From Bacteroidetes bacterium OLB12 (GTDB taxonomy: Bacteria; Bacteroidota; Bacteroidia; Cytophagales; Cyclobacteriaceae), in NCBI GenBank assembly GCA_001567185.1, contig LNFR01000089.1:1-64000 (forward strand): a DNA stretch of 64,000 bases. Reading direction: 5' to 3'. Positions 1 through 64,000 of the stretch are shown here, in pieces. The translations under genes were made by a program, and so were the position numbers. The number at the start of each line of letters is the position of its first letter. The first letter of the stretch is position 1. The notes beneath the pieces are model-generated. The model was not told where the DNA came from and made no database searches. It saw nothing but the letters and a program-made list of their open reading frames with translations.

Positions 1-611
1 GAACACCCAGGTAAGGTTTCATATTTCTCTCCTTCAGAGCAGTAATACACAACCGGTAGTCGTTATACTGGATGGAGTCACCCAGCAGAAAAACAGTAGC
101 TGATGCACTCTCTTTCCCTTCTGAAAACTTTGCAAGGGTATAGTGTGTTTCATCCTTGAGCGTAAATATTAATTGTCCGGGATTCACCTCGCCCTGATCG
201 GACCATGTAGCCGATACTGGCATATAGTCGTACGCATCGGTTGTCATGAAATAGCCCTCGCGATAAAACGAAATATGAAAATTCAGATCACGCACAACTT
301 TCTCAATGAGCGGATACGATCGGATTATGTAGGGTTCATTTAAATAATTCCGATATGGATCAATAAGGGAGTTTTTGTAAAGCAGTTCGGCACCTCCTGT
401 TTCCTGCATCTCGCGAATAATGATAGAGGCAGAGATTGGAAAAACCTTTTGCGTGTACCGGTTTTGATAAAAAGCAATAACGAGCGCAATAACAAAGGTT
501 ATAATCACCACATACCAAAACCGGATGGCCCTGGATAATACCCGCTTAAAATCCAAGGTAAATCCCTGATATTGATTATTATCCTCCTGATCAAAAAAAA
601 GTATCAGCCAT
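1..611 (-). CDS. Wzz/Wzc-type polysaccharide chain-length/tyrosine-kinase protein, N-terminal part (frame-broken, runs off window)
   Basis: The reading frame is open from about 592 to the left edge. It starts with a short cytoplasmic tail, then a hydrophobic segment (FWYVVIITFVIALVIAF), then a periplasmic Wzz-like region with the typical 'ISASIIIREMQETGG' stretch. Such proteins control polymer length in Wzx/Wzy or ABC polysaccharide export and often carry a C-terminal BY-kinase, which would lie outside the window. The natural ATG (611-609) sits one base after the stop of the Wza-like gene, but the 8-T run at 593-600 (minus strand) puts it out of frame; 7 T would give MADTFFDQEDNNQ and join cleanly. 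Either a one-base sequencing/assembly error or a real frameshift. Family assignment is good; whether a kinase domain follows is unknown. Confidence 0.75.
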
Positions 612-612
612 A

Positions 613-1416
613 CTATTTTGTTGAATTAATAAGCGTAATGGTTATCAATAATAGAGAAAGAGAGGATAGTACAAGCGACAAATTCTTGCCAAAATAAGTC
701 TGGTATGGCCGTTGGCGCAAGGCCGGAACAATGAGTATATCATTTTGATGAACAAAGTATTCTGGTGAGTTAATAAAATCTTCTTTCAGCAAATTCAAAT
801 AACGGACTTCAGTTTTGCCATCAACTTGTCTGATCAACTTAATATTTTGTTTATCCGCCAGGTCGGTAAGGCCACCGGCTAAACCAATGGCTTCAATATA
901 GTTGACACGATTATTTGAAAGTAATACGGTACCCTCCTGCTTGGCTTCACCTAAAATAGTAAATCTGAAGTTAATCAAACGAACTTTCACCACAGGTGAT
1001 TCCAAATACTGGTCAGCCAATGTCTGCAACTTATCCTGAACCTCATATACGGTAAGCCCAGCAACTTTAACTTTTCCAAGTACCGGAAAAAAGACCTCTC
1101 CTCTGGGATCAACCAACTCTCCAATTAATAGTGCATTATTCGCATTTAGGTTTTGATTCATTTGCTGATTCAACACCCCCCGGTTAAAAATATCATACTC
1201 TTGTGGTGTTAAACTCTCAAACCTTACAGAAATGTTATCTTCTGGCTGAATTCTGTATTCGTAATTCTGTCTGTCATATGACCTTACCACTGTATCCTTT
1301 GGAAGGTCGGCCACGTTCACATCATCCTTTTGGAGTAATACATACTTTTTGTTTGTAACACAAGAGGTTCCAAGCAAGGCAATTGACAAAGCAAAAAATA
1401 GTGTCTTGTTATTCAT
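613..1416 (-). CDS. Wza-like polysaccharide export outer-membrane lipoprotein
   Basis: This is a 267-residue polysaccharide biosynthesis/export protein. An ATG at 1416 is preferred over 1428 because it begins a clean lipoprotein signal (MNNKTLFFALSIALLGTSC), with the acylated Cys at residue 19. Residues about 50-130 match the Poly_export fold (EYRIQPEDNISVRF), followed by an SLBB-like segment (FTILGEAKQEGTVLL and NYIEAIGLAGGLTD). The C-terminus has a hydrophobic helix (LSLVLSSLSLLLITITLI), consistent with the outer-membrane helix of Wza-family exporters. The next gene (Wzz/Wzc-like) starts one base after its stop, so the pair is probably translated together as the export complex of the polysaccharide made by the upstream genes. 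Confidence 0.88.
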   Translation of the reverse strand: MNNKTLFFALSIALLGTSCVTNKKYVLLQKDDVNVADLPKDTVVRSYDRQNYEYRIQPEDNISVRFESLTPQEYDIFNRGVLNQQMNQNLNANNALLIGELVDPRGEVFFPVLGKVKVAGLTVYEVQDKLQTLADQYLESPVVKVRLINFRFTILGEAKQEGTVLLSNNRVNYIEAIGLAGGLTDLADKQNIKLIRQVDGKTEVRYLNLLKEDFINSPEYFVHQNDILIVPALRQRPYQTYFGKNLSLVLSSLSLLLITITLINSTK

Positions 1417-1540
1417 GGTAAAAGTCAAACCTCAAACCTACTAAAAATCATCTGGTTGCCCAATTTTGTATCGCTGCACTTCGTGGATAATTTGCTTTAT
1501 CATTCCTTGCGCCCAGAAAAAACTCAGATTAATCATAAAA

Positions 1541-2656
1541 TCAAAGCGTGTTAATCGTATCGCAAATATACATCAACTGATCTTCGGTTAACTCCGTGTG
1601 CATGGGGAGAGAAAGCACCCTTGACGTGAGAGTTTCAGAAGCATTCAGATTTTCAATTCCGGCATATCGGTAAGCGTCTGTTTTATGTAAAGCAACCGGG
1701 TAATAAACCATGCTGGGTATCCCCTTCTCCTGAAGGTGATTTTTTATTTTATCCCGATCTCTACTGTTAACTAAAATCGTATACTGATGAAATACATGCG
1801 TACTGTAAGACGCCCGAACCGGAATTGAAAGCCAGTCAACCAACCTCAGTTGCTTATCATAAAAAGCGGCTGCCAGTTGTCGGTTGGCAATATACTGATC
1901 CAATGCCTTTAACTTCACTTTAAGAATTGCCGCCTGCATGGTGTCGAGCCTGGAGTTTACTCCTACACGGTCGTAGAAATATTTTTTTGATTGCCCATGC
2001 CCCGCAATGCTTTTCATAACCCGGGCCAGATTTTCATCATTTGTAATGATTGCCCCGCCATCACCATAACAGCCCAGGTTTTTACTTGGAAAAAAAGAAG
2101 TTGTACCGATGTGGCCGATTGTACCTAATTTCTTTTTGGCCCCATTGTTAAAGATATAGTCTGCCCCAATTGCCTGGGCATTGTCCTCAATAACATACAA
2201 ATTATACAAGGCAGAAAGAGCCATTAATTGCTCCATGGGAGCAGCCTGGCCAAACAAATGAACCGCAATTATCGCTTTGGTTTTCTTAGTAATCTTATGT
2301 TTTACATCCTCCACATCCAGTGTGAATAATTGCGGATCCACATCGCAAAAAACCAATTTGTATTTAAGCAAGGCTACTACTTCAGCAGCAGCAACATAGT
2401 TAAATGCCGGAACAATTATTTCTGCATCGTCAGGCAGATTTAATGCCATCAGCGCAATCTGAAGAGCATCGGTGCCATTGGCACACCCAATTACATGTTC
2501 TGCACCTAAATACACGCCCAATTCGTGCTCAAATAACTTTACATCAGGTCCATTAATAAAGGACGAGCCTTCAATTACCTGGCGGATGCCCCTGTTTACT
2601 TCTTCCTCGATATGTTTATATTGACCAAACAGGTCAACCATCTGAATCTTATCCAT
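1541..2656 (-). CDS. wbpE: DegT/DnrJ/EryC1-family PLP sugar aminotransferase (WbpE-like)
   Basis: A 371-residue PLP-dependent sugar aminotransferase. The Schiff-base lysine is Lys192 in the [15 protein letters not shown] motif, and Asp158 in VIEDNAQA should contact the PLP ring nitrogen. Together with the two upstream genes it reproduces the WbpB-WbpE-WbpD set, in which WbpE transfers an amino group to the 3-keto sugar made by WbpB to give UDP-GlcNAc(3NH2)A. The start overlaps the 3' end of the acetyltransferase gene by 8 bases, so they are co-translated. The exact substrate is inferred from gene context; the family is wide and also includes WecE- and PseC-type enzymes. Confidence 0.85.
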
Positions 2657-3233
2657 GCGTAACTTTACTTACCACACCATTTCTTAGTTGATACTTCTCA
2701 AGGCTCTCGGAACATATTGCCAAACCTGATGCATCGAATTGCAATTTCTGGCCGTACTCGCTTATCCAACCTCTTTGGCGTGCAGGATTACCTATCACCA
2801 AGGCATAGGGTGGCACATCTTTCGTTACCACAGCACCTGCGGCAATAAAAGCAAATGCTCCGATTTCAATACCACAAATAATAGTTGCATTAGCACCAAT
2901 GGAGGCTCCCTTCCTTACATAGGTTTTCTTATATTCTGATTTTCGGTTAACCGCACTTCGTGGATTGATTACATTGGTAAACACCATTGAAGGACCCAGG
3001 AAAACGTCATCTTCACAAACTACTCCGGTATAAATTGAAACGTTATTCTGAACTTTTACATTATTGCCCAACCTCACTTCAGGCGACACCACCACATTCT
3101 GACCTAAGTTACAATTCTCACCAATCACACAGTTATGCATAATGTGTGAAAAGTGCCAGATTTTTGTGCCCGCTCCAATACTACAACCCTCGTCAATAAT
3201 TGCACTTGGATGTGCTGAAATTGTTTTATCCAT
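2649..3233 (-). CDS. wbpD: Left-handed beta-helix sugar N-acetyltransferase (WbpD-like)
   Basis: A 194-residue acetyltransferase made mainly of hexapeptide repeats ([19 protein letters not shown], then [20 protein letters not shown]) with the C-terminal pattern [19 protein letters not shown] common to this fold. It resembles WbpD, which N-acetylates the 3-amino group of UDP-GlcNAc(3NH2)A. I choose the ATG at 3233 ([10 protein letters not shown]), which begins one base after the stop of the dehydrogenase gene, rather than an upstream in-frame start that would overlap that gene by 32 bases. The stop overlaps the aminotransferase start. Substrate assignment rests on the three-gene context. Confidence 0.85.
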
Positions 3234-3234
3234 G

Positions 3235-4251
3235 CTATTTCTGTCTGAACTGGTATATCCTTTCAATAATGTCCACCACCTTCATGCCTTCCAGAGCATT
3301 GGCGGTAATGGTATCGCTACCATTTAAAGTATTGACCACGTTCTCAAAAACATAATGATGATTCGCTGCGCTTCCTTTAAACGGTCCGTAATCGTTCGGT
3401 GGGTTTGTTTCTGGTAACACCGGCTTTTCATAATCCTTTACATGACAGTACTCTATTTCATTCATATACTGTCCACCTATTTTGACTGATCCATTCGTGC
3501 CCACAACTGCAATTGAACTCTCCATGTTGGTATCCCATACCGAGGTTGAAAAATTGATACAACCCAGTCCACCCTTAACAAATTCAAAATTAACCGTTCC
3601 GGAATCTTCAAACTCGGTGGTATTTTGATGATTAAAATCCCTTAAAGCCGCATAAATATTTTTTACATCACCAAAAACCCAAAACATAATATCAATAAAG
3701 TGACTGAATTGTGTGAATAACGTGCCTCCATCCAAGGCCATTGTTCCTTTCCAGGAACCCTTCTTATAATACCGGTCATCGCGATTCCAATAACAATTTA
3801 CCTGCACCATTAATATATCACCTAATATTCCATCGGCAACAATTTGCTTTAACCACTTACTGGGTGGGCTATACCGATTTTGTTTAACTACAAACACATT
3901 GCGTGCTACCTGCAATGATTTTTCAACCACCCGCTCGCAAGACTGTCTGGTTAGTCCCATTGGTTTTTCTACAACAACATGGCATTTGTTTTCAAGAGCG
4001 ATCAGCGCATGTTCTATATGTAATCCGTTAGGGGTACAAATACAAACAACATCAACCGGAATATTCGAGTTGAAAAAATCCTGAATAGATGTAAAGAAGG
4101 GTACCCCGGCTGGAAAAAGTGCATGGTCTTTTGCTGCTGAATCTGAATCAACAATGGCCATCAATTTGGCACCTTTAAAATCATTGATTATGGTTGCATG
4201 TCTCTTGCCAATATGACCAAAACCAACTACTGCAAATTTTATTTCACCCAC
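3235..4251 (-). CDS. wbpB: Gfo/Idh/MocA-family nucleotide-sugar dehydrogenase (WbpB-like)
   Basis: A 338-residue oxidoreductase with an N-terminal Rossmann fold ([14 protein letters not shown], GxGxxG) and the family's EKPMGLT motif, whose Lys is near the active site. The C-terminal alpha/beta domain (about 125-325) binds the sugar. In the WbpB/WbpE/WbpD pathway this enzyme oxidises C3 of UDP-GlcNAcA. It starts the tight run of three genes (spacing one base, then an 8-base overlap). The pathway's first enzyme, a UDP-GlcNAc 6-dehydrogenase (WbpA), is not in the window and must be encoded elsewhere if the assignment is right. Confidence 0.85.
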
Positions 4252-4302
4252 AACATTAAAGAATAAACAACAAATATATCATTAATCATTACCAATCGTT
4301 TT

Positions 4303-5130
4303 CTAACTTCTGCTCAAATCCCAAAACCGCTTAATTAAAATCAAAAACTCGCGCATCTCGTGCAAGGGTACCATGTTGGGGCCATCGCTCAGTGCTTTTT
4401 CAGGTTGGGGATGTGTTTCAATAAAAAAACCATCCACGCCTGCTGCTGCGGCAGCCTTTGCCAGGTAGGGTGCAAATTGCCGGTCGCCACCACTTTTGCC
4501 CCCTAACCCACCGGGCCGTTGAATACTGTGTGTAACATCAAAAACCACCGGTGCATACTGCCGCATGATAGGAAGCGAGCGCATGTCCACCACCAGGTTG
4601 TGATAACCAAAACTGGAACCCCGCTCGGTCAGAAACACCTTGTTGTTTCCCTCTCCGCGCACTTTATCCAGGGCATAGCGCATATCTTCCGGTGCCATAA
4701 ACTGCCCCTTCTTTACTTTAACCGGTTTGCCGGTTTTAGCGGCTGCAACTAATAAATCGGTTTGGCGACAAAGAAAGGCCGGTATCTGCAAAACATCCAC
4801 CACGGCTGCCACTTCAGCACACTGGCCCGACTCATGTACATCGGTTACCACGGGCACCTTCAGATCGTTTCGTACCATCGCTAAAATTTCAAGGCCCATG
4901 TCCATAGACGGGCCGCGGTATGACCCCGAAGAGGTACGATTGGCCTTATCATACGAAGCCTTAAACACATAGTCGATGCCCAACTCTTCACAAATCTTTT
5001 TTACCTGCGTGCCGGTTTCCATGCAAATATCATAACTCTCGGCTGCACACGGGCCGGCAAACAAAACCATGCGGTCGCCACCCAGGGTTATCTTATCCGT
5101 TAGTGCTACTTTATCTTTAAACAGATCCAC
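4303..5130 (-). CDS. kdsA: 3-deoxy-8-phosphooctulonate synthase (KDO-8-P synthase)
   Basis: A 275-residue class of PEP-dependent aldolase joining PEP and arabinose-5-phosphate to make KDO-8-phosphate for lipopolysaccharide inner core. Recognisable blocks are the FAGPCAAES start of the barrel, FKASYDKANRTSSGSYRGP, VVTDVHE, PAFLCRQTDLL, ERGSSFGYHNLVVDMRSLP, FDVTHSIQRPGG and the ending ETHPQPEKALSDGPNM. Length is normal for KdsA. It lies 13 bases downstream of kdsC, so the two KDO steps are co-transcribed, and it is followed after 51 bases by the wbp genes. Confidence 0.96.
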   Translation of the reverse strand: MDLFKDKVALTDKITLGGDRMVLFAGPCAAESYDICMETGTQVKKICEELGIDYVFKASYDKANRTSSGSYRGPSMDMGLEILAMVRNDLKVPVVTDVHESGQCAEVAAVVDVLQIPAFLCRQTDLLVAAAKTGKPVKVKKGQFMAPEDMRYALDKVRGEGNNKVFLTERGSSFGYHNLVVDMRSLPIMRQYAPVVFDVTHSIQRPGGLGGKSGGDRQFAPYLAKAAAAAGVDGFFIETHPQPEKALSDGPNMVPLHEMREFLILIKRFWDLSRS

Positions 5131-5143
5131 TTTTTATATTCAA

Positions 5144-5691
5144 TTATGGTTTTAAAATCTTATCCAAAATTCCCTGCGAAGTCAGAATCAGGTCGCTCAC
5201 TTCGCGCACAACTCCCTCGCCACCACGGGCTTCAGTAACCAGATCAACCCGGGTTTGAACATACTTCAGCGCATCGGCCGGGCAAGCCGAGAGGCCACAA
5301 TTCCGGAGTATTTTCAAATCGTTTATATCGTCACCAACGTAGGCAACCTGCTTGCGCTTTAGTTTATGGAACGTAAGCAGTTTCTCAAACACACTGTACT
5401 TATCCATAATGCCCTGGTGGCAAAAGTCAAGCTTCAGTTCGGCCGCGCGATTGCTAACCAGTTTTGATTCCCTGCCGGTAATAATGCCCACCAGAATACC
5501 GGCTTTTTTTCAAATGGCTGATAATGTAGCCGTCCTTCACATTGAACCGTTTGGTTTCGCAGCCTGTCTCGTCATAAATAATTCCGCCATCGGTCATTAC
5601 TCCGTCCACATCAAAAAAAAAGGGCCTTAACCTGGGCCGCTTTCTTAATCTGCTCTTTCGAGTACTTACTCAGCACTTCTTTTACTGCCAT
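5144..5691 (-). CDS. kdsC: KDO-8-phosphate phosphatase (HAD family), split by two one-base insertions
   Basis: Residues from three frames together give a normal KdsC: MAVKEVLSKYSKEQIKKA from the ATG at 5691, then the catalytic HAD motif FFDVDGVMTDG, then GILVGIITGRES (motif II) and YVGDDINDLKIL (motif IV). Reading continuously requires removing one base from the 9-A run at 5613-5621 and one from the 7-T run at 5504-5510 (plus-strand letters). With these corrections the length (about 181 residues) is usual for the family. It removes phosphate from KDO-8-P, the step after kdsA just downstream. The two breaks most likely reflect homopolymer errors, since the rest shows no decay. Confidence 0.85.
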
Positions 5692-5804
5692 CGCAATGCG
5701 AGAATTCTTAATTAGGGGCCTAAAATTACGCAAAAACTATTGACTTCGATTATTGACAATTCCATTTGAATTACAGATCATTACCTGATACACAAGCCAA
5801 AAAA

Positions 5805-8237
5805 ATGAAACTTACCAGGATTAGTATTTCGCTGTTGGTAACCGTAGCCTTGATCTACGTGCTTAACCGGGGTTGGAATTTCGGAAGCCCCATTCCGCCT
5901 TTGGGTAAATTTTTGGATCCGTTTGGTGGCTTTTGGCAAAATGCCGAAACGAAGACAAGGCCTGACGAAATATTGAACCTGGCCGGTTTACGCGAGGAGG
6001 TAATAATCTATTACGATAGCCTGCTTATTCCACATGTGTTTGCTAAAAATGACGATGATTTACATTTGGCACAGGGATATGTTACAGCTGCTAACCGGTT
6101 GTGGCAAATGGAATTCCAAACCCATGCGGCTGCAGGCAGAATTTCGGAACTTATTGGCGATGCTGCCCTGGATTTCGACCGCAGGCAACGCAGGCTTGGT
6201 ATGGTTTACGCAGCCGAAAATGCCGTGAAAGCCATGGAGGCTAATCCGATTGCGGCCAACATGGTGAACAGCTACACGCAGGGAATAAATCAATATATTC
6301 AATCCCTTACGTATAAAGACCTACCCCTTGAATACAAGTTGCTGGACTACTGGCCCGAGAACTGGAGCCCCCTGAAATGCGGGTTGTTACTTAAAAATAT
6401 GGCGCTTACGCTGAACAGTGGCGATAAAGACCTGGAAATGACCAATGCGCTAAAACTTTTTGGCAAACCAATAATCGACCTGGTATGGCCCGATAATGAA
6501 AACGTGGGCGACCCGATTGTAGATAATGCCGGCAACTGGAACTTTAAACCCATTACGTTGGATAGCTTGCCCCTGGCATTGCCCGATGAGTTGGTAACGG
6601 TTAAACCCCTTGAAAAATCGCCTCCCGATGTAGGCAGTAACAATTGGGCGGTAAGCGGAACCAAAACACAAACCGGAGCCCCCATCCTGTGCAACGATCC
6701 GCACTTAAGCCTTTCATTACCATCTATCTGGTATGTAATTCACCTGCAGGCACCTGGTGTAAATGTGATGGGCGCCTCGTTACCCGGTGCACCTACTGTC
6801 ATCAGCGGGTTTAACGATTCCATTGCGTGGGGTGTAACGAATGCCCAACGCGACCTGGTAGATTGGTATAAAATTGAATTCAAAGACAAATCGAAGCGCG
6901 AATACAAAAGCGATAACACCTGGAAACCTGCCCGCCAGGTAGTAGAGAAATTTACCATTAAGGGTGGTAACGATTTTTACGATACCATCACCTTTACCCA
7001 TCACGGCCCGGTATTGTTTGATGATACATATCATGGCGACAGCGAAATGAAATATTTTTCCATGCGTTGGATTGCACACGATCCCTCCGAGGAAATCATC
7101 ACATTCTATAAATTAAACCGGGCAAAGAATCATGATCAATACATGGATGCGCTGAATCACTACGCATCGCCCGCACAAAACTTTGCCTTTGCCAGCGTAC
7201 GGGGCGATATCGCCATGCGCATACAAGGACGCTACCCGGTGCGCAGAAAAGAAGAAGGTAAATATATCTTAGACGGAACCCTTACCCGCACCGAGTGGCA
7301 GGCCTTTATTCCCAACGAACAAAACGTGATGTATAAAAATCCGGCCCGGGGTTTTGTCAGTTCAGCCAATCAATACCCGGTGGACTCCACCTACCCATAT
7401 TATATTAATGCCACCAGCTACGAGGCTTACCGCAACCGCAGAATCAACAAGCTGTTGAGTGAGATGACCGACATTACCCCGCGCGATATGATGGAGTTGC
7501 AATTCGATAATTACAATCTGAAAGCAGAAGAAAGCCTGCCCGTATTTATGCGTTACCTGGACACTACCGCGTTTACACCCGCTCAAGCCAATGCATACAA
7601 AATTCTTTCTTCCTGGGATTATGAAAACACGGCCGACTCGCAGGGAGCTTCCTATTATGAAGCCTGGTGGGATGCGCTCTTTCCATTGATATGGGATGAA
7701 ATTAAGAACTCAAAAGTGGAATTGGACAACCCCACCACCTATACCACCATCCGGTTAATTAAGGAAAAACCCGACCTGCTATTTTTTGATAGAGTAGAAA
7801 CACCCGAAAAAGAAACAGCCCGCGAGGTAATTCAACAAGCCTTTGCAAGCGGAGTTGATACAATTGAGAAATGGAAAACCGAAAAGAAAAAAGATCCACG
7901 CTGGGCGGATTACAAGGATACTTTTATCGGTCATTTATTAAGAGGGTTGCCTGCCTTTAGTTACCATATTCAACATGGAGGCAATCATGATATTGTAAAT
8001 GCATCTTCGCGCACCCATGGCCCCAGCTGGCGCATGGTGGTAAGTTTGGAAAAAACCGGGGTGCGGGCATGGGGAGTTTATCCGGGCGGACAATCGGGCA
8101 ACCCGGGTAGTCCGTTTTATAATAACATGCTCCTTACCTGGGCAAATGGAAATCATTACTCCTTTCAATTTAATGCCAACCCGAATCAATACAAATCGGG
8201 TGTTGCCACCCTCACGCTTAAACCCAAAACACCATGA
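5805..8237 (+). CDS. Penicillin acylase-family (Ntn) amide hydrolase, exported
   Basis: An 810-residue penicillin amidase-family protein. The start at 5805 (MKLTRISISLLVTVALIYVL) is preferred to an upstream TTG because it gives a normal signal/anchor helix. These enzymes are made as one precursor that cuts itself in front of a Ser which then becomes the N-terminal nucleophile of the beta chain; here this is Ser278 in DVGSNNWAVSG. Further family blocks are LAQGYVTAANRLWQMEF and CNDPHLSLSLPS. The C-terminal GNHDIVNASSR and GQSGNPGSP blocks match the acylase beta chain. Likely periplasmic; the family includes penicillin G acylases, acyl-homoserine lactone acylases and cephalosporin acylases, and the substrate cannot be told. 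It overlaps the next gene by four bases (ATGA). Confidence 0.9.
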   Translation: MKLTRISISLLVTVALIYVLNRGWNFGSPIPPLGKFLDPFGGFWQNAETKTRPDEILNLAGLREEVIIYYDSLLIPHVFAKNDDDLHLAQGYVTAANRLWQMEFQTHAAAGRISELIGDAALDFDRRQRRLGMVYAAENAVKAMEANPIAANMVNSYTQGINQYIQSLTYKDLPLEYKLLDYWPENWSPLKCGLLLKNMALTLNSGDKDLEMTNALKLFGKPIIDLVWPDNENVGDPIVDNAGNWNFKPITLDSLPLALPDELVTVKPLEKSPPDVGSNNWAVSGTKTQTGAPILCNDPHLSLSLPSIWYVIHLQAPGVNVMGASLPGAPTVISGFNDSIAWGVTNAQRDLVDWYKIEFKDKSKREYKSDNTWKPARQVVEKFTIKGGNDFYDTITFTHHGPVLFDDTYHGDSEMKYFSMRWIAHDPSEEIITFYKLNRAKNHDQYMDALNHYASPAQNFAFASVRGDIAMRIQGRYPVRRKEEGKYILDGTLTRTEWQAFIPNEQNVMYKNPARGFVSSANQYPVDSTYPYYINATSYEAYRNRRINKLLSEMTDITPRDMMELQFDNYNLKAEESLPVFMRYLDTTAFTPAQANAYKILSSWDYENTADSQGASYYEAWWDALFPLIWDEIKNSKVELDNPTTYTTIRLIKEKPDLLFFDRVETPEKETAREVIQQAFASGVDTIEKWKTEKKKDPRWADYKDTFIGHLLRGLPAFSYHIQHGGNHDIVNASSRTHGPSWRMVVSLEKTGVRAWGVYPGGQSGNPGSPFYNNMLLTWANGNHYSFQFNANPNQYKSGVATLTLKPKTP

Positions 8238-8560
8238 AATTTTTAGTTCAGTTAACGGCCACGGTGGTGGTATGCCTGGGTCTGCAATTATTCTTACCCT
8301 GGTGGAGCATTGCCGTGGGGGCAGCAGGTGTTGCTTTTGTTGTTGGCAATAAGGGGTTGAAATCTTTTGTTGCCGGGTTTCTGGCTATTGCACTCTTATG
8401 GGGTGTTTTTGCTCTTTCCATTGATTTACAGACAAAGGCAATACTCACCGATAAGATAAACCAATTGTTACCGCTTCATGCATTGGTGCTTACCATGCTG
8501 GTGGGTGGACTGGTGGGTGGTTTTGCTGCCTTAACCGGGGCGCTAATCAAATCCAGATAG
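8234..8560 (+). CDS. Small hydrophobic membrane protein of unknown function
   Basis: A 108-residue protein that is almost all membrane: helices at about 4-21 (LTATVVVCLGLQLFLPWW), 23-34, 40-60 (FVAGFLAIALLWGVFAL) and 76-103 (LTMLVGGLVGGFAALTGAL). I recognise no family. The ATG overlaps the stop of the acylase gene by four bases, which suggests translational coupling and a shared role or localisation, though this is inference. No other conserved motif is visible. Confidence 0.7.
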   Translation: MKFLVQLTATVVVCLGLQLFLPWWSIAVGAAGVAFVVGNKGLKSFVAGFLAIALLWGVFALSIDLQTKAILTDKINQLLPLHALVLTMLVGGLVGGFAALTGALIKSR

Positions 8561-8628
8561 CGTAGGCAAATCCTGCTCCATCCGATTAAAAATTGAAAAA
8601 AATGCGTTTATCAAGAGCAATTGAACGT

Positions 8629-8636
8629 TATATTTG
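8629..8636 (+). promoter_or_regulatory. Predicted -7 promoter element for the tRNA cluster
   Basis: TATATTTG, an exact match to the Bacteroidota -7 consensus TAnnTTTG, lies 25 bases before tRNA-Ser. A clear -33 TTTG is not present; only GTTT is found at about the right place (8606-8609). Confidence 0.55.
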
Positions 8637-8661
8637 CACTCCTTTTTAGGAAAAAGGTTCA

Positions 8662-8750
8662 GGAGAGGTGGGTGAGAGGCTTAAACCAGCAGTTTGCTAA
8701 ACTGTCGTACGGGTAAAACCGTACCGGGGGTTCGAATCCCCCCCCCTCCG
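8662..8750 (+). tRNA. tRNA-Ser (GCU)
   Basis: An 89-base tRNA with anticodon GCT in the loop TTTGCTAAA, a long variable arm (GTACGGGTAAAACCGTAC) typical of type II serine tRNAs, and T-loop TTCGAAT. The acceptor stem 5' GGAGAGG pairs with 3' CCCCTCC with one A-C mismatch at the fifth pair, where a T would complete the stem. The mismatch sits in a run of nine C and may be a base-call problem. Confidence 0.93.
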
Positions 8751-8753
8751 CTC

Positions 8754-8827
8754 GGTCTCATAGCTCAACTGGATAGAGCAGCTGCCTTCTAAGCAGCAGG
8801 TTGCTGGTTCGAGTCCAGCTGGGATCA
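8754..8827 (+). tRNA. tRNA-Arg (UCU)
   Basis: A 74-base tRNA with anticodon TCT in the loop CTTCTAA flanked by the stem GCTGC/GCAGC, D-arm AGCTCAACTGGATAGAGC and T-loop TTCGAGT. The acceptor stem GGTCTCA/TGGGATC pairs with two G-U pairs. It follows tRNA-Ser by three bases, so both come from one transcript. Confidence 0.95.
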
Positions 8828-8880
8828 CAAAGAATTGGTTGCTGAGATTGTTTTTATATCTTCGCGCCTCCTTTTAGGAT

Positions 8881-8954
8881 CGGGGTGTAGCGTAGCCCGG
8901 TATCGCGCTTGGTTTGGGACCAAGAGGTCGTCAGTTCGAATCTGGCCACCCCGA
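8881..8954 (+). tRNA. tRNA-Pro (UGG)
   Basis: A 74-base tRNA with anticodon TGG in the loop TTGGGAC, anticodon stem TTGGT/CCAAG(A), T-loop TTCGAAT and acceptor stem CGGGGTG/CACCCCG, starting with the C1 usual for tRNA-Pro. The upstream sequence has TATCTTCG, close to the -7 promoter consensus, so it may also have its own start. Confidence 0.95.
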
Positions 8955-8960
8955 CTTAAT

Positions 8961-9000
8961 AAAACCCTTTATGTAGTACACATAGAGGGTTTTTTATTTT
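8961..9000 (+). terminator. Rho-independent terminator of the tRNA cluster
   Basis: The inverted repeat AAAACCCTTTATG / CATAGAGGGTTTT with a short loop is followed directly by a T-rich tract (TTTTTATTTT), seven bases after tRNA-Pro. Confidence 0.8.
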
Positions 9001-9159
9001 CTAACCTCTGCCTTTGGCATAAAGCCGAAACGAATCTGGCCGTAATATCTCCACTATTGTTCTTAAGATTTTTACAACAATCAGGATAGTACATAACAGA
9101 ACTGCGATTGTCATTGATTAAAATTGAAGTTGAGAAAATATTTCACTTTTACAGAAAGT

Positions 9160-11283
9160 ATGAAACCAGCTACAAAAACAAATTTTAAGCATGTCTCCTA
9201 CCTGTGGGATGAACAAAAAGCTTTGAGTATGGGTACCGATGAGGTGGCCTTGCTAATTTATAGATCGAATCTGTTGGGTGCAGACCTGCGGCTAACCAAT
9301 TATGGCGGGGGAAACACTTCCTGTAAAGCAGTTGCAAAAGATCCGCTCACCAGTAAACCCACGGAAGTCATGTGGGTAAAGGGGTCGGGTGGCGACCTGG
9401 GAACCCTGAAACGAAGCGGCCTTGCCGCGCTTTATGTTGACCGGTTGCAAAGCCTGCAAAACGTGTATCGGGGTATTGATTACGAAGACGAAATGGTTGA
9501 GCTTTTCAATCATTGTATTTTCGATCTGGCCTCGAAAGCTCCCTCCATCGATACTCCCCTTCACGGATTCCTGCCTTTTAAACACATTGACCACCTGCAT
9601 CCCGATGCAGCCATCGCCATTGCTGCTTCCAAAGATGGAAAACGAATAACACAGGAATTATTCCATGGCACCATTGGATGGGTTGACTGGCAGCGACCCG
9701 GTTTTGACTTAGGACTTAAATTGAAAAAATGTATAGATGAAAATCCGGGGCTGCGCGGAATAATGCTTGGCTCGCACGGGCTTTTCACCTGGGGCGAAAC
9801 ATCCTATGAAAGCTACATCAACACCTTAGAAGTAATTGAACGATGCGCGGAATACCTGGAAGAAAATATTGGTAAAAAAAGACCTGTCTTCGGAGGTCAA
9901 AAATCAGATAGCTTACCAAAAGAACAACGGATAGCCCAGGCGGCCCGGCTTGCTCCCGTTTTGCGTGGCCTTTGCTCAACCAGCACGCGCATGATCGGGC
10001 ATTTTACAGACGATCCGCGCGTACTTGAGTTTATCAATTCGCAAGATTTAGAACGCTTAGCTCCCCTGGGCACCAGCTGCCCCGATCATTTTCTGAGAAC
10101 TAAAATCAGCCCGCTGGTGCTACCATTAAAAGCAGCCGAAGATTTGAGCGATGCTGGATCAATCAAAGCGAAACTTCAATCTTCTTTTGAGGAGTACCGC
10201 ACCATGTATGCAAACTACTATGCTGCTTGCAAGCAGAAAAACAGCCCTGCTATGCGCGATGCCAATCCGGTTGTACTCCTTTACCCGGGCGTAGGCATGT
10301 TTACTTTCGCCAAAGACAAACAAACCGCACGGGTTGCAGCCGAATTTTACATCAATGCCATAAATGTGATGAAGGGTGCCGAGGCAATTTCGACCTACAC
10401 CTCCCTTCCCCGCCAGGAGGCTTTTAATATTGAGTACTGGTTGCTGGAAGAAGCCAAACTGCAACGCATGCCAAAACCCAAAGCACTAAGCGGCCGAATT
10501 GCAATGGTAACAGGAAGTGCAGGCGGCATTGGAAAAGCAATTGCCAAACGATTTGCCGAAGAAGGTGCTTGTGTGGTGCTGAGCGATAATGATCCATCCC
10601 GGCTAAAGGAGGCCGTTGCCGAATTTAAAAGTTTGTTTGGCACAGATGTATTTTCTTCGGCTCCGCTTGATGTTACAGACGCCAGTCAGATTGAAAAAGC
10701 GATGAGCGAATGTGCGTTATCATTTGGCGGGTTGGATATTATTGTGAACAATGCCGGGCTTTCCATATCAAAGCCATTTACCGAGCATACTGAAAAAGAT
10801 TGGAATCTGATTTATGATGTTTTAGTAAAGGGACAGTTTCTTGTAACACGCGGCACGGTTGAACTGATGCGCAAGCAAGGCCTTGGCGGAGATATTCTGA
10901 ACATCGTAAGTAAAAATGCATTGGTATCCGGCCCTAACAATGCGGCCTATGGCTCGGCAAAGGCGGCACAATTGCATCTAAGCCGATTGAATGCTTCCGA
11001 ATTTGGTGCCGACAAAATTCGGGTAAACACGGTAAACCCCGATGCAGTTATTGCCGATAGTAAAATCTGGGCCGGGGGTTGGGCCGAAGGCAGAGCGAAA
11101 GCATACGGCATCACCGTGGAGCAACTACCCTCCTACTATGCCAGCAGAACACTGCTGCACGAAGTAATTTTGCCGGAAGACATTGCCAACGCCTGCTTTG
11201 CATTTGTGGGCGGCTTGTTAGGTAAATCCACCGGAAATGTGTTGAATGTGGACGGGGGCATATCCACCGCTTTTGTACGTTAA
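9160..11283 (+). CDS. rhaD: Bifunctional rhamnulose-1-phosphate aldolase / short-chain dehydrogenase
   Basis: A 707-residue fusion starting at ATG 9160 (MKPATKTNFKHV); an upstream TTG adds 12 unlikely residues. Residues 1 to about 430 form a class II aldolase/adducin-type domain (NYGGGNTSCKA, HGFLPFKHIDHLHPDA, LGSHGLFTWGE). Residues about 440-707 form an SDR domain with VTGSAGGIGKAIA for the cofactor, NNAG, and the catalytic Tyr-Lys pair in AAYGSAKAAQLHLS. Such fusions split L-rhamnulose-1-P into dihydroxyacetone-P and lactaldehyde and then oxidise or reduce the latter. It heads the rhamnose operon, 32 bases ahead of the isomerase gene. No rhamnose regulator is seen next to it. Confidence 0.92.
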   Translation: MKPATKTNFKHVSYLWDEQKALSMGTDEVALLIYRSNLLGADLRLTNYGGGNTSCKAVAKDPLTSKPTEVMWVKGSGGDLGTLKRSGLAALYVDRLQSLQNVYRGIDYEDEMVELFNHCIFDLASKAPSIDTPLHGFLPFKHIDHLHPDAAIAIAASKDGKRITQELFHGTIGWVDWQRPGFDLGLKLKKCIDENPGLRGIMLGSHGLFTWGETSYESYINTLEVIERCAEYLEENIGKKRPVFGGQKSDSLPKEQRIAQAARLAPVLRGLCSTSTRMIGHFTDDPRVLEFINSQDLERLAPLGTSCPDHFLRTKISPLVLPLKAAEDLSDAGSIKAKLQSSFEEYRTMYANYYAACKQKNSPAMRDANPVVLLYPGVGMFTFAKDKQTARVAAEFYINAINVMKGAEAISTYTSLPRQEAFNIEYWLLEEAKLQRMPKPKALSGRIAMVTGSAGGIGKAIAKRFAEEGACVVLSDNDPSRLKEAVAEFKSLFGTDVFSSAPLDVTDASQIEKAMSECALSFGGLDIIVNNAGLSISKPFTEHTEKDWNLIYDVLVKGQFLVTRGTVELMRKQGLGGDILNIVSKNALVSGPNNAAYGSAKAAQLHLSRLNASEFGADKIRVNTVNPDAVIADSKIWAGGWAEGRAKAYGITVEQLPSYYASRTLLHEVILPEDIANACFAFVGGLLGKSTGNVLNVDGGISTAFVR

Positions 11284-11315
11284 GCTTTAAGACTTAATTT
11301 CATAAAAAATAAAAA

Positions 11316-12590
11316 ATGCAAATCGATAAATCTAAAATCGAAGCACTTAACAAAAGCCTTCTGAAGCAACATGCACACCGGTTCAACTTTCTGGAAAGCG
11401 AAATTCCGAATCTATCCGGAGTCGTGCAGAAACTAATTGATTTTCAGGTTGCAATACCCAGCTGGGCATTGGGTACGGGTGGAACCCGGTTTGGAAGATT
11501 TGCTGGCGGTGGTGAACCCCGAAGCCTGGAAGAAAAAATAGAAGATATCGGTTTATTACACCAACTTAACCAGGCCAGTGGTGCTATTTCCCTGCACATT
11601 CCCTGGGATGTTCCTGAAAATCCAAAAGCAATTAAAGCACTTGCAGCATCGCATGGCTTAACATTCGATGCCATGAATTCAAACACTTTTCAGGATCAGC
11701 CGGATCAAAAGCTGAGTTACAAATTCGGCTCTATGCAACACACCCAAAAAGAAATACGGCAACAGGCTATTGCCCATAACCTGGAAGTAATCAAACATGG
11801 GATAGAACTAGGCTCCAACTCACTAACGGTATGGTTATCCGATGGATCGTCCTTTCCGGGACAACTGAACTTTCGCACAGCATTTGAAAATACGTTGCAG
11901 TGTCTTCGGGAAGTATATGCCGCCTTACCGGCCAACTGGAAGATGTTTGTGGAATACAAAGCCTTTGAACCAAACTTTTATTCTATGACGGTGGGCGACT
12001 GGGGGCAGTCGCTCCTGTACGCAACAAAGCTGGGCCCAAAGGCTTATACTTTGGTGGATCTGGGGCATCATCTTCCCAATGCAAACATTGAACAAATTGT
12101 TGCGCTCTTGTTAATGGAGAAAAAACTGGGCGGATTCCATTTTAATGATTCCAAATACGGTGACGATGACCTGACTGTTGGCAGTATAAAACCCTACCAG
12201 CTGTTTCTTATTTTCAACGAACTGATAGACGGAATGGATGCCCATGGTATGTCGCATGCCAACAGCCTGGGCTGGATGATTGATGCCTCACATAATGTGA
12301 AAGATCCGTTGGAAGATCTTCTTCAATCCGTTGAAGCCATCTTAATTGCGTATGCACAAGCCTTGCTGGTTAACCGCGAAGACCTGAAGACAGCCCAACA
12401 GCAAAACGATGTGGTTCGGTGCCAGGAAATATTACAGGGCGCTTTCAGAACCGATGTTCGGCCGCTGGTAGCACAAGCAAGAATGCTTCAGGGTGGTGCG
12501 GTAGATCCAATAGCAACTTACCGGGCGCTGAAGGTGCGCGAGGAATTAATCAAACAACGAGGCCGGAAAACCATTAGCACCGGACTTTAA
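11316..12590 (+). CDS. rhaI: L-rhamnose isomerase, RhaI type
   Basis: A 424-residue TIM-barrel sugar isomerase of the RhaI group, which converts L-rhamnose to L-rhamnulose and is distinct from E. coli RhaA. Expected metal and substrate residues are visible in FVEYKAFEPNFYS (Glu), LVDLGHHLPNANIEQ (Asp and His) and GGFHFNDSKYGDDDL (His and two Asp). The N-terminal WALGTGGTRFGRF block is typical of the group. It sits between the aldolase fusion and the symporter, consistent with a full catabolic operon. Confidence 0.93.
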   Translation: MQIDKSKIEALNKSLLKQHAHRFNFLESEIPNLSGVVQKLIDFQVAIPSWALGTGGTRFGRFAGGGEPRSLEEKIEDIGLLHQLNQASGAISLHIPWDVPENPKAIKALAASHGLTFDAMNSNTFQDQPDQKLSYKFGSMQHTQKEIRQQAIAHNLEVIKHGIELGSNSLTVWLSDGSSFPGQLNFRTAFENTLQCLREVYAALPANWKMFVEYKAFEPNFYSMTVGDWGQSLLYATKLGPKAYTLVDLGHHLPNANIEQIVALLLMEKKLGGFHFNDSKYGDDDLTVGSIKPYQLFLIFNELIDGMDAHGMSHANSLGWMIDASHNVKDPLEDLLQSVEAILIAYAQALLVNREDLKTAQQQNDVVRCQEILQGAFRTDVRPLVAQARMLQGGAVDPIATYRALKVREELIKQRGRKTISTGL

Positions 12591-12649
12591 ATCGCTATAC
12601 AAACATAACCACACCACACACAACCAAACCCGCAACCTAATTACAACCC

Positions 12650-13703
12650 ATGCAGATCATTCTTGGAGTTATTTTTCACTTTATAGGAGGCTTTGCCTCC
12701 GGAAGTTTTTTATATGCCATTCAAAAAAGTGGTGGGCTGGAAGTGGGAAAGCTACTGGCTTGTGGGTGGATTTTTTTCGTGGCTGATTGTTCCACCCCTG
12801 GCGGCCTGGCTCACACTACCCGGATTCTCTGAAATTATCAGCAGCACCGCTTCCTCCACCATTCGATACACTATTATGTTTGGTGTATTGTGGGGCATTG
12901 GCGGCCTTACCTATGGGTTAGGGGTTCGTTACCTGGGCATGTCGCTCGGCAATTCGGTTGTACTTGGATTTTGTTCTGCCTTTGGAGCCATTGTTCCTTC
13001 TGTGTATTACGCAGTGGTACCAACCGAAGGCAAAACATCTATTATTGAAATGCTTCAAACAACCTGGGGCATTGTTGTTCTTGCCGGAGTTCTCATCTGC
13101 CTGTTTGGAATATACATTTGTGGCCGCGCGGGTATGATGAAAGAAAAAGAACTTCCTGAAAAGGTCAAGCAAAATAGTGTATCCGAGTTTAACCTGGCCA
13201 AAGGCCTTGTGGTAGCCATAACTTCCGGTATTCTTAGCTCGTGCTTTAATTTTGGAATTGAAGCCGGTAAGCCAATGGCCGATGCCGCAGTTGGCATGGG
13301 CTTAAATCCGCTTTATCAAACAATGTTACGTATGTTGTTCTTCTTTGGGGCGGGCTAACAACCAATTTTATTTGGTGCATGATTCTCAACACGCGCAACA
13401 AATCGTTTGGTGATTATAAGAATGCCCAACTCCGCTGTTGAAAACTATCTGTTTTCGGCCCTGGCCGGAACTACCTGGTTTCTCCAGTTCTTTTTCTATG
13501 GTATGGGCGAGAGTAAACTTGGCAACGGGGCCAGTTCGTGGATTCTGCACATGGCTTTTATTATTCTGATTGCCAACGCCTGGGGGATACAATTAAAAGA
13601 ATGGCAGGGCGTAAGCAAAAAAACAAAAGTTACCATTGCGCTTGGTATTGCTACCATCATACTATCTGTTTTGGTAGTGGGCTTAGGAAATGCGCTAAAA
13701 TAA
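12650..13703 (+). CDS. rhaT: L-rhamnose/proton symporter, split by several one-base indels
   Basis: Pieces in different frames together give a RhaT-length protein of about 350 residues with around ten membrane helices. The start MQIILGVIFHFIGGFASGSF (12650) joins YMPFKKVVGWKWESYW after removing one T from the 6-T run at 12706-12711. A second break lies at about 13345-13357 (FFFGAGL then TTNFIWCMILNTRNKSFGDYKNAQ), and a third zone at about 13430-13455, where two added bases would restore PLLKNYLFSALAGTTWFLQF. The ending FFFYGMGESKLGNGASSW fits RhaT. With three break zones this is the most damaged gene here: assembly error is likely given neighbours, but a decayed transporter cannot be ruled out. 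Confidence 0.78.
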
Positions 13704-13765
13704 TGAGGATTACATGTAATCACCGGGCGCAGACCATCCATGCGTAAACCATAAGCCACACACCC

Positions 13766-15058
13766 ATGACCCTGATCTTCGACATAGGCAAAACCAACAA
13801 AAAGGTATTTGTATTGGATGACACACTCACTATTTGCCTCGAAGAATCCTGTCAAATACCGGAAATTAATGACGAGGATGGTTTTCCGTGCGAAGACCTG
13901 GAAGCACTTACTGCGTGGATCAAAGGGTGGGTTGCCCAACTCATAAACAAACCTGGCTATCCTATTACCCGGTTAAATTTTTCAGCGTACGGAGCCAGCT
14001 TTGTACACATTGGGCGCGATGGAAAACCGGTGGCCCCGCTTTACAATTACCTGAAACCTTATCCCGACAGCGTGAAAGAAAAATTTTATCTCACGTATGG
14101 ATCGGAAGAACAGATTGCCCTTCAAACCGCATCGCCAACGCTGGGATTTCTTAATTCCGGTATGCAATTGTATTGGCTAAAACATCAGCGCCCGCATATT
14201 TACAAAAACATTGCGGTAAGCTTGCATCTGCCGCAATACCTGGCTTACCTCTTCAGCGGCCATTACCTTACCGATATTACCAGCCTGGGATGCCACACCC
14301 AATTGTGGAATTTTAATGAGCATAAGTACCATACCTGGGTACTTGAAGAAAGTATAGATCGCATTCTTGCGCCCATGGCTCATTCTGATTTATGCATACC
14401 TGCCCTGGTGATGGGTAAGAAAACTTCAATTGGCATAGGCCTGCACGATAGCTCCGCTGCGCTGATCCCCTATCTAAAACATTTTACCGAACCATTTGTA
14501 TTAATAAGTACGGGCACCTGGTGCATCAGCCTGAATCCATTTAATAACGAACCCCTTACAACAGCCGAACTACGCGAAGATTGTTTATGCTACATGTCGT
14601 ATCAGGGCAAACCGGTGAAAGCATCGCGCCTGTTTAGCGGCCATGATCACGAGGTTGAGGTTAAACGGTTGGCTCAATATTTTAATAAGCCTGCAAATAC
14701 ATACACTACTGTTCCGTACAACCCGGATTGGGAGAGCCCGGTTACGTACAATCCGGAATTGCTCAGCCAATTCGGGACTTATGAAAACGCCTACCACGCA
14801 TTAATCAAACTACTGGTAAAAAAGCAAGCCCATGCCACCGGCCTGATTTTGGGAAAGAACACCCGATACCTGTTTGTGGATGGCGGGTTTAGCAAGAATG
14901 AAATTTTTATGCGTTTGCTATCCCGCGAGTTTCCTCATCAACAAGTCTTTTCAACAGAAATCGCGCAAGCTTCTGCGTTGGGTGCCTTGCTTTGTGTAAA
15001 TCCACAATCGGAAATACACGTATCAAAAATATTTACCACCCGGCATTACCCATCGTAA
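13766..15058 (+). CDS. FGGY-family carbohydrate kinase, probable rhamnulokinase
   Basis: A 430-residue sugar kinase of the FGGY/actin-fold type. It begins with the phosphate-1-like motif LIFDIGKTNKKVFVLDD, has LISTGTWCISLNPF in the middle and the nucleotide-binding FVDGGFSKNEIFMRLL near the end. At 430 residues it is a little shorter than E. coli RhaB (489). Placement as the last gene of the rhamnose operon implies it phosphorylates L-rhamnulose to feed the fused aldolase. Fuculose or xylulose kinases share the fold, so substrate identity rests on context. Confidence 0.85.
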   Translation: MTLIFDIGKTNKKVFVLDDTLTICLEESCQIPEINDEDGFPCEDLEALTAWIKGWVAQLINKPGYPITRLNFSAYGASFVHIGRDGKPVAPLYNYLKPYPDSVKEKFYLTYGSEEQIALQTASPTLGFLNSGMQLYWLKHQRPHIYKNIAVSLHLPQYLAYLFSGHYLTDITSLGCHTQLWNFNEHKYHTWVLEESIDRILAPMAHSDLCIPALVMGKKTSIGIGLHDSSAALIPYLKHFTEPFVLISTGTWCISLNPFNNEPLTTAELREDCLCYMSYQGKPVKASRLFSGHDHEVEVKRLAQYFNKPANTYTTVPYNPDWESPVTYNPELLSQFGTYENAYHALIKLLVKKQAHATGLILGKNTRYLFVDGGFSKNEIFMRLLSREFPHQQVFSTEIAQASALGALLCVNPQSEIHVSKIFTTRHYPS

Positions 15059-15071
15059 TCCCACACAAGGC

Positions 15072-16163
15072 TTACCTGGTTTTTCCTGTAAGTTTCTTTA
15101 TTAAGGCTACCTCATCCTTGCTAAAAGGGGTTCCATCTTTTCTAAAAATATCGTGAAACCATAACTCCGGTTCGGCACCAGAAGGCACAGGTGTATTCCA
15201 TGCATAGATTGTATTTGTTTTTCCGGAAACAAAACCCCAATTAATTGCACCTACCTTCTTTTCTTTCAGCATAGGCATGATGGTTTGAAATACACTTGCG
15301 TTTGTGCGGGCCATATACTCGGTACAAATAAGCGGGCGGTTGTGCCTGGCCAGCGAGTCAATGGTTGTGCGATGCCGGTCGATATACTGGTATTGATGGT
15401 AGGTTATCACATCAGAGTTTTCGAGCTGAAATTTATTCAACGCAGCAAACTCTTTGCCTCCATGCCAAACACCCACCGAAACGGGTTGGGATGGATTTAC
15501 CTGCCGGGCCCACGCAAATACATTTTTCAATAAGGGCATACTTTTATTAAACTGTCCGCTGTTGCCGGGTTCGTTGTATAAATCCCATAGCAGTACCCGT
15601 TCGTCTTTGGCAAAGGTTGTGAGTATATCTTTCACATAAGCCTCCAGCACGTTCATGGTGTCCGGATGAGTATAAATCATTGTGCCGGGATCGCGCACCC
15701 AGCCGCTGTTGTGAATACCCGGTTTAGGTTCGGGTTGTTTACCAGGCGCATACGCATCGTTCCAGCAATCATCAAAGAAAACAAAAATGGTTTTGATCTT
15801 ATGCCTGGTTGAAACCGTGAGGTATTCATTTAATCTTTTCTTAAAACCTTCTTTATCGGTTGTCCATAACAGGTGATGCAGATAAACCCGCATAGCCGTA
15901 AAGCCGAGGTCTTCTGCCCAACCCAATTCGCGATCAATGGTAGCCAGGTCAAACGTTTCTTTCTGAAACATTTCAAGTTGATTAATGGCGGTGCTGGGTT
16001 GAAAATTAGAACCTGTAATCCATCCTTGTTTGGCATACCAATCGTTGGCCTGTTTTTCTGTCCAACGCGGTGCCTGCCCTGCTGTTTCTGAAAAGGATGT
16101 TACCAAAATTGCAACAACCAACATCGATAATTTAGTCTTCATCATCATACGTTTTTCTATCAA
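15072..16163 (-). CDS. Secreted clan GH-A (GH5-like) glycoside hydrolase
   Basis: A 363-residue exported TIM-barrel glycosidase. A signal peptide (KLSMLVVAILVTSFSETAGQA) follows a string of possible Met starts; 16142 is an equally good start. Two catalytic glutamates of clan GH-A are visible: the acid/base Glu198 in LLWDLYNEPGNSG and the nucleophile Glu282 in LICTEYMAR, 84 residues apart. His256 in VITYHQYQY fits the barrel's strand-6 position. Related proteins are often labelled endo-1,4-beta-xylanase or cellulase, but substrate cannot be read from sequence. It is convergent with the rhamnose operon and 14 bases downstream of the FGE-like gene on the same strand, so the two may be co-transcribed. 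Confidence 0.85.
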   Translation of the reverse strand: MIEKRMMMKTKLSMLVVAILVTSFSETAGQAPRWTEKQANDWYAKQGWITGSNFQPSTAINQLEMFQKETFDLATIDRELGWAEDLGFTAMRVYLHHLLWTTDKEGFKKRLNEYLTVSTRHKIKTIFVFFDDCWNDAYAPGKQPEPKPGIHNSGWVRDPGTMIYTHPDTMNVLEAYVKDILTTFAKDERVLLWDLYNEPGNSGQFNKSMPLLKNVFAWARQVNPSQPVSVGVWHGGKEFAALNKFQLENSDVITYHQYQYIDRHRTTIDSLARHNRPLICTEYMARTNASVFQTIMPMLKEKKVGAINWGFVSGKTNTIYAWNTPVPSGAEPELWFHDIFRKDGTPFSKDEVALIKKLTGKTR

Positions 16164-16177
16164 TAAGTTTTAAAATT

Positions 16178-17185
16178 TTATTTCATCTCATTCTTAACAC
16201 ACCTAAACCCCACGTTGGACATACCACTGTCAAACGCAGTACCTTGCCGGGCAGTGGTACGGTAATTTGAGCAGTAATTGGATGCACATAAAAATGAACC
16301 GCCCTTGGTAACATATTTTAATATGCCTGGTTCGTTGGGGTCGTACGATTGCTCAGGGCCGGTTGGATTATCAGCAGGTTCTGTGGTTGATAGCATGGCA
16401 TAGTAATGAATGTTATACCGGTCACTGGTCCATTCCCACACGTTGCCAATCATATCATACAAACCAAAGCTGTTTGCTTCAAAACTTGCCACGGGTGCTG
16501 TTCCTTCAAAACCATCTTCTGCCAGGTTACGGGTAGGAAAACTTCCCTGAAAATAATTCGCCTTTATAATTCCATCGTCAGCATTCATTGTGCGTACTGC
16601 TGTTCCTTGTGCTGCAAATTCCCACTCGGCCTCGGTAGGTAACCGTTTGCCCGCCCAAGTGCAATACGCCTGCGCATCTTCATAGGCAACATGAACTACC
16701 GGATGATCCCACCGGTTATCGAGCGAACTGGTTCCTCCTTCGGGGCTTTTCCAGTTAGCGCCTTTGGTCCAGCTCCACCATTGCGCGTAGTCGTGCAACG
16801 AAACATAGCCAGTGGGTGGGTTAAAAACCAACGAGCCTGCCACCAAAATACTATCGGGTGGTTTGGGAGTACCCACGGGTAATTGCTTTTTCAACTCTTC
16901 CCATTCGGGTTTGCGTTCGGCAACAGTTACATAGTGGGTAGCCTCGATAAACTTTTTAAACTGTTCGTTGGTAACTTCGGTCGTATCTATCCAAAAGGCA
17001 TTTACCTTAACCGGGTGTGCCGGTCGCTCATGTTCGTAGGCGTACTTGCTATCCGAGCCCATCAAAAATTCGCCCCCGCGTATCCACACCATATTATCCT
17101 GCTTTAAAAGCGATTGGTCTTGGGTTGCACATCCTCCCCCCAATCCTATCAGGCTAATGCTTACTATCCAGCCAACTGTTTTCAT
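16178..17185 (-). CDS. Formylglycine-generating-enzyme (SUMF1) family lipoprotein with both catalytic cysteines
   Basis: A 335-residue protein with a lipoprotein signal (VSISLIGLGGGC, Cys19) and one FGE-sulfatase domain (about 30-335: IRGGEFLMGSDS, WIDTTEVTNEQFKKFI, GKRLPTEAEWEFAA, YDMIGNVWEWTSD, NVGFRC). Many bacterial members of this family lack the copper-binding cysteine pair and are only structural, but here GGSFLCASNYCSNYR keeps Cys300 and Cys305 with the same four-residue spacing as genuine FGE (human C336/C341). Activation of a sulfatase in the periplasm is therefore plausible. No sulfatase gene is in the window. It is not one of the gliding proteins GldJ/GldK by context, as no gldLMN genes follow. 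Confidence 0.85.
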   Translation of the reverse strand: MKTVGWIVSISLIGLGGGCATQDQSLLKQDNMVWIRGGEFLMGSDSKYAYEHERPAHPVKVNAFWIDTTEVTNEQFKKFIEATHYVTVAERKPEWEELKKQLPVGTPKPPDSILVAGSLVFNPPTGYVSLHDYAQWWSWTKGANWKSPEGGTSSLDNRWDHPVVHVAYEDAQAYCTWAGKRLPTEAEWEFAAQGTAVRTMNADDGIIKANYFQGSFPTRNLAEDGFEGTAPVASFEANSFGLYDMIGNVWEWTSDRYNIHYYAMLSTTEPADNPTGPEQSYDPNEPGILKYVTKGGSFLCASNYCSNYRTTARQGTAFDSGMSNVGFRCVKNEMK

Positions 17186-17267
17186 GGGCGATCAAATTAG
17201 GAATAAATCACTTACACAATTCTTCTAAATTGCCGTTTGGAAAAAAATATATTCAACCGGCAAATAC

Positions 17268-17990
17268 ATGCATTTAAAAATCTATCCCAACTATGAACTT
17301 CTTTCGGCCCACACAGCCGGGCTAATTATTGAGTACGTAAAACAAAAGCCCCATGCATTGATTTGCCTTGCCTCCGGGCATACACCCATCGGAGTTTTTC
17401 AGCAGTTGAAACAGGCCATTGAACAAAACAAAGTGAGTTTGGCAAACTGTACCTTTCTTAGCCTGGATGAGTGGCTGGATATTAACCCGACTGACACAGG
17501 CTCGTGTTTGTCGATGCTGCAACGCGATTGCTTTGTGCCCCTGAACATCCGGCCCGACAAAATTCATTTTTTCAATGTACAAGCCCCCGATATCAACCAG
17601 GAATGCGCGCGTATCAATGATATGATCCGCAAAAATGGCGGACTCGACATCATGCTGGTGGGTGTGGGCACCAACGGCCATATTGGTATGAACGAACCCG
17701 GCACCTCTTTCCAATCGCTGGCCCATGTAAGTGTACTTGCCGAAGAAACCAAAACAGTAGGCCAGAAGTATTTTAGCAAGGCCACAGAACTATCGCAAGG
17801 TATTACGCTGGGGCTTTTGCATTTGCAACAAGCCCGGTTGCCAATTGTTATGGCAAGTGGATCGCGTAAAGCGGCCATCCTTGCTCAGGCTTTAAAAGGT
17901 AAGGCCACCGAACAGATTCCTGTAAGTATTGTGCACCAGATTCCACACGCCTGGGTAATGCTCGATCAGGAAGCGGCCCGTTTACTTTAA
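17268..17990 (+). CDS. Glucosamine/galactosamine-6-phosphate isomerase family protein (NagB-like)
   Basis: A 240-residue member of the NagB/6-phosphogluconolactonase family. Sugar-phosphate contacts are seen in LASGHTPIGVFQQL and LSLDEW (Asp67), and the active-site block is VGVGTNGHIGMNEPG (His138, Glu143). In E. coli NagB the residue two before the active-site His is Asp141; here it is Asn136, so the deaminase assignment is less certain, and a galactosamine-6-phosphate or other sugar isomerase role is possible. It stands alone, divergent from the FGE-like gene and 68 bases ahead of the bat genes. Confidence 0.8.
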   Translation: MHLKIYPNYELLSAHTAGLIIEYVKQKPHALICLASGHTPIGVFQQLKQAIEQNKVSLANCTFLSLDEWLDINPTDTGSCLSMLQRDCFVPLNIRPDKIHFFNVQAPDINQECARINDMIRKNGGLDIMLVGVGTNGHIGMNEPGTSFQSLAHVSVLAEETKTVGQKYFSKATELSQGITLGLLHLQQARLPIVMASGSRKAAILAQALKGKATEQIPVSIVHQIPHAWVMLDQEAARLL

Positions 17991-18031
17991 CCGTTGTGGT
18001 AACTCATAAAGCCTTTAATCGTTTGATTTAG

Positions 18032-18039
18032 TAATTTTG
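18032..18039 (+). promoter_or_regulatory. Predicted -7 promoter element before the bat genes
   Basis: TAATTTTG matches the Bacteroidota -7 consensus TAnnTTTG exactly and lies 20 bases before the batB start. No clear -33 TTTG is seen at the right distance, so this would be a weak or atypical promoter. Confidence 0.45.
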
Positions 18040-18058
18040 CGACCAAATTTCCGGATTC

Positions 18059-19021
18059 ATGATTCGAGCTTTTAGTTGGGTGGAGGCGACACTATTGGTT
18101 TTATTTCTGATAGCCTATGGCATTTACATTTGGCGCATCGTCCGGATCAGCAAAGCGCTGCACACACCTGCCTACACAATTATTTTTAAGTTAGTGTTGC
18201 GCTCAGTAGTTGTGGCCCTGGTTATTATTTCAATCCTCGGGCCTGCATTTGGCGATTCCAGGAGAGAAATCAAATCGGTAGGTAAAGACATTATGATGTG
18301 TATTGATCTTTCCAAGTCGATGGATGCGTTCGATATTCAACCTACGCGACTTGAAAAAATCAAGTTTGAGTTAAAGAAGATTGTAGCCGCATTTAATTCC
18401 GACCGCATCGGCCTGGTTATTTTTTCATCAGAAGCGTTTATGCAATGTCCTTTAACCTACGATCAAAACGCGCTCAACCTTTTTATTGAAACCATGAATA
18501 CCAACCTGGTACCTGCCAGTGGTACCGACTTTGGGCCACCGCTGCAAATGGCACTCACAAAAATGAAAGACGATAAAAGTTCTGACGGAAACCAGAAGTC
18601 GAAGGTGATTGTTTTGATTAGCGATGGAGAGGATTTTGGTGAAGAAACAGATGCCATAGCCCGCAACGTGGAGAATGAAGGCATCCGGTTATTTACGCTT
18701 GGGGTGGGTACCGAACATGGCAGCCAGATTGCCGCTTCAAAAGGATTTAAAACTGACGCGAAGGGGAATGTGGTGGTTTCTAAATTAAATCCTACCTCGC
18801 TGAAGGATTTAGCCAGTAAAACCGATGGTCAGTATTTCGAAATCAATGAATCGCGAAATGATGTAAACCGGCTCATCAACGCCATTAATAAAATTGAAGG
18901 CCAGATGCGCGATGCGCGGCTGGTAGATGTTTCTGCAAATCGTTATTTTTACTTTCTTTTAGCAGCTTTGATTTTGTTAGCAACAGACGTACTGGTGAGC
19001 GTAAGAACCGTAAGAATTTAA
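18059..19021 (+). CDS. batB: BatB-like von Willebrand factor A domain membrane protein
   Basis: A 320-residue protein with two N-terminal membrane helices (about 8-28 and 42-62), a von Willebrand A domain (about 77-290) and a C-terminal helix (YFYFLLAALILLATDVLVSV). The metal-ion adhesion site is intact as Asp83-x-Ser85-x-Ser87 in CIDLSKSMDAF, with later acidic and Thr residues in SGTDFG and ISDGEDFGEE. This layout matches BatA/BatB of the Bacteroides aerotolerance operon. The following gene is BatC-like, but no batA, batD or batE is adjacent. Function in oxidative stress or envelope integrity is known for the family, not shown here. Confidence 0.85.
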   Translation: MIRAFSWVEATLLVLFLIAYGIYIWRIVRISKALHTPAYTIIFKLVLRSVVVALVIISILGPAFGDSRREIKSVGKDIMMCIDLSKSMDAFDIQPTRLEKIKFELKKIVAAFNSDRIGLVIFSSEAFMQCPLTYDQNALNLFIETMNTNLVPASGTDFGPPLQMALTKMKDDKSSDGNQKSKVIVLISDGEDFGEETDAIARNVENEGIRLFTLGVGTEHGSQIAASKGFKTDAKGNVVVSKLNPTSLKDLASKTDGQYFEINESRNDVNRLINAINKIEGQMRDARLVDVSANRYFYFLLAALILLATDVLVSVRTVRI

Positions 19022-19083
19022 GACAGAAACGTGCTGAACGCACCAGCTTAAACGTTTAGGAGACAGGATTATCCGATGATAAA

Positions 19084-19908
19084 ATGAAATTTGGATTGTT
19101 GATTATACTGGCCCTTTTGGTTGACCCGGGAAAAATTGGCCAGGTAAACGCACTGAAGGCACAGGCCAAAGAAGCCTATTTGAAGGGCGACTTCCCTACC
19201 GCCATTGCCAGGTATCGTACATTGATTGATTCGCTGGGTGTTACCGAAGATGAAGTGAAACTCAATTTAGCCAATGCTTATTTTGAAACGAAAGATACAG
19301 CCAATACAGCCCAGCATTATCAACCGTTAACACAAAGTAAAAATTCAAAAATACGTTCGGTGGCCCATCAGCAGTTGGGTGTGCTTTCCAATCGCGAAAA
19401 TAAGCCTGAAGAAGCATTGGCAAGTTTTAAACAAGCATTGAAAGCCGACCCAACCAACGAAGATGCCCGCTACAATTATGAGTTGGTGAAAAAGAAACTG
19501 GAAGAGCAGAAAAAGAAAGAAGAAGAACAAAAGAAAAACGACCCGAATCAAAAGGAAGAAAATAAAGACAAGCAGGATCAGAATAAAGATCAGCAACAAG
19601 AGCAGAAAGATAAACAAGATCAAAAAGAACAGCAGGACAAGAAAGATCAGCAAAGCAAAGAGCAACAGGATCAGCAAAAGAAAGAAGAGCAGAAAAAGCA
19701 ACAAGAAGAACAGCAAAAGGAAGAGCAAAAAGAGCAGGATAAAAAAGAAACGCCACAATCAGTAAAAGACAAACTGAAAGAAATGGAGATGAGCGAAGAA
19801 AAAGCGCAGATGATTCTGGAGGCAATGAAAAACCAGGAGATTCAATACCTGCAACAGAACAAACGCAAAGCCACAAAACCTAAGGATAAAAGCAAGCCCG
19901 ATTGGTAA
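19084..19908 (+). CDS. batC: BatC-like TPR protein with a long charged Lys/Glu/Gln tail
   Basis: A 274-residue protein: an N-terminal hydrophobic segment (MKFGLLIILALLVDPG), then about three TPR-like repeats (residues 25-135, with AKEAYLKGDFPTAIARY and PEEALASFKQALKADPTNEDARYNY), then about 90 residues composed almost only of Lys, Glu, Gln, Asp and Asn, and a short end (MSEEKAQMILEAMKNQE). This arrangement is standard for BatC, which partners the vWA proteins. The tail would form a charged coiled coil or disordered spacer. It lies 62 bases after batB. Confidence 0.85.
   Translation: MKFGLLIILALLVDPGKIGQVNALKAQAKEAYLKGDFPTAIARYRTLIDSLGVTEDEVKLNLANAYFETKDTANTAQHYQPLTQSKNSKIRSVAHQQLGVLSNRENKPEEALASFKQALKADPTNEDARYNYELVKKKLEEQKKKEEEQKKNDPNQKEENKDKQDQNKDQQQEQKDKQDQKEQQDKKDQQSKEQQDQQKKEEQKKQQEEQQKEEQKEQDKKETPQSVKDKLKEMEMSEEKAQMILEAMKNQEIQYLQQNKRKATKPKDKSKPDW
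19495..19750 (+). repeat. Low-complexity A/G-rich coding tract (Lys/Gln/Glu/Asp)
   Basis: About 250 bases inside batC made of imperfect repeats of AAAGAA, CAGCAA, GATCAG and AAAGAGCAG, with almost no T on the plus strand. This skew gives a long open frame on the other strand that would encode an artificial Leu/Phe-rich peptide. Confidence 0.85.
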
Positions 19909-19941
19909 GGTCAGGAACTACACATTGAAAATTAAAACTCT

Positions 19942-21120
19942 ATGAAAGAAGTATATATCGTATCCGCTGTTCGTACTCCTATTGGAAGCTTTGGCGGAAC
20001 ACTTGCCGGGCTATCTGCTACACACCTTGGTTCGCTGGCGGTTAAGGGTGCCCTTCAAAAAATTGGTCTGGACCCAAAGTACGTGCAGGAATTATTTTTT
20101 GGAAATGTGATTTCCTCCGCACTGGGCCAGGCACCTGCCACACAAGTTGCTGTTGGCGCAGGTTTGGGTTATGAAATACCCTGTACCCTTGTTAATAAAG
20201 TATGTGCTTCCGGTATGAAAGCCATTATGCTTGGGGCGCAATCCATCCTGCTGGGACAAAATGAGGTGGTGGTTGCTGTAGGTGCCGAAAGTATGTCTAA
20301 CATCCCCTACTACCTTACAAAAGCCCGCTATGGATATAAATATGGTAATGGCGAAGTTATAGACGGATTAACTTTTGATGGCCTTACCGATGTGTATAAC
20401 CGATGCGCAATGGGTGTGTGTGCCGATAATACAGCCAAAGAAATGAACATTAGCCGCGCTGATCAGGATGCATTTGCAATTAATTCGTATAAGCGCGCTG
20501 CAGCGGCATGGGCGGCTGGCAAATTCAAAGAGGAAGTTATTCCGGGTAGAAATTACGGGGCGCAAAGGAGAGGTTACTGTTTTGCCGAAGACGAAGAGTA
20601 TAAAAATGTAAACTTCGATAAGATACCCGGACTAAAGCCGGTTTTTACAAAAGAAGGTACCGTAACAGCCGCCAATGCATCTACCATTAACGATGGAGCC
20701 GCAGCAGTAATTCTGATGAGCAAAGAAAAAGCAAGGGAACTTGGCCTTACCCCGATTGCAAAAATCAGAGGTTTTGCCGATGCCGCGCAAGATCCTATGT
20801 GGTTTACAACCACACCTTCGCTGGCAATACCCAAAGCCTTAAAAGTTGCCGGGGTTGATGCCAAATCCGTTGACTACTACGAAATCAACGAAGCGTTTTC
20901 GGCCGTAGCAATAGCCAATAATATTAAGCTGGGCCTCGATGCTTCTAACGTAAATGTAAATGGCGGTGCTGTTGCACTGGGGCATCCACTGGGTGCATCG
21001 GGTGCACGCATTACCATTACACTGGCCCAGGTGCTAAAACAAAAAAATGCCGCGATTGGCGTAGCCGGAATTTGTAATGGTGGCGGTGGTGCTTCGGCCA
21101 TTGTAATTGAGCGTGTGTAA
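19942..21120 (+). CDS. Acetyl-CoA C-acyltransferase (thiolase)
   Basis: A 392-residue thiolase of normal length. The active residues are all visible: nucleophile Cys88 in VNKVCASGMKA, His348 in ALGHPLGASG, and acid/base Cys378 in GICNGGGGASA; the NEAF motif is at EINEAFSAVA. It condenses two acetyl-CoA or cleaves 3-ketoacyl-CoA; neighbours do not say which. The start ATG gives the usual MKEVYIVSAVRTPIGSFGG. It follows batC after 33 bases and has no fatty-acid genes next to it. Confidence 0.93.
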   Translation: MKEVYIVSAVRTPIGSFGGTLAGLSATHLGSLAVKGALQKIGLDPKYVQELFFGNVISSALGQAPATQVAVGAGLGYEIPCTLVNKVCASGMKAIMLGAQSILLGQNEVVVAVGAESMSNIPYYLTKARYGYKYGNGEVIDGLTFDGLTDVYNRCAMGVCADNTAKEMNISRADQDAFAINSYKRAAAAWAAGKFKEEVIPGRNYGAQRRGYCFAEDEEYKNVNFDKIPGLKPVFTKEGTVTAANASTINDGAAAVILMSKEKARELGLTPIAKIRGFADAAQDPMWFTTTPSLAIPKALKVAGVDAKSVDYYEINEAFSAVAIANNIKLGLDASNVNVNGGAVALGHPLGASGARITITLAQVLKQKNAAIGVAGICNGGGGASAIVIERV

Positions 21121-21169
21121 AACAACATATACCCTGGCTGTGCGTTTCAGATATTTACAACCTGTTTCT

Positions 21170-22480
21170 ATGCCTCGTTTCGTGTTGATTATTGGACTTC
21201 TTTGCACGGTACCTGCGGCTGCACAAAAACTGATCAAAACATACCACGATCCCATGCACCTTCAGGTAGATGAAGAATTTACCGTTTCGGCTGTTGATGG
21301 GCAAACCATGGAAGGGCGCTACCGCAGGTACTTTCCAAACGGTAAAATTTCAATTGAAGGTAATTTCAAGAATGGCGTACGTTGGGGTACATTTTATGAA
21401 TACCATCCCAACGGCACCCTGATTCGCAAAATCGATTACGAAGATGGCATGCGCCACGGATCCGTTGAAGTATATGACGAACACGGGCGCCATATTCAAC
21501 GTGCGTTTTATCAAAACAATAAACTGATCGATAGCATCAAATCGTACTTTCCCAACGGCCTGATTAAACAGGAAGGTGTATTTGTAAAAGGTAAACCCGA
21601 TGGCTTGGTAAGAGAATATTATCCATCTGGCAACGTGCAGAAAGAAATTATGTATGCCAATCAAAAACCAAATGGCGTAACCAAAACCTATTACGAAACC
21701 GGAGTATTGGAAAGCGAAACAAATTACCGAGATGGTTTCATATCAGGCTTTTATAAATTGTATTACCCAAACGCACAACTTGAGTTGGTGTACACCATAA
21801 AAGAAGGCGAAAAGATTGGCGATTTTTTACACTACGATCAGCAGGGAAATAAATTATTAGAGGGGCATTTTATGAATGCGCGCCTGCATGGCAACAACAT
21901 AGGATATTACCCGGATGGCACCATTCGCCATAACTATCAGTTCAAATCGGGTAGTAAAACCGGTACCAATACCGACTACTATCCCAACGGAAAACTCAAA
22001 GCCAAAGAACAATTCGCCATCAATGGCCGCGATAGTAAGTTGAGCGAATACACTTCCGATGAAAAATTAATTTCTGAAAAATCCTTTCGCGAAGGCAAAC
22101 CGCACGGCACCTGGGTATTTTATGCGGCAGATGGCAAAACACTGAAACTGAAAGAAAATTATGAAGCAGGGCAACTTCATGGCACCAGAACCATGTATCA
22201 TCTCAATGGCGTAAAGGCCACCGAAGAAACCTGGAAGTTTAACCTGATAACCGGGCTGGTAAAAAATTATTATGAAGACGGCAAACTTTTGTCGGAGTGC
22301 ATGTACCGGGGCAACCGGCAACACGGCATGTACACCAAATATTATCCTTCCGGTAAAATCATGGAACAGGGCGAATACGTAGCCAATAAAAAACACAAGG
22401 AGTGGAAGGAATTTGATGAAGAAGGCAACGTGGTAAAAACCTATGTCTTCCGGGCCGGAATTTTGATGGAGGAGAAATAA
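21170..22480 (+). CDS. Exported MORN-like/YwqK-type repeat protein
   Basis: A 436-residue protein with a signal peptide (MPRFVLIIGLLCTVPAAAQ; start at 21170, after the thiolase stop) followed by about fifteen short repeats of the pattern Y-(Y/F)-P-N/D-G-x-(L/I)-x-x-E-x-x-(Y/F)-x-x-G-x-x-x-G, for example EYHPNGTLIRKIDYEDGMRHG and DYYPNGKLKAKEQF. These repeats are the same as in proteins labelled 'toxin-antitoxin YwqK family antitoxin', but an export signal argues against an antitoxin here. Each unit should be a beta-hairpin stacked into an elongated sheet. Role unknown; probably periplasmic or outer-membrane associated. Confidence 0.8.
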   Translation: MPRFVLIIGLLCTVPAAAQKLIKTYHDPMHLQVDEEFTVSAVDGQTMEGRYRRYFPNGKISIEGNFKNGVRWGTFYEYHPNGTLIRKIDYEDGMRHGSVEVYDEHGRHIQRAFYQNNKLIDSIKSYFPNGLIKQEGVFVKGKPDGLVREYYPSGNVQKEIMYANQKPNGVTKTYYETGVLESETNYRDGFISGFYKLYYPNAQLELVYTIKEGEKIGDFLHYDQQGNKLLEGHFMNARLHGNNIGYYPDGTIRHNYQFKSGSKTGTNTDYYPNGKLKAKEQFAINGRDSKLSEYTSDEKLISEKSFREGKPHGTWVFYAADGKTLKLKENYEAGQLHGTRTMYHLNGVKATEETWKFNLITGLVKNYYEDGKLLSECMYRGNRQHGMYTKYYPSGKIMEQGEYVANKKHKEWKEFDEEGNVVKTYVFRAGILMEEK

Positions 22481-22538
22481 GATTTAGTGATGTGAGTTTG
22501 GGGCCGGTTCGCTATTTTGCAACTTCCAAAACCCAATC

Positions 22539-23434
22539 ATGCGCTCAATCAAAGAAACCCATTTCAACTTTAAAGGTCAAACCGGATTTTACCGGGGCAA
22601 GGTGCGCGATGTATATTACTTTGGCGATACCATGGCCATGGTAGCTACCGATCGAATCTCTGCCTTTGATGTGATCCTTCCGGAAGCCATACCCGATAAA
22701 GGGCGTGTACTTAACCAGATTGCCGCAAAAACCTGGAGGCAACCAAGCACCTGGTACCCAACTGGGTTATTAGCACGCCCGACCCCAATGTAACGATTGG
22801 TTTTAAGTGTAACCCCTTTCCTGTGGAGATGGTAGTGCGTGGCTACCTGGCCGGTCATGCTGCCCGCGAATATAAAGCCGGCAAACGCACCCTGTGCGGG
22901 GTGGCCCTTCCCGATGGATTGAAAGAAAACGATAAACTTCCTGCACCCATTATTACGCCTACGACCAAAGCCAAAGTGGGTCACGATGAAGATATCTCGC
23001 GTGAAGAGATTCTGAAACGCGGGTTAGTAACATTAAAAGATTACGAACAACTGGAAGATTACACACTAAAACTTTACCACAAAGGGTGCGAACTGGCTTC
23101 CGCCCGCGGGCTTATTCTGGTGGACACCAAATACGAATTTGGCAAGCACAACAACACCATTTACCTGATTGATGAAGTGCATACTCCCGACTCATCCAGG
23201 TATTTTTATAGTGAGGGCTATACGAAGCGGCAGGAAAGCGGTGAACCTCAAAAACAACTTTCGAAAGAGTTTGTGCGTCAATGGCTTATCGAAAATGGGT
23301 TTCAGGGAAAAGAAGGCCAAAAAGTTCCGGAAATGACCCCTGCCATCGTAAAATCCATTTCAGAAAGGTATCAGGAATTATACCTGCAGGTTACGGGCGA
23401 AAAATTAGCCCCATCCTTTATGATTCCATTTTAG
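22539..23434 (+). CDS. purC: SAICAR synthetase, split by a one-base deletion
   Basis: Phosphoribosylaminoimidazole-succinocarboxamide synthase of purine synthesis. The N-terminal part ([34 protein letters not shown]) ends in a false stop. Adding one A to the 5-A run at 22727-22731 gives [20 protein letters not shown] and continues into [27 protein letters not shown] and [12 protein letters not shown], all hallmarks of PurC. Corrected length is about 298 residues, normal for the long bacterial form. As a core purine gene, a real frameshift would be costly, so an assembly indel is likely. Confidence 0.9.
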
Positions 23435-23501
23435 AACGAATTGAGCAGAGTATCGTTAAATCAATAAATTAATTTAATTTTAGCCTTCAACTAACGCGCG
23501 T

Positions 23502-23873
23502 ATGAAGTACTCTATCGACAAGCAAGAAAAATACACCCTGCTCCGCCTGAATGAGGAGAAACTGGATTCCAGCATTGCACCACAATTAAAATCAGAAATG
23601 GTAACCCTGCATGCAGAAGGAGTTCGCAATATTATCCTCGACTTATCGGAAGTTAAATACACCGATTCATCCGGACTGAGTGCTTTGTTGGTAGGCAATC
23701 GCATTCTTCAGGAAGATAACGGAATTTTCGTGCTTACTAAACTATCAGACCACACGCTGAAGCTGATAAAAATATCGCAGCTGGATAGCGTGCTGAACAT
23801 CTTACCTACCGTGGAAGAAGGTATTGATGCGGTATTTATGCATGAAATCGAAAAAGACATGAAAGATGATTAG
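23502..23873 (+). CDS. STAS-domain anti-sigma factor antagonist
   Basis: A 123-residue single STAS domain of the SpoIIAA/RsbV type. The phosphorylation-site region is intact as VKYTDSSGLSALL (Ser56/Ser57 after Asp55). These proteins bind and release anti-sigma kinases depending on phosphorylation; no cognate HPK-type anti-sigma kinase or PP2C phosphatase is adjacent, so the partner must be elsewhere. It lies 67 bases after purC and 68 before rnz, on the same strand. Confidence 0.88.
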   Translation: MKYSIDKQEKYTLLRLNEEKLDSSIAPQLKSEMVTLHAEGVRNIILDLSEVKYTDSSGLSALLVGNRILQEDNGIFVLTKLSDHTLKLIKISQLDSVLNILPTVEEGIDAVFMHEIEKDMKDD

Positions 23874-23941
23874 TCAACCGGTTGCCTGGTTTGACAATTT
23901 GAAAATCTGGTTTTCTGTACCTTTTCAAATTATCAGCATAA

Positions 23942-24872
23942 TTGAGTTTTGCATTAACCATACTCGGATCAAGCGGTGCCTTGCCTGCATTTGGCCGGTT
24001 TCCATCCTCGCAATACCTCACCATTCAAAACCAACATTTCTTAATCGACTGTGGCGAGGGTGCCCAAATGCAGTTGATGAAATACAAAATACCTGTTCAT
24101 AAGATTAACCGTATTTTTATCAGCCATCTGCATGGCGACCATTACCTGGGTTTAATGGGGTTATTGTTTTCCATGCATCTGCAAAAGCGGGTAAATGATT
24201 TGTACCTGCATGCCCCTAAAGGGCTCGATGAAATAATCTTATTGCAACTAAAGTATTCCAAATCAACATTAAGCTATACGATCCGGTTTCACCTGTTCGA
24301 TCCGGAACAACCAACAACTCTTTTTGAGAATGAGGCGGTAAGTGTTGAAACCATTCCACTGCTGCATAAACTTCCCTGCGCAGGATTTTTGTTTCGCGAA
24401 AAGCAGAAACCCTTCAAACTTGATAAAGAAAAACTATTGCCCTCCATGAAACTGCAGCACCTGGCGCTTTTAAAAACCGGGGCTGATGTGTATGATGAGA
24501 GCGGAAAACTGCTGTACCAAAATTCAGACTTTACATTACCTCCGGCCCCCTCCTATTCGTATGCCTATTGCTCAGACACCGCCTGGAATGAAAAAATGAT
24601 CGATCAATTAAAAAAATATTGATTTACTCTATCATGAAGCTACCTTTATGGAAGAGGAGCGCAGCAAAGCAATAGAAACCAAACACAGCACCACGCTGGA
24701 TGCCGCCCGCATGGCACAAGCGGTACATGCCGGCAAATTATTAATCGGCCATTTCTCTGCGCGCTACCGCGACCTGGAACCCTTGCTGATAGAAACAAAA
24801 AGTATGTTTGCCAACACGGCATTAGCCATTGAGGGAAATACTTACACACTTCCACATGAGCAAAACCATTGA
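23942..24872 (+). CDS. rnz: Ribonuclease Z, split by a one-base insertion
   Basis: tRNA 3'-processing endonuclease of the metallo-beta-lactamase fold. The zinc motif HLHGDH (His62, His64, Asp66, His67 in SHLHGDHYLG) follows LIDCGEGAQMQL. The frame ends early at QLKKY; removing one A from the 7-A run at 24610-24616 reads DQLKNIDLLYHEATFMEEE and on to KHSTTLDAARMAQAVHAGKLLIGHFSARY, the conserved C-terminal zinc half. Corrected length is about 309 residues, as usual. The start is a TTG at 23942 (MSFALTILGSSGA). The last 17 bases overlap the next gene. Confidence 0.9.
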
Positions 24873-25641
24873 ACAGAAAAAAAATATGCTCTTTATGGTG
24901 TTGGCCGGAATATTTCTGACCAATGCCATCGTAGCAGAAATAATTGGAGGTAAAATTTTCTCAGGGGAAACTACCCTGGGACTTCAGCCTGCCAATCTGA
25001 ACATACTGGGTTTTGTAATGGACTTTAATTTAACTGCGGGTGCAGTTATCTGGCCAATTGTATTTATTACTTCCGATTTAATAAACGAATATTTTGGAAA
25101 GCCTGGAGTTAAGCGCATCAGCTACCTGACCGCCCTGTTAATTGCCTACACCTTTGTTGTTATTTTTCTTACCATTGAATTACCCCCCGCACCCTGGTGG
25201 TTAGATGCCAATAGCCAGGATGCCGCAGGTAATTACTTTAATATCAATTTTGCTTTTAATAAAATTATGGGACAAGGTTTGCGTATCATTATTGGTTCGC
25301 TTACTGCATTCCTGATCGGGCAATTGGTTGATGTATTCATATTTCAAAAACTCAGAAAAATTACCGGCCCCAACAAACTGTGGTTGCGTGCTACCGGTTC
25401 CACCCTTGTGTCGCAATTGTTAGACAGCTTTGTTGTACTTTACATTGCTTTCTATGGCGTTTTTCCCAACCAACAAATTATTGCAATTGGTATTACCAAC
25501 TACCTTTACAAATTCGGGATAGCCATTTTGCTTACCCCGGTTATTTACGTGGGCCATCATTTGATTGATAAGTACCTGGGAAAAGATGAGGCCGCCAAGA
25601 TTTCTGAAGAAGCTGCCCAAGGGAGCCAATCATTTTTTTGA
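24856..25641 (+). CDS. Queuosine precursor transporter (YhhQ/QPTR family)
   Basis: A 261-residue membrane protein of the queuosine precursor transporter family, which imports preQ0/preQ1 for tRNA queuosine synthesis. I start at ATG 24856 (MSKTIEQKKNMLFMVLAGIF); an upstream in-frame start would lie deeper in rnz. Family blocks are ANLNILGFVMDFNLTAGAVIWP, FITSDLINEYFGK, WLRATGSTLVSQLLDSFVVLYIAF and about six helices. It overlaps rnz, another tRNA gene, by 17 bases. Its 3' end overlaps the convergent trmH stop by 12 bases. Confidence 0.9.
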   Translation: MSKTIEQKKNMLFMVLAGIFLTNAIVAEIIGGKIFSGETTLGLQPANLNILGFVMDFNLTAGAVIWPIVFITSDLINEYFGKPGVKRISYLTALLIAYTFVVIFLTIELPPAPWWLDANSQDAAGNYFNINFAFNKIMGQGLRIIIGSLTAFLIGQLVDVFIFQKLRKITGPNKLWLRATGSTLVSQLLDSFVVLYIAFYGVFPNQQIIAIGITNYLYKFGIAILLTPVIYVGHHLIDKYLGKDEAAKISEEAAQGSQSFF

Positions 25642-26375
25642 TTGCATAATTACATCCAGCAGAATGCCCGTGGCGATTGCTGCATTTAAGGACTCGGCCC
25701 CTCCTATTCGCGGAATGGTAATCCGCTGTGTTACTAATTTTTCAACCGCATCAGAAATACCGTTGGCTTCATTGCCAATTACCAGCAATCCACCGGCAGG
25801 TAGTTTTACCTGGTGTACATCGTGGCCATCCATACATGCGCCCAACACCGGCCCGGAATAACCCGAAATGAATGCGGCCAGGTTGTATAAAAAACATGAA
25901 CACGGCAGAACGAACCCATTGTAGAGGACAGCACCTTGGCGTTGTACAAATCAGCCGTTTCATCGGAAGCAATTATATGTTTAATCCCATACCAATCAGC
26001 CGTGCGGATTATGGTACCCAGATTGCCCGGATCGCGGATATCATCCAGCGCCAATGCCAGTTCCTGTTGGCCCAGCCGGGGCGCTATGTTTCCTTTCATT
26101 CGGGCAACTGCCAGGGCACCCTCATTCGTCTGAAAAGAACCCGCGGTCTGTAGCTCCGAAGCGGTGGCCACCACAAACTCTACCTTCCTGTGGTTAAGCA
26201 AGTTTTGATGTGTGGTAATAAACCATTCGGTGGCTGCCACCCAAAGCACGTCAAAGTCAGACTGCAACAACTCCACCACACTTTTAGTACCTTCCACCAC
26301 AAAGCATTGTTGCTCTTTTCGGTATTTTTTTACTTGCAGTGCTTTGAGATGCTTAACTTTAGCCTTTGAAATCAT
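25630..26375 (-). CDS. TrmH-family (SpoU) RNA 2'-O-methyltransferase, split by a one-base deletion
   Basis: An N-terminal substrate-binding domain (FVVEGTKSVVELLQSDFD) and a SPOUT methyltransferase domain with LALDDIRDPGNLGTIIRTAD and ADLYNAKVLSSTMGSFCRV. The frame breaks after VFYT; adding one base at 25883-25884 gives VFYTNLAAFISGYSGPVLGA, joining GLLVIGNEANGISD and SLNAAIATGILLDVI, the knot region that binds S-adenosylmethionine. Corrected length is about 248 residues, usual for the family. The RNA target (rRNA or tRNA) is not predictable. Its ATG is two bases from the divergent tamL GTG. Confidence 0.88.
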
Positions 26376-26377
26376 AC

Positions 26378-28851
26378 GTGAGCGGTTCTAAAAAAATACT
26401 TTTGTATATCCTAATACTCCTGCTGCTGGAAAGCTGCCGGGGTACACGGTATCTCCAGGAAAATCAAAAGTTGCTTGATAAACAAAGTATTGAAGCCCCA
26501 AAAGGGATAAACAAATCTGCACTTTCCGATCTATATATACAAAAAACAAACCGGAGATTTCTGGGTTTACCTATCAACAGCCTGGTATGGATGCACCACG
26601 AAGGAGAAAAGCACTATGACCAGCAAAAGTTTATTGATAAAAAAGAGAAGGTAGAAGCCCGGTTTGATAAAAAATTGCCGGCACTAAAAACGCAAAACGC
26701 ATTGCCAACTATCAATACCGCAGACAAAACCATCTGGATGAATTAAATAAAAAAATTGAAGAGGGAAACCTGTTTATGCAATGGGGCGAACAAGCAGCCG
26801 TGTTTGATTCTGCGAACGTTGAAGCTACGAAAGAAAAAATGGGCGATTATCTTTTTAACAACGGCTTCTTTAACAACCGCATCACTTCCACCATCAAGGA
26901 ATATAAAAAGCGGGTAAATGTAACCTATCACATCAACCCGGGACAAGCCTACTTCTTCGATACTATCTTTTACCAGATAGCCGATTCCAGCATTCGCAAA
27001 ATCATCATGCAAACCCGGCACAAAAGTCTTATCCGTAAAAACGAGCGATACAAACAAGATATTCTGAACAATGAACGCGAGCGCATCGACCTTCAGCTTA
27101 AAGACCTGGGCTATTTTAATTTTACCCGTCAGTATGTGGAGTTTGCGATCGACACCGCCTACCGGGGCCAGCGCCAGGTTGCGGTACGCATTGATATTGC
27201 CAATCCACCAAGAAGAAATACCCATCAGATATTCCGGGTTGATTCCGTACTGTTTACAACCGATGCGGCTGTCAATACCGGTGATACCCTGAAACGGACA
27301 TCGGCAGAATACAATAACATTACCTTCAACTATTTTAAGAATCAGTATAACAAAAAGATTCTTTCACGCAGGGTTTTTATTCATAAAGACAGCTTGTATA
27401 GCCGAAGTGCAACATTTAACAGCCAGCGGCAGTTGGCCAACCTGGATATTTTTAAGTTTATAAACGTAAACTATGATCAGGTAAATGCAGCCGGTGATTC
27501 TACCAACAACAAATTTGTAGGTCATATTTTTTGTAGTCCGCTCGATCGCTACTCCTGGTCGAACGAAGCCGGGGTTACTGTTACACAAGGATTTCCGGGG
27601 CCTTATTTTAGTACCAATTTTAAAATGCGAAACTTGTTTCGTGGTTTGGAAATTCTGGAACTCAACGGCCGCTATGGCTTTGAAGGTGTAGCTTCCGTTA
27701 CCGATCGGGCAAACATTTACACGAGTACCGAAGCCAGTGCCAATGGCAGCATCACCTTTCCGCAATTCCTTTTTCCTTTTGGCGAAAAAGCTGCTACCCG
27801 CATGGCTAAATACAATCCGCGCACCCGGCTGCTGGCTGGTTTTACTTTTACCGAACGGCCCGAGTACACCCGATCAATCACTACCGTATCCAATACCTAC
27901 ACGTGGCAAAACAAACAAACCACACAGTTATCCTTAACGGCAATAAACCTGAACGTGATTCGCTCAAGACTAGACAGCACGTTTAATGCATTGCTTACCG
28001 ACCTGCAAAACAACCAGGGCAACAATCTCAAAAACTCATTCAAACCTTCGTTTGTAAGCAGTATGATTTTTGGGATTACCTGGAACCCGAACAACTATGG
28101 CAATACCGAGAAAAGTTCATTCTTTATGCGTGCCCAGGTTGAAACCGGAGGTACTATGTTCAACTTTGCCGAACCGGGTTACATTACCCGCAGAGGGCTC
28201 GAACTTTATCAATATGTGCGCTTTAATCTTGATTTGCGCAGAAGCCTGGTTATTAACAAAAATACGGTTCTGGCTTACCGGTTTAATTCGGGAGCCGGGT
28301 ATGCCTACAGCACAAACAAAGTATTGCCTTATGAAAAATATTTCTTTGCCGGAGGTAGCAACAGCGTGCGGGCCTGGTTACCGCGCAGGTTGGGTATAGG
28401 CACCGTACCACCCAATTTAAGTGATAACCCGGATGCCGATGGTCTTTTTGATTACAGCTTTGAAAAGCCGGGCGAAGTGCTTCTGGAAGGAAGCATTGAA
28501 CTCCGGAAAAAACTAGTTGCCTTTTTAAGCGGGGCATTGTTTGTAGATGCCGGCAATGTGTGGTCGTTCCGGCAATTGCAGTTGATAAACGAAGGTTCTA
28601 ATGTGGCCGATTGGAATGGCTCCTCGCGGATTGATGGTAATTTTTATAAACAACTGGGTGTTGGTACCGGCTTTGGCTTTCGGTTTGATTTTACTTTCCT
28701 GGTGTTGCGTTTGGATATGGGTATTAAGGTGCTGGATCCGGGCAGGAAGGAAGGCGATCGGTTTGTGTTAAACAAGATGAAGTTTTTTGGACCCTTTGGT
28801 GTAGATCGCGAACCGGTAATCTTTAATATTGGTATCGGGTATCCCTTCTAA
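26378..28851 (+). CDS. tamL: TamL-type BamA/OMP85-family outer-membrane lipoprotein, split by a one-base deletion
   Basis: A protein of about 825 residues with a lipoprotein signal (ILLYILILLLLESC), POTRA-like repeats in the first third and a C-terminal 16-strand OMP85 barrel ending in FGVDREPVIFNIGIGYPF. The frame breaks at the 5-A run 26686-26690; a sixth A gives KLPALKNAKRIANYQYRRQNHLDEL and joins the rest. Typical of the Bacteroidota translocation and assembly module subunit that replaces TamA. No tamB follows. The start is ambiguous: GTG 26378, or TTG 26366 overlapping the divergent trmH start by ten bases. Confidence 0.85.
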
Positions 28852-28854
28852 TAA

Positions 28855-30941
28855 TTACCACTTCAGCAACTTTTCTAACTCCGCAGCAACTTTACCCGCA
28901 TTTGGTAACATCTTTTTTTCAAGAGCCATATTAAGCGGAACAGCCGGAAGGTTAGCTGAACCTAAAACCGAAACGGGAGCATCCAGCCAGGTAAAACAAT
29001 ATTGTGAAATTCGGCCGGCCAATGATTCGGCAAAAGAATTAAGAACAGGTTCTTCGGTAAGTACCAATACCCGGCCATGTTGTTTTACCCGATCCACCAC
29101 CAAATCCCAATCTATTGGGTTAAGCGTGCGCAAATCCAAAATCTCTACCTGCCCTGGAAATTCAGCAGCCGCCTCGCGTGCCCAATACACTCCCATTCCG
29201 TAGGTTACCACCAACGCAGTTTGTGATTGAACCATCATACCTTCACTTGCCTGTAACACAATGTTTGCTTTGCCTAATGGCAACACGTAGGCTTCATCCG
29301 GTTCAATAGTTTTGCTTCAGCGGTGCCTGCAACTTTACTCCAATACAAACCTTTATGCTCCAGCATAATGACCGGGTTAGGATCATGGAAGGCTGCCTTC
29401 ATCAAGCCCTTCATATCCGCTGCATTGGATGGATAAACTACTTTTATTCCGCGTATGGTTAACAACGTGGATTCAATGCTTCCGGAATGATAAGGACCAC
29501 CCCCACCATACGCACCAATCGGCACCCGTATCAGAGCCTGAATCGGAAACTTCCCTTTGGATAAGTAACAACTCTTGGAAAGCTCTTCCACCAATTGATT
29601 AAGACCCGGCCAGATGTAATCCGCAAACTGAATTTCTACAATAGGTTTTACTCCAACAGCCGCCATGCCTGCTGTTGATCCAATAATATAAGCTTCCTGA
29701 ATCGGAGTGTTAAAGACACGATCATCGCCATATTTTTGTGCCAGTGTTGCCGCTTCACGAAATACACCGCCTAACCTGCCTCCTACATCTTGTCCGTAAA
29801 AAATGGCAGTTCGCTCATTTTTCAGAATTTCATCGATGGCATGCAATGCGGCATCCACCATAGTAACCTTTTCTGCCTTGGCGGGAGTGCGTTCACCCGC
29901 TTCTTCTGTTATGGATGTTGGCGCAAACTCATGCGAATTAAAGTCATCAGGGTCAGCATCAGATGCAGCAAGTGCTTTTTCAAAATCAGATAATACCAAT
30001 GTTTCTGCTTCAACCGCAATGGCCTGCATTTCTTTTTTACTTACTCCAGATTTCAGTAACGAGGCCTCTAATAAATAGAGTGGATCGCGTTGCGAATGAA
30101 CTACCAGATCATCGCCACGGTACCATTCCTTGCGCACACCGGATGTATGGTGGCCGAGCAACGGACAGGTAGCATGCAATAATACAGGGGCCCGATGTTT
30201 GCGCACATACGCGATTGCTTCCTCAACTGCTTTGTAACTGGCTACAAAATCAGATCCATCAACCTGCATGCGGTGCATTCCTTTAAAGCCGGCTGCATAC
30301 TCGAAAGCATTCATGGCGCGCATTTCGTTGCCCGTTGCTGATATACCCCACCCATTATCCTGCACAAGATAAAATACGGGTAGCGATTTAAGTACGGCCA
30401 TTTGAAATGCTTCCGCTACTTCACCTTCTGTAACCGATCCATCGCCAAGTGAACATAATACCAATGGTTTCTTATTGCTATGCAACAACCCGGCCGTTTC
30501 CAGGTACGCAATACCATGCGCCATGCCGGTGGCCGGTATAGCTTGCATACCGGTGGCCGAACTTTGATGAGGGATAACAGGAAACCCCTCGCGTTTTAAA
30601 GCCGGATGTCCATAATAACTCCGCCCTCCTGTGAAGGGATCATGGTCTTTAGCCAACAACTGCAACATCAATTCATAAGGCTGCAAGCCCATACCAAGCA
30701 GAATGGATTCATCGCGATAATAGAGGGAGGCGTAATCCTGTGCTGTAAGTTGTAAGCCCACTGCCAATTGAATGGCTTCGTGCCCCCGCGATGTACTGTG
30801 TACATAGCGGGCGCAGATATCACGTTGTTCATCATACAACCGGGCCATTCGCTCTGCTGTTTTCATCAACCGGTAGGCTTTCACCAATAGATTTACATCT
30901 ATTGAATCAGATTGCACATTCTTTGTACCTGAGGGGGCCAT
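28855..30941 (-). CDS. Fused 2-oxoacid (branched-chain) dehydrogenase E1 alpha/beta, split by a one-base deletion
   Basis: A thiamine-diphosphate enzyme of about 695 residues joining E1 alpha and beta. The alpha half has RDESILLGMG, HQSSATGMQAIPATGMAHG and the TPP motif GDGSVTEGEVAEAFQMAVLKSLPVFYLVQDNGWGIS. The beta half (from about residue 350) has YGQDVGGRLGGVFREA and FNTPIQEAYIIGSTAGMA. The frame breaks at the 4-T run 29310-29313; a fifth base gives EAKTIEPDEAYVLPLGKANIV and the transketolase C-terminal domain (ALVVTYGMGVYWA). Likely decarboxylates branched-chain 2-oxoacids for branched fatty-acid synthesis. No E2 or E3 gene is nearby. Confidence 0.88.
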
Positions 30942-30951
30942 TCTTCAACCG

Positions 30952-30981
30952 TTTGAAACGCCTCCAATATAGATATTTTCG
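30952..30981 (+). promoter_or_regulatory. Possible promoter of the histidine kinase gene
   Basis: TTTG at 30952-30955, an 18-base spacer and TATTTTCG at 30974-30981 resemble the Bacteroidota pattern TTTG-N19-TAnnTTTG with one mismatch and a spacer one base short. It lies between divergent E1 and kinase genes. Confidence 0.4.
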
Positions 30982-31043
30982 TGAGGAGCTGGGTCAAAAA
31001 AACTTGTATCGCAAGCTAAAGCAGGGTATTTTTCCATATCAAT

Positions 31044-32936
31044 ATGATGCATTTTTATAATACAACCTGGGAGCGAATCAGTCAATGGGGCACCAGGCCT
31101 TCCCAATCGGTTGAGCAACGCAGGACGGTAGTGCTTACGAATCGCATCAGCCTGCTTATTACGGCTTTCTCATTTGTTCTGTGCATGCTGTCGTTTACTG
31201 CGTTTGGGTGGATATACACCACACAATTCGCTTTTGGATTCACGCTTCTTTTTTCTTTTCCCGCTCTTATTAAATCGGCTCGGCTTTAACTCCATAGCCC
31301 GCATCTTATTATCGCTGATAATAAGCGTGGCATCCATTGTGGTTTCCGTTATCGATAAGTTCGATTTCTATCAGTTGGAAGAGTTCCAGTATTTTGAATT
31401 CCGGCTAACGCTCTTAACCGCTACCCTTGTTCCTTTTTATATTTTCAACCTGGCAGAAGTTCGCTATTGGTCAATAGCGCTGATCTTTAATTTCCTATGC
31501 ATCGTTTTTTACGACCCCATCCACAGTTGGTTTGGGGTTGGTTATTATCAGCAAGGTTTTACCGGACCGAATTATTACTTCTTAAATTTTATAACCCTGG
31601 CGGCTTTTTTTATCATAGCCTAATCACTTTTTTACTAAAGCGAAGTTATGAAAAATCGGAGGCGGCCAACAAAACCCTGATTGAAGAACTGAAACTTAAA
31701 AGCAACGAGTTACAACAGGCCAATGATGTTATTCAGCAGCAACGCCATCAATTGCACGAAGAGAATCTAACCCTGAACCAGGAACTGATTAACAAAAACC
31801 AACAATTAACCGAAACAAATACCGAATTAATTAATCATAACAACGACCTGCAGCAATTCAGTTATACCATTTCACACAACTTGCGCGGGCCATTAGCCAG
31901 TATTACCGGGTTACTTTCATTAGTAGATGAAAGTGAATTGGGTCCATCCAATCAACCCCTGCTTGTGCATCTGAAATCATCGGTTAAAGCACTTGAATCA
32001 ACCATTCGCGATTTAAGTCACATTATTGACTCCCGAAACCGGATTACCCGGCTTCGTCAGTCCATCCTGTTGCCAGAATTGATGGATAACATCATTACCC
32101 AACTTGCTAGAGATATTGAGGATAACCAGGTTAAAATTATTACTTCGTTTGAGAAGGCACCGGAATTCGTTTCGGTACGACCTATGGTGCATAGCATTCT
32201 ATACAACCTTCTAAGCAATGCCATTAAATACCGCCATCCCGATAGGGCTTGTGTCATCCAGGTAAGTTCAACCAAAGGGTTAGATTATATCGAGTTGGCA
32301 GTTACCGACAATGGAATGGGGATTGACCTGAAACGGTTTGGCGACAAACTTTTTAATCTGTATCGGAGGTTTCATTCCCACATTGAAGGAAAAGGGCTGG
32401 GACTATTCCTGGTTAAACAGCAAGCGGAAGCGCTGGGAGGAAAAATTGAAGTAAAAAGTGAAATTGATAAAGGCTCCACATTTACAATCCGATTTAAACT
32501 AACGGAGGGTATCAACGAACAACTGCTATTAACCAATGACGTTGTAAAAATTTATTACGATGCTTCCATCGATACCTTATGCGTCATTTGGCAAAAAGAG
32601 CATACTGCAGAACAATTCGAGCAGGTTCTGGCCCTCTCCCTCGATTTCATAAAGACCTACCGTACACCCAACTGGATTTCGGATGTTAGAAAAGTTCCAT
32701 ACAGAAACGAAGCAGCATTGAATAAGACGCGTGCACAATACCGGGATGATTACCTGCAAGTAGGATTAATGCGGATTGCTGTAGTTGTAAACCCGGAAAG
32801 CTATAGTTTGCAAGATTACAATTCCAAAAAAGAAGAAATTAAGCAGGCGTATCCGATAGAGTTTTATTTTTTCAATGAATTTGAAGATGCTTACGACTGG
32901 ATCAAAGCTGTGAATAGCAAAAACAAAGTGAGTTAA
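31044..32936 (+). CDS. Membrane sensor histidine kinase with C-terminal extra domain, split by two indels
   Basis: About 630 residues. The N-terminus has about six membrane helices without a recognised sensor, then a coiled coil (about 205-275, rich in Asn/Gln/Leu), a HisKA domain with the phospho-His (codon 31875-31877) in YTISHNLRGPLAS, and an ATPase domain with NLLSNAIKYR, VTDNGMGID and GKGLGLFLV. A last part of about 130 residues (VVKIYYDASIDTLCVIWQKE onward) resembles SpoIIAA-like/STAS-SEC14 folds. Breaks: one base too many at about 31249-31262, and one T missing in the run 31605-31611 (8 T gives LAAFFYHSLITFLLKRSY). No response regulator is adjacent. Confidence 0.82.
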
Positions 32937-32988
32937 CTCCTTTTGCAATCTATATTAATCGCTGAATCGCCTCTTCAGCAGCCAATAC

Positions 32989-33768
32989 TCATTTAGATGT
33001 AGTGAGAGAAACTACAAACTGATGGATATCAGCCTCCAGGTTTTTGCTTTCACTTATTTGTTGAATAAATGAACTGCCCACAATAGCCCCAGCCCCATAT
33101 GCACAAGCCTGGCTATACGTAGTGTAATTTGAAATTCCGAAGCCAATCAAAAACGGATTTTTCAGGTTGTAGGATTTAAGCCGGTTGAAATAAGCGAGCT
33201 GTTCAGTTGTAAATTCTCCTTTGGCACCCGTGGTGCTGGACGCAGAAACCGCATAAACAAAACCTGAACTGATGGCATCAATCTTCCGGATTCGGGTTTC
33301 GCTTGTTGTTGGTGAGATCAAAAATGAAACACTCAAATTCAACGATGTTGTTAATGGTTCAAACTTCTCAAACTCATCCAACGGTAAATCCGGCAAGATC
33401 AAACCATCTACTCCAGCGTTTGCTGCATCCTTAAAGAATTTTTCAAAGCCATATTGCATTACTGGATTCAGGTAACCCATTAGAACAATCGGCATTTTTA
33501 CTTTGGAACGGAGACCGGCAACCTGTTTTAATAACAACGCTACCGTCATTCCATTATCCAGTGCCTTCTTATTACTCATTTGAATAGTGGGGCCATCTGC
33601 CACCGGATCAGAAAACGGTATTCCGATTTCAATCATATCTGCACCCGCAGTTTCCAGGGCAATTGCAATTTTTTCTGTATCATCCAGATTCGGAAAGCCG
33701 GCCGTATAAAAAACCGAGAGCACGGGCTTCTTTGTTTTGGATAACAATTCTGTAATTCTATTTTTCAT
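32989..33768 (-). CDS. trpA: Tryptophan synthase alpha chain
   Basis: A 259-residue TIM-barrel subunit that cleaves indole-3-glycerol phosphate to indole. Catalytic Glu47 (MIEIGIPFSDP) and Asp58 (VADGPTIQ) are in place with the family spacing. ILPDLPLDEF and the phosphate-binding GFGISNYTT near the end are also conserved. It is the last gene of the trpEGDCFBA operon, 47 bases after trpB, and is convergent with the histidine kinase gene. Confidence 0.96.
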   Translation of the reverse strand: MKNRITELLSKTKKPVLSVFYTAGFPNLDDTEKIAIALETAGADMIEIGIPFSDPVADGPTIQMSNKKALDNGMTVALLLKQVAGLRSKVKMPIVLMGYLNPVMQYGFEKFFKDAANAGVDGLILPDLPLDEFEKFEPLTTSLNLSVSFLISPTTSETRIRKIDAISSGFVYAVSASSTTGAKGEFTTEQLAYFNRLKSYNLKNPFLIGFGISNYTTYSQACAYGAGAIVGSSFIQQISESKNLEADIHQFVVSLTTSK

Positions 33769-33815
33769 TTCATTTTTTATGTAAATACGAACCGATCAGG
33801 CAACGCTATGGCTAA

Positions 33816-34997
33816 CTAATATTTTCCCCAACGGATATAGGTTTCCAAATCCTTATCGCCCCTACCGGATAGATTAACTACCACCACATCTTCCTGGGTA
33901 AGTTCCAATTTTGAAAGTGCTGCAATGGCATGTGCCGATTCAATGGCAGGAATAATACCTTCCGTGCGCGCCAATTCAATACCGGCATTCATCGCTTCAT
34001 CATCGGTTGCGCTTACAAACTGCACCCGACCGGTTTCAAACAAGTGTGCATGCAACGGGCCGATGCCCGGATAATCCAATCCAGCCGAAATCGAATAAGG
34101 TTCAATCACCTGGCCATCGGTGGTTTGCATCAATAACGTTTTGCTTCCATGCAACACTCCCGGTTTTCCCAACGCAGTGGTGGCTGCTGACTCGCCACTA
34201 TCTACACCCAAACCTGCCGCTTCCACACCTACTAAATTTACATGCGCTTCATTCAGGTAATGATAAAATGCTCCGGCTGCATTGCTACCCCCGCCCACAC
34301 ATGCCACTACATAATCAGGATTGGGCTGGCCGATTTCTTTCAGTAATTGTTTTTTAATCTCTTCGCTGATTACCGATTGAAACAACGTAACCATGTGCGG
34401 GTAAGGATGTGGCCCTACCACCGAACCAATAATATAATGCGTGTCGGTTGGGTGGTTAATCCAATGGCGCATGGCTTCATTGGTGGCATCCTTCAACGTC
34501 ATATTGCCCGATACAGCCGGCACCACCTGCGTACCCAGAATACGCATACGTTCCACATTGGGACGTTGGCGCTCCATGTCTAACTTCCCCATGTAAACCA
34601 TACACTCCATTCCCATCAGTGCACACACCGTAGCCGTAGCCACACCATGTTGGCCTGCACCGGTTTCAGCAATAATCTTTTGTTTACCCAACCGCTTTGC
34701 CAATAAAATCTGGCCAATCGTATTGTTGATTTTGTGCGCACCGGTATGGCAAAGATCTTCCCGCTTCAGGTAAATGTGTGCGTTATATTTTTCCGAAAGT
34801 CTTTCGGCACGATACAGCGGGGTTGGCCTGCCTACATAATTCTGCAGCAGCTCATGAAACTCCTTCTGAAACTCCGGTTGCTGAATGATTTCTAAATAGT
34901 GCGTACGTAACTCTTCCACATTCGGATATAGCATTTCCGGAATATAAGCTCCGCCAAAATTTCCATAGTATCCTTTTTCATCAACTTCGTATCGCAT
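33816..34997 (-). CDS. trpB: Tryptophan synthase beta chain
   Basis: A 393-residue PLP enzyme joining indole and serine. The PLP lysine is Lys89 in [13 protein letters not shown]; the PLP-phosphate loop is [10 protein letters not shown], and the conserved [11 protein letters not shown] is at the start and LSGRGDKDL at the end. It is of the TrpB1 type that works with TrpA. It lies five bases after trpF, so likely translated with it. Confidence 0.97.
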
Positions 34998-35002
34998 AAT
35001 CT

Positions 35003-35649
35003 TTAATGTTTACGTCTGATTTTTTCCAATGAATGAAGTAAGTCTTTTATCTTCTCAACACTCTTAAAAGCGGGTTGTTCCTCTACCCCACTGTTGATGT
35101 CGAGCGCATAAAATTTTTGATGGCTGAAATTTTCCAGATCCTGAATGGTGGAAGGTGAAATACCGCCACTTAAAAAGAAAGGAACATTGCCAACATACTT
35201 TTGCAGTAAATTCCAATCGAACCGAATAGCGTTCCCACCAAAATATGTACCCTTCGTATCGAACAGAAAGAATCTGAAACTGTTTCAAATTCAGCAGTTG
35301 CGCTGAAATCAAAATCTTCATCTACCCGAAACACCTTAATTACACCGGTTATTTTTTTCAACGCCTCCGCATAACCTACCGGTTCATCACCGTGTAGCTG
35401 CACAAAATCCAACCGGTGCTTTTGAACCAACGCCAGAACCCGATCCAGGCTTTCATTCACCAAAAACTCCAACCCGCTTCATGCTGTTGGTAAATTAGCC
35501 GGAACCTCAAATTGATTACCCACAAACCGGGGAGAATCTTTATAGAAAATAAATCCCATGTAATTTGGTTGCAATTCCGCTACAGCGCACACATTTTGCA
35601 AATCGCGCATACCACAAATCTTCCAAATTATGTCGGGTGTCTTTTTCAT
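35003..35649 (-). CDS. trpF: Phosphoribosylanthranilate isomerase, split by three one-base indels
   Basis: About 215 residues after correction. ATG 35649 ([16 protein letters not shown]) overlaps the trpC stop as ATGA. The conserved start IWKICGMRD with the catalytic Cys is intact. The frame then breaks at 35487-35488 (one base missing; [12 protein letters not shown]), about 35460-35466 (one extra; [11 protein letters not shown]) and 35268-35273 (one missing; [22 protein letters not shown], which includes the catalytic Asp). The remaining blocks FVQLHGDE and [14 protein letters not shown] are normal. The stop at 35005-35003 lies just before trpB. Three indels in one gene suggest poor local sequence rather than loss, since the rest of the operon is intact. 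Confidence 0.88.
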
Positions 35650-36452
35650 AAAGCCGCTTGTTCCAACTTTCTCAGGGCATCGATAAATTCCTGGCATGCC
35701 TGCTCCGGCCGGCTATGCTGCATGAAGTTTTGTCCCATCAAAAATCCCTGGTATCCTTGTTTTTTTAATTTGATTATTGTGTGTGGATTTTCAATACCAC
35801 TTTCAGAAACTTTCAGGTACTCGTCTGGAATAAACGGTGCTAATTGTTCCGACAAATTCACATCGGTTACAAACGTTTTGAGGTTGCGGTTGTTAACTCC
35901 AATTAAATCGGCCGGTGCATCCAGGTTTGCTTCCAGTTCTTCCCGGTTATGAACTTCGAGTAACACTTCCAAAGACAACGTATGCGCAAAAGTTGCCAGT
36001 TGTTTTAACCGGGCTGGTTCAAGTGCTGCCGCGATCAGTAAAATAGCATCCGCGCCAATCGATTTGGCTTCAACAATCTGATATTCATCCACTGTAAAAT
36101 CTTTTCGCAAAATCGGGCATTCGTTCACCTTGCGGGCAGTAATTAAATCCTCACTGCTGCCACCAAAGTACGTGAAATCGGTAAGCACCGAAAGCGCTGA
36201 CGCACCAGCCTGTATGTACCCCATAGAAGTACGCCCCACCGAAACATCCGGATTGATAACCCCTTTGGATGGAGATTTGCGTTTAATCTCCGCAATAATT
36301 CCCGTCTTATCTGCACGCGTAATGTGCTCCTTCAATGAAACCGTTGGTCTTTCAAAGTAAGGGCTCTTCTCCAATACCGTTACAGGATATTGCGCTTTTC
36401 GTTCAACAACTTCCTTGTACTTGCTTGCAATAATTTCTTTCAGAATATCCAT
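35646..36452 (-). CDS. trpC: Indole-3-glycerol phosphate synthase
   Basis: A 268-residue TIM barrel converting carboxyphenylamino-deoxyribulose phosphate to indole-3-glycerol phosphate. Conserved blocks are IIAEIKRKSPSKG (catalytic Lys), ALSVLTDFTYFGG, ILRKDFTVDEYQIVEAKSIGAD, GVNNRNLKTF and VSESGI. The start codon directly follows the trpD stop and its own stop overlaps the trpF start by four bases, so the three are strongly coupled. Confidence 0.96.
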   Translation of the reverse strand: MDILKEIIASKYKEVVERKAQYPVTVLEKSPYFERPTVSLKEHITRADKTGIIAEIKRKSPSKGVINPDVSVGRTSMGYIQAGASALSVLTDFTYFGGSSEDLITARKVNECPILRKDFTVDEYQIVEAKSIGADAILLIAAALEPARLKQLATFAHTLSLEVLLEVHNREELEANLDAPADLIGVNNRNLKTFVTDVNLSEQLAPFIPDEYLKVSESGIENPHTIIKLKKQGYQGFLMGQNFMQHSRPEQACQEFIDALRKLEQAAL

Positions 36453-37445
36453 TTACTTCTCCATTAACTTTTTAAAAGCCTGCAATGCTTTACCGGATTG
36501 CAACGCCTCCGTAGCCCGGTAAACAGCGTTTGCAAGTCCCCCTTTTTCATCAGCACAATACAAGGCCATAGCTGCATTGGCAATCACTGCCGATTGCTGC
36601 GGTATGGTACCTTTGTTCTCCAACACATTCATGAATATCCGGGCCGATTCTTCTACGGTAGCTCCCCCTTTTATTTCTTCATACCTAACACTGGGTAAAC
36701 CCAGATCGGCAGGTTGAGCCAGCCGCTCGCCCCCATTATAAAAATATTTGAATGCCCCGGTAAGCGAAACTTCATCATACCCGTCTAAGGAGTGCAGAAT
36801 CAAAAAATGTTTATCGCTTTGCTGATATAAGTATCCATACTGACGCGCCAGTTCCAAACTAAACACACCCACCAACTGCCGGGTTGGAAATGCCGGATTT
36901 ACCATAGGGCCCAGCATATTAAAAAAAGTTTTCACGCCCAGTTCTTTGCGGATAGGCGCCACATTCTTCATGGCTGGATGAAACAAAGGCGCATGCATAA
37001 AACAAATATTGCTTTTATCTAAGCTGCGCTTAAGTTCATCATGATCATTCGTGAATTTATAACCGAAGTACTCCAGCAAATTGGAAGAACCACAGGCTGA
37101 AGACACACCATAGTTACCATGCTTGGCAACGGGTTGGCCGGCAGCCGCCACCACAAACGATGAAAGGGTTGAAAGATTGATTGTGTTTTTTCCATCGCCA
37201 CCGGTACCGCATACATCCATAACGGGTTGATCGAACCGGGCCGGCACACAAAGTTCCAGCATCGCATCGCGAAAGCCCTGCAACTCCTCTACTGTTATGC
37301 TGCGCATCATATACACCGTCATAAAAGCTGCGGTCTGGCTCAGGTTAAATTTACCCTGCGCCAGCTCTACCAATACTTTGTGCGCAGTGGCTTTGGTGAG
37401 GCTACGGTGTTCTATCAGTTCAGTTAATATCTGTTTCATATTCAA
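36453..37445 (-). CDS. trpD: Anthranilate phosphoribosyltransferase
   Basis: A 330-residue enzyme transferring phosphoribose to anthranilate. The phosphate loop motif VCGTGGDGKNTINLST and KHGNYGVSSACGSSNLLEYFG are classic for TrpD, as is MLGPMVNPA. It is not fused to TrpG, which is encoded just upstream with a three-base gap. Confidence 0.96.
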   Translation of the reverse strand: MNMKQILTELIEHRSLTKATAHKVLVELAQGKFNLSQTAAFMTVYMMRSITVEELQGFRDAMLELCVPARFDQPVMDVCGTGGDGKNTINLSTLSSFVVAAAGQPVAKHGNYGVSSACGSSNLLEYFGYKFTNDHDELKRSLDKSNICFMHAPLFHPAMKNVAPIRKELGVKTFFNMLGPMVNPAFPTRQLVGVFSLELARQYGYLYQQSDKHFLILHSLDGYDEVSLTGAFKYFYNGGERLAQPADLGLPSVRYEEIKGGATVEESARIFMNVLENKGTIPQQSAVIANAAMALYCADEKGGLANAVYRATEALQSGKALQAFKKLMEK

Positions 37446-37448
37446 AGA

Positions 37449-38030
37449 TTAGCGGGTGTGTGTCAGCCATTTTTCAATCATACGCGGGCCTTCCGGTGTC
37501 ATAATCGATTCCGGATGGAATTGCAACCCCTTTACATCATATTCAACATGGCGCAAGCCCATTATCAGTCCGGCTTCATTGCGGGCCGTAATTTTTATTG
37601 CACCTTTTACCGACTCCGGTTCCACCGCCCACGAGTGATAATGCGTAGCCTGAAACGTAGCGTTTACATCGCTAAACAAATACTCGGTGCTGTCTTCCAC
37701 CAGGGTTGTTGAAGTTACACCGTGTAATACCTGTGGAATATTATACAGCGAGGCACCATACACCTCGGCAATACCCTGGTGCCCCAGGCAAATTCCTAAA
37801 ATACTTTTGGTGGGACCATACGTCTGTATCAGTGCTTTCATAATTCCGGCCTCATCGGGAATGCCGGGTCCCGGAGAAAGCAGAATCTTATCATAGGCTG
37901 CCACTGCTTCAACACTTATTTTATCATTGCGGTACACATCCGGTGTATAACCAAACTGCCGAATGATGTGCACCAGGTTGTAGGTAAAAGAATCGTAATT
38001 ATCTAGAACTAATATCTTCATGTCGCTCAT
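37449..38030 (-). CDS. trpG: Anthranilate synthase component II (glutamine amidotransferase)
   Basis: A 193-residue class I glutamine amidotransferase giving ammonia to TrpE. LSPGPGIPDEAG, the nucleophile elbow LGICLGHQGIAE (Cys) and the His-Glu pair in LQFHPESIMT form the triad. The start overlaps the trpE stop as ATGA; MKILVLDNYDSF nine bases further in is an alternative start. In some bacteria this subunit also serves folate synthesis (PabA); position inside the trp operon points to TrpG. Confidence 0.95.
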   Translation of the reverse strand: MSDMKILVLDNYDSFTYNLVHIIRQFGYTPDVYRNDKISVEAVAAYDKILLSPGPGIPDEAGIMKALIQTYGPTKSILGICLGHQGIAEVYGASLYNIPQVLHGVTSTTLVEDSTEYLFSDVNATFQATHYHSWAVEPESVKGAIKITARNEAGLIMGLRHVEYDVKGLQFHPESIMTPEGPRMIEKWLTHTR

Positions 38031-39418
38031 ATTTTTTCTGCCAGCAATACGGCCTTTCGCAATGCTTCTAATTTATTGTTCACTTCCTGTAACTCACTCT
38101 CTGCTTTTGATTTTGAAACCACACCCGCACCCGCCTGGTAAATCAACTGATTGTCCTTACTTAAAAATGTACGGATCATAATGGCGTGGTTAAACGAATC
38201 ATCAAATCCTAAAAACCCAATGGCACCTCCGTAAAAACTGCGGTTCACGTTTTCATATTGATCGATCAATTTCATCGCCATGTGTTTGGGTGCCCCCGAA
38301 AGCGTACCAGCCGGAAATGTATCGGCTGCCATTTTTACTACCGATGACTCGGGCCGCAGGGTTCCGGTAACTTTCGATACCAGGTGGATTACATGCGAGT
38401 AATATTGTATCTCTTTGAAAACCTCTACACGCACTGCCTCTGCATTGCGGCTCATATCATTACGGGCCAGGTCAACCAGCATGATATGTTCGGCATTTTC
38501 TTTTTCATCGGCCGACAGGCGCTCGGCCAGTTGGGCATCTTCCTGATCGTTGCCAGATCTTCGAAACGTGCCGGCTATCGGGTAAATGTGAGCCTTTCCG
38601 TTTTTAATCTGAATTTGCGCTTCGGGCGAAGACCCAAAGAGTTTAAAATTTCCATAATCGAAATAGAACAAGTAAGGCGATGGATTAATGGAACGCAAAG
38701 CCCGGTACACATTAAATTCATCGCCTTTAAATCCGGTAATAAACCTGCGCGAAAGTACAATCTGAAACACATCGCCCCGAAAACAATGTTGCTTGCCCTG
38801 GTTTATGATTTGAAGAAACTGCTCGTCCGTATAATTTGATTGTTCATTGTGCGTTCGGCTAAACGAAAAGGTGGTTACCCGATTGTTGTTAATCAATTGC
38901 TCCAGGCGCGGTAGGGTACTTTCGTTTTGATGTGATTCCGGCTGATGCTCGAACAACGTCATTTCGTTATGAAAATGATCTACCACAATTACATACCGGT
39001 AAAGGGAATACATCATATCCGGAATCTGCGGCCCGGCCGATTGTATGGCGATCTCTTCAAAGTACTGCACGGCATTGTAGGCGATGTAACCAAACAACCC
39101 GGCATGCGGGTAGCGCGTTGGCACCGCTTCCACCTGAAAAGAGTTTTTAAACGTTTCGAATGCGGAAACCAGGTGCTGGTTGGCCAGATTTGTTTTTCTG
39201 ATTTCTGCACCGGGCATGGTTATTTCCACTTCTCCATTGGCCGCTTTAAACGTGGCAATGGGTTCGCAACAGATAAACGACAGGCTGTTTTCATTTCCAT
39301 GATAGTCGGAGCTTTCCAATAAAATACTGGCTGCAAAAACATCGCGCAACTTCAGGTAGATATTTACCGGAGTAATGGTATCGGCCAATAGTTGACGGGT
39401 AAAAGTTCTAAATTTCAT
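38027..39418 (-). CDS. trpE: Anthranilate synthase component I
   Basis: A 463-residue chorismate-binding enzyme making anthranilate. The core has FQIVLSRRF, NPSPYLFYFDYGNFKLFGSSPE, ERLSADEKENAEHIMLVDLARND and FPAGTLSGAPKHMAM, all part of the chorismate/Mg site. The N-terminal ESSDYHGNENSLSFIC segment includes the Leu/Ser region known to bind feedback tryptophan in this family. First gene of the operon, with a terminator hairpin 76 bases upstream belonging to the bTHX gene. Confidence 0.95.
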   Translation of the reverse strand: MKFRTFTRQLLADTITPVNIYLKLRDVFAASILLESSDYHGNENSLSFICCEPIATFKAANGEVEITMPGAEIRKTNLANQHLVSAFETFKNSFQVEAVPTRYPHAGLFGYIAYNAVQYFEEIAIQSAGPQIPDMMYSLYRYVIVVDHFHNEMTLFEHQPESHQNESTLPRLEQLINNNRVTTFSFSRTHNEQSNYTDEQFLQIINQGKQHCFRGDVFQIVLSRRFITGFKGDEFNVYRALRSINPSPYLFYFDYGNFKLFGSSPEAQIQIKNGKAHIYPIAGTFRRSGNDQEDAQLAERLSADEKENAEHIMLVDLARNDMSRNAEAVRVEVFKEIQYYSHVIHLVSKVTGTLRPESSVVKMAADTFPAGTLSGAPKHMAMKLIDQYENVNRSFYGGAIGFLGFDDSFNHAIMIRTFLSKDNQLIYQAGAGVVSKSKAESELQEVNNKLEALRKAVLLAEKI

Positions 39419-39493
39419 GTGCTACTAATTGTTTTTAATGATTCTCCCGCTGGGTATAATCCGCTTATGTTCATTTCATTGTAAAACATTTAT

Positions 39494-39529
39494 AAAATAA
39501 GAAGGCCCACTGTGAACAGCGGGGCCTTC
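39494..39529 (-). terminator. Rho-independent terminator between bTHX and trpE
   Basis: On the minus strand GAAGGCCC (39529-39522) and GGGCCTTC (39508-39501) form an 8-bp stem with inner CTGT/ACAG pairing, followed by TTATTTT. It ends transcription from the bTHX gene before the trp operon; a role as trp attenuator is possible but no Trp-rich leader peptide is seen. Confidence 0.75.
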
Positions 39530-39612
39530 GGCAATATTGTATTTACATAGCAGGGCTGCTCACCAATCGAATTTCGACTTGTGCCACCACCATGCAGTAT
39601 GTACAAACTTCA

Positions 39613-39792
39613 TCATCGTTTATTCAGCTTTTTACGGCTTGGTTTTTTAGGTTTTGCTTCGGCTACCACCGCAGTTGTTTTTTTGGAAGCAGCGCGCTTC
39701 AGGCGGGCCTTAATCTTCTTGCGGTTACGGGTAACTCCAAAAGAACCGATGCTCCGCTTACCTTTCTTTGATTTTTTATCTCCTCTTCCCAT
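39613..39792 (-). CDS. 30S ribosomal protein bTHX
   Basis: A 59-residue, very basic protein starting MGRGDKKSKKGKRSIGSFGV, with the GxGDxKxxxGK...GSFG start typical of the small THX protein bound to the 30S head. The tail is Lys/Arg/Ala rich (KKTTAVVAEAKPKKPSRKK), longer than the Thermus form but usual in Bacteroidota. It has a good promoter upstream and a terminator downstream, so it forms its own transcription unit. Confidence 0.85.
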   Translation of the reverse strand: MGRGDKKSKKGKRSIGSFGVTRNRKKIKARLKRAASKKTTAVVAEAKPKKPSRKKLNKR

Positions 39793-39814
39793 TAAAATTA
39801 GAATATTTGAGCGG

Positions 39815-39845
39815 CAAGTATAGCAAAGGGTTCTTTTACCACAAA
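39815..39845 (-). promoter_or_regulatory. Promoter of the bTHX gene
   Basis: On the minus strand TTTG (39845-39842), exactly 19 bases, then TATACTTG (39822-39815): a near-perfect copy of the Bacteroidota TTTG-N19-TAnnTTTG promoter, 23 bases before the ATG. Confidence 0.65.
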
Positions 39846-39903
39846 ATTTTCCAAACTCTTTTATTCAAAAAATCATCTCTCTTACTCAATACCTCATCCT
39901 GAA

Positions 39904-40455
39904 TTATTCCCGGGTTGAAAGTCGATCAACCGGAAGGGTAAAAAGCACACAATCCTTTAACCGGTTATCCTGGTTTGGAAACCGCCACCAGTCTTTAACC
40001 ACTGCCTCCACCTGAAATCCACACTTTTCCAATACCCGAATGGAGGCCTTGTTGTCAATATCCACAAACGAACCAACCCTGTGCACCGGCAAGGTTAACA
40101 ACAATTGAACAATAGCCCGGGTGGCTTCTGTGGCATAGCCTTTACCCCAATGCAGCGGCCCCAATACATAACCAACCTGAATTTTGCCGGCATCGTTCAA
40201 AAAGCCACAACCACCAATCAATCTATTAAAACCTTTTAGCCTTACTGCAAAGGAATAATCAAGACCTTGTGCCCAGGCGCTGTGTGCATAGTGCAGAAAA
40301 GCACGGGTGTCTTTCAACGATGTATGCGTGGGCCAACTTACATACCGGGTGCTTTCCGGCTTGCTGGCATAGGTATAAAAAATTTCCTCGGCATCGGTAC
40401 CTTGAAGCCGGGTTAAAATCAGGCGCGGAGTTTCAACACGTTCTGGAATTACCAT
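39904..40455 (-). CDS. GNAT-family N-acetyltransferase (RimJ/RimL-like)
   Basis: A 183-residue acetyltransferase starting at ATG 40455 (MVIPERVETPRLILTRL); a TTG 12 bases upstream is possible. The acetyl-CoA binding motif A is seen at GYVLGPLHWGKGYATEATRAI, followed by DIDNKASIRVLEKCGFQVEA, the standard pattern of the RimJ/RimL group that acetylates protein N-termini or small amines. Substrate unknown. It is divergent from the 79-residue protein with only 11 bases between starts. Confidence 0.88.
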   Translation of the reverse strand: MVIPERVETPRLILTRLQGTDAEEIFYTYASKPESTRYVSWPTHTSLKDTRAFLHYAHSAWAQGLDYSFAVRLKGFNRLIGGCGFLNDAGKIQVGYVLGPLHWGKGYATEATRAIVQLLLTLPVHRVGSFVDIDNKASIRVLEKCGFQVEAVVKDWWRFPNQDNRLKDCVLFTLPVDRLSTRE

Positions 40456-40466
40456 ACTTTTACTCA

Positions 40467-40706
40467 ATGGCTAAAGAAAACAATATCGTACATCAATACT
40501 TTAAAAAAGAAATGCCCAATGGTAAAATTCTTTTACGGGTTAACCCCATTCAGTTTAAAGGAACTGAAATATGGGTAAACAAGCAAGGTGCGGAAATGCG
40601 CACGCTTGAGCTTGATGCGGATATCTTTGAAGATCTGAAGTTGGATGGATTTGTGGAGGTAAATCCAATGGAATTTAACCTTTACCTGTCGGGATTATTG
40701 GAGTAG
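40467..40706 (+). CDS. Conserved-looking small protein of unknown function (79 residues)
   Basis: ATG 40467 gives MAKENNIVHQYFKKEMPNGK, followed by a soluble, acidic-ended sequence (LELDADIFEDLKLDGFVEVNPMEFNLYLSGLLE). The codon use is normal for the genome and the frame is open over its whole length. An earlier in-frame start would run through the acetyltransferase gene. I recognise no family. It ends 85 bases before the SRP RNA. Confidence 0.65.
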   Translation: MAKENNIVHQYFKKEMPNGKILLRVNPIQFKGTEIWVNKQGAEMRTLELDADIFEDLKLDGFVEVNPMEFNLYLSGLLE

Positions 40707-40779
40707 TTTGATCGCGTCTTTCCTTGACAAAGTTTTATCCCCACGCATAATAAAGCACTGGCAAATTCAGGTATTTTGT

Positions 40780-40787
40780 TAGTTTTG
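40780..40787 (+). promoter_or_regulatory. -7 promoter element of the SRP RNA gene
   Basis: TAGTTTTG matches TAnnTTTG and lies five bases before the predicted 5' end of the RNA, as expected for a -7 element. The -33 region has only ACTG at the right spacing (40757-40760). Confidence 0.6.
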
Positions 40788-40791
40788 CACC

Positions 40792-40883
40792 GGCAAATCG
40801 GCACGACCAGCTCCTGCTGAACTCCCCCAGGGCCGGAAGGCAGCAAGGGTAGGCGGTTGTAGCGGTGCGATGTTCGGTTTGCC
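40792..40883 (+). ncRNA. ffs: Signal recognition particle RNA (small bacterial 4.5S type)
   Basis: About 92 bases with the terminal stem GGCAAATCG/CGGTTTGCC and the conserved hairpin core GCTCCTGCTGAACTCCCCCAGG-CCGGAAGGCAGCAAGGGTAGGCG, including the GGAA tetraloop and the asymmetric loop bound by Ffh. A T-run (CACTTTTTT) follows and could end transcription. The lack of an Alu domain fits a Gram-negative-type RNA. Confidence 0.93.
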
Positions 40884-40962
40884 ACTTTTTTAACCCCTTC
40901 TTACCTGTGGAGTTTTCTATTTCCACTAATTTTAAGGATCCATTAACCTAATACATTCATAC

Positions 40963-41619
40963 ATGAAATTCTTCATCGACACGGCAAACCTCAACGAAAT
41001 CAAAGAAGCTTACGATTTGGGCGTGCTGGATGGTGTAACTACCAATCCCTCGTTAATGGCAAAAGAAGGTATTGCCGGAAAAGAAAAAGTAATGGCTCAT
41101 TACAAAGCCATCTGTAACATTGTAGATAACAATGTGAGCGCTGAAGTAATTGCCACCGATTTTGAGGGAATTATTAAAGAAGGTAAAGAACTTGCAAAAA
41201 TTGATGATAAGATTGTTGTAAAAGTTCCTATGATCAAGGATGGTATTAAAGCCATTAAGAAATTTTCAAGCGAAGGAATCCGTACCAATTGTACCCTTGT
41301 GTTTTCTCCCGGCCAGGCCATACTGGCGGCTAAAGCAGGTGCCAGCTACCTCTCGCCTTTCATTGGCCGGTTAGATGATATTTCGCAAGATGGGTTGGAA
41401 TTTATTGCACAGGTTCGGTTGATTTACGACAACTATGGCTTTGGTACCGAAATTCTGGCGGCCAGTGTACGCCATTCCATGCACCTGATAAAATGTGCCG
41501 AAATCGGGGCCGATGTTGTTACCTGTCCGCTTAACGTTATTACCGGTTTGCTCAACCACCCGTTAACCGATTCGGGACTGGCTAAATTTTTAGCCGATCA
41601 TAAAAAAGCTAACTCGTAA
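40963..41619 (+). CDS. Transaldolase (TalC/MipB-type, fructose-6-phosphate aldolase family)
   Basis: A 218-residue short transaldolase. It begins [16 protein letters not shown] and has [14 protein letters not shown]; the Schiff-base lysine is Lys87 in [11 protein letters not shown]. The sequence [31 protein letters not shown] is conserved in the family. Members are either true transaldolases of the pentose phosphate pathway or fructose-6-P aldolases; the former is more common when it is the only copy. It is followed by an AT-rich repeat. Confidence 0.92.
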
Positions 41620-41621
41620 GA

Positions 41622-41673
41622 ATTCAAGATTCAAAATTCAAGATTCAAAACTCGAAATAGAATCTTGAATTTT
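41622..41673 (+). repeat. Short AT-rich direct and inverted repeat
   Basis: The 14-mer ATTCAAGATTCAAA occurs twice in tandem (41622-41635, 41636-41649), and AAAATTCAAGATTC (41633-41646) is the perfect reverse complement of GAATCTTGAATTTT (41660-41673), with a 13-base loop. It sits between the transaldolase and ftsE and could be a hairpin terminator or a small dispersed repeat. Confidence 0.75.
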
Positions 41674-41697
41674 AAATCTAAAATTTTGAATTGAACT

Positions 41698-42411
41698 ATG
41701 TTTTCTACCGATCCGGTTGTACGTGTTAAAGAAGCGAGTATTTTTCAGGAGCATAATACCGTGCTCAATGAAATAAGCTTTGAAATTGACAAAGGCGAGT
41801 TTGCCTTTTTAATTGGCCGAACCGGTTCAGGTAAAAGTTCGTTGCTAAAAACCTTATATGCCGACTTACCACTTCGTTTGGGCGATATAAACGTGGCCGG
41901 TTTTAACATCCGCGACATCAAAGCCAGCCAGGTGCCCATGCTAAGGCGTAAGGTGGGTATCATCTTTCAGGACTTTCAACTGTTCCCTGATCGCACCGTG
42001 GGCGAGAACTTAAACTTTGTAATGAAAGCCACCGGTTGGAACGACAGTGCCCGTATGAAAAACCGGTTGGCCGAAGTGTTGATGCAAGTTGGATTAGGAT
42101 CGGTGGAGAAAAAAATGCCGCACCAACTTTCGGGTGGCGAACAACAACGCGTGGTAATTGCCCGCGCATTAATTAATGAACCCCTGATCCTGATTGCCGA
42201 TGAACCCACCGGAAATCTTGATCCGGAAGTGTCCCTTGGTATTCTTAAAATCTTTCAACAGATCAACAAAAGCGGAACGGCTATTCTGATGGCTACCCAC
42301 AGCTACGGGTTGATTAAACGCTTTCCGGCAAGGGTATTAAAATGCGAAGACGGCAAACTGCTGGATAGCAACAAAGATAAGTTTGAACTGAAAAGCGAAG
42401 AAGATTTCTAA
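41698..42411 (+). CDS. ftsE: FtsE-like ABC transporter ATPase
   Basis: A 237-residue ABC ATPase with Walker [11 protein letters not shown]-loop [13 protein letters not shown], signature LSGGEQQRV, Walker [14 protein letters not shown] and switch His in MATHSY. The VRRKVG/VFQDFxLxPxxTVxENL pattern is that of FtsE, which with FtsX controls peptidoglycan hydrolases during division. No ftsX follows: the next gene is convergent and overlaps the stop by four bases. LolD-type ATPases are related, so the identity is likely but not certain. Confidence 0.85.
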
Positions 42412-42929
42412 ATCGCTGTGTCTTTTCCGGCCCGGGCAGCCCGTTTTGATTCTTCTAACTTCTGAATTTGTTGATTCAGCAAATCTATCCGAACCAGCAT
42501 ATTTAAAACCAACGCATCTTTAACCTGTTCGGTGGGGTTGGTTTTCATTTGTTCAAGCAGCACCTGGTACATCGCATCTAATTTCTCAAAGTCCTGGGCA
42601 AACTGATCATCGGCAAATGTATCGCGGGTATCGCTTATCCATTCCACTTTTTCGGCTATCTGATCAGAATAAAATTTTTCAAGGTTGCGAAATTCACCTT
42701 GCAACTGCGCGGTTTGGCGTTTATCCTGCCCGGCCGGTTTGTTTGTAAATAACAGGAAGCCCGAAACACAAAACAGGATTATGGCGGCAGCGCGCCATAC
42801 GGCAATGTTATGCCACCAGGTGGTTTGGGGCAGGTTCGATTCAATCCCTTTCCAAACCTTTTCGGATGGCACCCGGTTATCGAATGCCTGCCGGTTGTTA
42901 TCAATAAAATCCTTTAAAGAGTCTTTCAT
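42408..42929 (-). CDS. Probable anti-sigma factor-like single-helix membrane protein
   Basis: A 173-residue protein with a cytoplasmic head (about 1-38), one membrane helix (about 41-61, AVWRAAAIILFCVSGFLLF) and a long helical outside part rich in Glu and Leu (SDQIAEKVEWISDTRD, FEKLDAMYQVLLEQMK). Its start overlaps the stop of an ECF sigma gene by four bases, which is the usual arrangement for an anti-sigma or sensing partner. No known anti-sigma motif (HxxxCxxC) is present, so the role is inferred from position and topology. Confidence 0.7.
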   Translation of the reverse strand: MKDSLKDFIDNNRQAFDNRVPSEKVWKGIESNLPQTTWWHNIAVWRAAAIILFCVSGFLLFTNKPAGQDKRQTAQLQGEFRNLEKFYSDQIAEKVEWISDTRDTFADDQFAQDFEKLDAMYQVLLEQMKTNPTEQVKDALVLNMLVRIDLLNQQIQKLEESKRAARAGKDTAI

Positions 42930-43476
42930 ATTTTGCCTTCCTCCAAAAGGTCTTTAAGTTTCTTTTTTGCCCTGTTAAACTGCGATTTAGAAGTGGATTC
43001 GGTTATTCCCATAATCTCGCCTATCTCGGCATGATCATACCCTTCTAAAAGATACAACGAAATTACCGATCGATAGCCATCCGGCAGTTTTTCTATAGCA
43101 TCGCGCACTTGCTCTACCGAAAACGGAAAATGATCCAATTTATTTTCCGGCTCCTCCTCAGGTACATCCCACCGGTCGTCATCGGGTATTCGGTCGGCCT
43201 TACGCTTTTGCAGGTAATTAATTGCCTTATTTATTACAATCCGCTTTAGCCAGGCCCCAAAGGTAGAATCGCCCCGGTAATGATTCAGGTTACGAAACGC
43301 ACTGATAAAAGCCTCTTGCAACACATCTTCGGCCTCCTCGGGGTTATTTACAATCCGGTAGCTACATTATACATACTGCGGCTGTAAAGTTTATAAAGTC
43401 GGTAATAGGCCTCCCGGTCGCCCTGGCGGCAACGGTCTATTAATTCATGATGTATATGTATGGCCTGAGCCTCCAA
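42926..43476 (-). CDS. ECF sigma-70 family RNA polymerase sigma factor, split by a one-base deletion
   Basis: About 183 residues. A TTG start at 43476 gives MEAQAIHIHHELIDRCRQGDREAYYRLYKLYSRSMYN, the usual sigma-2 start. The frame breaks at about 43360-43365; one more base joins YRIVNNPEEAEDVLQEAFISAFRNL (sigma 2.2-2.4). Sigma-4 is ALPDGY-like (EKLPDGYRSVISLYLLEGYDHAEIGEIMGITESTSKSQFNRAKKKL). It is co-transcribed with the membrane protein downstream, its likely regulator. Confidence 0.87.
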
Positions 43477-43529
43477 TTAAAACAGTACTGGTGCTAATGA
43501 CCTACCGACAACCTAAAAGGTTGCACCCC

Positions 43530-44276
43530 CTATTTCACTTTGTTCAGATTCTGTTTGGCCAGCACAAAGTCGGGGGCCGTAGCCAGGGCCTGATCAAACA
43601 GCTTTTTAGCTGCTGCTTTGTCGCCCAAATGATCCAATACGGCCAGCCCTTTCAGGTTCCATAAGGCAACAGTCATGGGGTATTCCTTTGGTTTATTCTC
43701 CACATCGTTGAACACGACCTTTGCCGTTTGCACCTCGGTATTTGCTAACAGAATATCAATAGACGTGATGGCCTCGTTGTAGCGCTTAAGTTCGTATTGA
43801 AGAAAGGCCATTTTATACAACATGTTCATATTGTTACTCAACAGGTATAAGCTCTCGTAACTTTGCAGGGCACGGTCGTTTACACCCATTGCCTCGTATC
43901 CGATGGCGGCAATCTCAAGGGCTGCTGTGTTCTTTGGATTACGGGCAAGCAATTGTTGTGATACCAACACCGCGGGCACATGCTGTTGGTTTTCATAATA
44001 GTAATAGGCCAGGCTTAAAATCAGGGAGTCGTTCTGTGGATTCTCAACAATCAGATCATACAATGCACTTTTGGCCACTTCATAGTCATTCCACTTTACC
44101 GCAGTTGCATACTTTTTATAAAAATGTTCGGTAAGCGAACTTACACCAGCTGGCTGGGGTTCGGGTTGAGGTTGAGTTTTTGATTGGGTTTTAGGCTGCT
44201 CTGCTTTTGCGGGTTGCTTTTGCGCAAAGGTGTTTAGCGAAACACTTACCAGAAACAGGATTACGAACTTTTTCAT
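43530..44276 (-). CDS. Periplasmic tetratricopeptide-repeat protein
   Basis: A 248-residue protein with a signal peptide (MKKFVILFLVSVSLNTFAQ), a Gln/Lys/Pro-rich linker (KAEQPKTQSKTQPQPEPQPA) and about five TPR-like units (residues 50-245), such as NTAALEIAAIGYEAMGVNDRALQSYE and ALWNLKGLAVLDHLGDKAAAKKLFDQAL. No enzyme motif. It probably acts as a periplasmic scaffold; partner unknown. It is upstream of the sigma gene on the same strand with a 53-base gap. Confidence 0.83.
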   Translation of the reverse strand: MKKFVILFLVSVSLNTFAQKQPAKAEQPKTQSKTQPQPEPQPAGVSSLTEHFYKKYATAVKWNDYEVAKSALYDLIVENPQNDSLILSLAYYYYENQQHVPAVLVSQQLLARNPKNTAALEIAAIGYEAMGVNDRALQSYESLYLLSNNMNMLYKMAFLQYELKRYNEAITSIDILLANTEVQTAKVVFNDVENKPKEYPMTVALWNLKGLAVLDHLGDKAAAKKLFDQALATAPDFVLAKQNLNKVK

Positions 44277-44302
44277 TATTAAAATATTAATTGAGTTGTA
44301 AG

Positions 44303-45727
44303 TTAATTCTTTGATTCTTCATTTACATACAAGCCCCGATCGGCAGCCAGTTTTAACATTAATTCATAGGCTTCCTCGCGAGCGTTCCGGATGGTTCCCT
44401 CCAGGATAGCCTCCTTGATAGCCTCCTTTATTTCACCAATTATCGGGCCAGGCGGAATGTTAAACAACTTGATGATCTCATCGCCCGAAACGGGTGGCTG
44501 AAACTGGCGGATGTGGTCGCGTGCTTCCAGGTCGGCCATTTTTTGTTCAACCTTGTCGAAATTTTTCAGGTACCGGGCTACCTTTTCGTTATTCTTGGAA
44601 GTAATGTCAGCCCGGCAAAGCATCATCAGCGCATCGGCATCTTCTCCGGCTTCAAATAATAATCTTCGAATAGCTGAGTCGCTCACCTCCTTAACCAATG
44701 CAATGGGCCGCAAATGTAACCGCACCAGTTTTTTGAACAAACACCATCTTCTCATTCATGGGCAGCTTAAGCCTGCGAAAAATACCCGGCACCATGCGGG
44801 CGCCTTTATCCTCGTGCCCATGAAAAGTCCAGCCCACCTCTTTATCGAAACGTTTGGTTGCAGGTTTTGCAATATCATGCAGTATGGCAGCCCACCGTAG
44901 CCACAAGTCATCCGAAACCTTTGCTACATTATCCAACACCTGGAGTGTGTGAAAGAAATTATCCTTGTGCGCTTTGTTGTCCTGGTATTCTACCCCATGC
45001 AGAGCAACCATCTCCGGAAAAAACTTCTTCAACAATCCGCTATGAAAAAGTAATTTGAATCCATAGGAGGGCAATTTCGATTCAATAATCTTGTTTAGCT
45101 CGGTGGTAATACGTTCCATTGAAACGATGCGGAGGCGATCTGCATTTTTTTCGATGGCTGCATAGGTTTCAGGTTCTATATCAAACGAAAGTTGCGATGC
45201 AAACCGCACCGCGCGCAACATCCGCAGGGGATCGTCCGAAAAGGTTATGTTCGCATCGAGCGGTGTTTTGATGATTTTTTCTTCCAGGTGTTTCAATCCT
45301 CCAAAAGGGTCAATCAACTCGCCTAAGTCCTCAGCATTTAAACTGATGGCCATGGCATTAATGGTAAAATCCCTTCGTTGCTGGTCTTCTTCTAATGTTC
45401 CATTTTCTACAATCGGCTTGCGCGATTCCTTTCGGTAAGATTCTTTTCGGGCACCTACAAATTCCAATTCTCTATCCTGCCATTTAATCATGGCGGTACC
45501 AAAATTCTTAAACACCACAACTGGCAATTTGCCAAGCCGCACGGCCACGGCTTGAGCCAGCGCAATGCCATTACCAAGACAAACAAAGTCTATATCTTTA
45601 TTTGGTCGGTTTAAAATCAAATCGCGCACATACCCCCCTACTACAAAAGCAGGCATATTCAAATCCTGAGCAGCCTGCGCCACTCTGCGAATATAGAATC
45701 GGATTGAAGGTGTGCCTTAAAATTCAT
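44303..45727 (-). CDS. cca: CCA tRNA nucleotidyltransferase with HD domain, split by two indels
   Basis: About 475 residues. ATG 45727 gives MNFKAHLQSDSIFA, then one base is missing at about 45685-45689 to reach RVAQAAQDLNMPAFVVGGYVRDLIL. The catalytic core is NKDIDFVCLG (metal Asp pair) and RRDFTINAMA, with SDDPLRMLRAVRFA, and an HD phosphohydrolase domain (ILHDIAKPATKRFD, FHGHEDKGA). One extra A (run 44729-44734) splits the C-terminal part; the corrected join is MVFVQKLVRLHLRPIALV. The enzyme adds or repairs the 3' CCA of tRNAs. A small hairpin (45730-45746) lies just ahead of the start. Confidence 0.9.
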
Positions 45728-45811
45728 GAACCTCTCAAAAAGAGGTCAAAGGTAACAGAATAAGCGCAATTTTATCGGCAACCAACCAGGGATATGCGCG
45801 GGATGAACTGG

Positions 45812-46825
45812 CTATTTCTTAATGAAGGTTGGGCACGGTATAAATTTATCTTTCCGTTTTGTCTTTATCTGGGCAGCCATTTCCAACTTGTATTTTACAG
45901 CTACTTCATGTGCCCCGCCCGACATAGGGCCAAGTTCAGATACAGTAAAATCATAACTATAACCCAACTCAATCCGCTCAAATTGAAAGCCCAGCACAAC
46001 CACCATGGCATCCTGGCTAATGTTATCCTTCACATTTTGTTGCAACGGAATACCGCGGTACCACACACCCATCATAATCGGGTCGTACAAAAAGTGAAGC
46101 CCTAAGTCGAGCTGATCGAAATGACCTTGTTTCTTATACACAAAGGAAGGAGCCAGTACAGAAATATGCTCTTTTTTGAATGGACCTCCATAAAGCGGAA
46201 TACGGACTCCTCCATGGAAACTGGTTTTTACTGGCACCTCAGCTTCCTGATCAATCAAGGAACGATTGGGCGTATTTAAATGACTGGCCGAAAAACCAAA
46301 CCAGAAGTTTTTATTGTACGCCAAAACACCTGAATTAAAATCAAAGTAATGTGTATTGCCTAAATTAAATAATGCCTGATCGTCCGTGGGCACATTACCA
46401 TCCGAATCAAACTGAAGTTGATCGCCAAAAATTAATCGGTTCAGATCGATTGAACGCGAAGCATAGCCAAAGTTTAATCCAGCCGAAATCACCCACTTAC
46501 TTAAAACATTCCATTTATAGGAATACAAAAAATTCAATTGAGATGAACGCATGCCCGCAGTGCCAGCCTGATCAACGGTGGCCAGAAAACCAATGCCGCT
46601 ATTATAGTGATTTAGGTTTACATCGTATGAAAACGCATACGTTACAAACCCGTGTGCAGCATTTGGCCACTGATTGCGGTAGTTGGCAATAAACCGGTGA
46701 TCTTCGGAGGTACCCGTAAATGCAGGGTTCAAATATAAAGGTGCAGCATAATACTGAGAAAACTGCGGGTCCTGTGCCAGAAGGTTGGCCGAACAAAATA
46801 TCAATATGAAACAAATTTTTCTCAT
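45812..46825 (-). CDS. PorP/SprF-family type IX secretion outer-membrane protein (second copy)
   Basis: A 337-residue protein with a signal peptide (ICFILIFCSANLLA) and the family signature DPQFSQYYAAPLYLNPAFTG right after it, then a predicted beta barrel (LNFLYSYKWNVLSKWVISAGLNFGYAS, LGFQFERIELGYSYDF). SprF-type proteins are needed for surface delivery of SprB-like adhesins by the type IX system. The ATG overlaps the stop of the 1240-residue PKD adhesin gene as ATGA, so the two are translationally coupled, which suggests a dedicated pair. Confidence 0.9.
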   Translation of the reverse strand: MRKICFILIFCSANLLAQDPQFSQYYAAPLYLNPAFTGTSEDHRFIANYRNQWPNAAHGFVTYAFSYDVNLNHYNSGIGFLATVDQAGTAGMRSSQLNFLYSYKWNVLSKWVISAGLNFGYASRSIDLNRLIFGDQLQFDSDGNVPTDDQALFNLGNTHYFDFNSGVLAYNKNFWFGFSASHLNTPNRSLIDQEAEVPVKTSFHGGVRIPLYGGPFKKEHISVLAPSFVYKKQGHFDQLDLGLHFLYDPIMMGVWYRGIPLQQNVKDNISQDAMVVVLGFQFERIELGYSYDFTVSELGPMSGGAHEVAVKYKLEMAAQIKTKRKDKFIPCPTFIKK

Positions 46826-49800
46826 CGGATCAAATTAACATCGCCTACACGCACCACACGCTCTCCATTTTCAAAGGAAGCTGCCACTTTGTAGATATAT
46901 ACATCTTGCTGACACAGCCGGCCCTGGTAGGTGCCATCCCAGCCGCGTTCCGGATCTTTGCTTTCAAACAACAACTCACCCCAGCGATTAAAAATCAGTA
47001 ACTCAAATTCAGTAACACCCCGCATTACAGGTAAGAAAATATCGTTGGTACCATCACTATTTCCTCCACCACCACCGGTAGCCGAAAGATTGGGTGAAAA
47101 CGCATTCGGTATAAGGACCTGCCCGCCTTTCAGCACACGCACGGCATTCTCCCGACTGGTTGAATCTGCACAATTAAACTGATTGAATGCTGTAAGTTTT
47201 ATGGTGAACAGGCCTTCAGACTGGTAGGAATGATTCGGTTCAAACGCAGTGGAGGTTGTACCATCACCAAAATTCCATAGGTAGGTACTCGCATCAAAAC
47301 TTCTGTTATCGGTGTACATTATACCACCGGGAATATAAACTAAGAGCGGTTTTACTTCAAAGTCGGCCCGTGGTAATGGAAACACTTCAATTATACCAGC
47401 CTTGCTTTCGGTTACAATTTGTCCTGTAATATTGGTTGCCGATAGTGTTACGGAATAAACTCCGGGTTGAAAATAAGTATGTGTTGGACTGGCAGCAGTT
47501 GATGTTGCTCCATCACCAAAATCCCATAAATAGGAATTCGGATCAGCAAATTGCGACAGGTTGGTGAAATTTACCGTTAAGGGCATGCAGCCTTCCGGTG
47601 GATCATAAGAAAAATCTACCAGAGGGGGTATTGCCAATATCTCAACCTGTTGGGCTTGCGTTTCAACACACACATTGTTGGTAACCGTTAACCGGATTGT
47701 ATAAACGCCATACGTACTGTATGTGTGTGAAGTAACATTTGCTGCGGCCGATGTTGTTCCATCGCCAAAGTCCCACAAATAAGTCCACGGCCCCGGGTTG
47801 GTTGTATTGGTAATAGCAACCGTTGATGCCGGCAATGTTTGACTGATGGGTGTTGCTGTAAATCCAGCGTTGATGTTATCTCTGGGAGGCACCGTTATAG
47901 CCTGAGTAGTAACCGCGCTTACACAGTTGGCGAAATTTTCCGTATCCAATCGAAAGTCAACAGCCAGTGCAGGCGAAGCTGCCGGTGGCCGGTTAAATGT
48001 ATGCTCAATAAAATCAACACCTGATGTTTGATCGACAATAGGAATTCCATTTTCATTAATTACCCAATGGTAACTGGTAAGTCCTTTTTGCACAGCATCT
48101 AACCGAACTGTTAATACGTTGCAATCAAAAGCAAGCGTGTCAATTACAAATTGTGAAATCGGTACCGGGCTTATCCGGATTGTGCGGATGGAATCACCAA
48201 AGCAACCTGTGGTTAAAGTAGTTAAAAGTCGTACCGAAAAATTCTTAAGTGCCTGCGTGTTATTTACAAATGCATAACTAAAGGCCGGAGTAGTTCCTGT
48301 GCTGATGTCATCCAACAGGCCGGAGTTGTCACTGATTTGCCATCTGTATTCGGAAGGGTTAAGCGATTGCGTTTCCAGATCAACTGAAAAGTTGATGGTT
48401 TGTGGCGAACAGTTATCGTTAAATGGCGAATAGTTTGTCGAAATGAAACCCGACCGTGTACCCGGAAAAACTGTAATGGTTTGAGAGGGCGAAATAGTTT
48501 CGCAGCCGCCAATGGTAATTACGCGCAGACGCACTTCGAACGTTTTATTTACCAACCCTATGTTTTCAAAATCATGGACAAAAAAAGGTGTGAAGGTTGG
48601 GTCAGTAGGTATTTGTGTACCAATCGGCTGAAAGCCCAGGCCGCCCAATTCATCGACTTCCCATACATAACTACTAATTGCCGTGGGTTGTATAGCTGCA
48701 CCTGTATTATTAAAAGTAACTGTAAGCACGCTACACCCGGAAGTTACATCGGGTGTAAAGGTGGCCACCGGCAGCGGATCAACCACTACCGGAATAATTA
48801 CGGTTTCAGAACACGCAGTTTGGTCGGTCGTAACACGTAAGGCAACCTGGTACGTACCGGCCGGGCCAAGGGCACGATCAAACGTAGTTTGATTATCAAA
48901 TGAAGGATCTTTGGTGAATGTTCCTGTAAAATTGAAGTCCCACTCGCGCAGCACAATAGATTCACCGTTGATTGATTGCAGGGTGGATGCTTCGGCAAAG
49001 GAGGTTAACTGCCCGGCACATACCTGTGTGGCTGTAAATACAGGAACCGGTTTTTCAAACACACGCACCTGCACTTCATCCACCGTTTCACACGAAGTAA
49101 CATTATCGCGTACAATCAGCCGAACCCGGTAAATCCCCCTGTTCAGGTACGATTCATCAAACGGGCCAAGAGCTACATTCGAAAACCCGGAAGTTGGTTC
49201 TTGCTTTACCAACACATTGGTTTGATCATAAAATTCCCAACGCCATTGGGTGGTAGGGGTAATACTTCCTACGGAAGCATCGTTAAACCTAACCTGAAAT
49301 GTTGTAAAAGGTGCCAACGCATTCTGACAAAAATCGGGTGTAATCACATTGTTACTAAGATCCGTTACCTGGATCCGGGCAATTAAAGAAGGAGAAATTG
49401 TGATTACTTTTTCTACAACAGCCACGCAGTTGCCGGCCGCATTTTGATCGCGCACGGAAAGCCGAATGAGTTTTTGGCCCGAGGTAGGATAAGCAAAAGT
49501 GGGGTTGCTATTCGTTGATGTTGCAAGCGGTGCACCGGCCCCGGTATTGTTATCATAAAACTCCCAGGTATAGGCAAAGGAAGCCCCCGAAATATTCGGT
49601 GTTTCGTTATCAAAGTAGATATTATCGCCCACACAAAATATAGTTTGAATGGGGCCACCACTTCCACCCAGCCGGGTTATATAATCCGGTTGAGGCGATG
49701 GAACAATTACAATCCTTGCCGAGGTTATTTGCGGTGCATTATCCCCGTCCACCAGGTTTCCATTAACCGGATTGAAGGGATTCAAATCCGTGAGCACATT

Positions 49801-50544
49801 ATCATATGGATTACACTGGTTCCAGTTCTTAAGCGTAATCACAAACTCGCGGCCTAAATCGGCAGGAGTTGTAACCGGCACCTGAATGGGCAAACTTACC
49901 TGCCCCGGAGCTAATACCGGGTAAATAGGGTTAGTGGCCGGAGCTGGATTAAGGTAAGGAAATCCGCCTGGAGTAATTGAATTTACCTGGATGCCCGGAA
50001 TCTGGTTTCCTAAGGGGCCCGTTCCATACAGCCATTGAATCCAGCGTGGTTCATTATTCTCGCGTGTTGCCCGCGGAAAACAATTCCAGGAACTGTTATC
50101 GGTAAACTGTACGCTGGCCGCATAGCCCTGGCAAACCCTGTAAACGGCAGGGTCAATCGAAATCACATCGTTAGTCCATACAATAACCTGTGTATTGATG
50201 GGCACCACACTGCCGCGCGGGTTACATGCGTTTGCTGCATCAATCACCACATCATACCCGCAATTGGTGGATGTGTTGGGATAGGTATGCGCTATTGTTA
50301 CGCCTGTTGCGTTGGTCTGCGTGTAGGTTTCTTCACCTGTTCCATCGCCCCAATTAATAAAATACTGGGTGCCTGGCGCAGATGACAGATAAAGGGTTTG
50401 AATATTAACTGTAAAGGGCGCGCAACCCCGGCTACTGGTTAAAAACGCAAAACCAGGTTCCAGAATATTCGGGCACTGCGAAAACGCAGGCTTCGAAATA
50501 AAAATAATAAACAGTAATACAAGAAGAGTAAGCTTACGCACCAT
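46822..50544 (-). CDS. PKD-repeat surface protein with type IX type-B sorting domain
   Basis: A 1240-residue exported protein: signal peptide (LTLLVLLFIIFISKPAFS), then about a dozen Ig-like/PKD units, the clearest having NWGDGTGEETYT, YLWDFGDGTTSAA and YLWNFGDGTTSTA. The last about 95 residues are a type-B C-terminal domain (VLIPNAFSPNLS, TNDIFLPVMRGVTEFELLIFNRWGELLF, RGWDGTYQGRLCQQDVYIYKV), as in gliding adhesins. Probably displayed on the surface by the SprF-like partner encoded directly after it. It is 154 bases downstream of the first SprF-like gene. Confidence 0.9.
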   Translation of the reverse strand: MVRKLTLLVLLFIIFISKPAFSQCPNILEPGFAFLTSSRGCAPFTVNIQTLYLSSAPGTQYFINWGDGTGEETYTQTNATGVTIAHTYPNTSTNCGYDVVIDAANACNPRGSVVPINTQVIVWTNDVISIDPAVYRVCQGYAASVQFTDNSSWNCFPRATRENNEPRWIQWLYGTGPLGNQIPGIQVNSITPGGFPYLNPAPATNPIYPVLAPGQVSLPIQVPVTTPADLGREFVITLKNWNQCNPYDNVLTDLNPFNPVNGNLVDGDNAPQITSARIVIVPSPQPDYITRLGGSGGPIQTIFCVGDNIYFDNETPNISGASFAYTWEFYDNNTGAGAPLATSTNSNPTFAYPTSGQKLIRLSVRDQNAAGNCVAVVEKVITISPSLIARIQVTDLSNNVITPDFCQNALAPFTTFQVRFNDASVGSITPTTQWRWEFYDQTNVLVKQEPTSGFSNVALGPFDESYLNRGIYRVRLIVRDNVTSCETVDEVQVRVFEKPVPVFTATQVCAGQLTSFAEASTLQSINGESIVLREWDFNFTGTFTKDPSFDNQTTFDRALGPAGTYQVALRVTTDQTACSETVIIPVVVDPLPVATFTPDVTSGCSVLTVTFNNTGAAIQPTAISSYVWEVDELGGLGFQPIGTQIPTDPTFTPFFVHDFENIGLVNKTFEVRLRVITIGGCETISPSQTITVFPGTRSGFISTNYSPFNDNCSPQTINFSVDLETQSLNPSEYRWQISDNSGLLDDISTGTTPAFSYAFVNNTQALKNFSVRLLTTLTTGCFGDSIRTIRISPVPISQFVIDTLAFDCNVLTVRLDAVQKGLTSYHWVINENGIPIVDQTSGVDFIEHTFNRPPAASPALAVDFRLDTENFANCVSAVTTQAITVPPRDNINAGFTATPISQTLPASTVAITNTTNPGPWTYLWDFGDGTTSAAANVTSHTYSTYGVYTIRLTVTNNVCVETQAQQVEILAIPPLVDFSYDPPEGCMPLTVNFTNLSQFADPNSYLWDFGDGATSTAASPTHTYFQPGVYSVTLSATNITGQIVTESKAGIIEVFPLPRADFEVKPLLVYIPGGIMYTDNRSFDASTYLWNFGDGTTSTAFEPNHSYQSEGLFTIKLTAFNQFNCADSTSRENAVRVLKGGQVLIPNAFSPNLSATGGGGGNSDGTNDIFLPVMRGVTEFELLIFNRWGELLFESKDPERGWDGTYQGRLCQQDVYIYKVAASFENGERVVRVGDVNLIR

Positions 50545-50698
50545 GCCTTAAACAGATAAATTCCATTTAAAGCCACCTGTAGACTGCTTTTAATACATTC
50601 TAACATCTGGAACGGATGTAAAAACAAAAAATTGACCATAACCGGCTATTACAACCGGCTAATCACATCTGTACAGGTTAAACAGTAGTTACCAGGTT

Positions 50699-51727
50699 TT
50701 AATTACTCCAGAACGACTTCTTGGTATTGAAGGTAGGACAAGGGATAAGCCGGTTGCGTTTCTTTACCCCCCGATGTACGGGTTTGGCCACAAATTCATA
50801 TACAATTGATATTTCGTGCGCTCCACCCGAACTGGTTGATAATTCAGAAATAGAAAAATCATAGCTATAGCCTACTACAAAATCTTTCAGATAAAGGCCC
50901 AGCGTAAGAATGAGTGCATCCTGGTTTACCGTGCCAATTACGTTTTTCTCAAATGGTTTTCCCCTATACCAGGCCCCAACCGATACGGGGTCAATATGGT
51001 AGTTCAATCCAAAATCCAATTGACTGATGGGACCTTGTCTTCTATAAATGAATGAGGGTGTAAGGTACGAGGCCCGGTCCATTTCGCGTGGACCATCCAT
51101 TAACGTAATACGCGCTCCACCGTGTATCGTGGTTTTCATCGGAACACGGCTTACATCATTCAAAATGGAAACATTGGGTGTATTCATGTGTGTGAACGAA
51201 GCCCCAACCCATAAACTACGGTTATAAATAATAAAGCCCGATCCGAAATCAAAATATTGTTGATTACCCAACTTATTCAATTCCGGATCGAGGGAAATTC
51301 CATCATACTCTAACCCATCGCCTAATCGTAACCTGCTTCTGTCAAGACCATTGATACCGTAACCAAAATACAAACCTGGTGAAAACACTACTTTATTGGT
51401 TAGCCGCACTTTGTAACTATAGTTTAATCCCACAGTAGTAGTACGCCATCCGGCCGAACCCATTTTATCGGTAGTAGCCAGAATTCCAAATCCACTTCGT
51501 AGTTCGTCCACAAAAATATCGTAGCTGGCCGAGTAGGTTGAAAATGCCTGCGGCAGATTAGGCCATTGAATGCGATGGTTAATAGCCACCCGTTGCTGGG
51601 GGGTAATTCCTGTAAACCCGGGATTAAGGTAAAGCGGTGCCTGATAGTATTGCGAGAATTGCGGATCCTGCGCAAGCGTCTCTGCTCCTATCATTAAACC
51701 AAACACAATCAATAAAATCTTCTTCAT
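50699..51727 (-). CDS. PorP/SprF-family type IX secretion outer-membrane protein (first copy)
   Basis: A 342-residue protein with a signal peptide (KKILLIVFGLMIGAETLA) and the family signature DPQFSQYYQAPLYLNPGFTG, followed by a barrel (LNYSYKVRLTNKVVFSPGLYFGYG, LTLGLYLKDFVVGYSYDFS). It is closely similar to the second copy in length and order of blocks. It begins 22 bases after the giant adhesin stop, so it is likely co-transcribed as that protein's SprF. Confidence 0.9.
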   Translation of the reverse strand: MKKILLIVFGLMIGAETLAQDPQFSQYYQAPLYLNPGFTGITPQQRVAINHRIQWPNLPQAFSTYSASYDIFVDELRSGFGILATTDKMGSAGWRTTTVGLNYSYKVRLTNKVVFSPGLYFGYGINGLDRSRLRLGDGLEYDGISLDPELNKLGNQQYFDFGSGFIIYNRSLWVGASFTHMNTPNVSILNDVSRVPMKTTIHGGARITLMDGPREMDRASYLTPSFIYRRQGPISQLDFGLNYHIDPVSVGAWYRGKPFEKNVIGTVNQDALILTLGLYLKDFVVGYSYDFSISELSTSSGGAHEISIVYEFVAKPVHRGVKKRNRLIPCPTFNTKKSFWSN

Positions 51728-51749
51728 GCTTTATTCGTTATAGCATTCT

Positions 51750-54700
51750 TTATTTGATCATTGTTACATCCCCAATCTGCGTAGATCGCTGCCCATCGGA
51801 TAACCGGATAGTAAGCTTATACACATAAACACCGGCTGGTAGTGTTCTGCCATTTTTATCGTAACCATCCCAACCAATGTTGGCACTGTTACTTTCAAAG
51901 ATCAGATTACCCCAGCGATCGAAAATCTGCATATTAAATTCTTCGGCACCTTTTACAATCGGCAAGAATACATCGTTAAACGTTCCGTTACCACCTGTAC
52001 CTCCACCGCTTCCCGATCCTGGGCCGGCCGGGTTAGGTGTAAAGGCATTCGGTACTTTTGTTATACCACCCTGTTTCGCTGTTACCTTGCGGGTAAGGGT
52101 ATCGGTACACAACAAGCCACCCCCATGATCGTTGATGGCCACCAACTGCACATCATACACACCCTCAACACGATACGTATAAACCGGTTCAATTTCATCG
52201 GAGGTACCGCCATCACCAAAATCCCAGGCGTAATCTGTAGCACCCATACTAAAGTTAAAGGTGGTCATCTCGGTATTGGGAACATACACCACGTTTGGTC
52301 TCAAATCAAACGAAGCAAGCGGGTTGTCAAAGATCTCGAAATTATCGCGCTGGGTATTGGCAACCTGCCCTGTAATAGAGTTACGGGTAGTAAGAAGCAC
52401 AGAATATACGCCAGGCGCAGTAATCCTGAATATTGGCATCGGAGCGCTGGAGGTGGCCGCAATGCGACCGTTACTATCCACCACACGCCATTCCATAATA
52501 TCGCCTGTCGAGGTGTTTTCTGTTACTTCAATATCAGCCGGGAAGCAAGCACGCAACGGGTTAGCCTCAAACGCAGCAACAAGTGGCAACAACTGAATAT
52601 TAATGGTTTTACTGAATGAGCTTTCGCAACCCATACCAGCAGTTTCAGCTGCAATATTTACTACGCGTAACGAAATATCTCGAGGACCCGGTGTACTGTA
52701 ATCCACAGAGAATGGACCAGCACCGGTGGCTGTGGCCGGAGTAGCATTCAATCCAAAGTTCCATTCGTACCGGAATTGCGAAGGATCTACCGGAGTAGAT
52801 GTATTGGTAAAGTTTACGGTTGCATTACCCCCAATAAACGGAGGCACAGTACCTTCATCAAATCCTGCCACAATATCACGATACACGGTTATTGGCATTA
52901 CCACATCAGCTGCCGGGCAGAATCCATTATTAGCCTGATAAACCACTTCGTAAATAATAGGATTGGTAGTGGATGTATTTACCAGGTTGTAATTAACCGT
53001 AGGGGTTGTACGAACATCAATTTCTGCCGTAGTGCCTTGCTCGCGATAGAACCAGCGATGCGTAGTTGCACCAAAACTCTGGTTAAAGAACTGAACATTC
53101 TCCCCGCTACAAATGTCGGTCCTATCCGGGAACGCATTCGTAATGATAGAAGGGAAAATGGTAATGTTCTGCTGCATAGACTTAAAGCAACCCGGGAACG
53201 GAGCCGGTAACTGCGTGCGCAAGGTCACCTTATACGTTATCGGTGCATTTGGATTCGGGTTAGAGAATGTATGCGTAATGGTATTGTTCGGAATGGTAGA
53301 TGCAGCCAGGAATACATCATCCGGTGAACCATCAAACCATTGCCATGTATATTCTGTGCCAGCTACCTGGTTAAACTGGAAGGTAGCTGTGTACGGACCG
53401 CACGAGGAAGCGGGGCCAACCACACTAAACGTGGCATCCGTCTCTCCTACCGTTACTGTAACACTCTGCCCAACCGGAGTAAACGGACAGTTCAACGCAT
53501 CCTCTACTGAAACCAGTGTGTAGGTGGTAGTGGCTGTTGGTGTTACGGGTATCACCTTAAAGTTTCCGGCATTGGTTACCGAAATATTGGAGGTACCATC
53601 GTTGTACACAAAATCAAACGGTGCCTGTCCATCCAACTGAATGATCAGGAACTCTGTACTACCCTTACAAATGCTTGAATTTGTATTCACAAACTGCGCT
53701 CCCATTTGCGGAGAAACGGTTACGATTAGAATCTTAGGATCGCCCAAACAGTTACCCGGACCAGTTGGTGTAATGGTATAGGTTAATGAAGCCTGCGAAC
53801 CGGTTGTATTATTCAATAACTGGTTAATCGTACTACCCGAACCGGTTAATGGCACTCCCAATCCGCTTGGATCGTCAACCGTCCAGGCAAAAGTGGTACC
53901 GGCCACATTGCTTACCAGCGGCACGTTAAGTGTGTTTCCATGACACACCGTTACCGGAGGCGGCAAGGTTAATACAGGTTTAGGATTAACCACAACAGGT
54001 ATAACAATAGCAGGGCCATCGCAACCATTTACCCTTGGTGTTACTGTATAGGTTACTGTAGATGCTGAATTATTATTGTTGAATAATGTCTGGAAGATCA
54101 GGTTACCCGCTCCATTGCTGGCACCCGCCACACCCGGAGGTGCGGATACAGTCCACACTGCAACGGTATTGGCCACATCTGGCGTAAGGGTAATGTTGAT
54201 GAATTCACCACTGCAGATATCAGCCTGCGGGCTGGCTACCACCGTAGGCAATGGATTAACTGTAATAGTTACCACTACATTATCGCCCTGACAACCCAAG
54301 CCTCCTGCTGTTTGTGGCCGGAAGGTGTAGGTTACAGTCTGTGATGTGGTTGTTGGATTATCCAACACATCAGCTAAGGTAGCACCTGGAGTAAAGATTG
54401 TGCCAACAGCCGACATACCCGTTACACCACCTGTGGCAACCGCGCTCAACAATTCAAATTCAGTAGTACCTGCTGAAGGAACGGTTGCACTATTTAAAGT
54501 AACATTGGTAGCCACTCCTTCGCATACAGTTTGAATAAGTGGTGAAGCAACCAGTTTGGGTTTAGGTTCAACGGTTACTACAACCTGCACTGCCGGAGGT
54601 AAGCTTGAACAACCGCCTCCATTTTTAGCACCATTGGCTACTGCGGTTATCGAGTAAGTAACTGTAGCAGGTGCATCATCGTTGTTTACCAAAACATCTG

Positions 54701-57700
54701 CAATCTTGTAATTCTCCGGCAGGTTGCTCAAAACCGGAACAAAGCCGCTCACCAAACCTCCTGCGGAAGAAACCGCAGTATAGTTAAAGGTAATCACCCC
54801 GGCTGTAGGATTGGTAGGTGAAATCAAGTCGATATCGGTGGTACCGTTGCTACAAATTACCGGTGCATTGTTAACCGGAGCTGCAATTACTTCAGGTTCT
54901 ACTGTTAGCACCACATTTCTTACCGGGCCCAGACAGGATGCGCCCGAAACTGCTTGTACGCCATACGTAACTGTTAATGGATCGTTGGTAGGGTTCTGGA
55001 ATTGATCGGCCTGAATATCATTTGCCGAAACTCCATTGCGTGGTACCACTGCGTTTCCGGCAGTTCTTACTAAACCGGCCTGTGCGCTAATCGATACAAT
55101 ATTGTACGAAGCGGCCGCAACACTCAAGGGCGAAATCTCGGTGGCAAAGACAATACCGCTTGCTTCATCCGAACATACCGTCCGGTTAAGGTTATCTTCT
55201 ACCGCAGGTGCCGGGTTAACAGTAAATACGACTGTAAAGTCAGCACCACGACATCCATTAGCAATAGGCACTACGGTATAGGTAACCAACAACGGACCGT
55301 TGGTGGTATTGGTGAATACATCATTTGCCAGAAAATCAGACTGACCACCCGGCAAGTTTGCTACATAACTTCCTAAACCTGCATTGCTGCCACCTGCTAC
55401 CAGCGCTGGTGCTTTCACTATATTCTTCAACTCAAAATCTGTGATGGGTGTAGAACCTGCCGCAGGCCCAACAATAATACCCGAAGGAACATCGCTACAC
55501 AGATTGGCCGTGCCTGGCGACAGGATTGGCTGCGGATCAATTGTCAAATTGATGGCTTGTGGTTGACCCTCGCAATTGGAAGGGCTAATACCCACCACGA
55601 AATAGGTTACTACAACAGGTGCATTTGTTGTGTTCGTGTATTTATCGGTGCGGATCAGGTTGATATTACCCACCGTTCCTGCAGGTACGTTCAACGGATC
55701 GGCAGTAACCGTTCCGGGCACTGTTACACTTACTAACCTGTAAGAATTAGCAGCCACGGAAACACCGTTTGTACTTAGAATGATACCCGCGTCTTCACGG
55801 CTGCAAACCGTATTATCCAAACCAGGGTTTATAACCGGCTCAGGATTTACGGTGAGTTCAACCACTTTCGGATCGCCTACGCATCCGTTAGTTCCATTCG
55901 GTGTAATGGTATAAGTAACTTTTAATGGAATAGCGCCTACGTTTACGAAGGCATCATTAATCAACGCATTAGCGGCAAGACCTGATCCGGTGGTTGGTGT
56001 ACCGGTTAAGCCAGCATCAACAACAGCAGAAACATCATAGGTGGAAGCACCTATTGAAACGCCATCGGTATCCATCAAGGTATTATAAGGTGCCTGGCTA
56101 CATACAATCGCATTGAGCGAACTTGATACCACAGGTTCCGGATCAATTGGAACGGTAATGGTAAATGGATCGCCCACGCAAGTTCCTGCAGTTGGAGTAA
56201 CCACGTAGGTCGCATTCAACACTACATTGGAAGTATTGGTTAATGTACCGCTGATGTTACCGCTACCGGATACAGGAGGCGCTGCTCCACCTACGGTAAG
56301 ACCAGGCTGATAAGTAGCCGTCCACGTAAAGGTTGCAATCACACCGTTTGTAATGTCTGCCTGCGGATCGAAGTTAAACAAGACATCCGAACAGGTAGGT
56401 GCTTTGGTTGCATCGGCACCAACAGGTTTAGAGCTGATCGTTACCGCATACGTAAACGGTGTTCCGGCACAATTATGTGCAGTACTAAATGGTGTAATGG
56501 TGTAGGTAATGGTTACATCAACTCCTGTAGAGTTGGTATAGGAATCTGTAATAGGTGCACCACTGGCTACTATGCGATCGGCCGCAGGCGGAACGCCCAC
56601 CGGATCGGAAGAAGCTACCGTATAGGTAAACACACTAGGCACGGCATTGCCCAACATATTAATGTTTTGCGTTTGAATATTATAATTCAACGCTGTGCTA
56701 CATACCGGATCAACCACATTGGCCCCCACGGGCTCCGGATGTACTATTACTTTAAACGTGAATGAAGCACCTTCGCAATCATCGGCAAGACTTACCGGTG
56801 TTACGGTATAGGTAATTTCAACATCGGCATTCGTGGTATTGGTGTACACATCTGCAATCGGAGCCGGAGTTGGCGTATTGCGATTTGGACCCGGTGCCAC
56901 GGCCAATGCATTATTCGAAGATACCGTATATCTGAACTTACTTGGAACGGCATTTCCTGTGCCTACCGTATTAATCACATTTTGTAAATCGAAATTAACC
57001 GGATCATCGCTGCACCGTTGAATGGTCATATCCGGACCAAGTGGTTCCGGATGAATAGTAACCACCACATCAAATGGATTACCCTGGCAATTTCCGGTAA
57101 TACTGAATGGTGTAATCGTATAGGTAATCAGTACATCCGCACTGGTGGTGTTAGTATAGGTATCGGTAATCGATGCTGCACTGGCCACCGTTCTGTCTTT
57201 GCCCGCAGCTGAAACATTGCCCGGATCGGATGACACCACGGTGTAAGTGAATTGGCTGTTAACCGAATTTCCTAACAGGTTGATGTTTCTGGTTTGGATA
57301 TTATAACTGATGGCTTCATCGCTACATACTGCATCGGTATCGGCTGCTCCGATTGGCTGCGGACGAACCGTAACTGAAACTGTAAACGGATTACCCTCGC
57401 ATCCGTCTGTACTGGTAGGTACAACGGTGTAAACTACTACCTGGTTGGCCGATGTTACATTCGTAAGTACATCTGTAATTGTACCCGTGTTGGTTGCCAC
57501 AAGGGTTTCACCGGTTACGTTGGTATTATCTGCGGCCTGCCACTCGTAGGTCGTACCTGCAACTAAGTTGTTTCCACCTGCTCCGGTATTGGCAATATTT
57601 GCAGAAAGTACATAGTTCACATTTGCGTTACTACAAATAACGGGCGATACATCGTTGAACCCTCTTGGCTCCGGACGAACGGTTATTGAAACTGTAAACG

Positions 57701-60700
57701 GATCGCCCACGCAACCATTGTTGGTTGGTGTAATGGTATATACCACAATCTGATTTACATTGGTAACGTTATTCAGCACATCGGTGATGATATTTCCCGA
57801 TTGCGCAGAAAGGCTTTCACCACTCACACTCGCATGCGATGCTGCAATCCAGCTATAGGTAGTTCCTGTAACCAGATTATTACCACCCGAACCGGTATTG
57901 GCAATGTTCGTGTTTAAGTCATAACCCACCACATCATCGCTACAGATAATTGGTGAGCTATCGTTAAATCCGCGCGGTTCCGGATGCACCGTTACCGAAA
58001 CGGTGAAAGGATCGCCCACACAACCATTGTTACTGGTTGCCGTAACCGTATAAACCACTACCTGATCTACGTCTGTAACATTATTCAACACATCATTAAT
58101 AGTAACGGAAGTACCCGGAGTTACGTCTGATTCACCACTTACATCCGGATGTGTAGCCGCAATCCAACTGTAGGTAGTTCCAATAAGCAGGTTATTACCG
58201 CCTAATCCGGTATTGGCAATATTGGAAGCGATATTATAATTCACATTGGCATCGCTGCAAATTGTTTTCGCATCATCAAATCCGCGTGGTTCTGGCCGCA
58301 CGGTTACTGACACCAGGAAGGTATTTCCTACACAACTATTGGCACTGGTTGGGGTAACGGTATATACCACCACCTGATTGGTATTGGTGATGTTATTCAA
58401 CGCATCGGTAATGGTATCACCTGTTTGTGCAACAAGGCTTTCTCCTGATACATTAGGATTATCGGTGGCAATCCATGAATAGGTTGTACCGGTAACCAGG
58501 TTATTACCCCCGGAACCTGTATTAGCCACATTCGCATTTAAGTTATAACCCACCACATCATCGCTGCATACCACCGGAGTAGCGTCATTAAAGCCTCGCG
58601 GCTCAGGCTGTACCGTTACCGATACAGTAAATGGATTACCCACACAACTACCATTGGTTGGGGTTACGGTGTAAACCACCACCTGATTAGTGTTGGTTAC
58701 GTTATTAATGATATCGGTAATGATTGATCCCGTTCCACTACCCTCACCTGTTACAAAAGCATTTGCAGTAGCTACCCAACTGTAGGTGGTTCCTGCTGTC
58801 AGGTTATTACCTCCTGCACCTGTGTTGGCAATGTTTAACGCTAAATCATAATTAAAGGCTACATCGCTGCAAGCCAAAGGCGAAGGATCGTTGAACCCAC
58901 GAGGCTCCGGACGTACTGTTACGGAAACGGTAAACGGATCGCCCACACAACCATCGGAACTGGTAGGTGTGATGGTGTACACTACTACCTGATCTATATT
59001 GGTTACGTTGTTTACTACATCGGTTATCATTGAGGTTGTTCCGGCAATGATGGTTGACTCACCGGTTACGTCAGGATTATCCGCTGCAATCCAACTGTAG
59101 GTTGTACCGGTTACCAGGTTATTACCTCCTGCGCCTGTATTGGCAATGTTATTAACCAGGTTGTAGTTAATAGCTACATCGCTGCATACTACCGGGGTAA
59201 TATCATTAAATCCGCGTGGTTCTGGTCGTACGGTAACCGACACAGTAAATGGATTACCCACACAACTACCATTGGTTGGGGTTACGGTGTAAACCACCAC
59301 CTGGTTGGAATTAGTTACGTTATTTAAAACATCCGTAATGTTGGATCCGCTTTGTGCCACTGTACTTTCACCGGTTACATTGGTGTTATCTGCGGCTATC
59401 CAGCTAAAGGTTGTACCGGTAATCAGGTTATTACCACCCATACCCGTATTGCCCACATTAAGCACCAGGTCGTAATTCACATTATCATCGCTACAAATGG
59501 TTTTAGTATCATTAAAGCCTTGTGGTTCTGGTCTTACTGTAACGGATACTGTAAACGGATTACCCACACATCCATTAAGACTGGTTGGCGTTACCGTGTA
59601 GATAACCACCTGATCTGAATTTGTTACATTATTCAACACATCGGTTATCATTGCGCCTGCCTGAGGCGTAGTGCTCTCACCCCCTACACTACCATTCGAT
59701 GCGGCTACCCAGCTGTAGGTTGTTCCCGTAATCAGATTGTTACCACCGGAACCCGTATTAGCCACATTGGCACTTAAATCATAATTAACAGTTTGATCGC
59801 TGCAAATTGAGGGAGGATTATCATTAAAGCCTTGAGGTTCTGGTCTTACCGTAACTGTAACCGTAAACGGATCGCCCACGCAACCATTGATACTGGTTGG
59901 TGTAACTGTATAAACAACCGGCTGATTAATATTAGTTGTATTGGTGATGGTATTTGTAATGAGGCTTCCGGACTGCGCGGAGGTGCTCTCGCCTGTTACA
60001 AACGGATTATCTGCGGCAACCCAACTATAGGTTGTACCCACCACCAGGCTGTTTCCACCCAGTCCCACATTCGAGATATTGGCTACGAGATCGTAGCTCA
60101 TCGCTACATCGCTGCACACAACCGGGCTGCTGTCATCAAACCCTCTAGGTTCAGGTCTTACATTGATTGAAACCGTAAACGGATTACCCACGCAACCAGC
60201 ACTACTGGTTGGTGTAACGGTATATACAACCACCTGGGTGGAATTGGTTATGTTATTCAACACATCATTGATCACACTTCCTGTTTGAGGAGTTGTGCTT
60301 TCACCCGACACATTGGTATTGCTGGTAGCAACCCAGCTATACGTGGTTCCGCCAATCAGATTATTTCCGCCTGAACCGGTATTCGCTATGTTGGCACTGA
60401 GGTCGTAGTTAACATTTGCGTCACTGCAAATAAACGGAGTTGCATCATTGAATCCACGTGGTTCCGGTTGCACGGTAACCGATACCGTAAATGAATTACC
60501 TACGCAACTATTGTTGGTAGGTGTTACGGTATAAACCACCACCTGATTGACATTGGTTACGTTATTCAGAACATCAGTAATTGTAGCACCTGCTTGTGGT
60601 AACAGGCTTTCACCACTTACGTTTGTATTGCTTGCCGCAATCCAACTGAACGTGGTTCCGGTAGTAAGATTATTGCCACCCAAACCCACATTGGCCACAT

Positions 60701-63700
60701 TGGCCACTAAATCATAAGCAACCGCATCATCGCTACAAATAGTAGCCACATCATTGAAACCTCTTGGCTCCGGCCGGATGGTTACGGAAATCGTAAATGG
60801 ATCACCCACACAACCATCGCTACTGGTAGGGGTTACGGTATAGTCAACCACCTGATCCACTGCGGTTACGTTATTCACCACATCCGATATGGTGCTGCCC
60901 GATTGGGCCGTTAAACTTTCACCGGTTACGAAGGTATTATCAGTTGCAATCCAACTGTACGTGGTACCAATGGCCAGGTTATTACCTCCCAACCCTGTAT
61001 TGGTGATATTGGAAACAAGGTTATAATTGACCGGTGCATCGCTGCACACCACCGGGCTGGAGTCGTTGTAACCACGGGGTTCCGGACGTACGGTTACCGA
61101 AACGGTAAATGGATCGCCCACGCAACCATCGGTACTGGTGGGTGTAACCGTATAAACAACCACCTGGTTTGCATTGGTAACATTGTTCAATACATCGTTG
61201 ATGATGTTACCCGTTTGTGGTGTGGTGCTTTCTCCAGAAACGGTAGCGCTGGCGGCAGCTACCCAACTGTATGTAGTGCCAGCAATCAGGTTGTTGCCTC
61301 CTAATCCTATATTGGCAATGTTGGCGTTCAGGTCATAAGCCAGCGCCACATCACTGCACGTGAACGGTGTGGCATCGTTATAGCCTTTCGGCTCGGGTTG
61401 CACGGTTACAGAAACACTGAATGGATTTCCTACGCAACCATCCGAACTTGTGGGAGTAACGGTATAAACTACAACCTGGTTAGAATTGGTAATGTTGTTC
61501 AATACATCGGTAATGGTAGCTCCTGTTTGTGTAGAGGTACTTTCGCCCGACACATTGCTGTTTGCTGCTGCCGACCAGCTATAGGTTGTACCAGCTGTCA
61601 GGTTATTTCCTCCGGAAACAGTATTAGCAATATTGGCACTTAACGAATAGTTAACGGAAGCATCGCTACAGATAATAGCGGTGTCATCAAAACCCTTAGG
61701 TTCAGGCCTTACCGTTACGGATACCGTAAATGGATCGCCCACACACCCATTGGAACTTGTAGGTGTTACCGTATAAACTACTACCTGATTGGTGTTGGTA
61801 ATGTTGTTCAATACATCTGTTATGATGGATGTAGTACCACTTCCTTCTCCGGTAACATCGGCATGCGGTGCGGCAACCCAGGCATAGGTAGTTCCGCTAA
61901 TCAACCCGTTTCCTCCCAAACCGGTATTCAGAATATTCGATTCCAGGTTGTAATTAACGGCTGCGTCACTACAAATAAGAGGTGTTGCATCGTTATAGCC
62001 ACGGGGTTCTGGCCGCACTGTTACCGAAACGGTGAATGGATCGCCCACGCAACCATTGTTGGTAGGTGTAACCGTATAAACCACCACCTGATTGCTGTTG
62101 GTGATATTGTTTAATGCATCGGTAATAATTGAACCCGCCTGAGGTGTGGTGCTTTCCCCGCTCACATTTGGATTAGAGGCCGCCAACCAACTATAGGTGG
62201 TACCCGTAACTAAGTTATTTCCACCTGCACCGGTATTACCAATATTGGAAGCCAGGTTATAGTTAACAACGTCATCGCTACAAATCAGCGGGCTTGTGTC
62301 ATTAAAGCCTCTGGGCTCAGGTTGTACCGTAATCCCAACCGTGAAGGGCGCTCCTACGCATCCTGCACTGCTGGTTGGTGTAATGGTATATTGAACCACC
62401 TGATTTGCAGCGGTAATATTGGTTATAACATCGGTAATAATTTTGCCGGTTTGAGGCGTTGTACTTTCTCCGGTTACAAACCCATTGGCAGTTGCCACCC
62501 AGCTATAGGTAGTACCCGCAACCAAGTTGTTGCCACCAGCCCCGGTGTTGGCAATGTTGGCCTCCAGGTCATACCCAGCCGCCACGTCACTACACGTTAA
62601 AGGGGTATTGTCTGTATGCCCTACCGGTTGTGGATTTACTGTAATGACAATTGTTTCTGCTGCCCCAGAGCAGCTAGCTCCACTGGTAGGGGTTATTACA
62701 TAATTAACAACAAGAGGCGTATTTGTAAGGTTGGTTAAGATGTCGTTGATGTGGATTGTACCCGCAACTCCCATGGGGATATTAACACCCGCAGTGGCAG
62801 GCCCGGCACCATCCGGATCGGGCCAATTAAAGAGCGTACCGGCAGGAAGATTAGCCGGAGCCAACAATATTTCTTTAGCCACCGCTGCGCCACTACAAAT
62901 TGTTTTAGCCTGGTTTGCCTGCACAACCGGCTGCGGATTTACCGTAACCGTAAAGTTTTGCGGTGTACCCGGGCAATTATCAGGTGCCGGTCCTATTGGG
63001 GTTATGCGGTACGTTACGGTGGCATTAACTCCTGAGGTATTAAATAATGTCTGATTAATATTTGTTACTCCATTGGCTAAATCACCCAGGATAGCGCCAA
63101 TGACAGAACCCGTTACATTAATAACTTCCCAGTTGTAGGTTGTTCCGGCAATGTTCGAGGTTATGGTGTGGGCCACCGAAAGATTTGTTCCACTACACAC
63201 AATACTGGATGGAGCCGAGGTAATGGTTGGTCTGTTTACCACCGTTACCGGGAATGGTACTGCTGCAGGCGATGTACACCCTGTACCACTGGCATGGGTT
63301 ACAGTTACATTCCCACTAAAAGTACTCATCTGCACCGTAATTGAACTGGCCGTAACCGGAAGTGATGTAATGGTTGCACCTGCCGGAAGCGACCAGCTAT
63401 AGGTACCTGCTACCGGGTTACTTACACTAAATACTACCCCATTCTCATTTGAACAAACAGAGCTGGGTCCTGTAATTATTGGTTGCGGAGGTGAGCCCTC
63501 CACGATTATTCTTGTACTGATAGTATTACCATCACAAAGGGCTGTGCCCAGTGTTTCCATTACGGAAATAGGTACCCCGGTAGGATATAGTGTTCCGGTA
63601 CCTGGAACCGGATTAGGGAAGCGAAGAATAATAAAGAACCCGGTGGTTGACGATAATAATTCAAACTCACCGGCATACGATGGCGGTGGTACCGTCCATG

Positions 63701-64000
63701 TATAGGTGGAGCCCGGGTTCAGGCCAGGATTAATTTGTAATAACACCAGGTTTGAACTGGCACATATCGTATAAGATGCACCCAACGTCTGACCAATACC
63801 ATCCGTAATCTGGTTGTCAACAGGCCGGGCCTGGTAATCCAGATTAAGGGTTGCTGCACTAAAACATTGTGGTGAAGGTAACGTGGTGTCGATTACCTTG
63901 GCATGCAGCGTAACATCGGCATTGATTGTATAATTCTGCTCTGCTCCAACTGCCATACCGGGAGGAATCAGGAAGGCCGCACCCAGGCTGGCATCGGTGT
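51750..64000 (-). CDS. Giant SprB-like tandem-repeat adhesin with type-B sorting domain (N-terminus outside window)
   Basis: At least 4,083 residues; the frame is open to the right edge (before the Met at 63956 it reads TDASLGAAFLIPPG). Order from the N-terminal side: a few Ig/PKD-like domains (63956-62640); 17 near-identical units of about 103 residues (62630-57350) with NYNLxxNIANTGxGGNNL, GTTYSWxAAxN, VSGES, ITDxLNNxTNxNQVVVYTVTPT and GCVGDPFTVSVTVRPEP; three diverged units (57350-56430); about ten more distant ones to 53740; a cluster ending in PKD (YAWDFGDGGTS); and a type-B CTD (KVPNAFTPNPAGPG, FNDVFLPIVKGAEEF, DRWGNLIFES, LPAGVYVYKL). Very likely a gliding or attachment filament. Partner: the SprF-like gene 22 bases downstream. 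Confidence 0.92.
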   Translation of the reverse strand, partial: TDASLGAAFLIPPGMAVGAEQNYTINADVTLHAKVIDTTLPSPQCFSAATLNLDYQARPVDNQITDGIGQTLGASYTICASSNLVLLQINPGLNPGSTYTWTVPPPSYAGEFELLSSTTGFFIILRFPNPVPGTGTLYPTGVPISVMETLGTALCDGNTISTRIIVEGSPPQPIITGPSSVCSNENGVVFSVSNPVAGTYSWSLPAGATITSLPVTASSITVQMSTFSGNVTVTHASGTGCTSPAAVPFPVTVVNRPTITSAPSSIVCSGTNLSVAHTITSNIAGTTYNWEVINVTGSVIGAILGDLANGVTNINQTLFNTSGVNATVTYRITPIGPAPDNCPGTPQNFTVTVNPQPVVQANQAKTICSGAAVAKEILLAPANLPAGTLFNWPDPDGAGPATAGVNIPMGVAGTIHINDILTNLTNTPLVVNYVITPTSGASCSGAAETIVITVNPQPVGHTDNTPLTCSDVAAGYDLEANIANTGAGGNNLVAGTTYSWVATANGFVTGESTTPQTGKIITDVITNITAANQVVQYTITPTSSAGCVGAPFTVGITVQPEPRGFNDTSPLICSDDVVNYNLASNIGNTGAGGNNLVTGTTYSWLAASNPNVSGESTTPQAGSIITDALNNITNSNQVVVYTVTPTNNGCVGDPFTVSVTVRPEPRGYNDATPLICSDAAVNYNLESNILNTGLGGNGLISGTTYAWVAAPHADVTGEGSGTTSIITDVLNNITNTNQVVVYTVTPTSSNGCVGDPFTVSVTVRPEPKGFDDTAIICSDASVNYSLSANIANTVSGGNNLTAGTTYSWSAAANSNVSGESTSTQTGATITDVLNNITNSNQVVVYTVTPTSSDGCVGNPFSVSVTVQPEPKGYNDATPFTCSDVALAYDLNANIANIGLGGNNLIAGTTYSWVAAASATVSGESTTPQTGNIINDVLNNVTNANQVVVYTVTPTSTDGCVGDPFTVSVTVRPEPRGYNDSSPVVCSDAPVNYNLVSNITNTGLGGNNLAIGTTYSWIATDNTFVTGESLTAQSGSTISDVVNNVTAVDQVVDYTVTPTSSDGCVGDPFTISVTIRPEPRGFNDVATICSDDAVAYDLVANVANVGLGGNNLTTGTTFSWIAASNTNVSGESLLPQAGATITDVLNNVTNVNQVVVYTVTPTNNSCVGNSFTVSVTVQPEPRGFNDATPFICSDANVNYDLSANIANTGSGGNNLIGGTTYSWVATSNTNVSGESTTPQTGSVINDVLNNITNSTQVVVYTVTPTSSAGCVGNPFTVSINVRPEPRGFDDSSPVVCSDVAMSYDLVANISNVGLGGNSLVVGTTYSWVAADNPFVTGESTSAQSGSLITNTITNTTNINQPVVYTVTPTSINGCVGDPFTVTVTVRPEPQGFNDNPPSICSDQTVNYDLSANVANTGSGGNNLITGTTYSWVAASNGSVGGESTTPQAGAMITDVLNNVTNSDQVVIYTVTPTSLNGCVGNPFTVSVTVRPEPQGFNDTKTICSDDNVNYDLVLNVGNTGMGGNNLITGTTFSWIAADNTNVTGESTVAQSGSNITDVLNNVTNSNQVVVYTVTPTNGSCVGNPFTVSVTVRPEPRGFNDITPVVCSDVAINYNLVNNIANTGAGGNNLVTGTTYSWIAADNPDVTGESTIIAGTTSMITDVVNNVTNIDQVVVYTITPTSSDGCVGDPFTVSVTVRPEPRGFNDPSPLACSDVAFNYDLALNIANTGAGGNNLTAGTTYSWVATANAFVTGEGSGTGSIITDIINNVTNTNQVVVYTVTPTNGSCVGNPFTVSVTVQPEPRGFNDATPVVCSDDVVGYNLNANVANTGSGGNNLVTGTTYSWIATDNPNVSGESLVAQTGDTITDALNNITNTNQVVVYTVTPTSANSCVGNTFLVSVTVRPEPRGFDDAKTICSDANVNYNIASNIANTGLGGNNLLIGTTYSWIAATHPDVSGESDVTPGTSVTINDVLNNVTDVDQVVVYTVTATSNNGCVGDPFTVSVTVHPEPRGFNDSSPIICSDDVVGYDLNTNIANTGSGGNNLVTGTTYSWIAASHASVSGESLSAQSGNIITDVLNNVTNVNQIVVYTITPTNNGCVGDPFTVSITVRPEPRGFNDVSPVICSNANVNYVLSANIANTGAGGNNLVAGTTYEWQAADNTNVTGETLVATNTGTITDVLTNVTSANQVVVYTVVPTSTDGCEGNPFTVSVTVRPQPIGAADTDAVCSDEAISYNIQTRNINLLGNSVNSQFTYTVVSSDPGNVSAAGKDRTVASAASITDTYTNTTSADVLITYTITPFSITGNCQGNPFDVVVTIHPEPLGPDMTIQRCSDDPVNFDLQNVINTVGTGNAVPSKFRYTVSSNNALAVAPGPNRNTPTPAPIADVYTNTTNADVEITYTVTPVSLADDCEGASFTFKVIVHPEPVGANVVDPVCSTALNYNIQTQNINMLGNAVPSVFTYTVASSDPVGVPPAADRIVASGAPITDSYTNSTGVDVTITYTITPFSTAHNCAGTPFTYAVTISSKPVGADATKAPTCSDVLFNFDPQADITNGVIATFTWTATYQPGLTVGGAAPPVSGSGNISGTLTNTSNVVLNATYVVTPTAGTCVGDPFTITVPIDPEPVVSSSLNAIVCSQAPYNTLMDTDGVSIGASTYDVSAVVDAGLTGTPTTGSGLAANALINDAFVNVGAIPLKVTYTITPNGTNGCVGDPKVVELTVNPEPVINPGLDNTVCSREDAGIILSTNGVSVAANSYRLVSVTVPGTVTADPLNVPAGTVGNINLIRTDKYTNTTNAPVVVTYFVVGISPSNCEGQPQAINLTIDPQPILSPGTANLCSDVPSGIIVGPAAGSTPITDFELKNIVKAPALVAGGSNAGLGSYVANLPGGQSDFLANDVFTNTTNGPLLVTYTVVPIANGCRGADFTVVFTVNPAPAVEDNLNRTVCSDEASGIVFATEISPLSVAAASYNIVSISAQAGLVRTAGNAVVPRNGVSANDIQADQFQNPTNDPLTVTYGVQAVSGASCLGPVRNVVLTVEPEVIAAPVNNAPVICSNGTTDIDLISPTNPTAGVITFNYTAVSSAGGLVSGFVPVLSNLPENYKIADVLVNNDDAPATVTYSITAVANGAKNGGGCSSLPPAVQVVVTVEPKPKLVASPLIQTVCEGVATNVTLNSATVPSAGTTEFELLSAVATGGVTGMSAVGTIFTPGATLADVLDNPTTTSQTVTYTFRPQTAGGLGCQGDNVVVTITVNPLPTVVASPQADICSGEFINITLTPDVANTVAVWTVSAPPGVAGASNGAGNLIFQTLFNNNNSASTVTYTVTPRVNGCDGPAIVIPVVVNPKPVLTLPPPVTVCHGNTLNVPLVSNVAGTTFAWTVDDPSGLGVPLTGSGSTINQLLNNTTGSQASLTYTITPTGPGNCLGDPKILIVTVSPQMGAQFVNTNSSICKGSTEFLIIQLDGQAPFDFVYNDGTSNISVTNAGNFKVIPVTPTATTTYTLVSVEDALNCPFTPVGQSVTVTVGETDATFSVVGPASSCGPYTATFQFNQVAGTEYTWQWFDGSPDDVFLAASTIPNNTITHTFSNPNPNAPITYKVTLRTQLPAPFPGCFKSMQQNITIFPSIITNAFPDRTDICSGENVQFFNQSFGATTHRWFYREQGTTAEIDVRTTPTVNYNLVNTSTTNPIIYEVVYQANNGFCPAADVVMPITVYRDIVAGFDEGTVPPFIGGNATVNFTNTSTPVDPSQFRYEWNFGLNATPATATGAGPFSVDYSTPGPRDISLRVVNIAAETAGMGCESSFSKTINIQLLPLVAAFEANPLRACFPADIEVTENTSTGDIMEWRVVDSNGRIAATSSAPMPIFRITAPGVYSVLLTTRNSITGQVANTQRDNFEIFDNPLASFDLRPNVVYVPNTEMTTFNFSMGATDYAWDFGDGGTSDEIEPVYTYRVEGVYDVQLVAINDHGGGLLCTDTLTRKVTAKQGGITKVPNAFTPNPAGPGSGSGGGTGGNGTFNDVFLPIVKGAEEFNMQIFDRWGNLIFESNSANIGWDGYDKNGRTLPAGVYVYKLTIRLSDGQRSTQIGDVTMIK
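57350..62630 (-). repeat. Array of 17 tandem coding repeats, about 309 bp each
   Basis: The motif (E/Q)P-(R/K/Q)-G-(F/Y)-(N/D)-D recurs at about 57660, 57970, 58278, 58590, 58894, 59210, 59515, 59826, 60140, 60449, 60757, 61070, 61380, 61689, 61998 and 62305, with end points at 57350 and 62613: spacing is regular. Every unit has two cysteines, in CS(D/N) and (G/S)C(V/E)G. Copies differ mostly at third codon positions and at a few residues. Confidence 0.9.

Follow-up and report, generated by a model that had tools for sequence, protein, structure and literature searches.

Two adjacent Type B adhesin/carrier modules in a Cyclobacteriaceae bacterium and their matched inheritance in related species

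Organization of the Locus

The window considered here, a stretch of 64,000 nucleotides from Bacteroidetes bacterium OLB12 (contig LNFR01000089.1, positions 1 to 64,000), carries two type IX secretion system (T9SS) modules lying head to tail on the minus strand, whose open reading frames (ORFs) encode, in order, a giant adhesin, a PorP/SprF-family carrier (SprF1), an adhesin with PKD domains (adhesin 2), and a second carrier (SprF2). An initial annotation had described tandem adhesin/SprF modules at this place, and the ORFs, their order, and their families are as it claimed. The features are as follows:

51750..64000, minus strand: 3' part of the giant adhesin gene, module 1 cargo (ORF; runs on to the contig end)
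51771..51980, minus strand: Type B sorting domain CTD1 (CHU_C) of the giant adhesin (profile, cut-off 27 bits)
50699..51727, minus strand: SprF1, PorP/SprF-family carrier of module 1, 342 aa (profiles and tree)
50738..50740, minus strand: codon of Cys330 in SprF1, sole cysteine of the C-tail, LIPCPTF (alignment)
50545..50698, minus strand: inter-module gap of 154 bases between adhesin 2 and SprF1
46822..50544, minus strand: adhesin 2, module 2 cargo, 1240 aa, with PKD domains (signal peptide by eye)
46870..47061, minus strand: Type B sorting domain CTD2 (CHU_C) of adhesin 2 (profile, cut-off 27 bits)
45812..46825, minus strand: SprF2, PorP/SprF-family carrier of module 2, 337 aa (profiles and tree)
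45833..45835, minus strand: codon of Cys331 in SprF2, sole cysteine of the C-tail, FIPCPTF

The giant adhesin ends at 51750 and SprF1 begins at 51727, leaving the 22-base gap first annotated; likewise, adhesin 2 has the 1240 residues and PKD domains ascribed to it, and its gene overlaps that of SprF2 by the four bases ATGA. A giant adhesin of more than 4,000 residues had been proposed, and the open frame is indeed 4328 aa long, reaching the contig end (64738) without a start. An ATG at 63956 was considered as the start and rejected, as the frame stays open to the contig end. Over its residues 7-260 this frame aligns at 83% with positions 1165-1416 of a relative's protein that includes its start (L141); because the alignment begins at residue 1165, this one close relative suggests that about 1,160 residues are missing and that the full protein may be near 5,490 aa. 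Giant-adhesin open frames in six relatives (G140-G145) measure 5,498-5,551 aa, and that of Cyclobacteriaceae bacterium SSA6 (G139) measures 4,398 aa, its upstream part being in pieces with undetermined bases. Upstream of the locus in the relative L141 lies a CTP synthase gene, on the opposite strand.

Pfam recognizes 29 PKD_5 stretches in the giant adhesin. Counting gave 25 units that are 97-108 aa long, every one of them with two cysteines and no more. Mean identity between neighbouring units is 56% at the residue level and 61% at the base level, and Tandem Repeats Finder found no repeats in the in-window part of the gene. In a comparison with five relatives, counted from the C-terminal end, units are best matched at the same place in 21 of 22 cases for L017, 7 of 18 for L021, and 3 of 16 for L023, counts that would also drop after one insertion shifting the units; L027 and L044 have 0 and 1 unit of 97-108 aa, too few for this comparison.

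Promoter- and terminator-like sites were at chance level. Over the whole window a Bacteroidota promoter pattern had 3 matches vs. 3.56 expected; within 45600-51900 the counts were 13 vs. 12.6 and 9 vs. 7.7, and in the inter-module region such sites were no commoner than in shuffles. A separate observation concerns the CCA-adding enzyme gene (44303-45683), which in relatives is one ORF of about 468-494 aa. In the window it is split between two frames of 330 aa and 150 aa that overlap, through an error in the sequence or a genuine disruption of the gene.

Family Assignments and Host Genome

Both carriers belong to the PorP/SprF family according to PF11751 (SprF2 230 bits, SprF1 213 bits, cut-off 22.3; positions 4-273 of the 273-position profile covered) and TIGR03519 (SprF2 250 bits, SprF1 240 bits, cut-off 90.55; 7-291 or 1-292 of 292 covered). 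Comparison of SprF1 with the PDB sequences gave no match up to E 1. That both adhesins end in a Type B sorting domain holds as well: CHU_C (PF13585, cut-off 27) scores 39.6-43.7 bits in adhesin 2 and 44.7-50 bits in the giant adhesin, and TIGR04131 (cut-off 35) is exceeded by adhesin 2 at 38.1 and narrowly missed by the giant adhesin at 32.7.

Judged by SprF1 (99% identical), the closest named record is the SSA6 chromosome. In the genome that holds the window, 10 PorP/SprF matches are spread over 8 loci, two loci being split into two matches each, and there are 16 CHU_C matches. Four gld/spr genes were looked for in it. SprA (2352 bits), GldH (102.6 bits), and GldK (419 bits) are over their cut-offs, and GldJ is over the cut-off for the GldJ_short model (604) and under it for the longer GldJ model (330.9 vs. 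458.2). The GldH profile also matches in 1 of 14 control genomes, and GldH is therefore no proof of gliding.

Conservation of the Adhesin-Carrier Pairing

Scanning named genomes with SprF1 yielded 61 loci besides the window. In 60 of these a CTD1-type adhesin gene precedes the carrier, and the 61st match begins at a contig edge. Complete modules 1 and 2 stand next to each other in 24 loci; in 3 others adhesin 2 begins and the contig then ends; 17 pass from SprF1 straight to cca; and another 17 have neither module 2 nor a nearby cca within the stretch examined, L037 having a cca start at its far end. This arrangement of modules is more than chance. In the family set, from which loci L077-L080 were omitted as repeats of others and carriers of <250 aa, >700 aa, or <60 bits were left out, the nearest neighbour by a script rule is a CTD gene for 125 of 127 carriers (upstream and in the same orientation for 120, divergent for 5); one of the other two has a neighbour with a weak CTD score only, and the other begins at a contig edge. 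That relatives fail to preserve the pairing is contradicted by the loci examined. At five loci (L166, L169, L178, L179, and L217), two PorP/SprF genes were seen in direct tandem with no adhesin between them.

Module 2 was followed through 28 genomes that we chose from those behind the 61 named loci, under a presence cut of our own setting (SprF2 at 61% identity or more; adhesin 2 matched over most of its length). An SprF2 orthologue (61-96% identity; next best matches 48% or less) is present in 14 of the 28, and an adhesin-2 orthologue (47-97% identity) in the same 14. Adhesin-2 matches outside the cut are C-terminal only, and absence of adhesin 2 in 8 of the 14 negative genomes rests on 24 scored candidates. 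With one presence label for both genes, since they occur in the same 14 genomes, module 2 presence requires at least 5 changes on the SprF1 tree; the 5 independent pairs give a sign-test value of 0.0625, where 5 pairs cannot reach 0.05. Three genomes (L147, L148, and L149), those of Dawidia soli, Parachryseolinea silvisoli, and SZAS-70, carry modules 1 and 2 on separate contigs, with the two genes of module 2 still adjacent. Some 3 kb past the module 2 pair of Parachryseolinea comes cca, so that there module 1, rather than module 2, may be the one that moved.

Matched Carrier and Sorting-Domain Lineages

The 127 carriers, taken from the window, the named loci, and the family-level loci, were reduced to 123 distinct ones by merging identical carriers and leaving out L100, which has no neighbour, and two FastTree trees were built, one from the carriers and one from the last 90 residues of each carrier's neighbour. 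A PorP/SprF tree had been proposed as a check on the pairing; run across these 123 carrier/sorting-domain pairs, it places each window carrier with one sorting-domain lineage. The SprF1 side comprises 71 rows (support 0.985), which are the same 71 in the sorting-domain tree (0.882); the SprF2 side comprises 28 rows (0.991), again the same 28 (0.619), within which an inner group of 26 (0.999) recurs as the same 26 sorting domains (0.974). Deeper SprF2 groups fit the CTD tree less well, with best overlaps of 0.88 (32 rows), 0.76 (37), and 0.79 (39), and the largest SprF1 group (73 rows, poor support of 0.345) differs from it by 2 rows. Among the 123 pairs, no lineage-1 carrier stands beside a lineage-2 sorting domain, nor the reverse. 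The two sorting domains of the window, CTD1 and CTD2, share 45% identity, and the values across the 25 two-module loci are 43-57%.

Lineage-2 adhesins are 1232-1275 aa long in 28 of 28 cases. Lineage-1 adhesins that are complete in their locus (16 of 71) range from 1606 to 3212 aa, that of L159 has 4463 aa, and open frames reach 5,628 aa (G147) and 6,056 aa (G151). Given this spread, from 1,606 to 6,056 aa, the carrier follows the sorting domain and not the size of the adhesin. The initial annotation had stressed that the two carriers sit beside very different adhesins, which is right for the passengers, but it is the sorting domain that the carrier goes with.

Distances within the 19 of 25 two-module loci that also have cca were compared by partial correlation given cca distance, as a correction for species history. 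The cognate values were 0.777 (SprF1-CTD1) and 0.627 (SprF2-CTD2), against non-cognate values of 0.646 (SprF1-CTD2) and 0.430 (SprF2-CTD1), and cognate exceeded non-cognate in 96.7% of bootstraps, a weak test on 19 genomes. This co-variation is weak, as the non-cognate SprF1-CTD2 value (0.646) is higher than the cognate SprF2-CTD2 value (0.627).

Comparison with Known Systems

The locus resembles SprB-SprF of Flavobacterium johnsoniae in having a giant adhesin with a Type B CTD, a PorP/SprF carrier gene directly downstream, a cysteine in the carrier C-tail, and gld/spr genes in the genome. Unlike SprB-SprF, the window tails have one cysteine (PCPTF) rather than Cys-X-Cys (CxC), and a second pair follows at once. 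Other F. johnsoniae Type B pairs, such as Fjoh_3952-Fjoh_3951(-3950, PorE-like), share the order of adhesin then own shuttle and the presence of several pairs per genome; in contrast, the window's two pairs are in direct tandem, and no PorE-like gene was found beside them. In Porphyromonas gingivalis, PG1035-PorP-PorE likewise joins a Type B CTD protein to a PorP-family partner, with binding reported for PG1035, but it is a single pair in a non-gliding organism, with a proposed static anchor through PorE.

Export and Carrier Specificity

Dedicated carriers for Type B cargo are a published principle and not new. Type B CTDs of F. johnsoniae need cognate PorP/SprF shuttles (PMC12618676), and SprF is reported bound to SprB and PorP bound to PG1035 (PMC9143113). 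The locus is a new, well-conserved instance of this known cargo/carrier system; the present addition is the continued matching of the two pairs across the relatives sampled. No report of SprB-related adhesins of Cyclobacteriaceae was found in the literature searched.

The families, gene order, co-inheritance, and matched trees were established here, and for physical pairing and export we infer from F. johnsoniae. By that analogy, each adhesin would be exported through Sec, its C-terminal CHU_C domain would take it through the SprA translocon, and the outer-membrane carrier encoded just downstream would take it from the translocon and stay bound to it as a surface anchor. The two pairs would represent an old duplication, since kept matched. 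Two surface filaments in one locus, also suggested initially, are conjectural. We regard it as probable that the locus consists of two adjacent Type B T9SS cargo/carrier cassettes that stayed matched and place both adhesins on the gliding track.

Two other explanations bear on the matching itself. The suggestion made initially that each carrier is specific to its own cargo gains from the one sorting-domain lineage of each carrier and from a second pair that is found, missed, or relocated together; this is co-inheritance and not proof, since neighbouring genes are co-inherited anyway and matched trees do not by themselves prove specificity. The concordance could accordingly reflect linkage only, the cassette moving or disappearing as a single DNA segment without any functional match between its partners, and the adjacency of partners for 125 of 127 carriers means that joint loss needs just one deletion. 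We consider this unlikely, as 25 loci with side-by-side paralogous modules offer easy recombination between partners and none is mixed, cognate distances correlate better after cca distance is removed, though weakly, and the principle is biochemically demonstrated in F. johnsoniae, as reported (PMC12618676). Alternatively, the carriers might overlap, either one collecting either adhesin, so that the duplication would provide dose rather than specificity. Sharing is possible given the 45% identity of CTD1 and CTD2 (43-57% in the 25 loci) and the range of sharing and non-sharing described for F. johnsoniae, where three orphan CTDs with more than 44% shared use one shuttle, and where the shuttle of a 68% relative served in cross-talk and none did at 43% or 26% (PMC12618676); moreover, 16 CHU_C matches against about 8 carrier loci in the genome suggest that some carriers may be shared. 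The absence of mixed lineage-1/lineage-2 partners among 123 pairs, the co-occurrence of SprF2 and adhesin 2 in the same 14 of 28 genomes, and the reported failure of the 43% relative's shuttle (PMC12618676) argue against such overlap, which we hold to be improbable. The locus offers a natural test bed for carrier specificity, in which pairs lie side by side at 45% identity, where the F. johnsoniae data cannot predict cross-talk; some relatives carry the second pair, and in the rest it was not found.

The Tail Cysteine and the Gliding Track

The Pro-Cys-Pro of the carrier tail (P329-C330-P331) is invariant in 25 of 25 aligned carriers, and exactly one cysteine is present in the last 45 residues of all 127 family-set carriers. 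In a slightly different family set, with carriers truncated at the end left out, 122 of 123 distinct carriers have one tail cysteine, the exception being frame-broken with none. Among 85 class-level carriers, 29 have one cysteine in the last 45 residues, 52 have two, 3 have three, and 1 has none. The CxC tail motif of SprF-type gliding carriers is present in neither window carrier, each having one cysteine, and in none of the 85 class-level carriers, a sample picked by likeness to SprF1 from part of the listed matches (including sets of 40 and 20 stretches); given that choice, and since several members are like the paralogue beside gldJ, the F. johnsoniae-type SprF may lie outside it. Four other carriers of the window's own genome have no tail cysteine as read, one of them (L013) being frame-broken before the tail.

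In F. johnsoniae, according to the one source on a twin-cysteine SprF found in the literature searched, the SprF C-tail has a Cys-X-Cys that is invariant in close homologues, Cys326 of SprF bonds Cys343 of GldK, and both tail cysteines are needed for gliding, a C324A variant having formed few GldK links; P. gingivalis PorG has a single such tail cysteine (PMC12635249). GldK of the present genome has a cysteine (Cys255) that aligns with PorK Cys356 (chain 9mzu_A), and the six ORFs downstream of the modules (41698-45683), one of which is without any family, contain no PorE/OmpA domain. As no tested neighbour is PorE-like, the carriers keep a single tail cysteine, and GldK keeps the cysteine to which SprF or PorG is bonded in other species, the most likely course would be that both adhesins ride the gliding track via an SprF-GldK disulfide.

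Two points count against this step: F. johnsoniae needs both tail cysteines and these carriers have one, and Dawidia, in which both modules are found with carriers that end in the same way as those of the window, is described as non-motile, in a paper that nonetheless carries the keyword 'Gliding bacteria' (PMC9296434). The adhesins might instead be held still, serving adhesion and not gliding, with another role for the tail cysteine. Besides the single cysteine in place of CxC and the described non-motility of Dawidia (PMC9296434), such an arrangement would fit the C-tail cysteines in class-level carriers with no adjoining giant adhesin, which are thus no mark of SprB carriers alone; yet the six ORFs include no PorE-like neighbour, in contrast to the static class of F. 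johnsoniae, the genome encodes SprA, GldH, GldJ, and GldK, and the partner cysteine of GldK is kept, so that we judge static adhesins rather unlikely. For track-bound adhesins, we advance tentatively, at somewhat less than even confidence, that SprF-type carriers of this family link adhesins to the moving GldK track by a single tail cysteine, with the donor-disulfide step being a local refinement and another oxidant making the bond. The second SprF cysteine of F. johnsoniae is thought, in the published account, to be needed as donor or resolving thiol (PMC12635249). If the single-cysteine link is true, one track would be loaded by the two carriers with two different adhesins, the first of about 5,500 aa and the second of 1,240 aa. 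A large set of related carriers lacks the twin cysteine reported for SprF of F. johnsoniae, and the proposed role of the second cysteine could be tested in cultured relatives (Chryseolinea, Ohtaekwangia, and Fulvivirga).

Other PorP/SprF-Family Genes

In ten class-level genomes (L163, L165, L171, L172, L174, L175, L177, L180, L181, and L182), a Cys-tailed carrier was seen between divergent porU-like and gldJ-like genes. In L163 the PorU profile is over its cut-off and GldJ just under (451 vs. 458.2), in L171 GldJ is over, and in the others these neighbours were judged by eye.

A PorP-family barrel followed by a SPOR domain was seen in one ORF of 527 aa (L076:16969-18552) and at L014:6993-8415, where the SPOR domain is in the second of two pieces; a 545-aa carrier (L071:15025-16662) with the same end is a candidate for a further case. 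As read from its domains, a PorP-SPOR protein could be a one-protein static anchor. Used as a query, it found matches in 8 of 60 family genomes at E 1e-40 that cover the barrel part only, and the fusion is thus not demonstrated as widespread. In the literature searched, PorP, SPOR, and type IX secretion are named together in one paper, on gut S24-7 genomes.

Within the window's own genome, a tail-less carrier is located upstream of a CHU_C adhesin with a 2-base gap, the reverse of the usual order (L012:276-5965), and another carrier of 421 aa (L015:7037-8302) has a C-terminal extension which, on visual inspection, resembles the beginning of an OmpA-type domain and has no Pfam match there. A third, divergently placed carrier/adhesin pair is on contig C43 (L013:5461-11625), with both partners frame-broken, as they are in SSA6 (L158); the adhesin ORFs measure 930+813 aa and 932+813 aa in the two genomes. 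The third pair of L150 and L151 consists of single ORFs, with carriers of 398 and 372 aa, adhesins of 1760 and 1753 aa, and the carrier tail IPCPDF.
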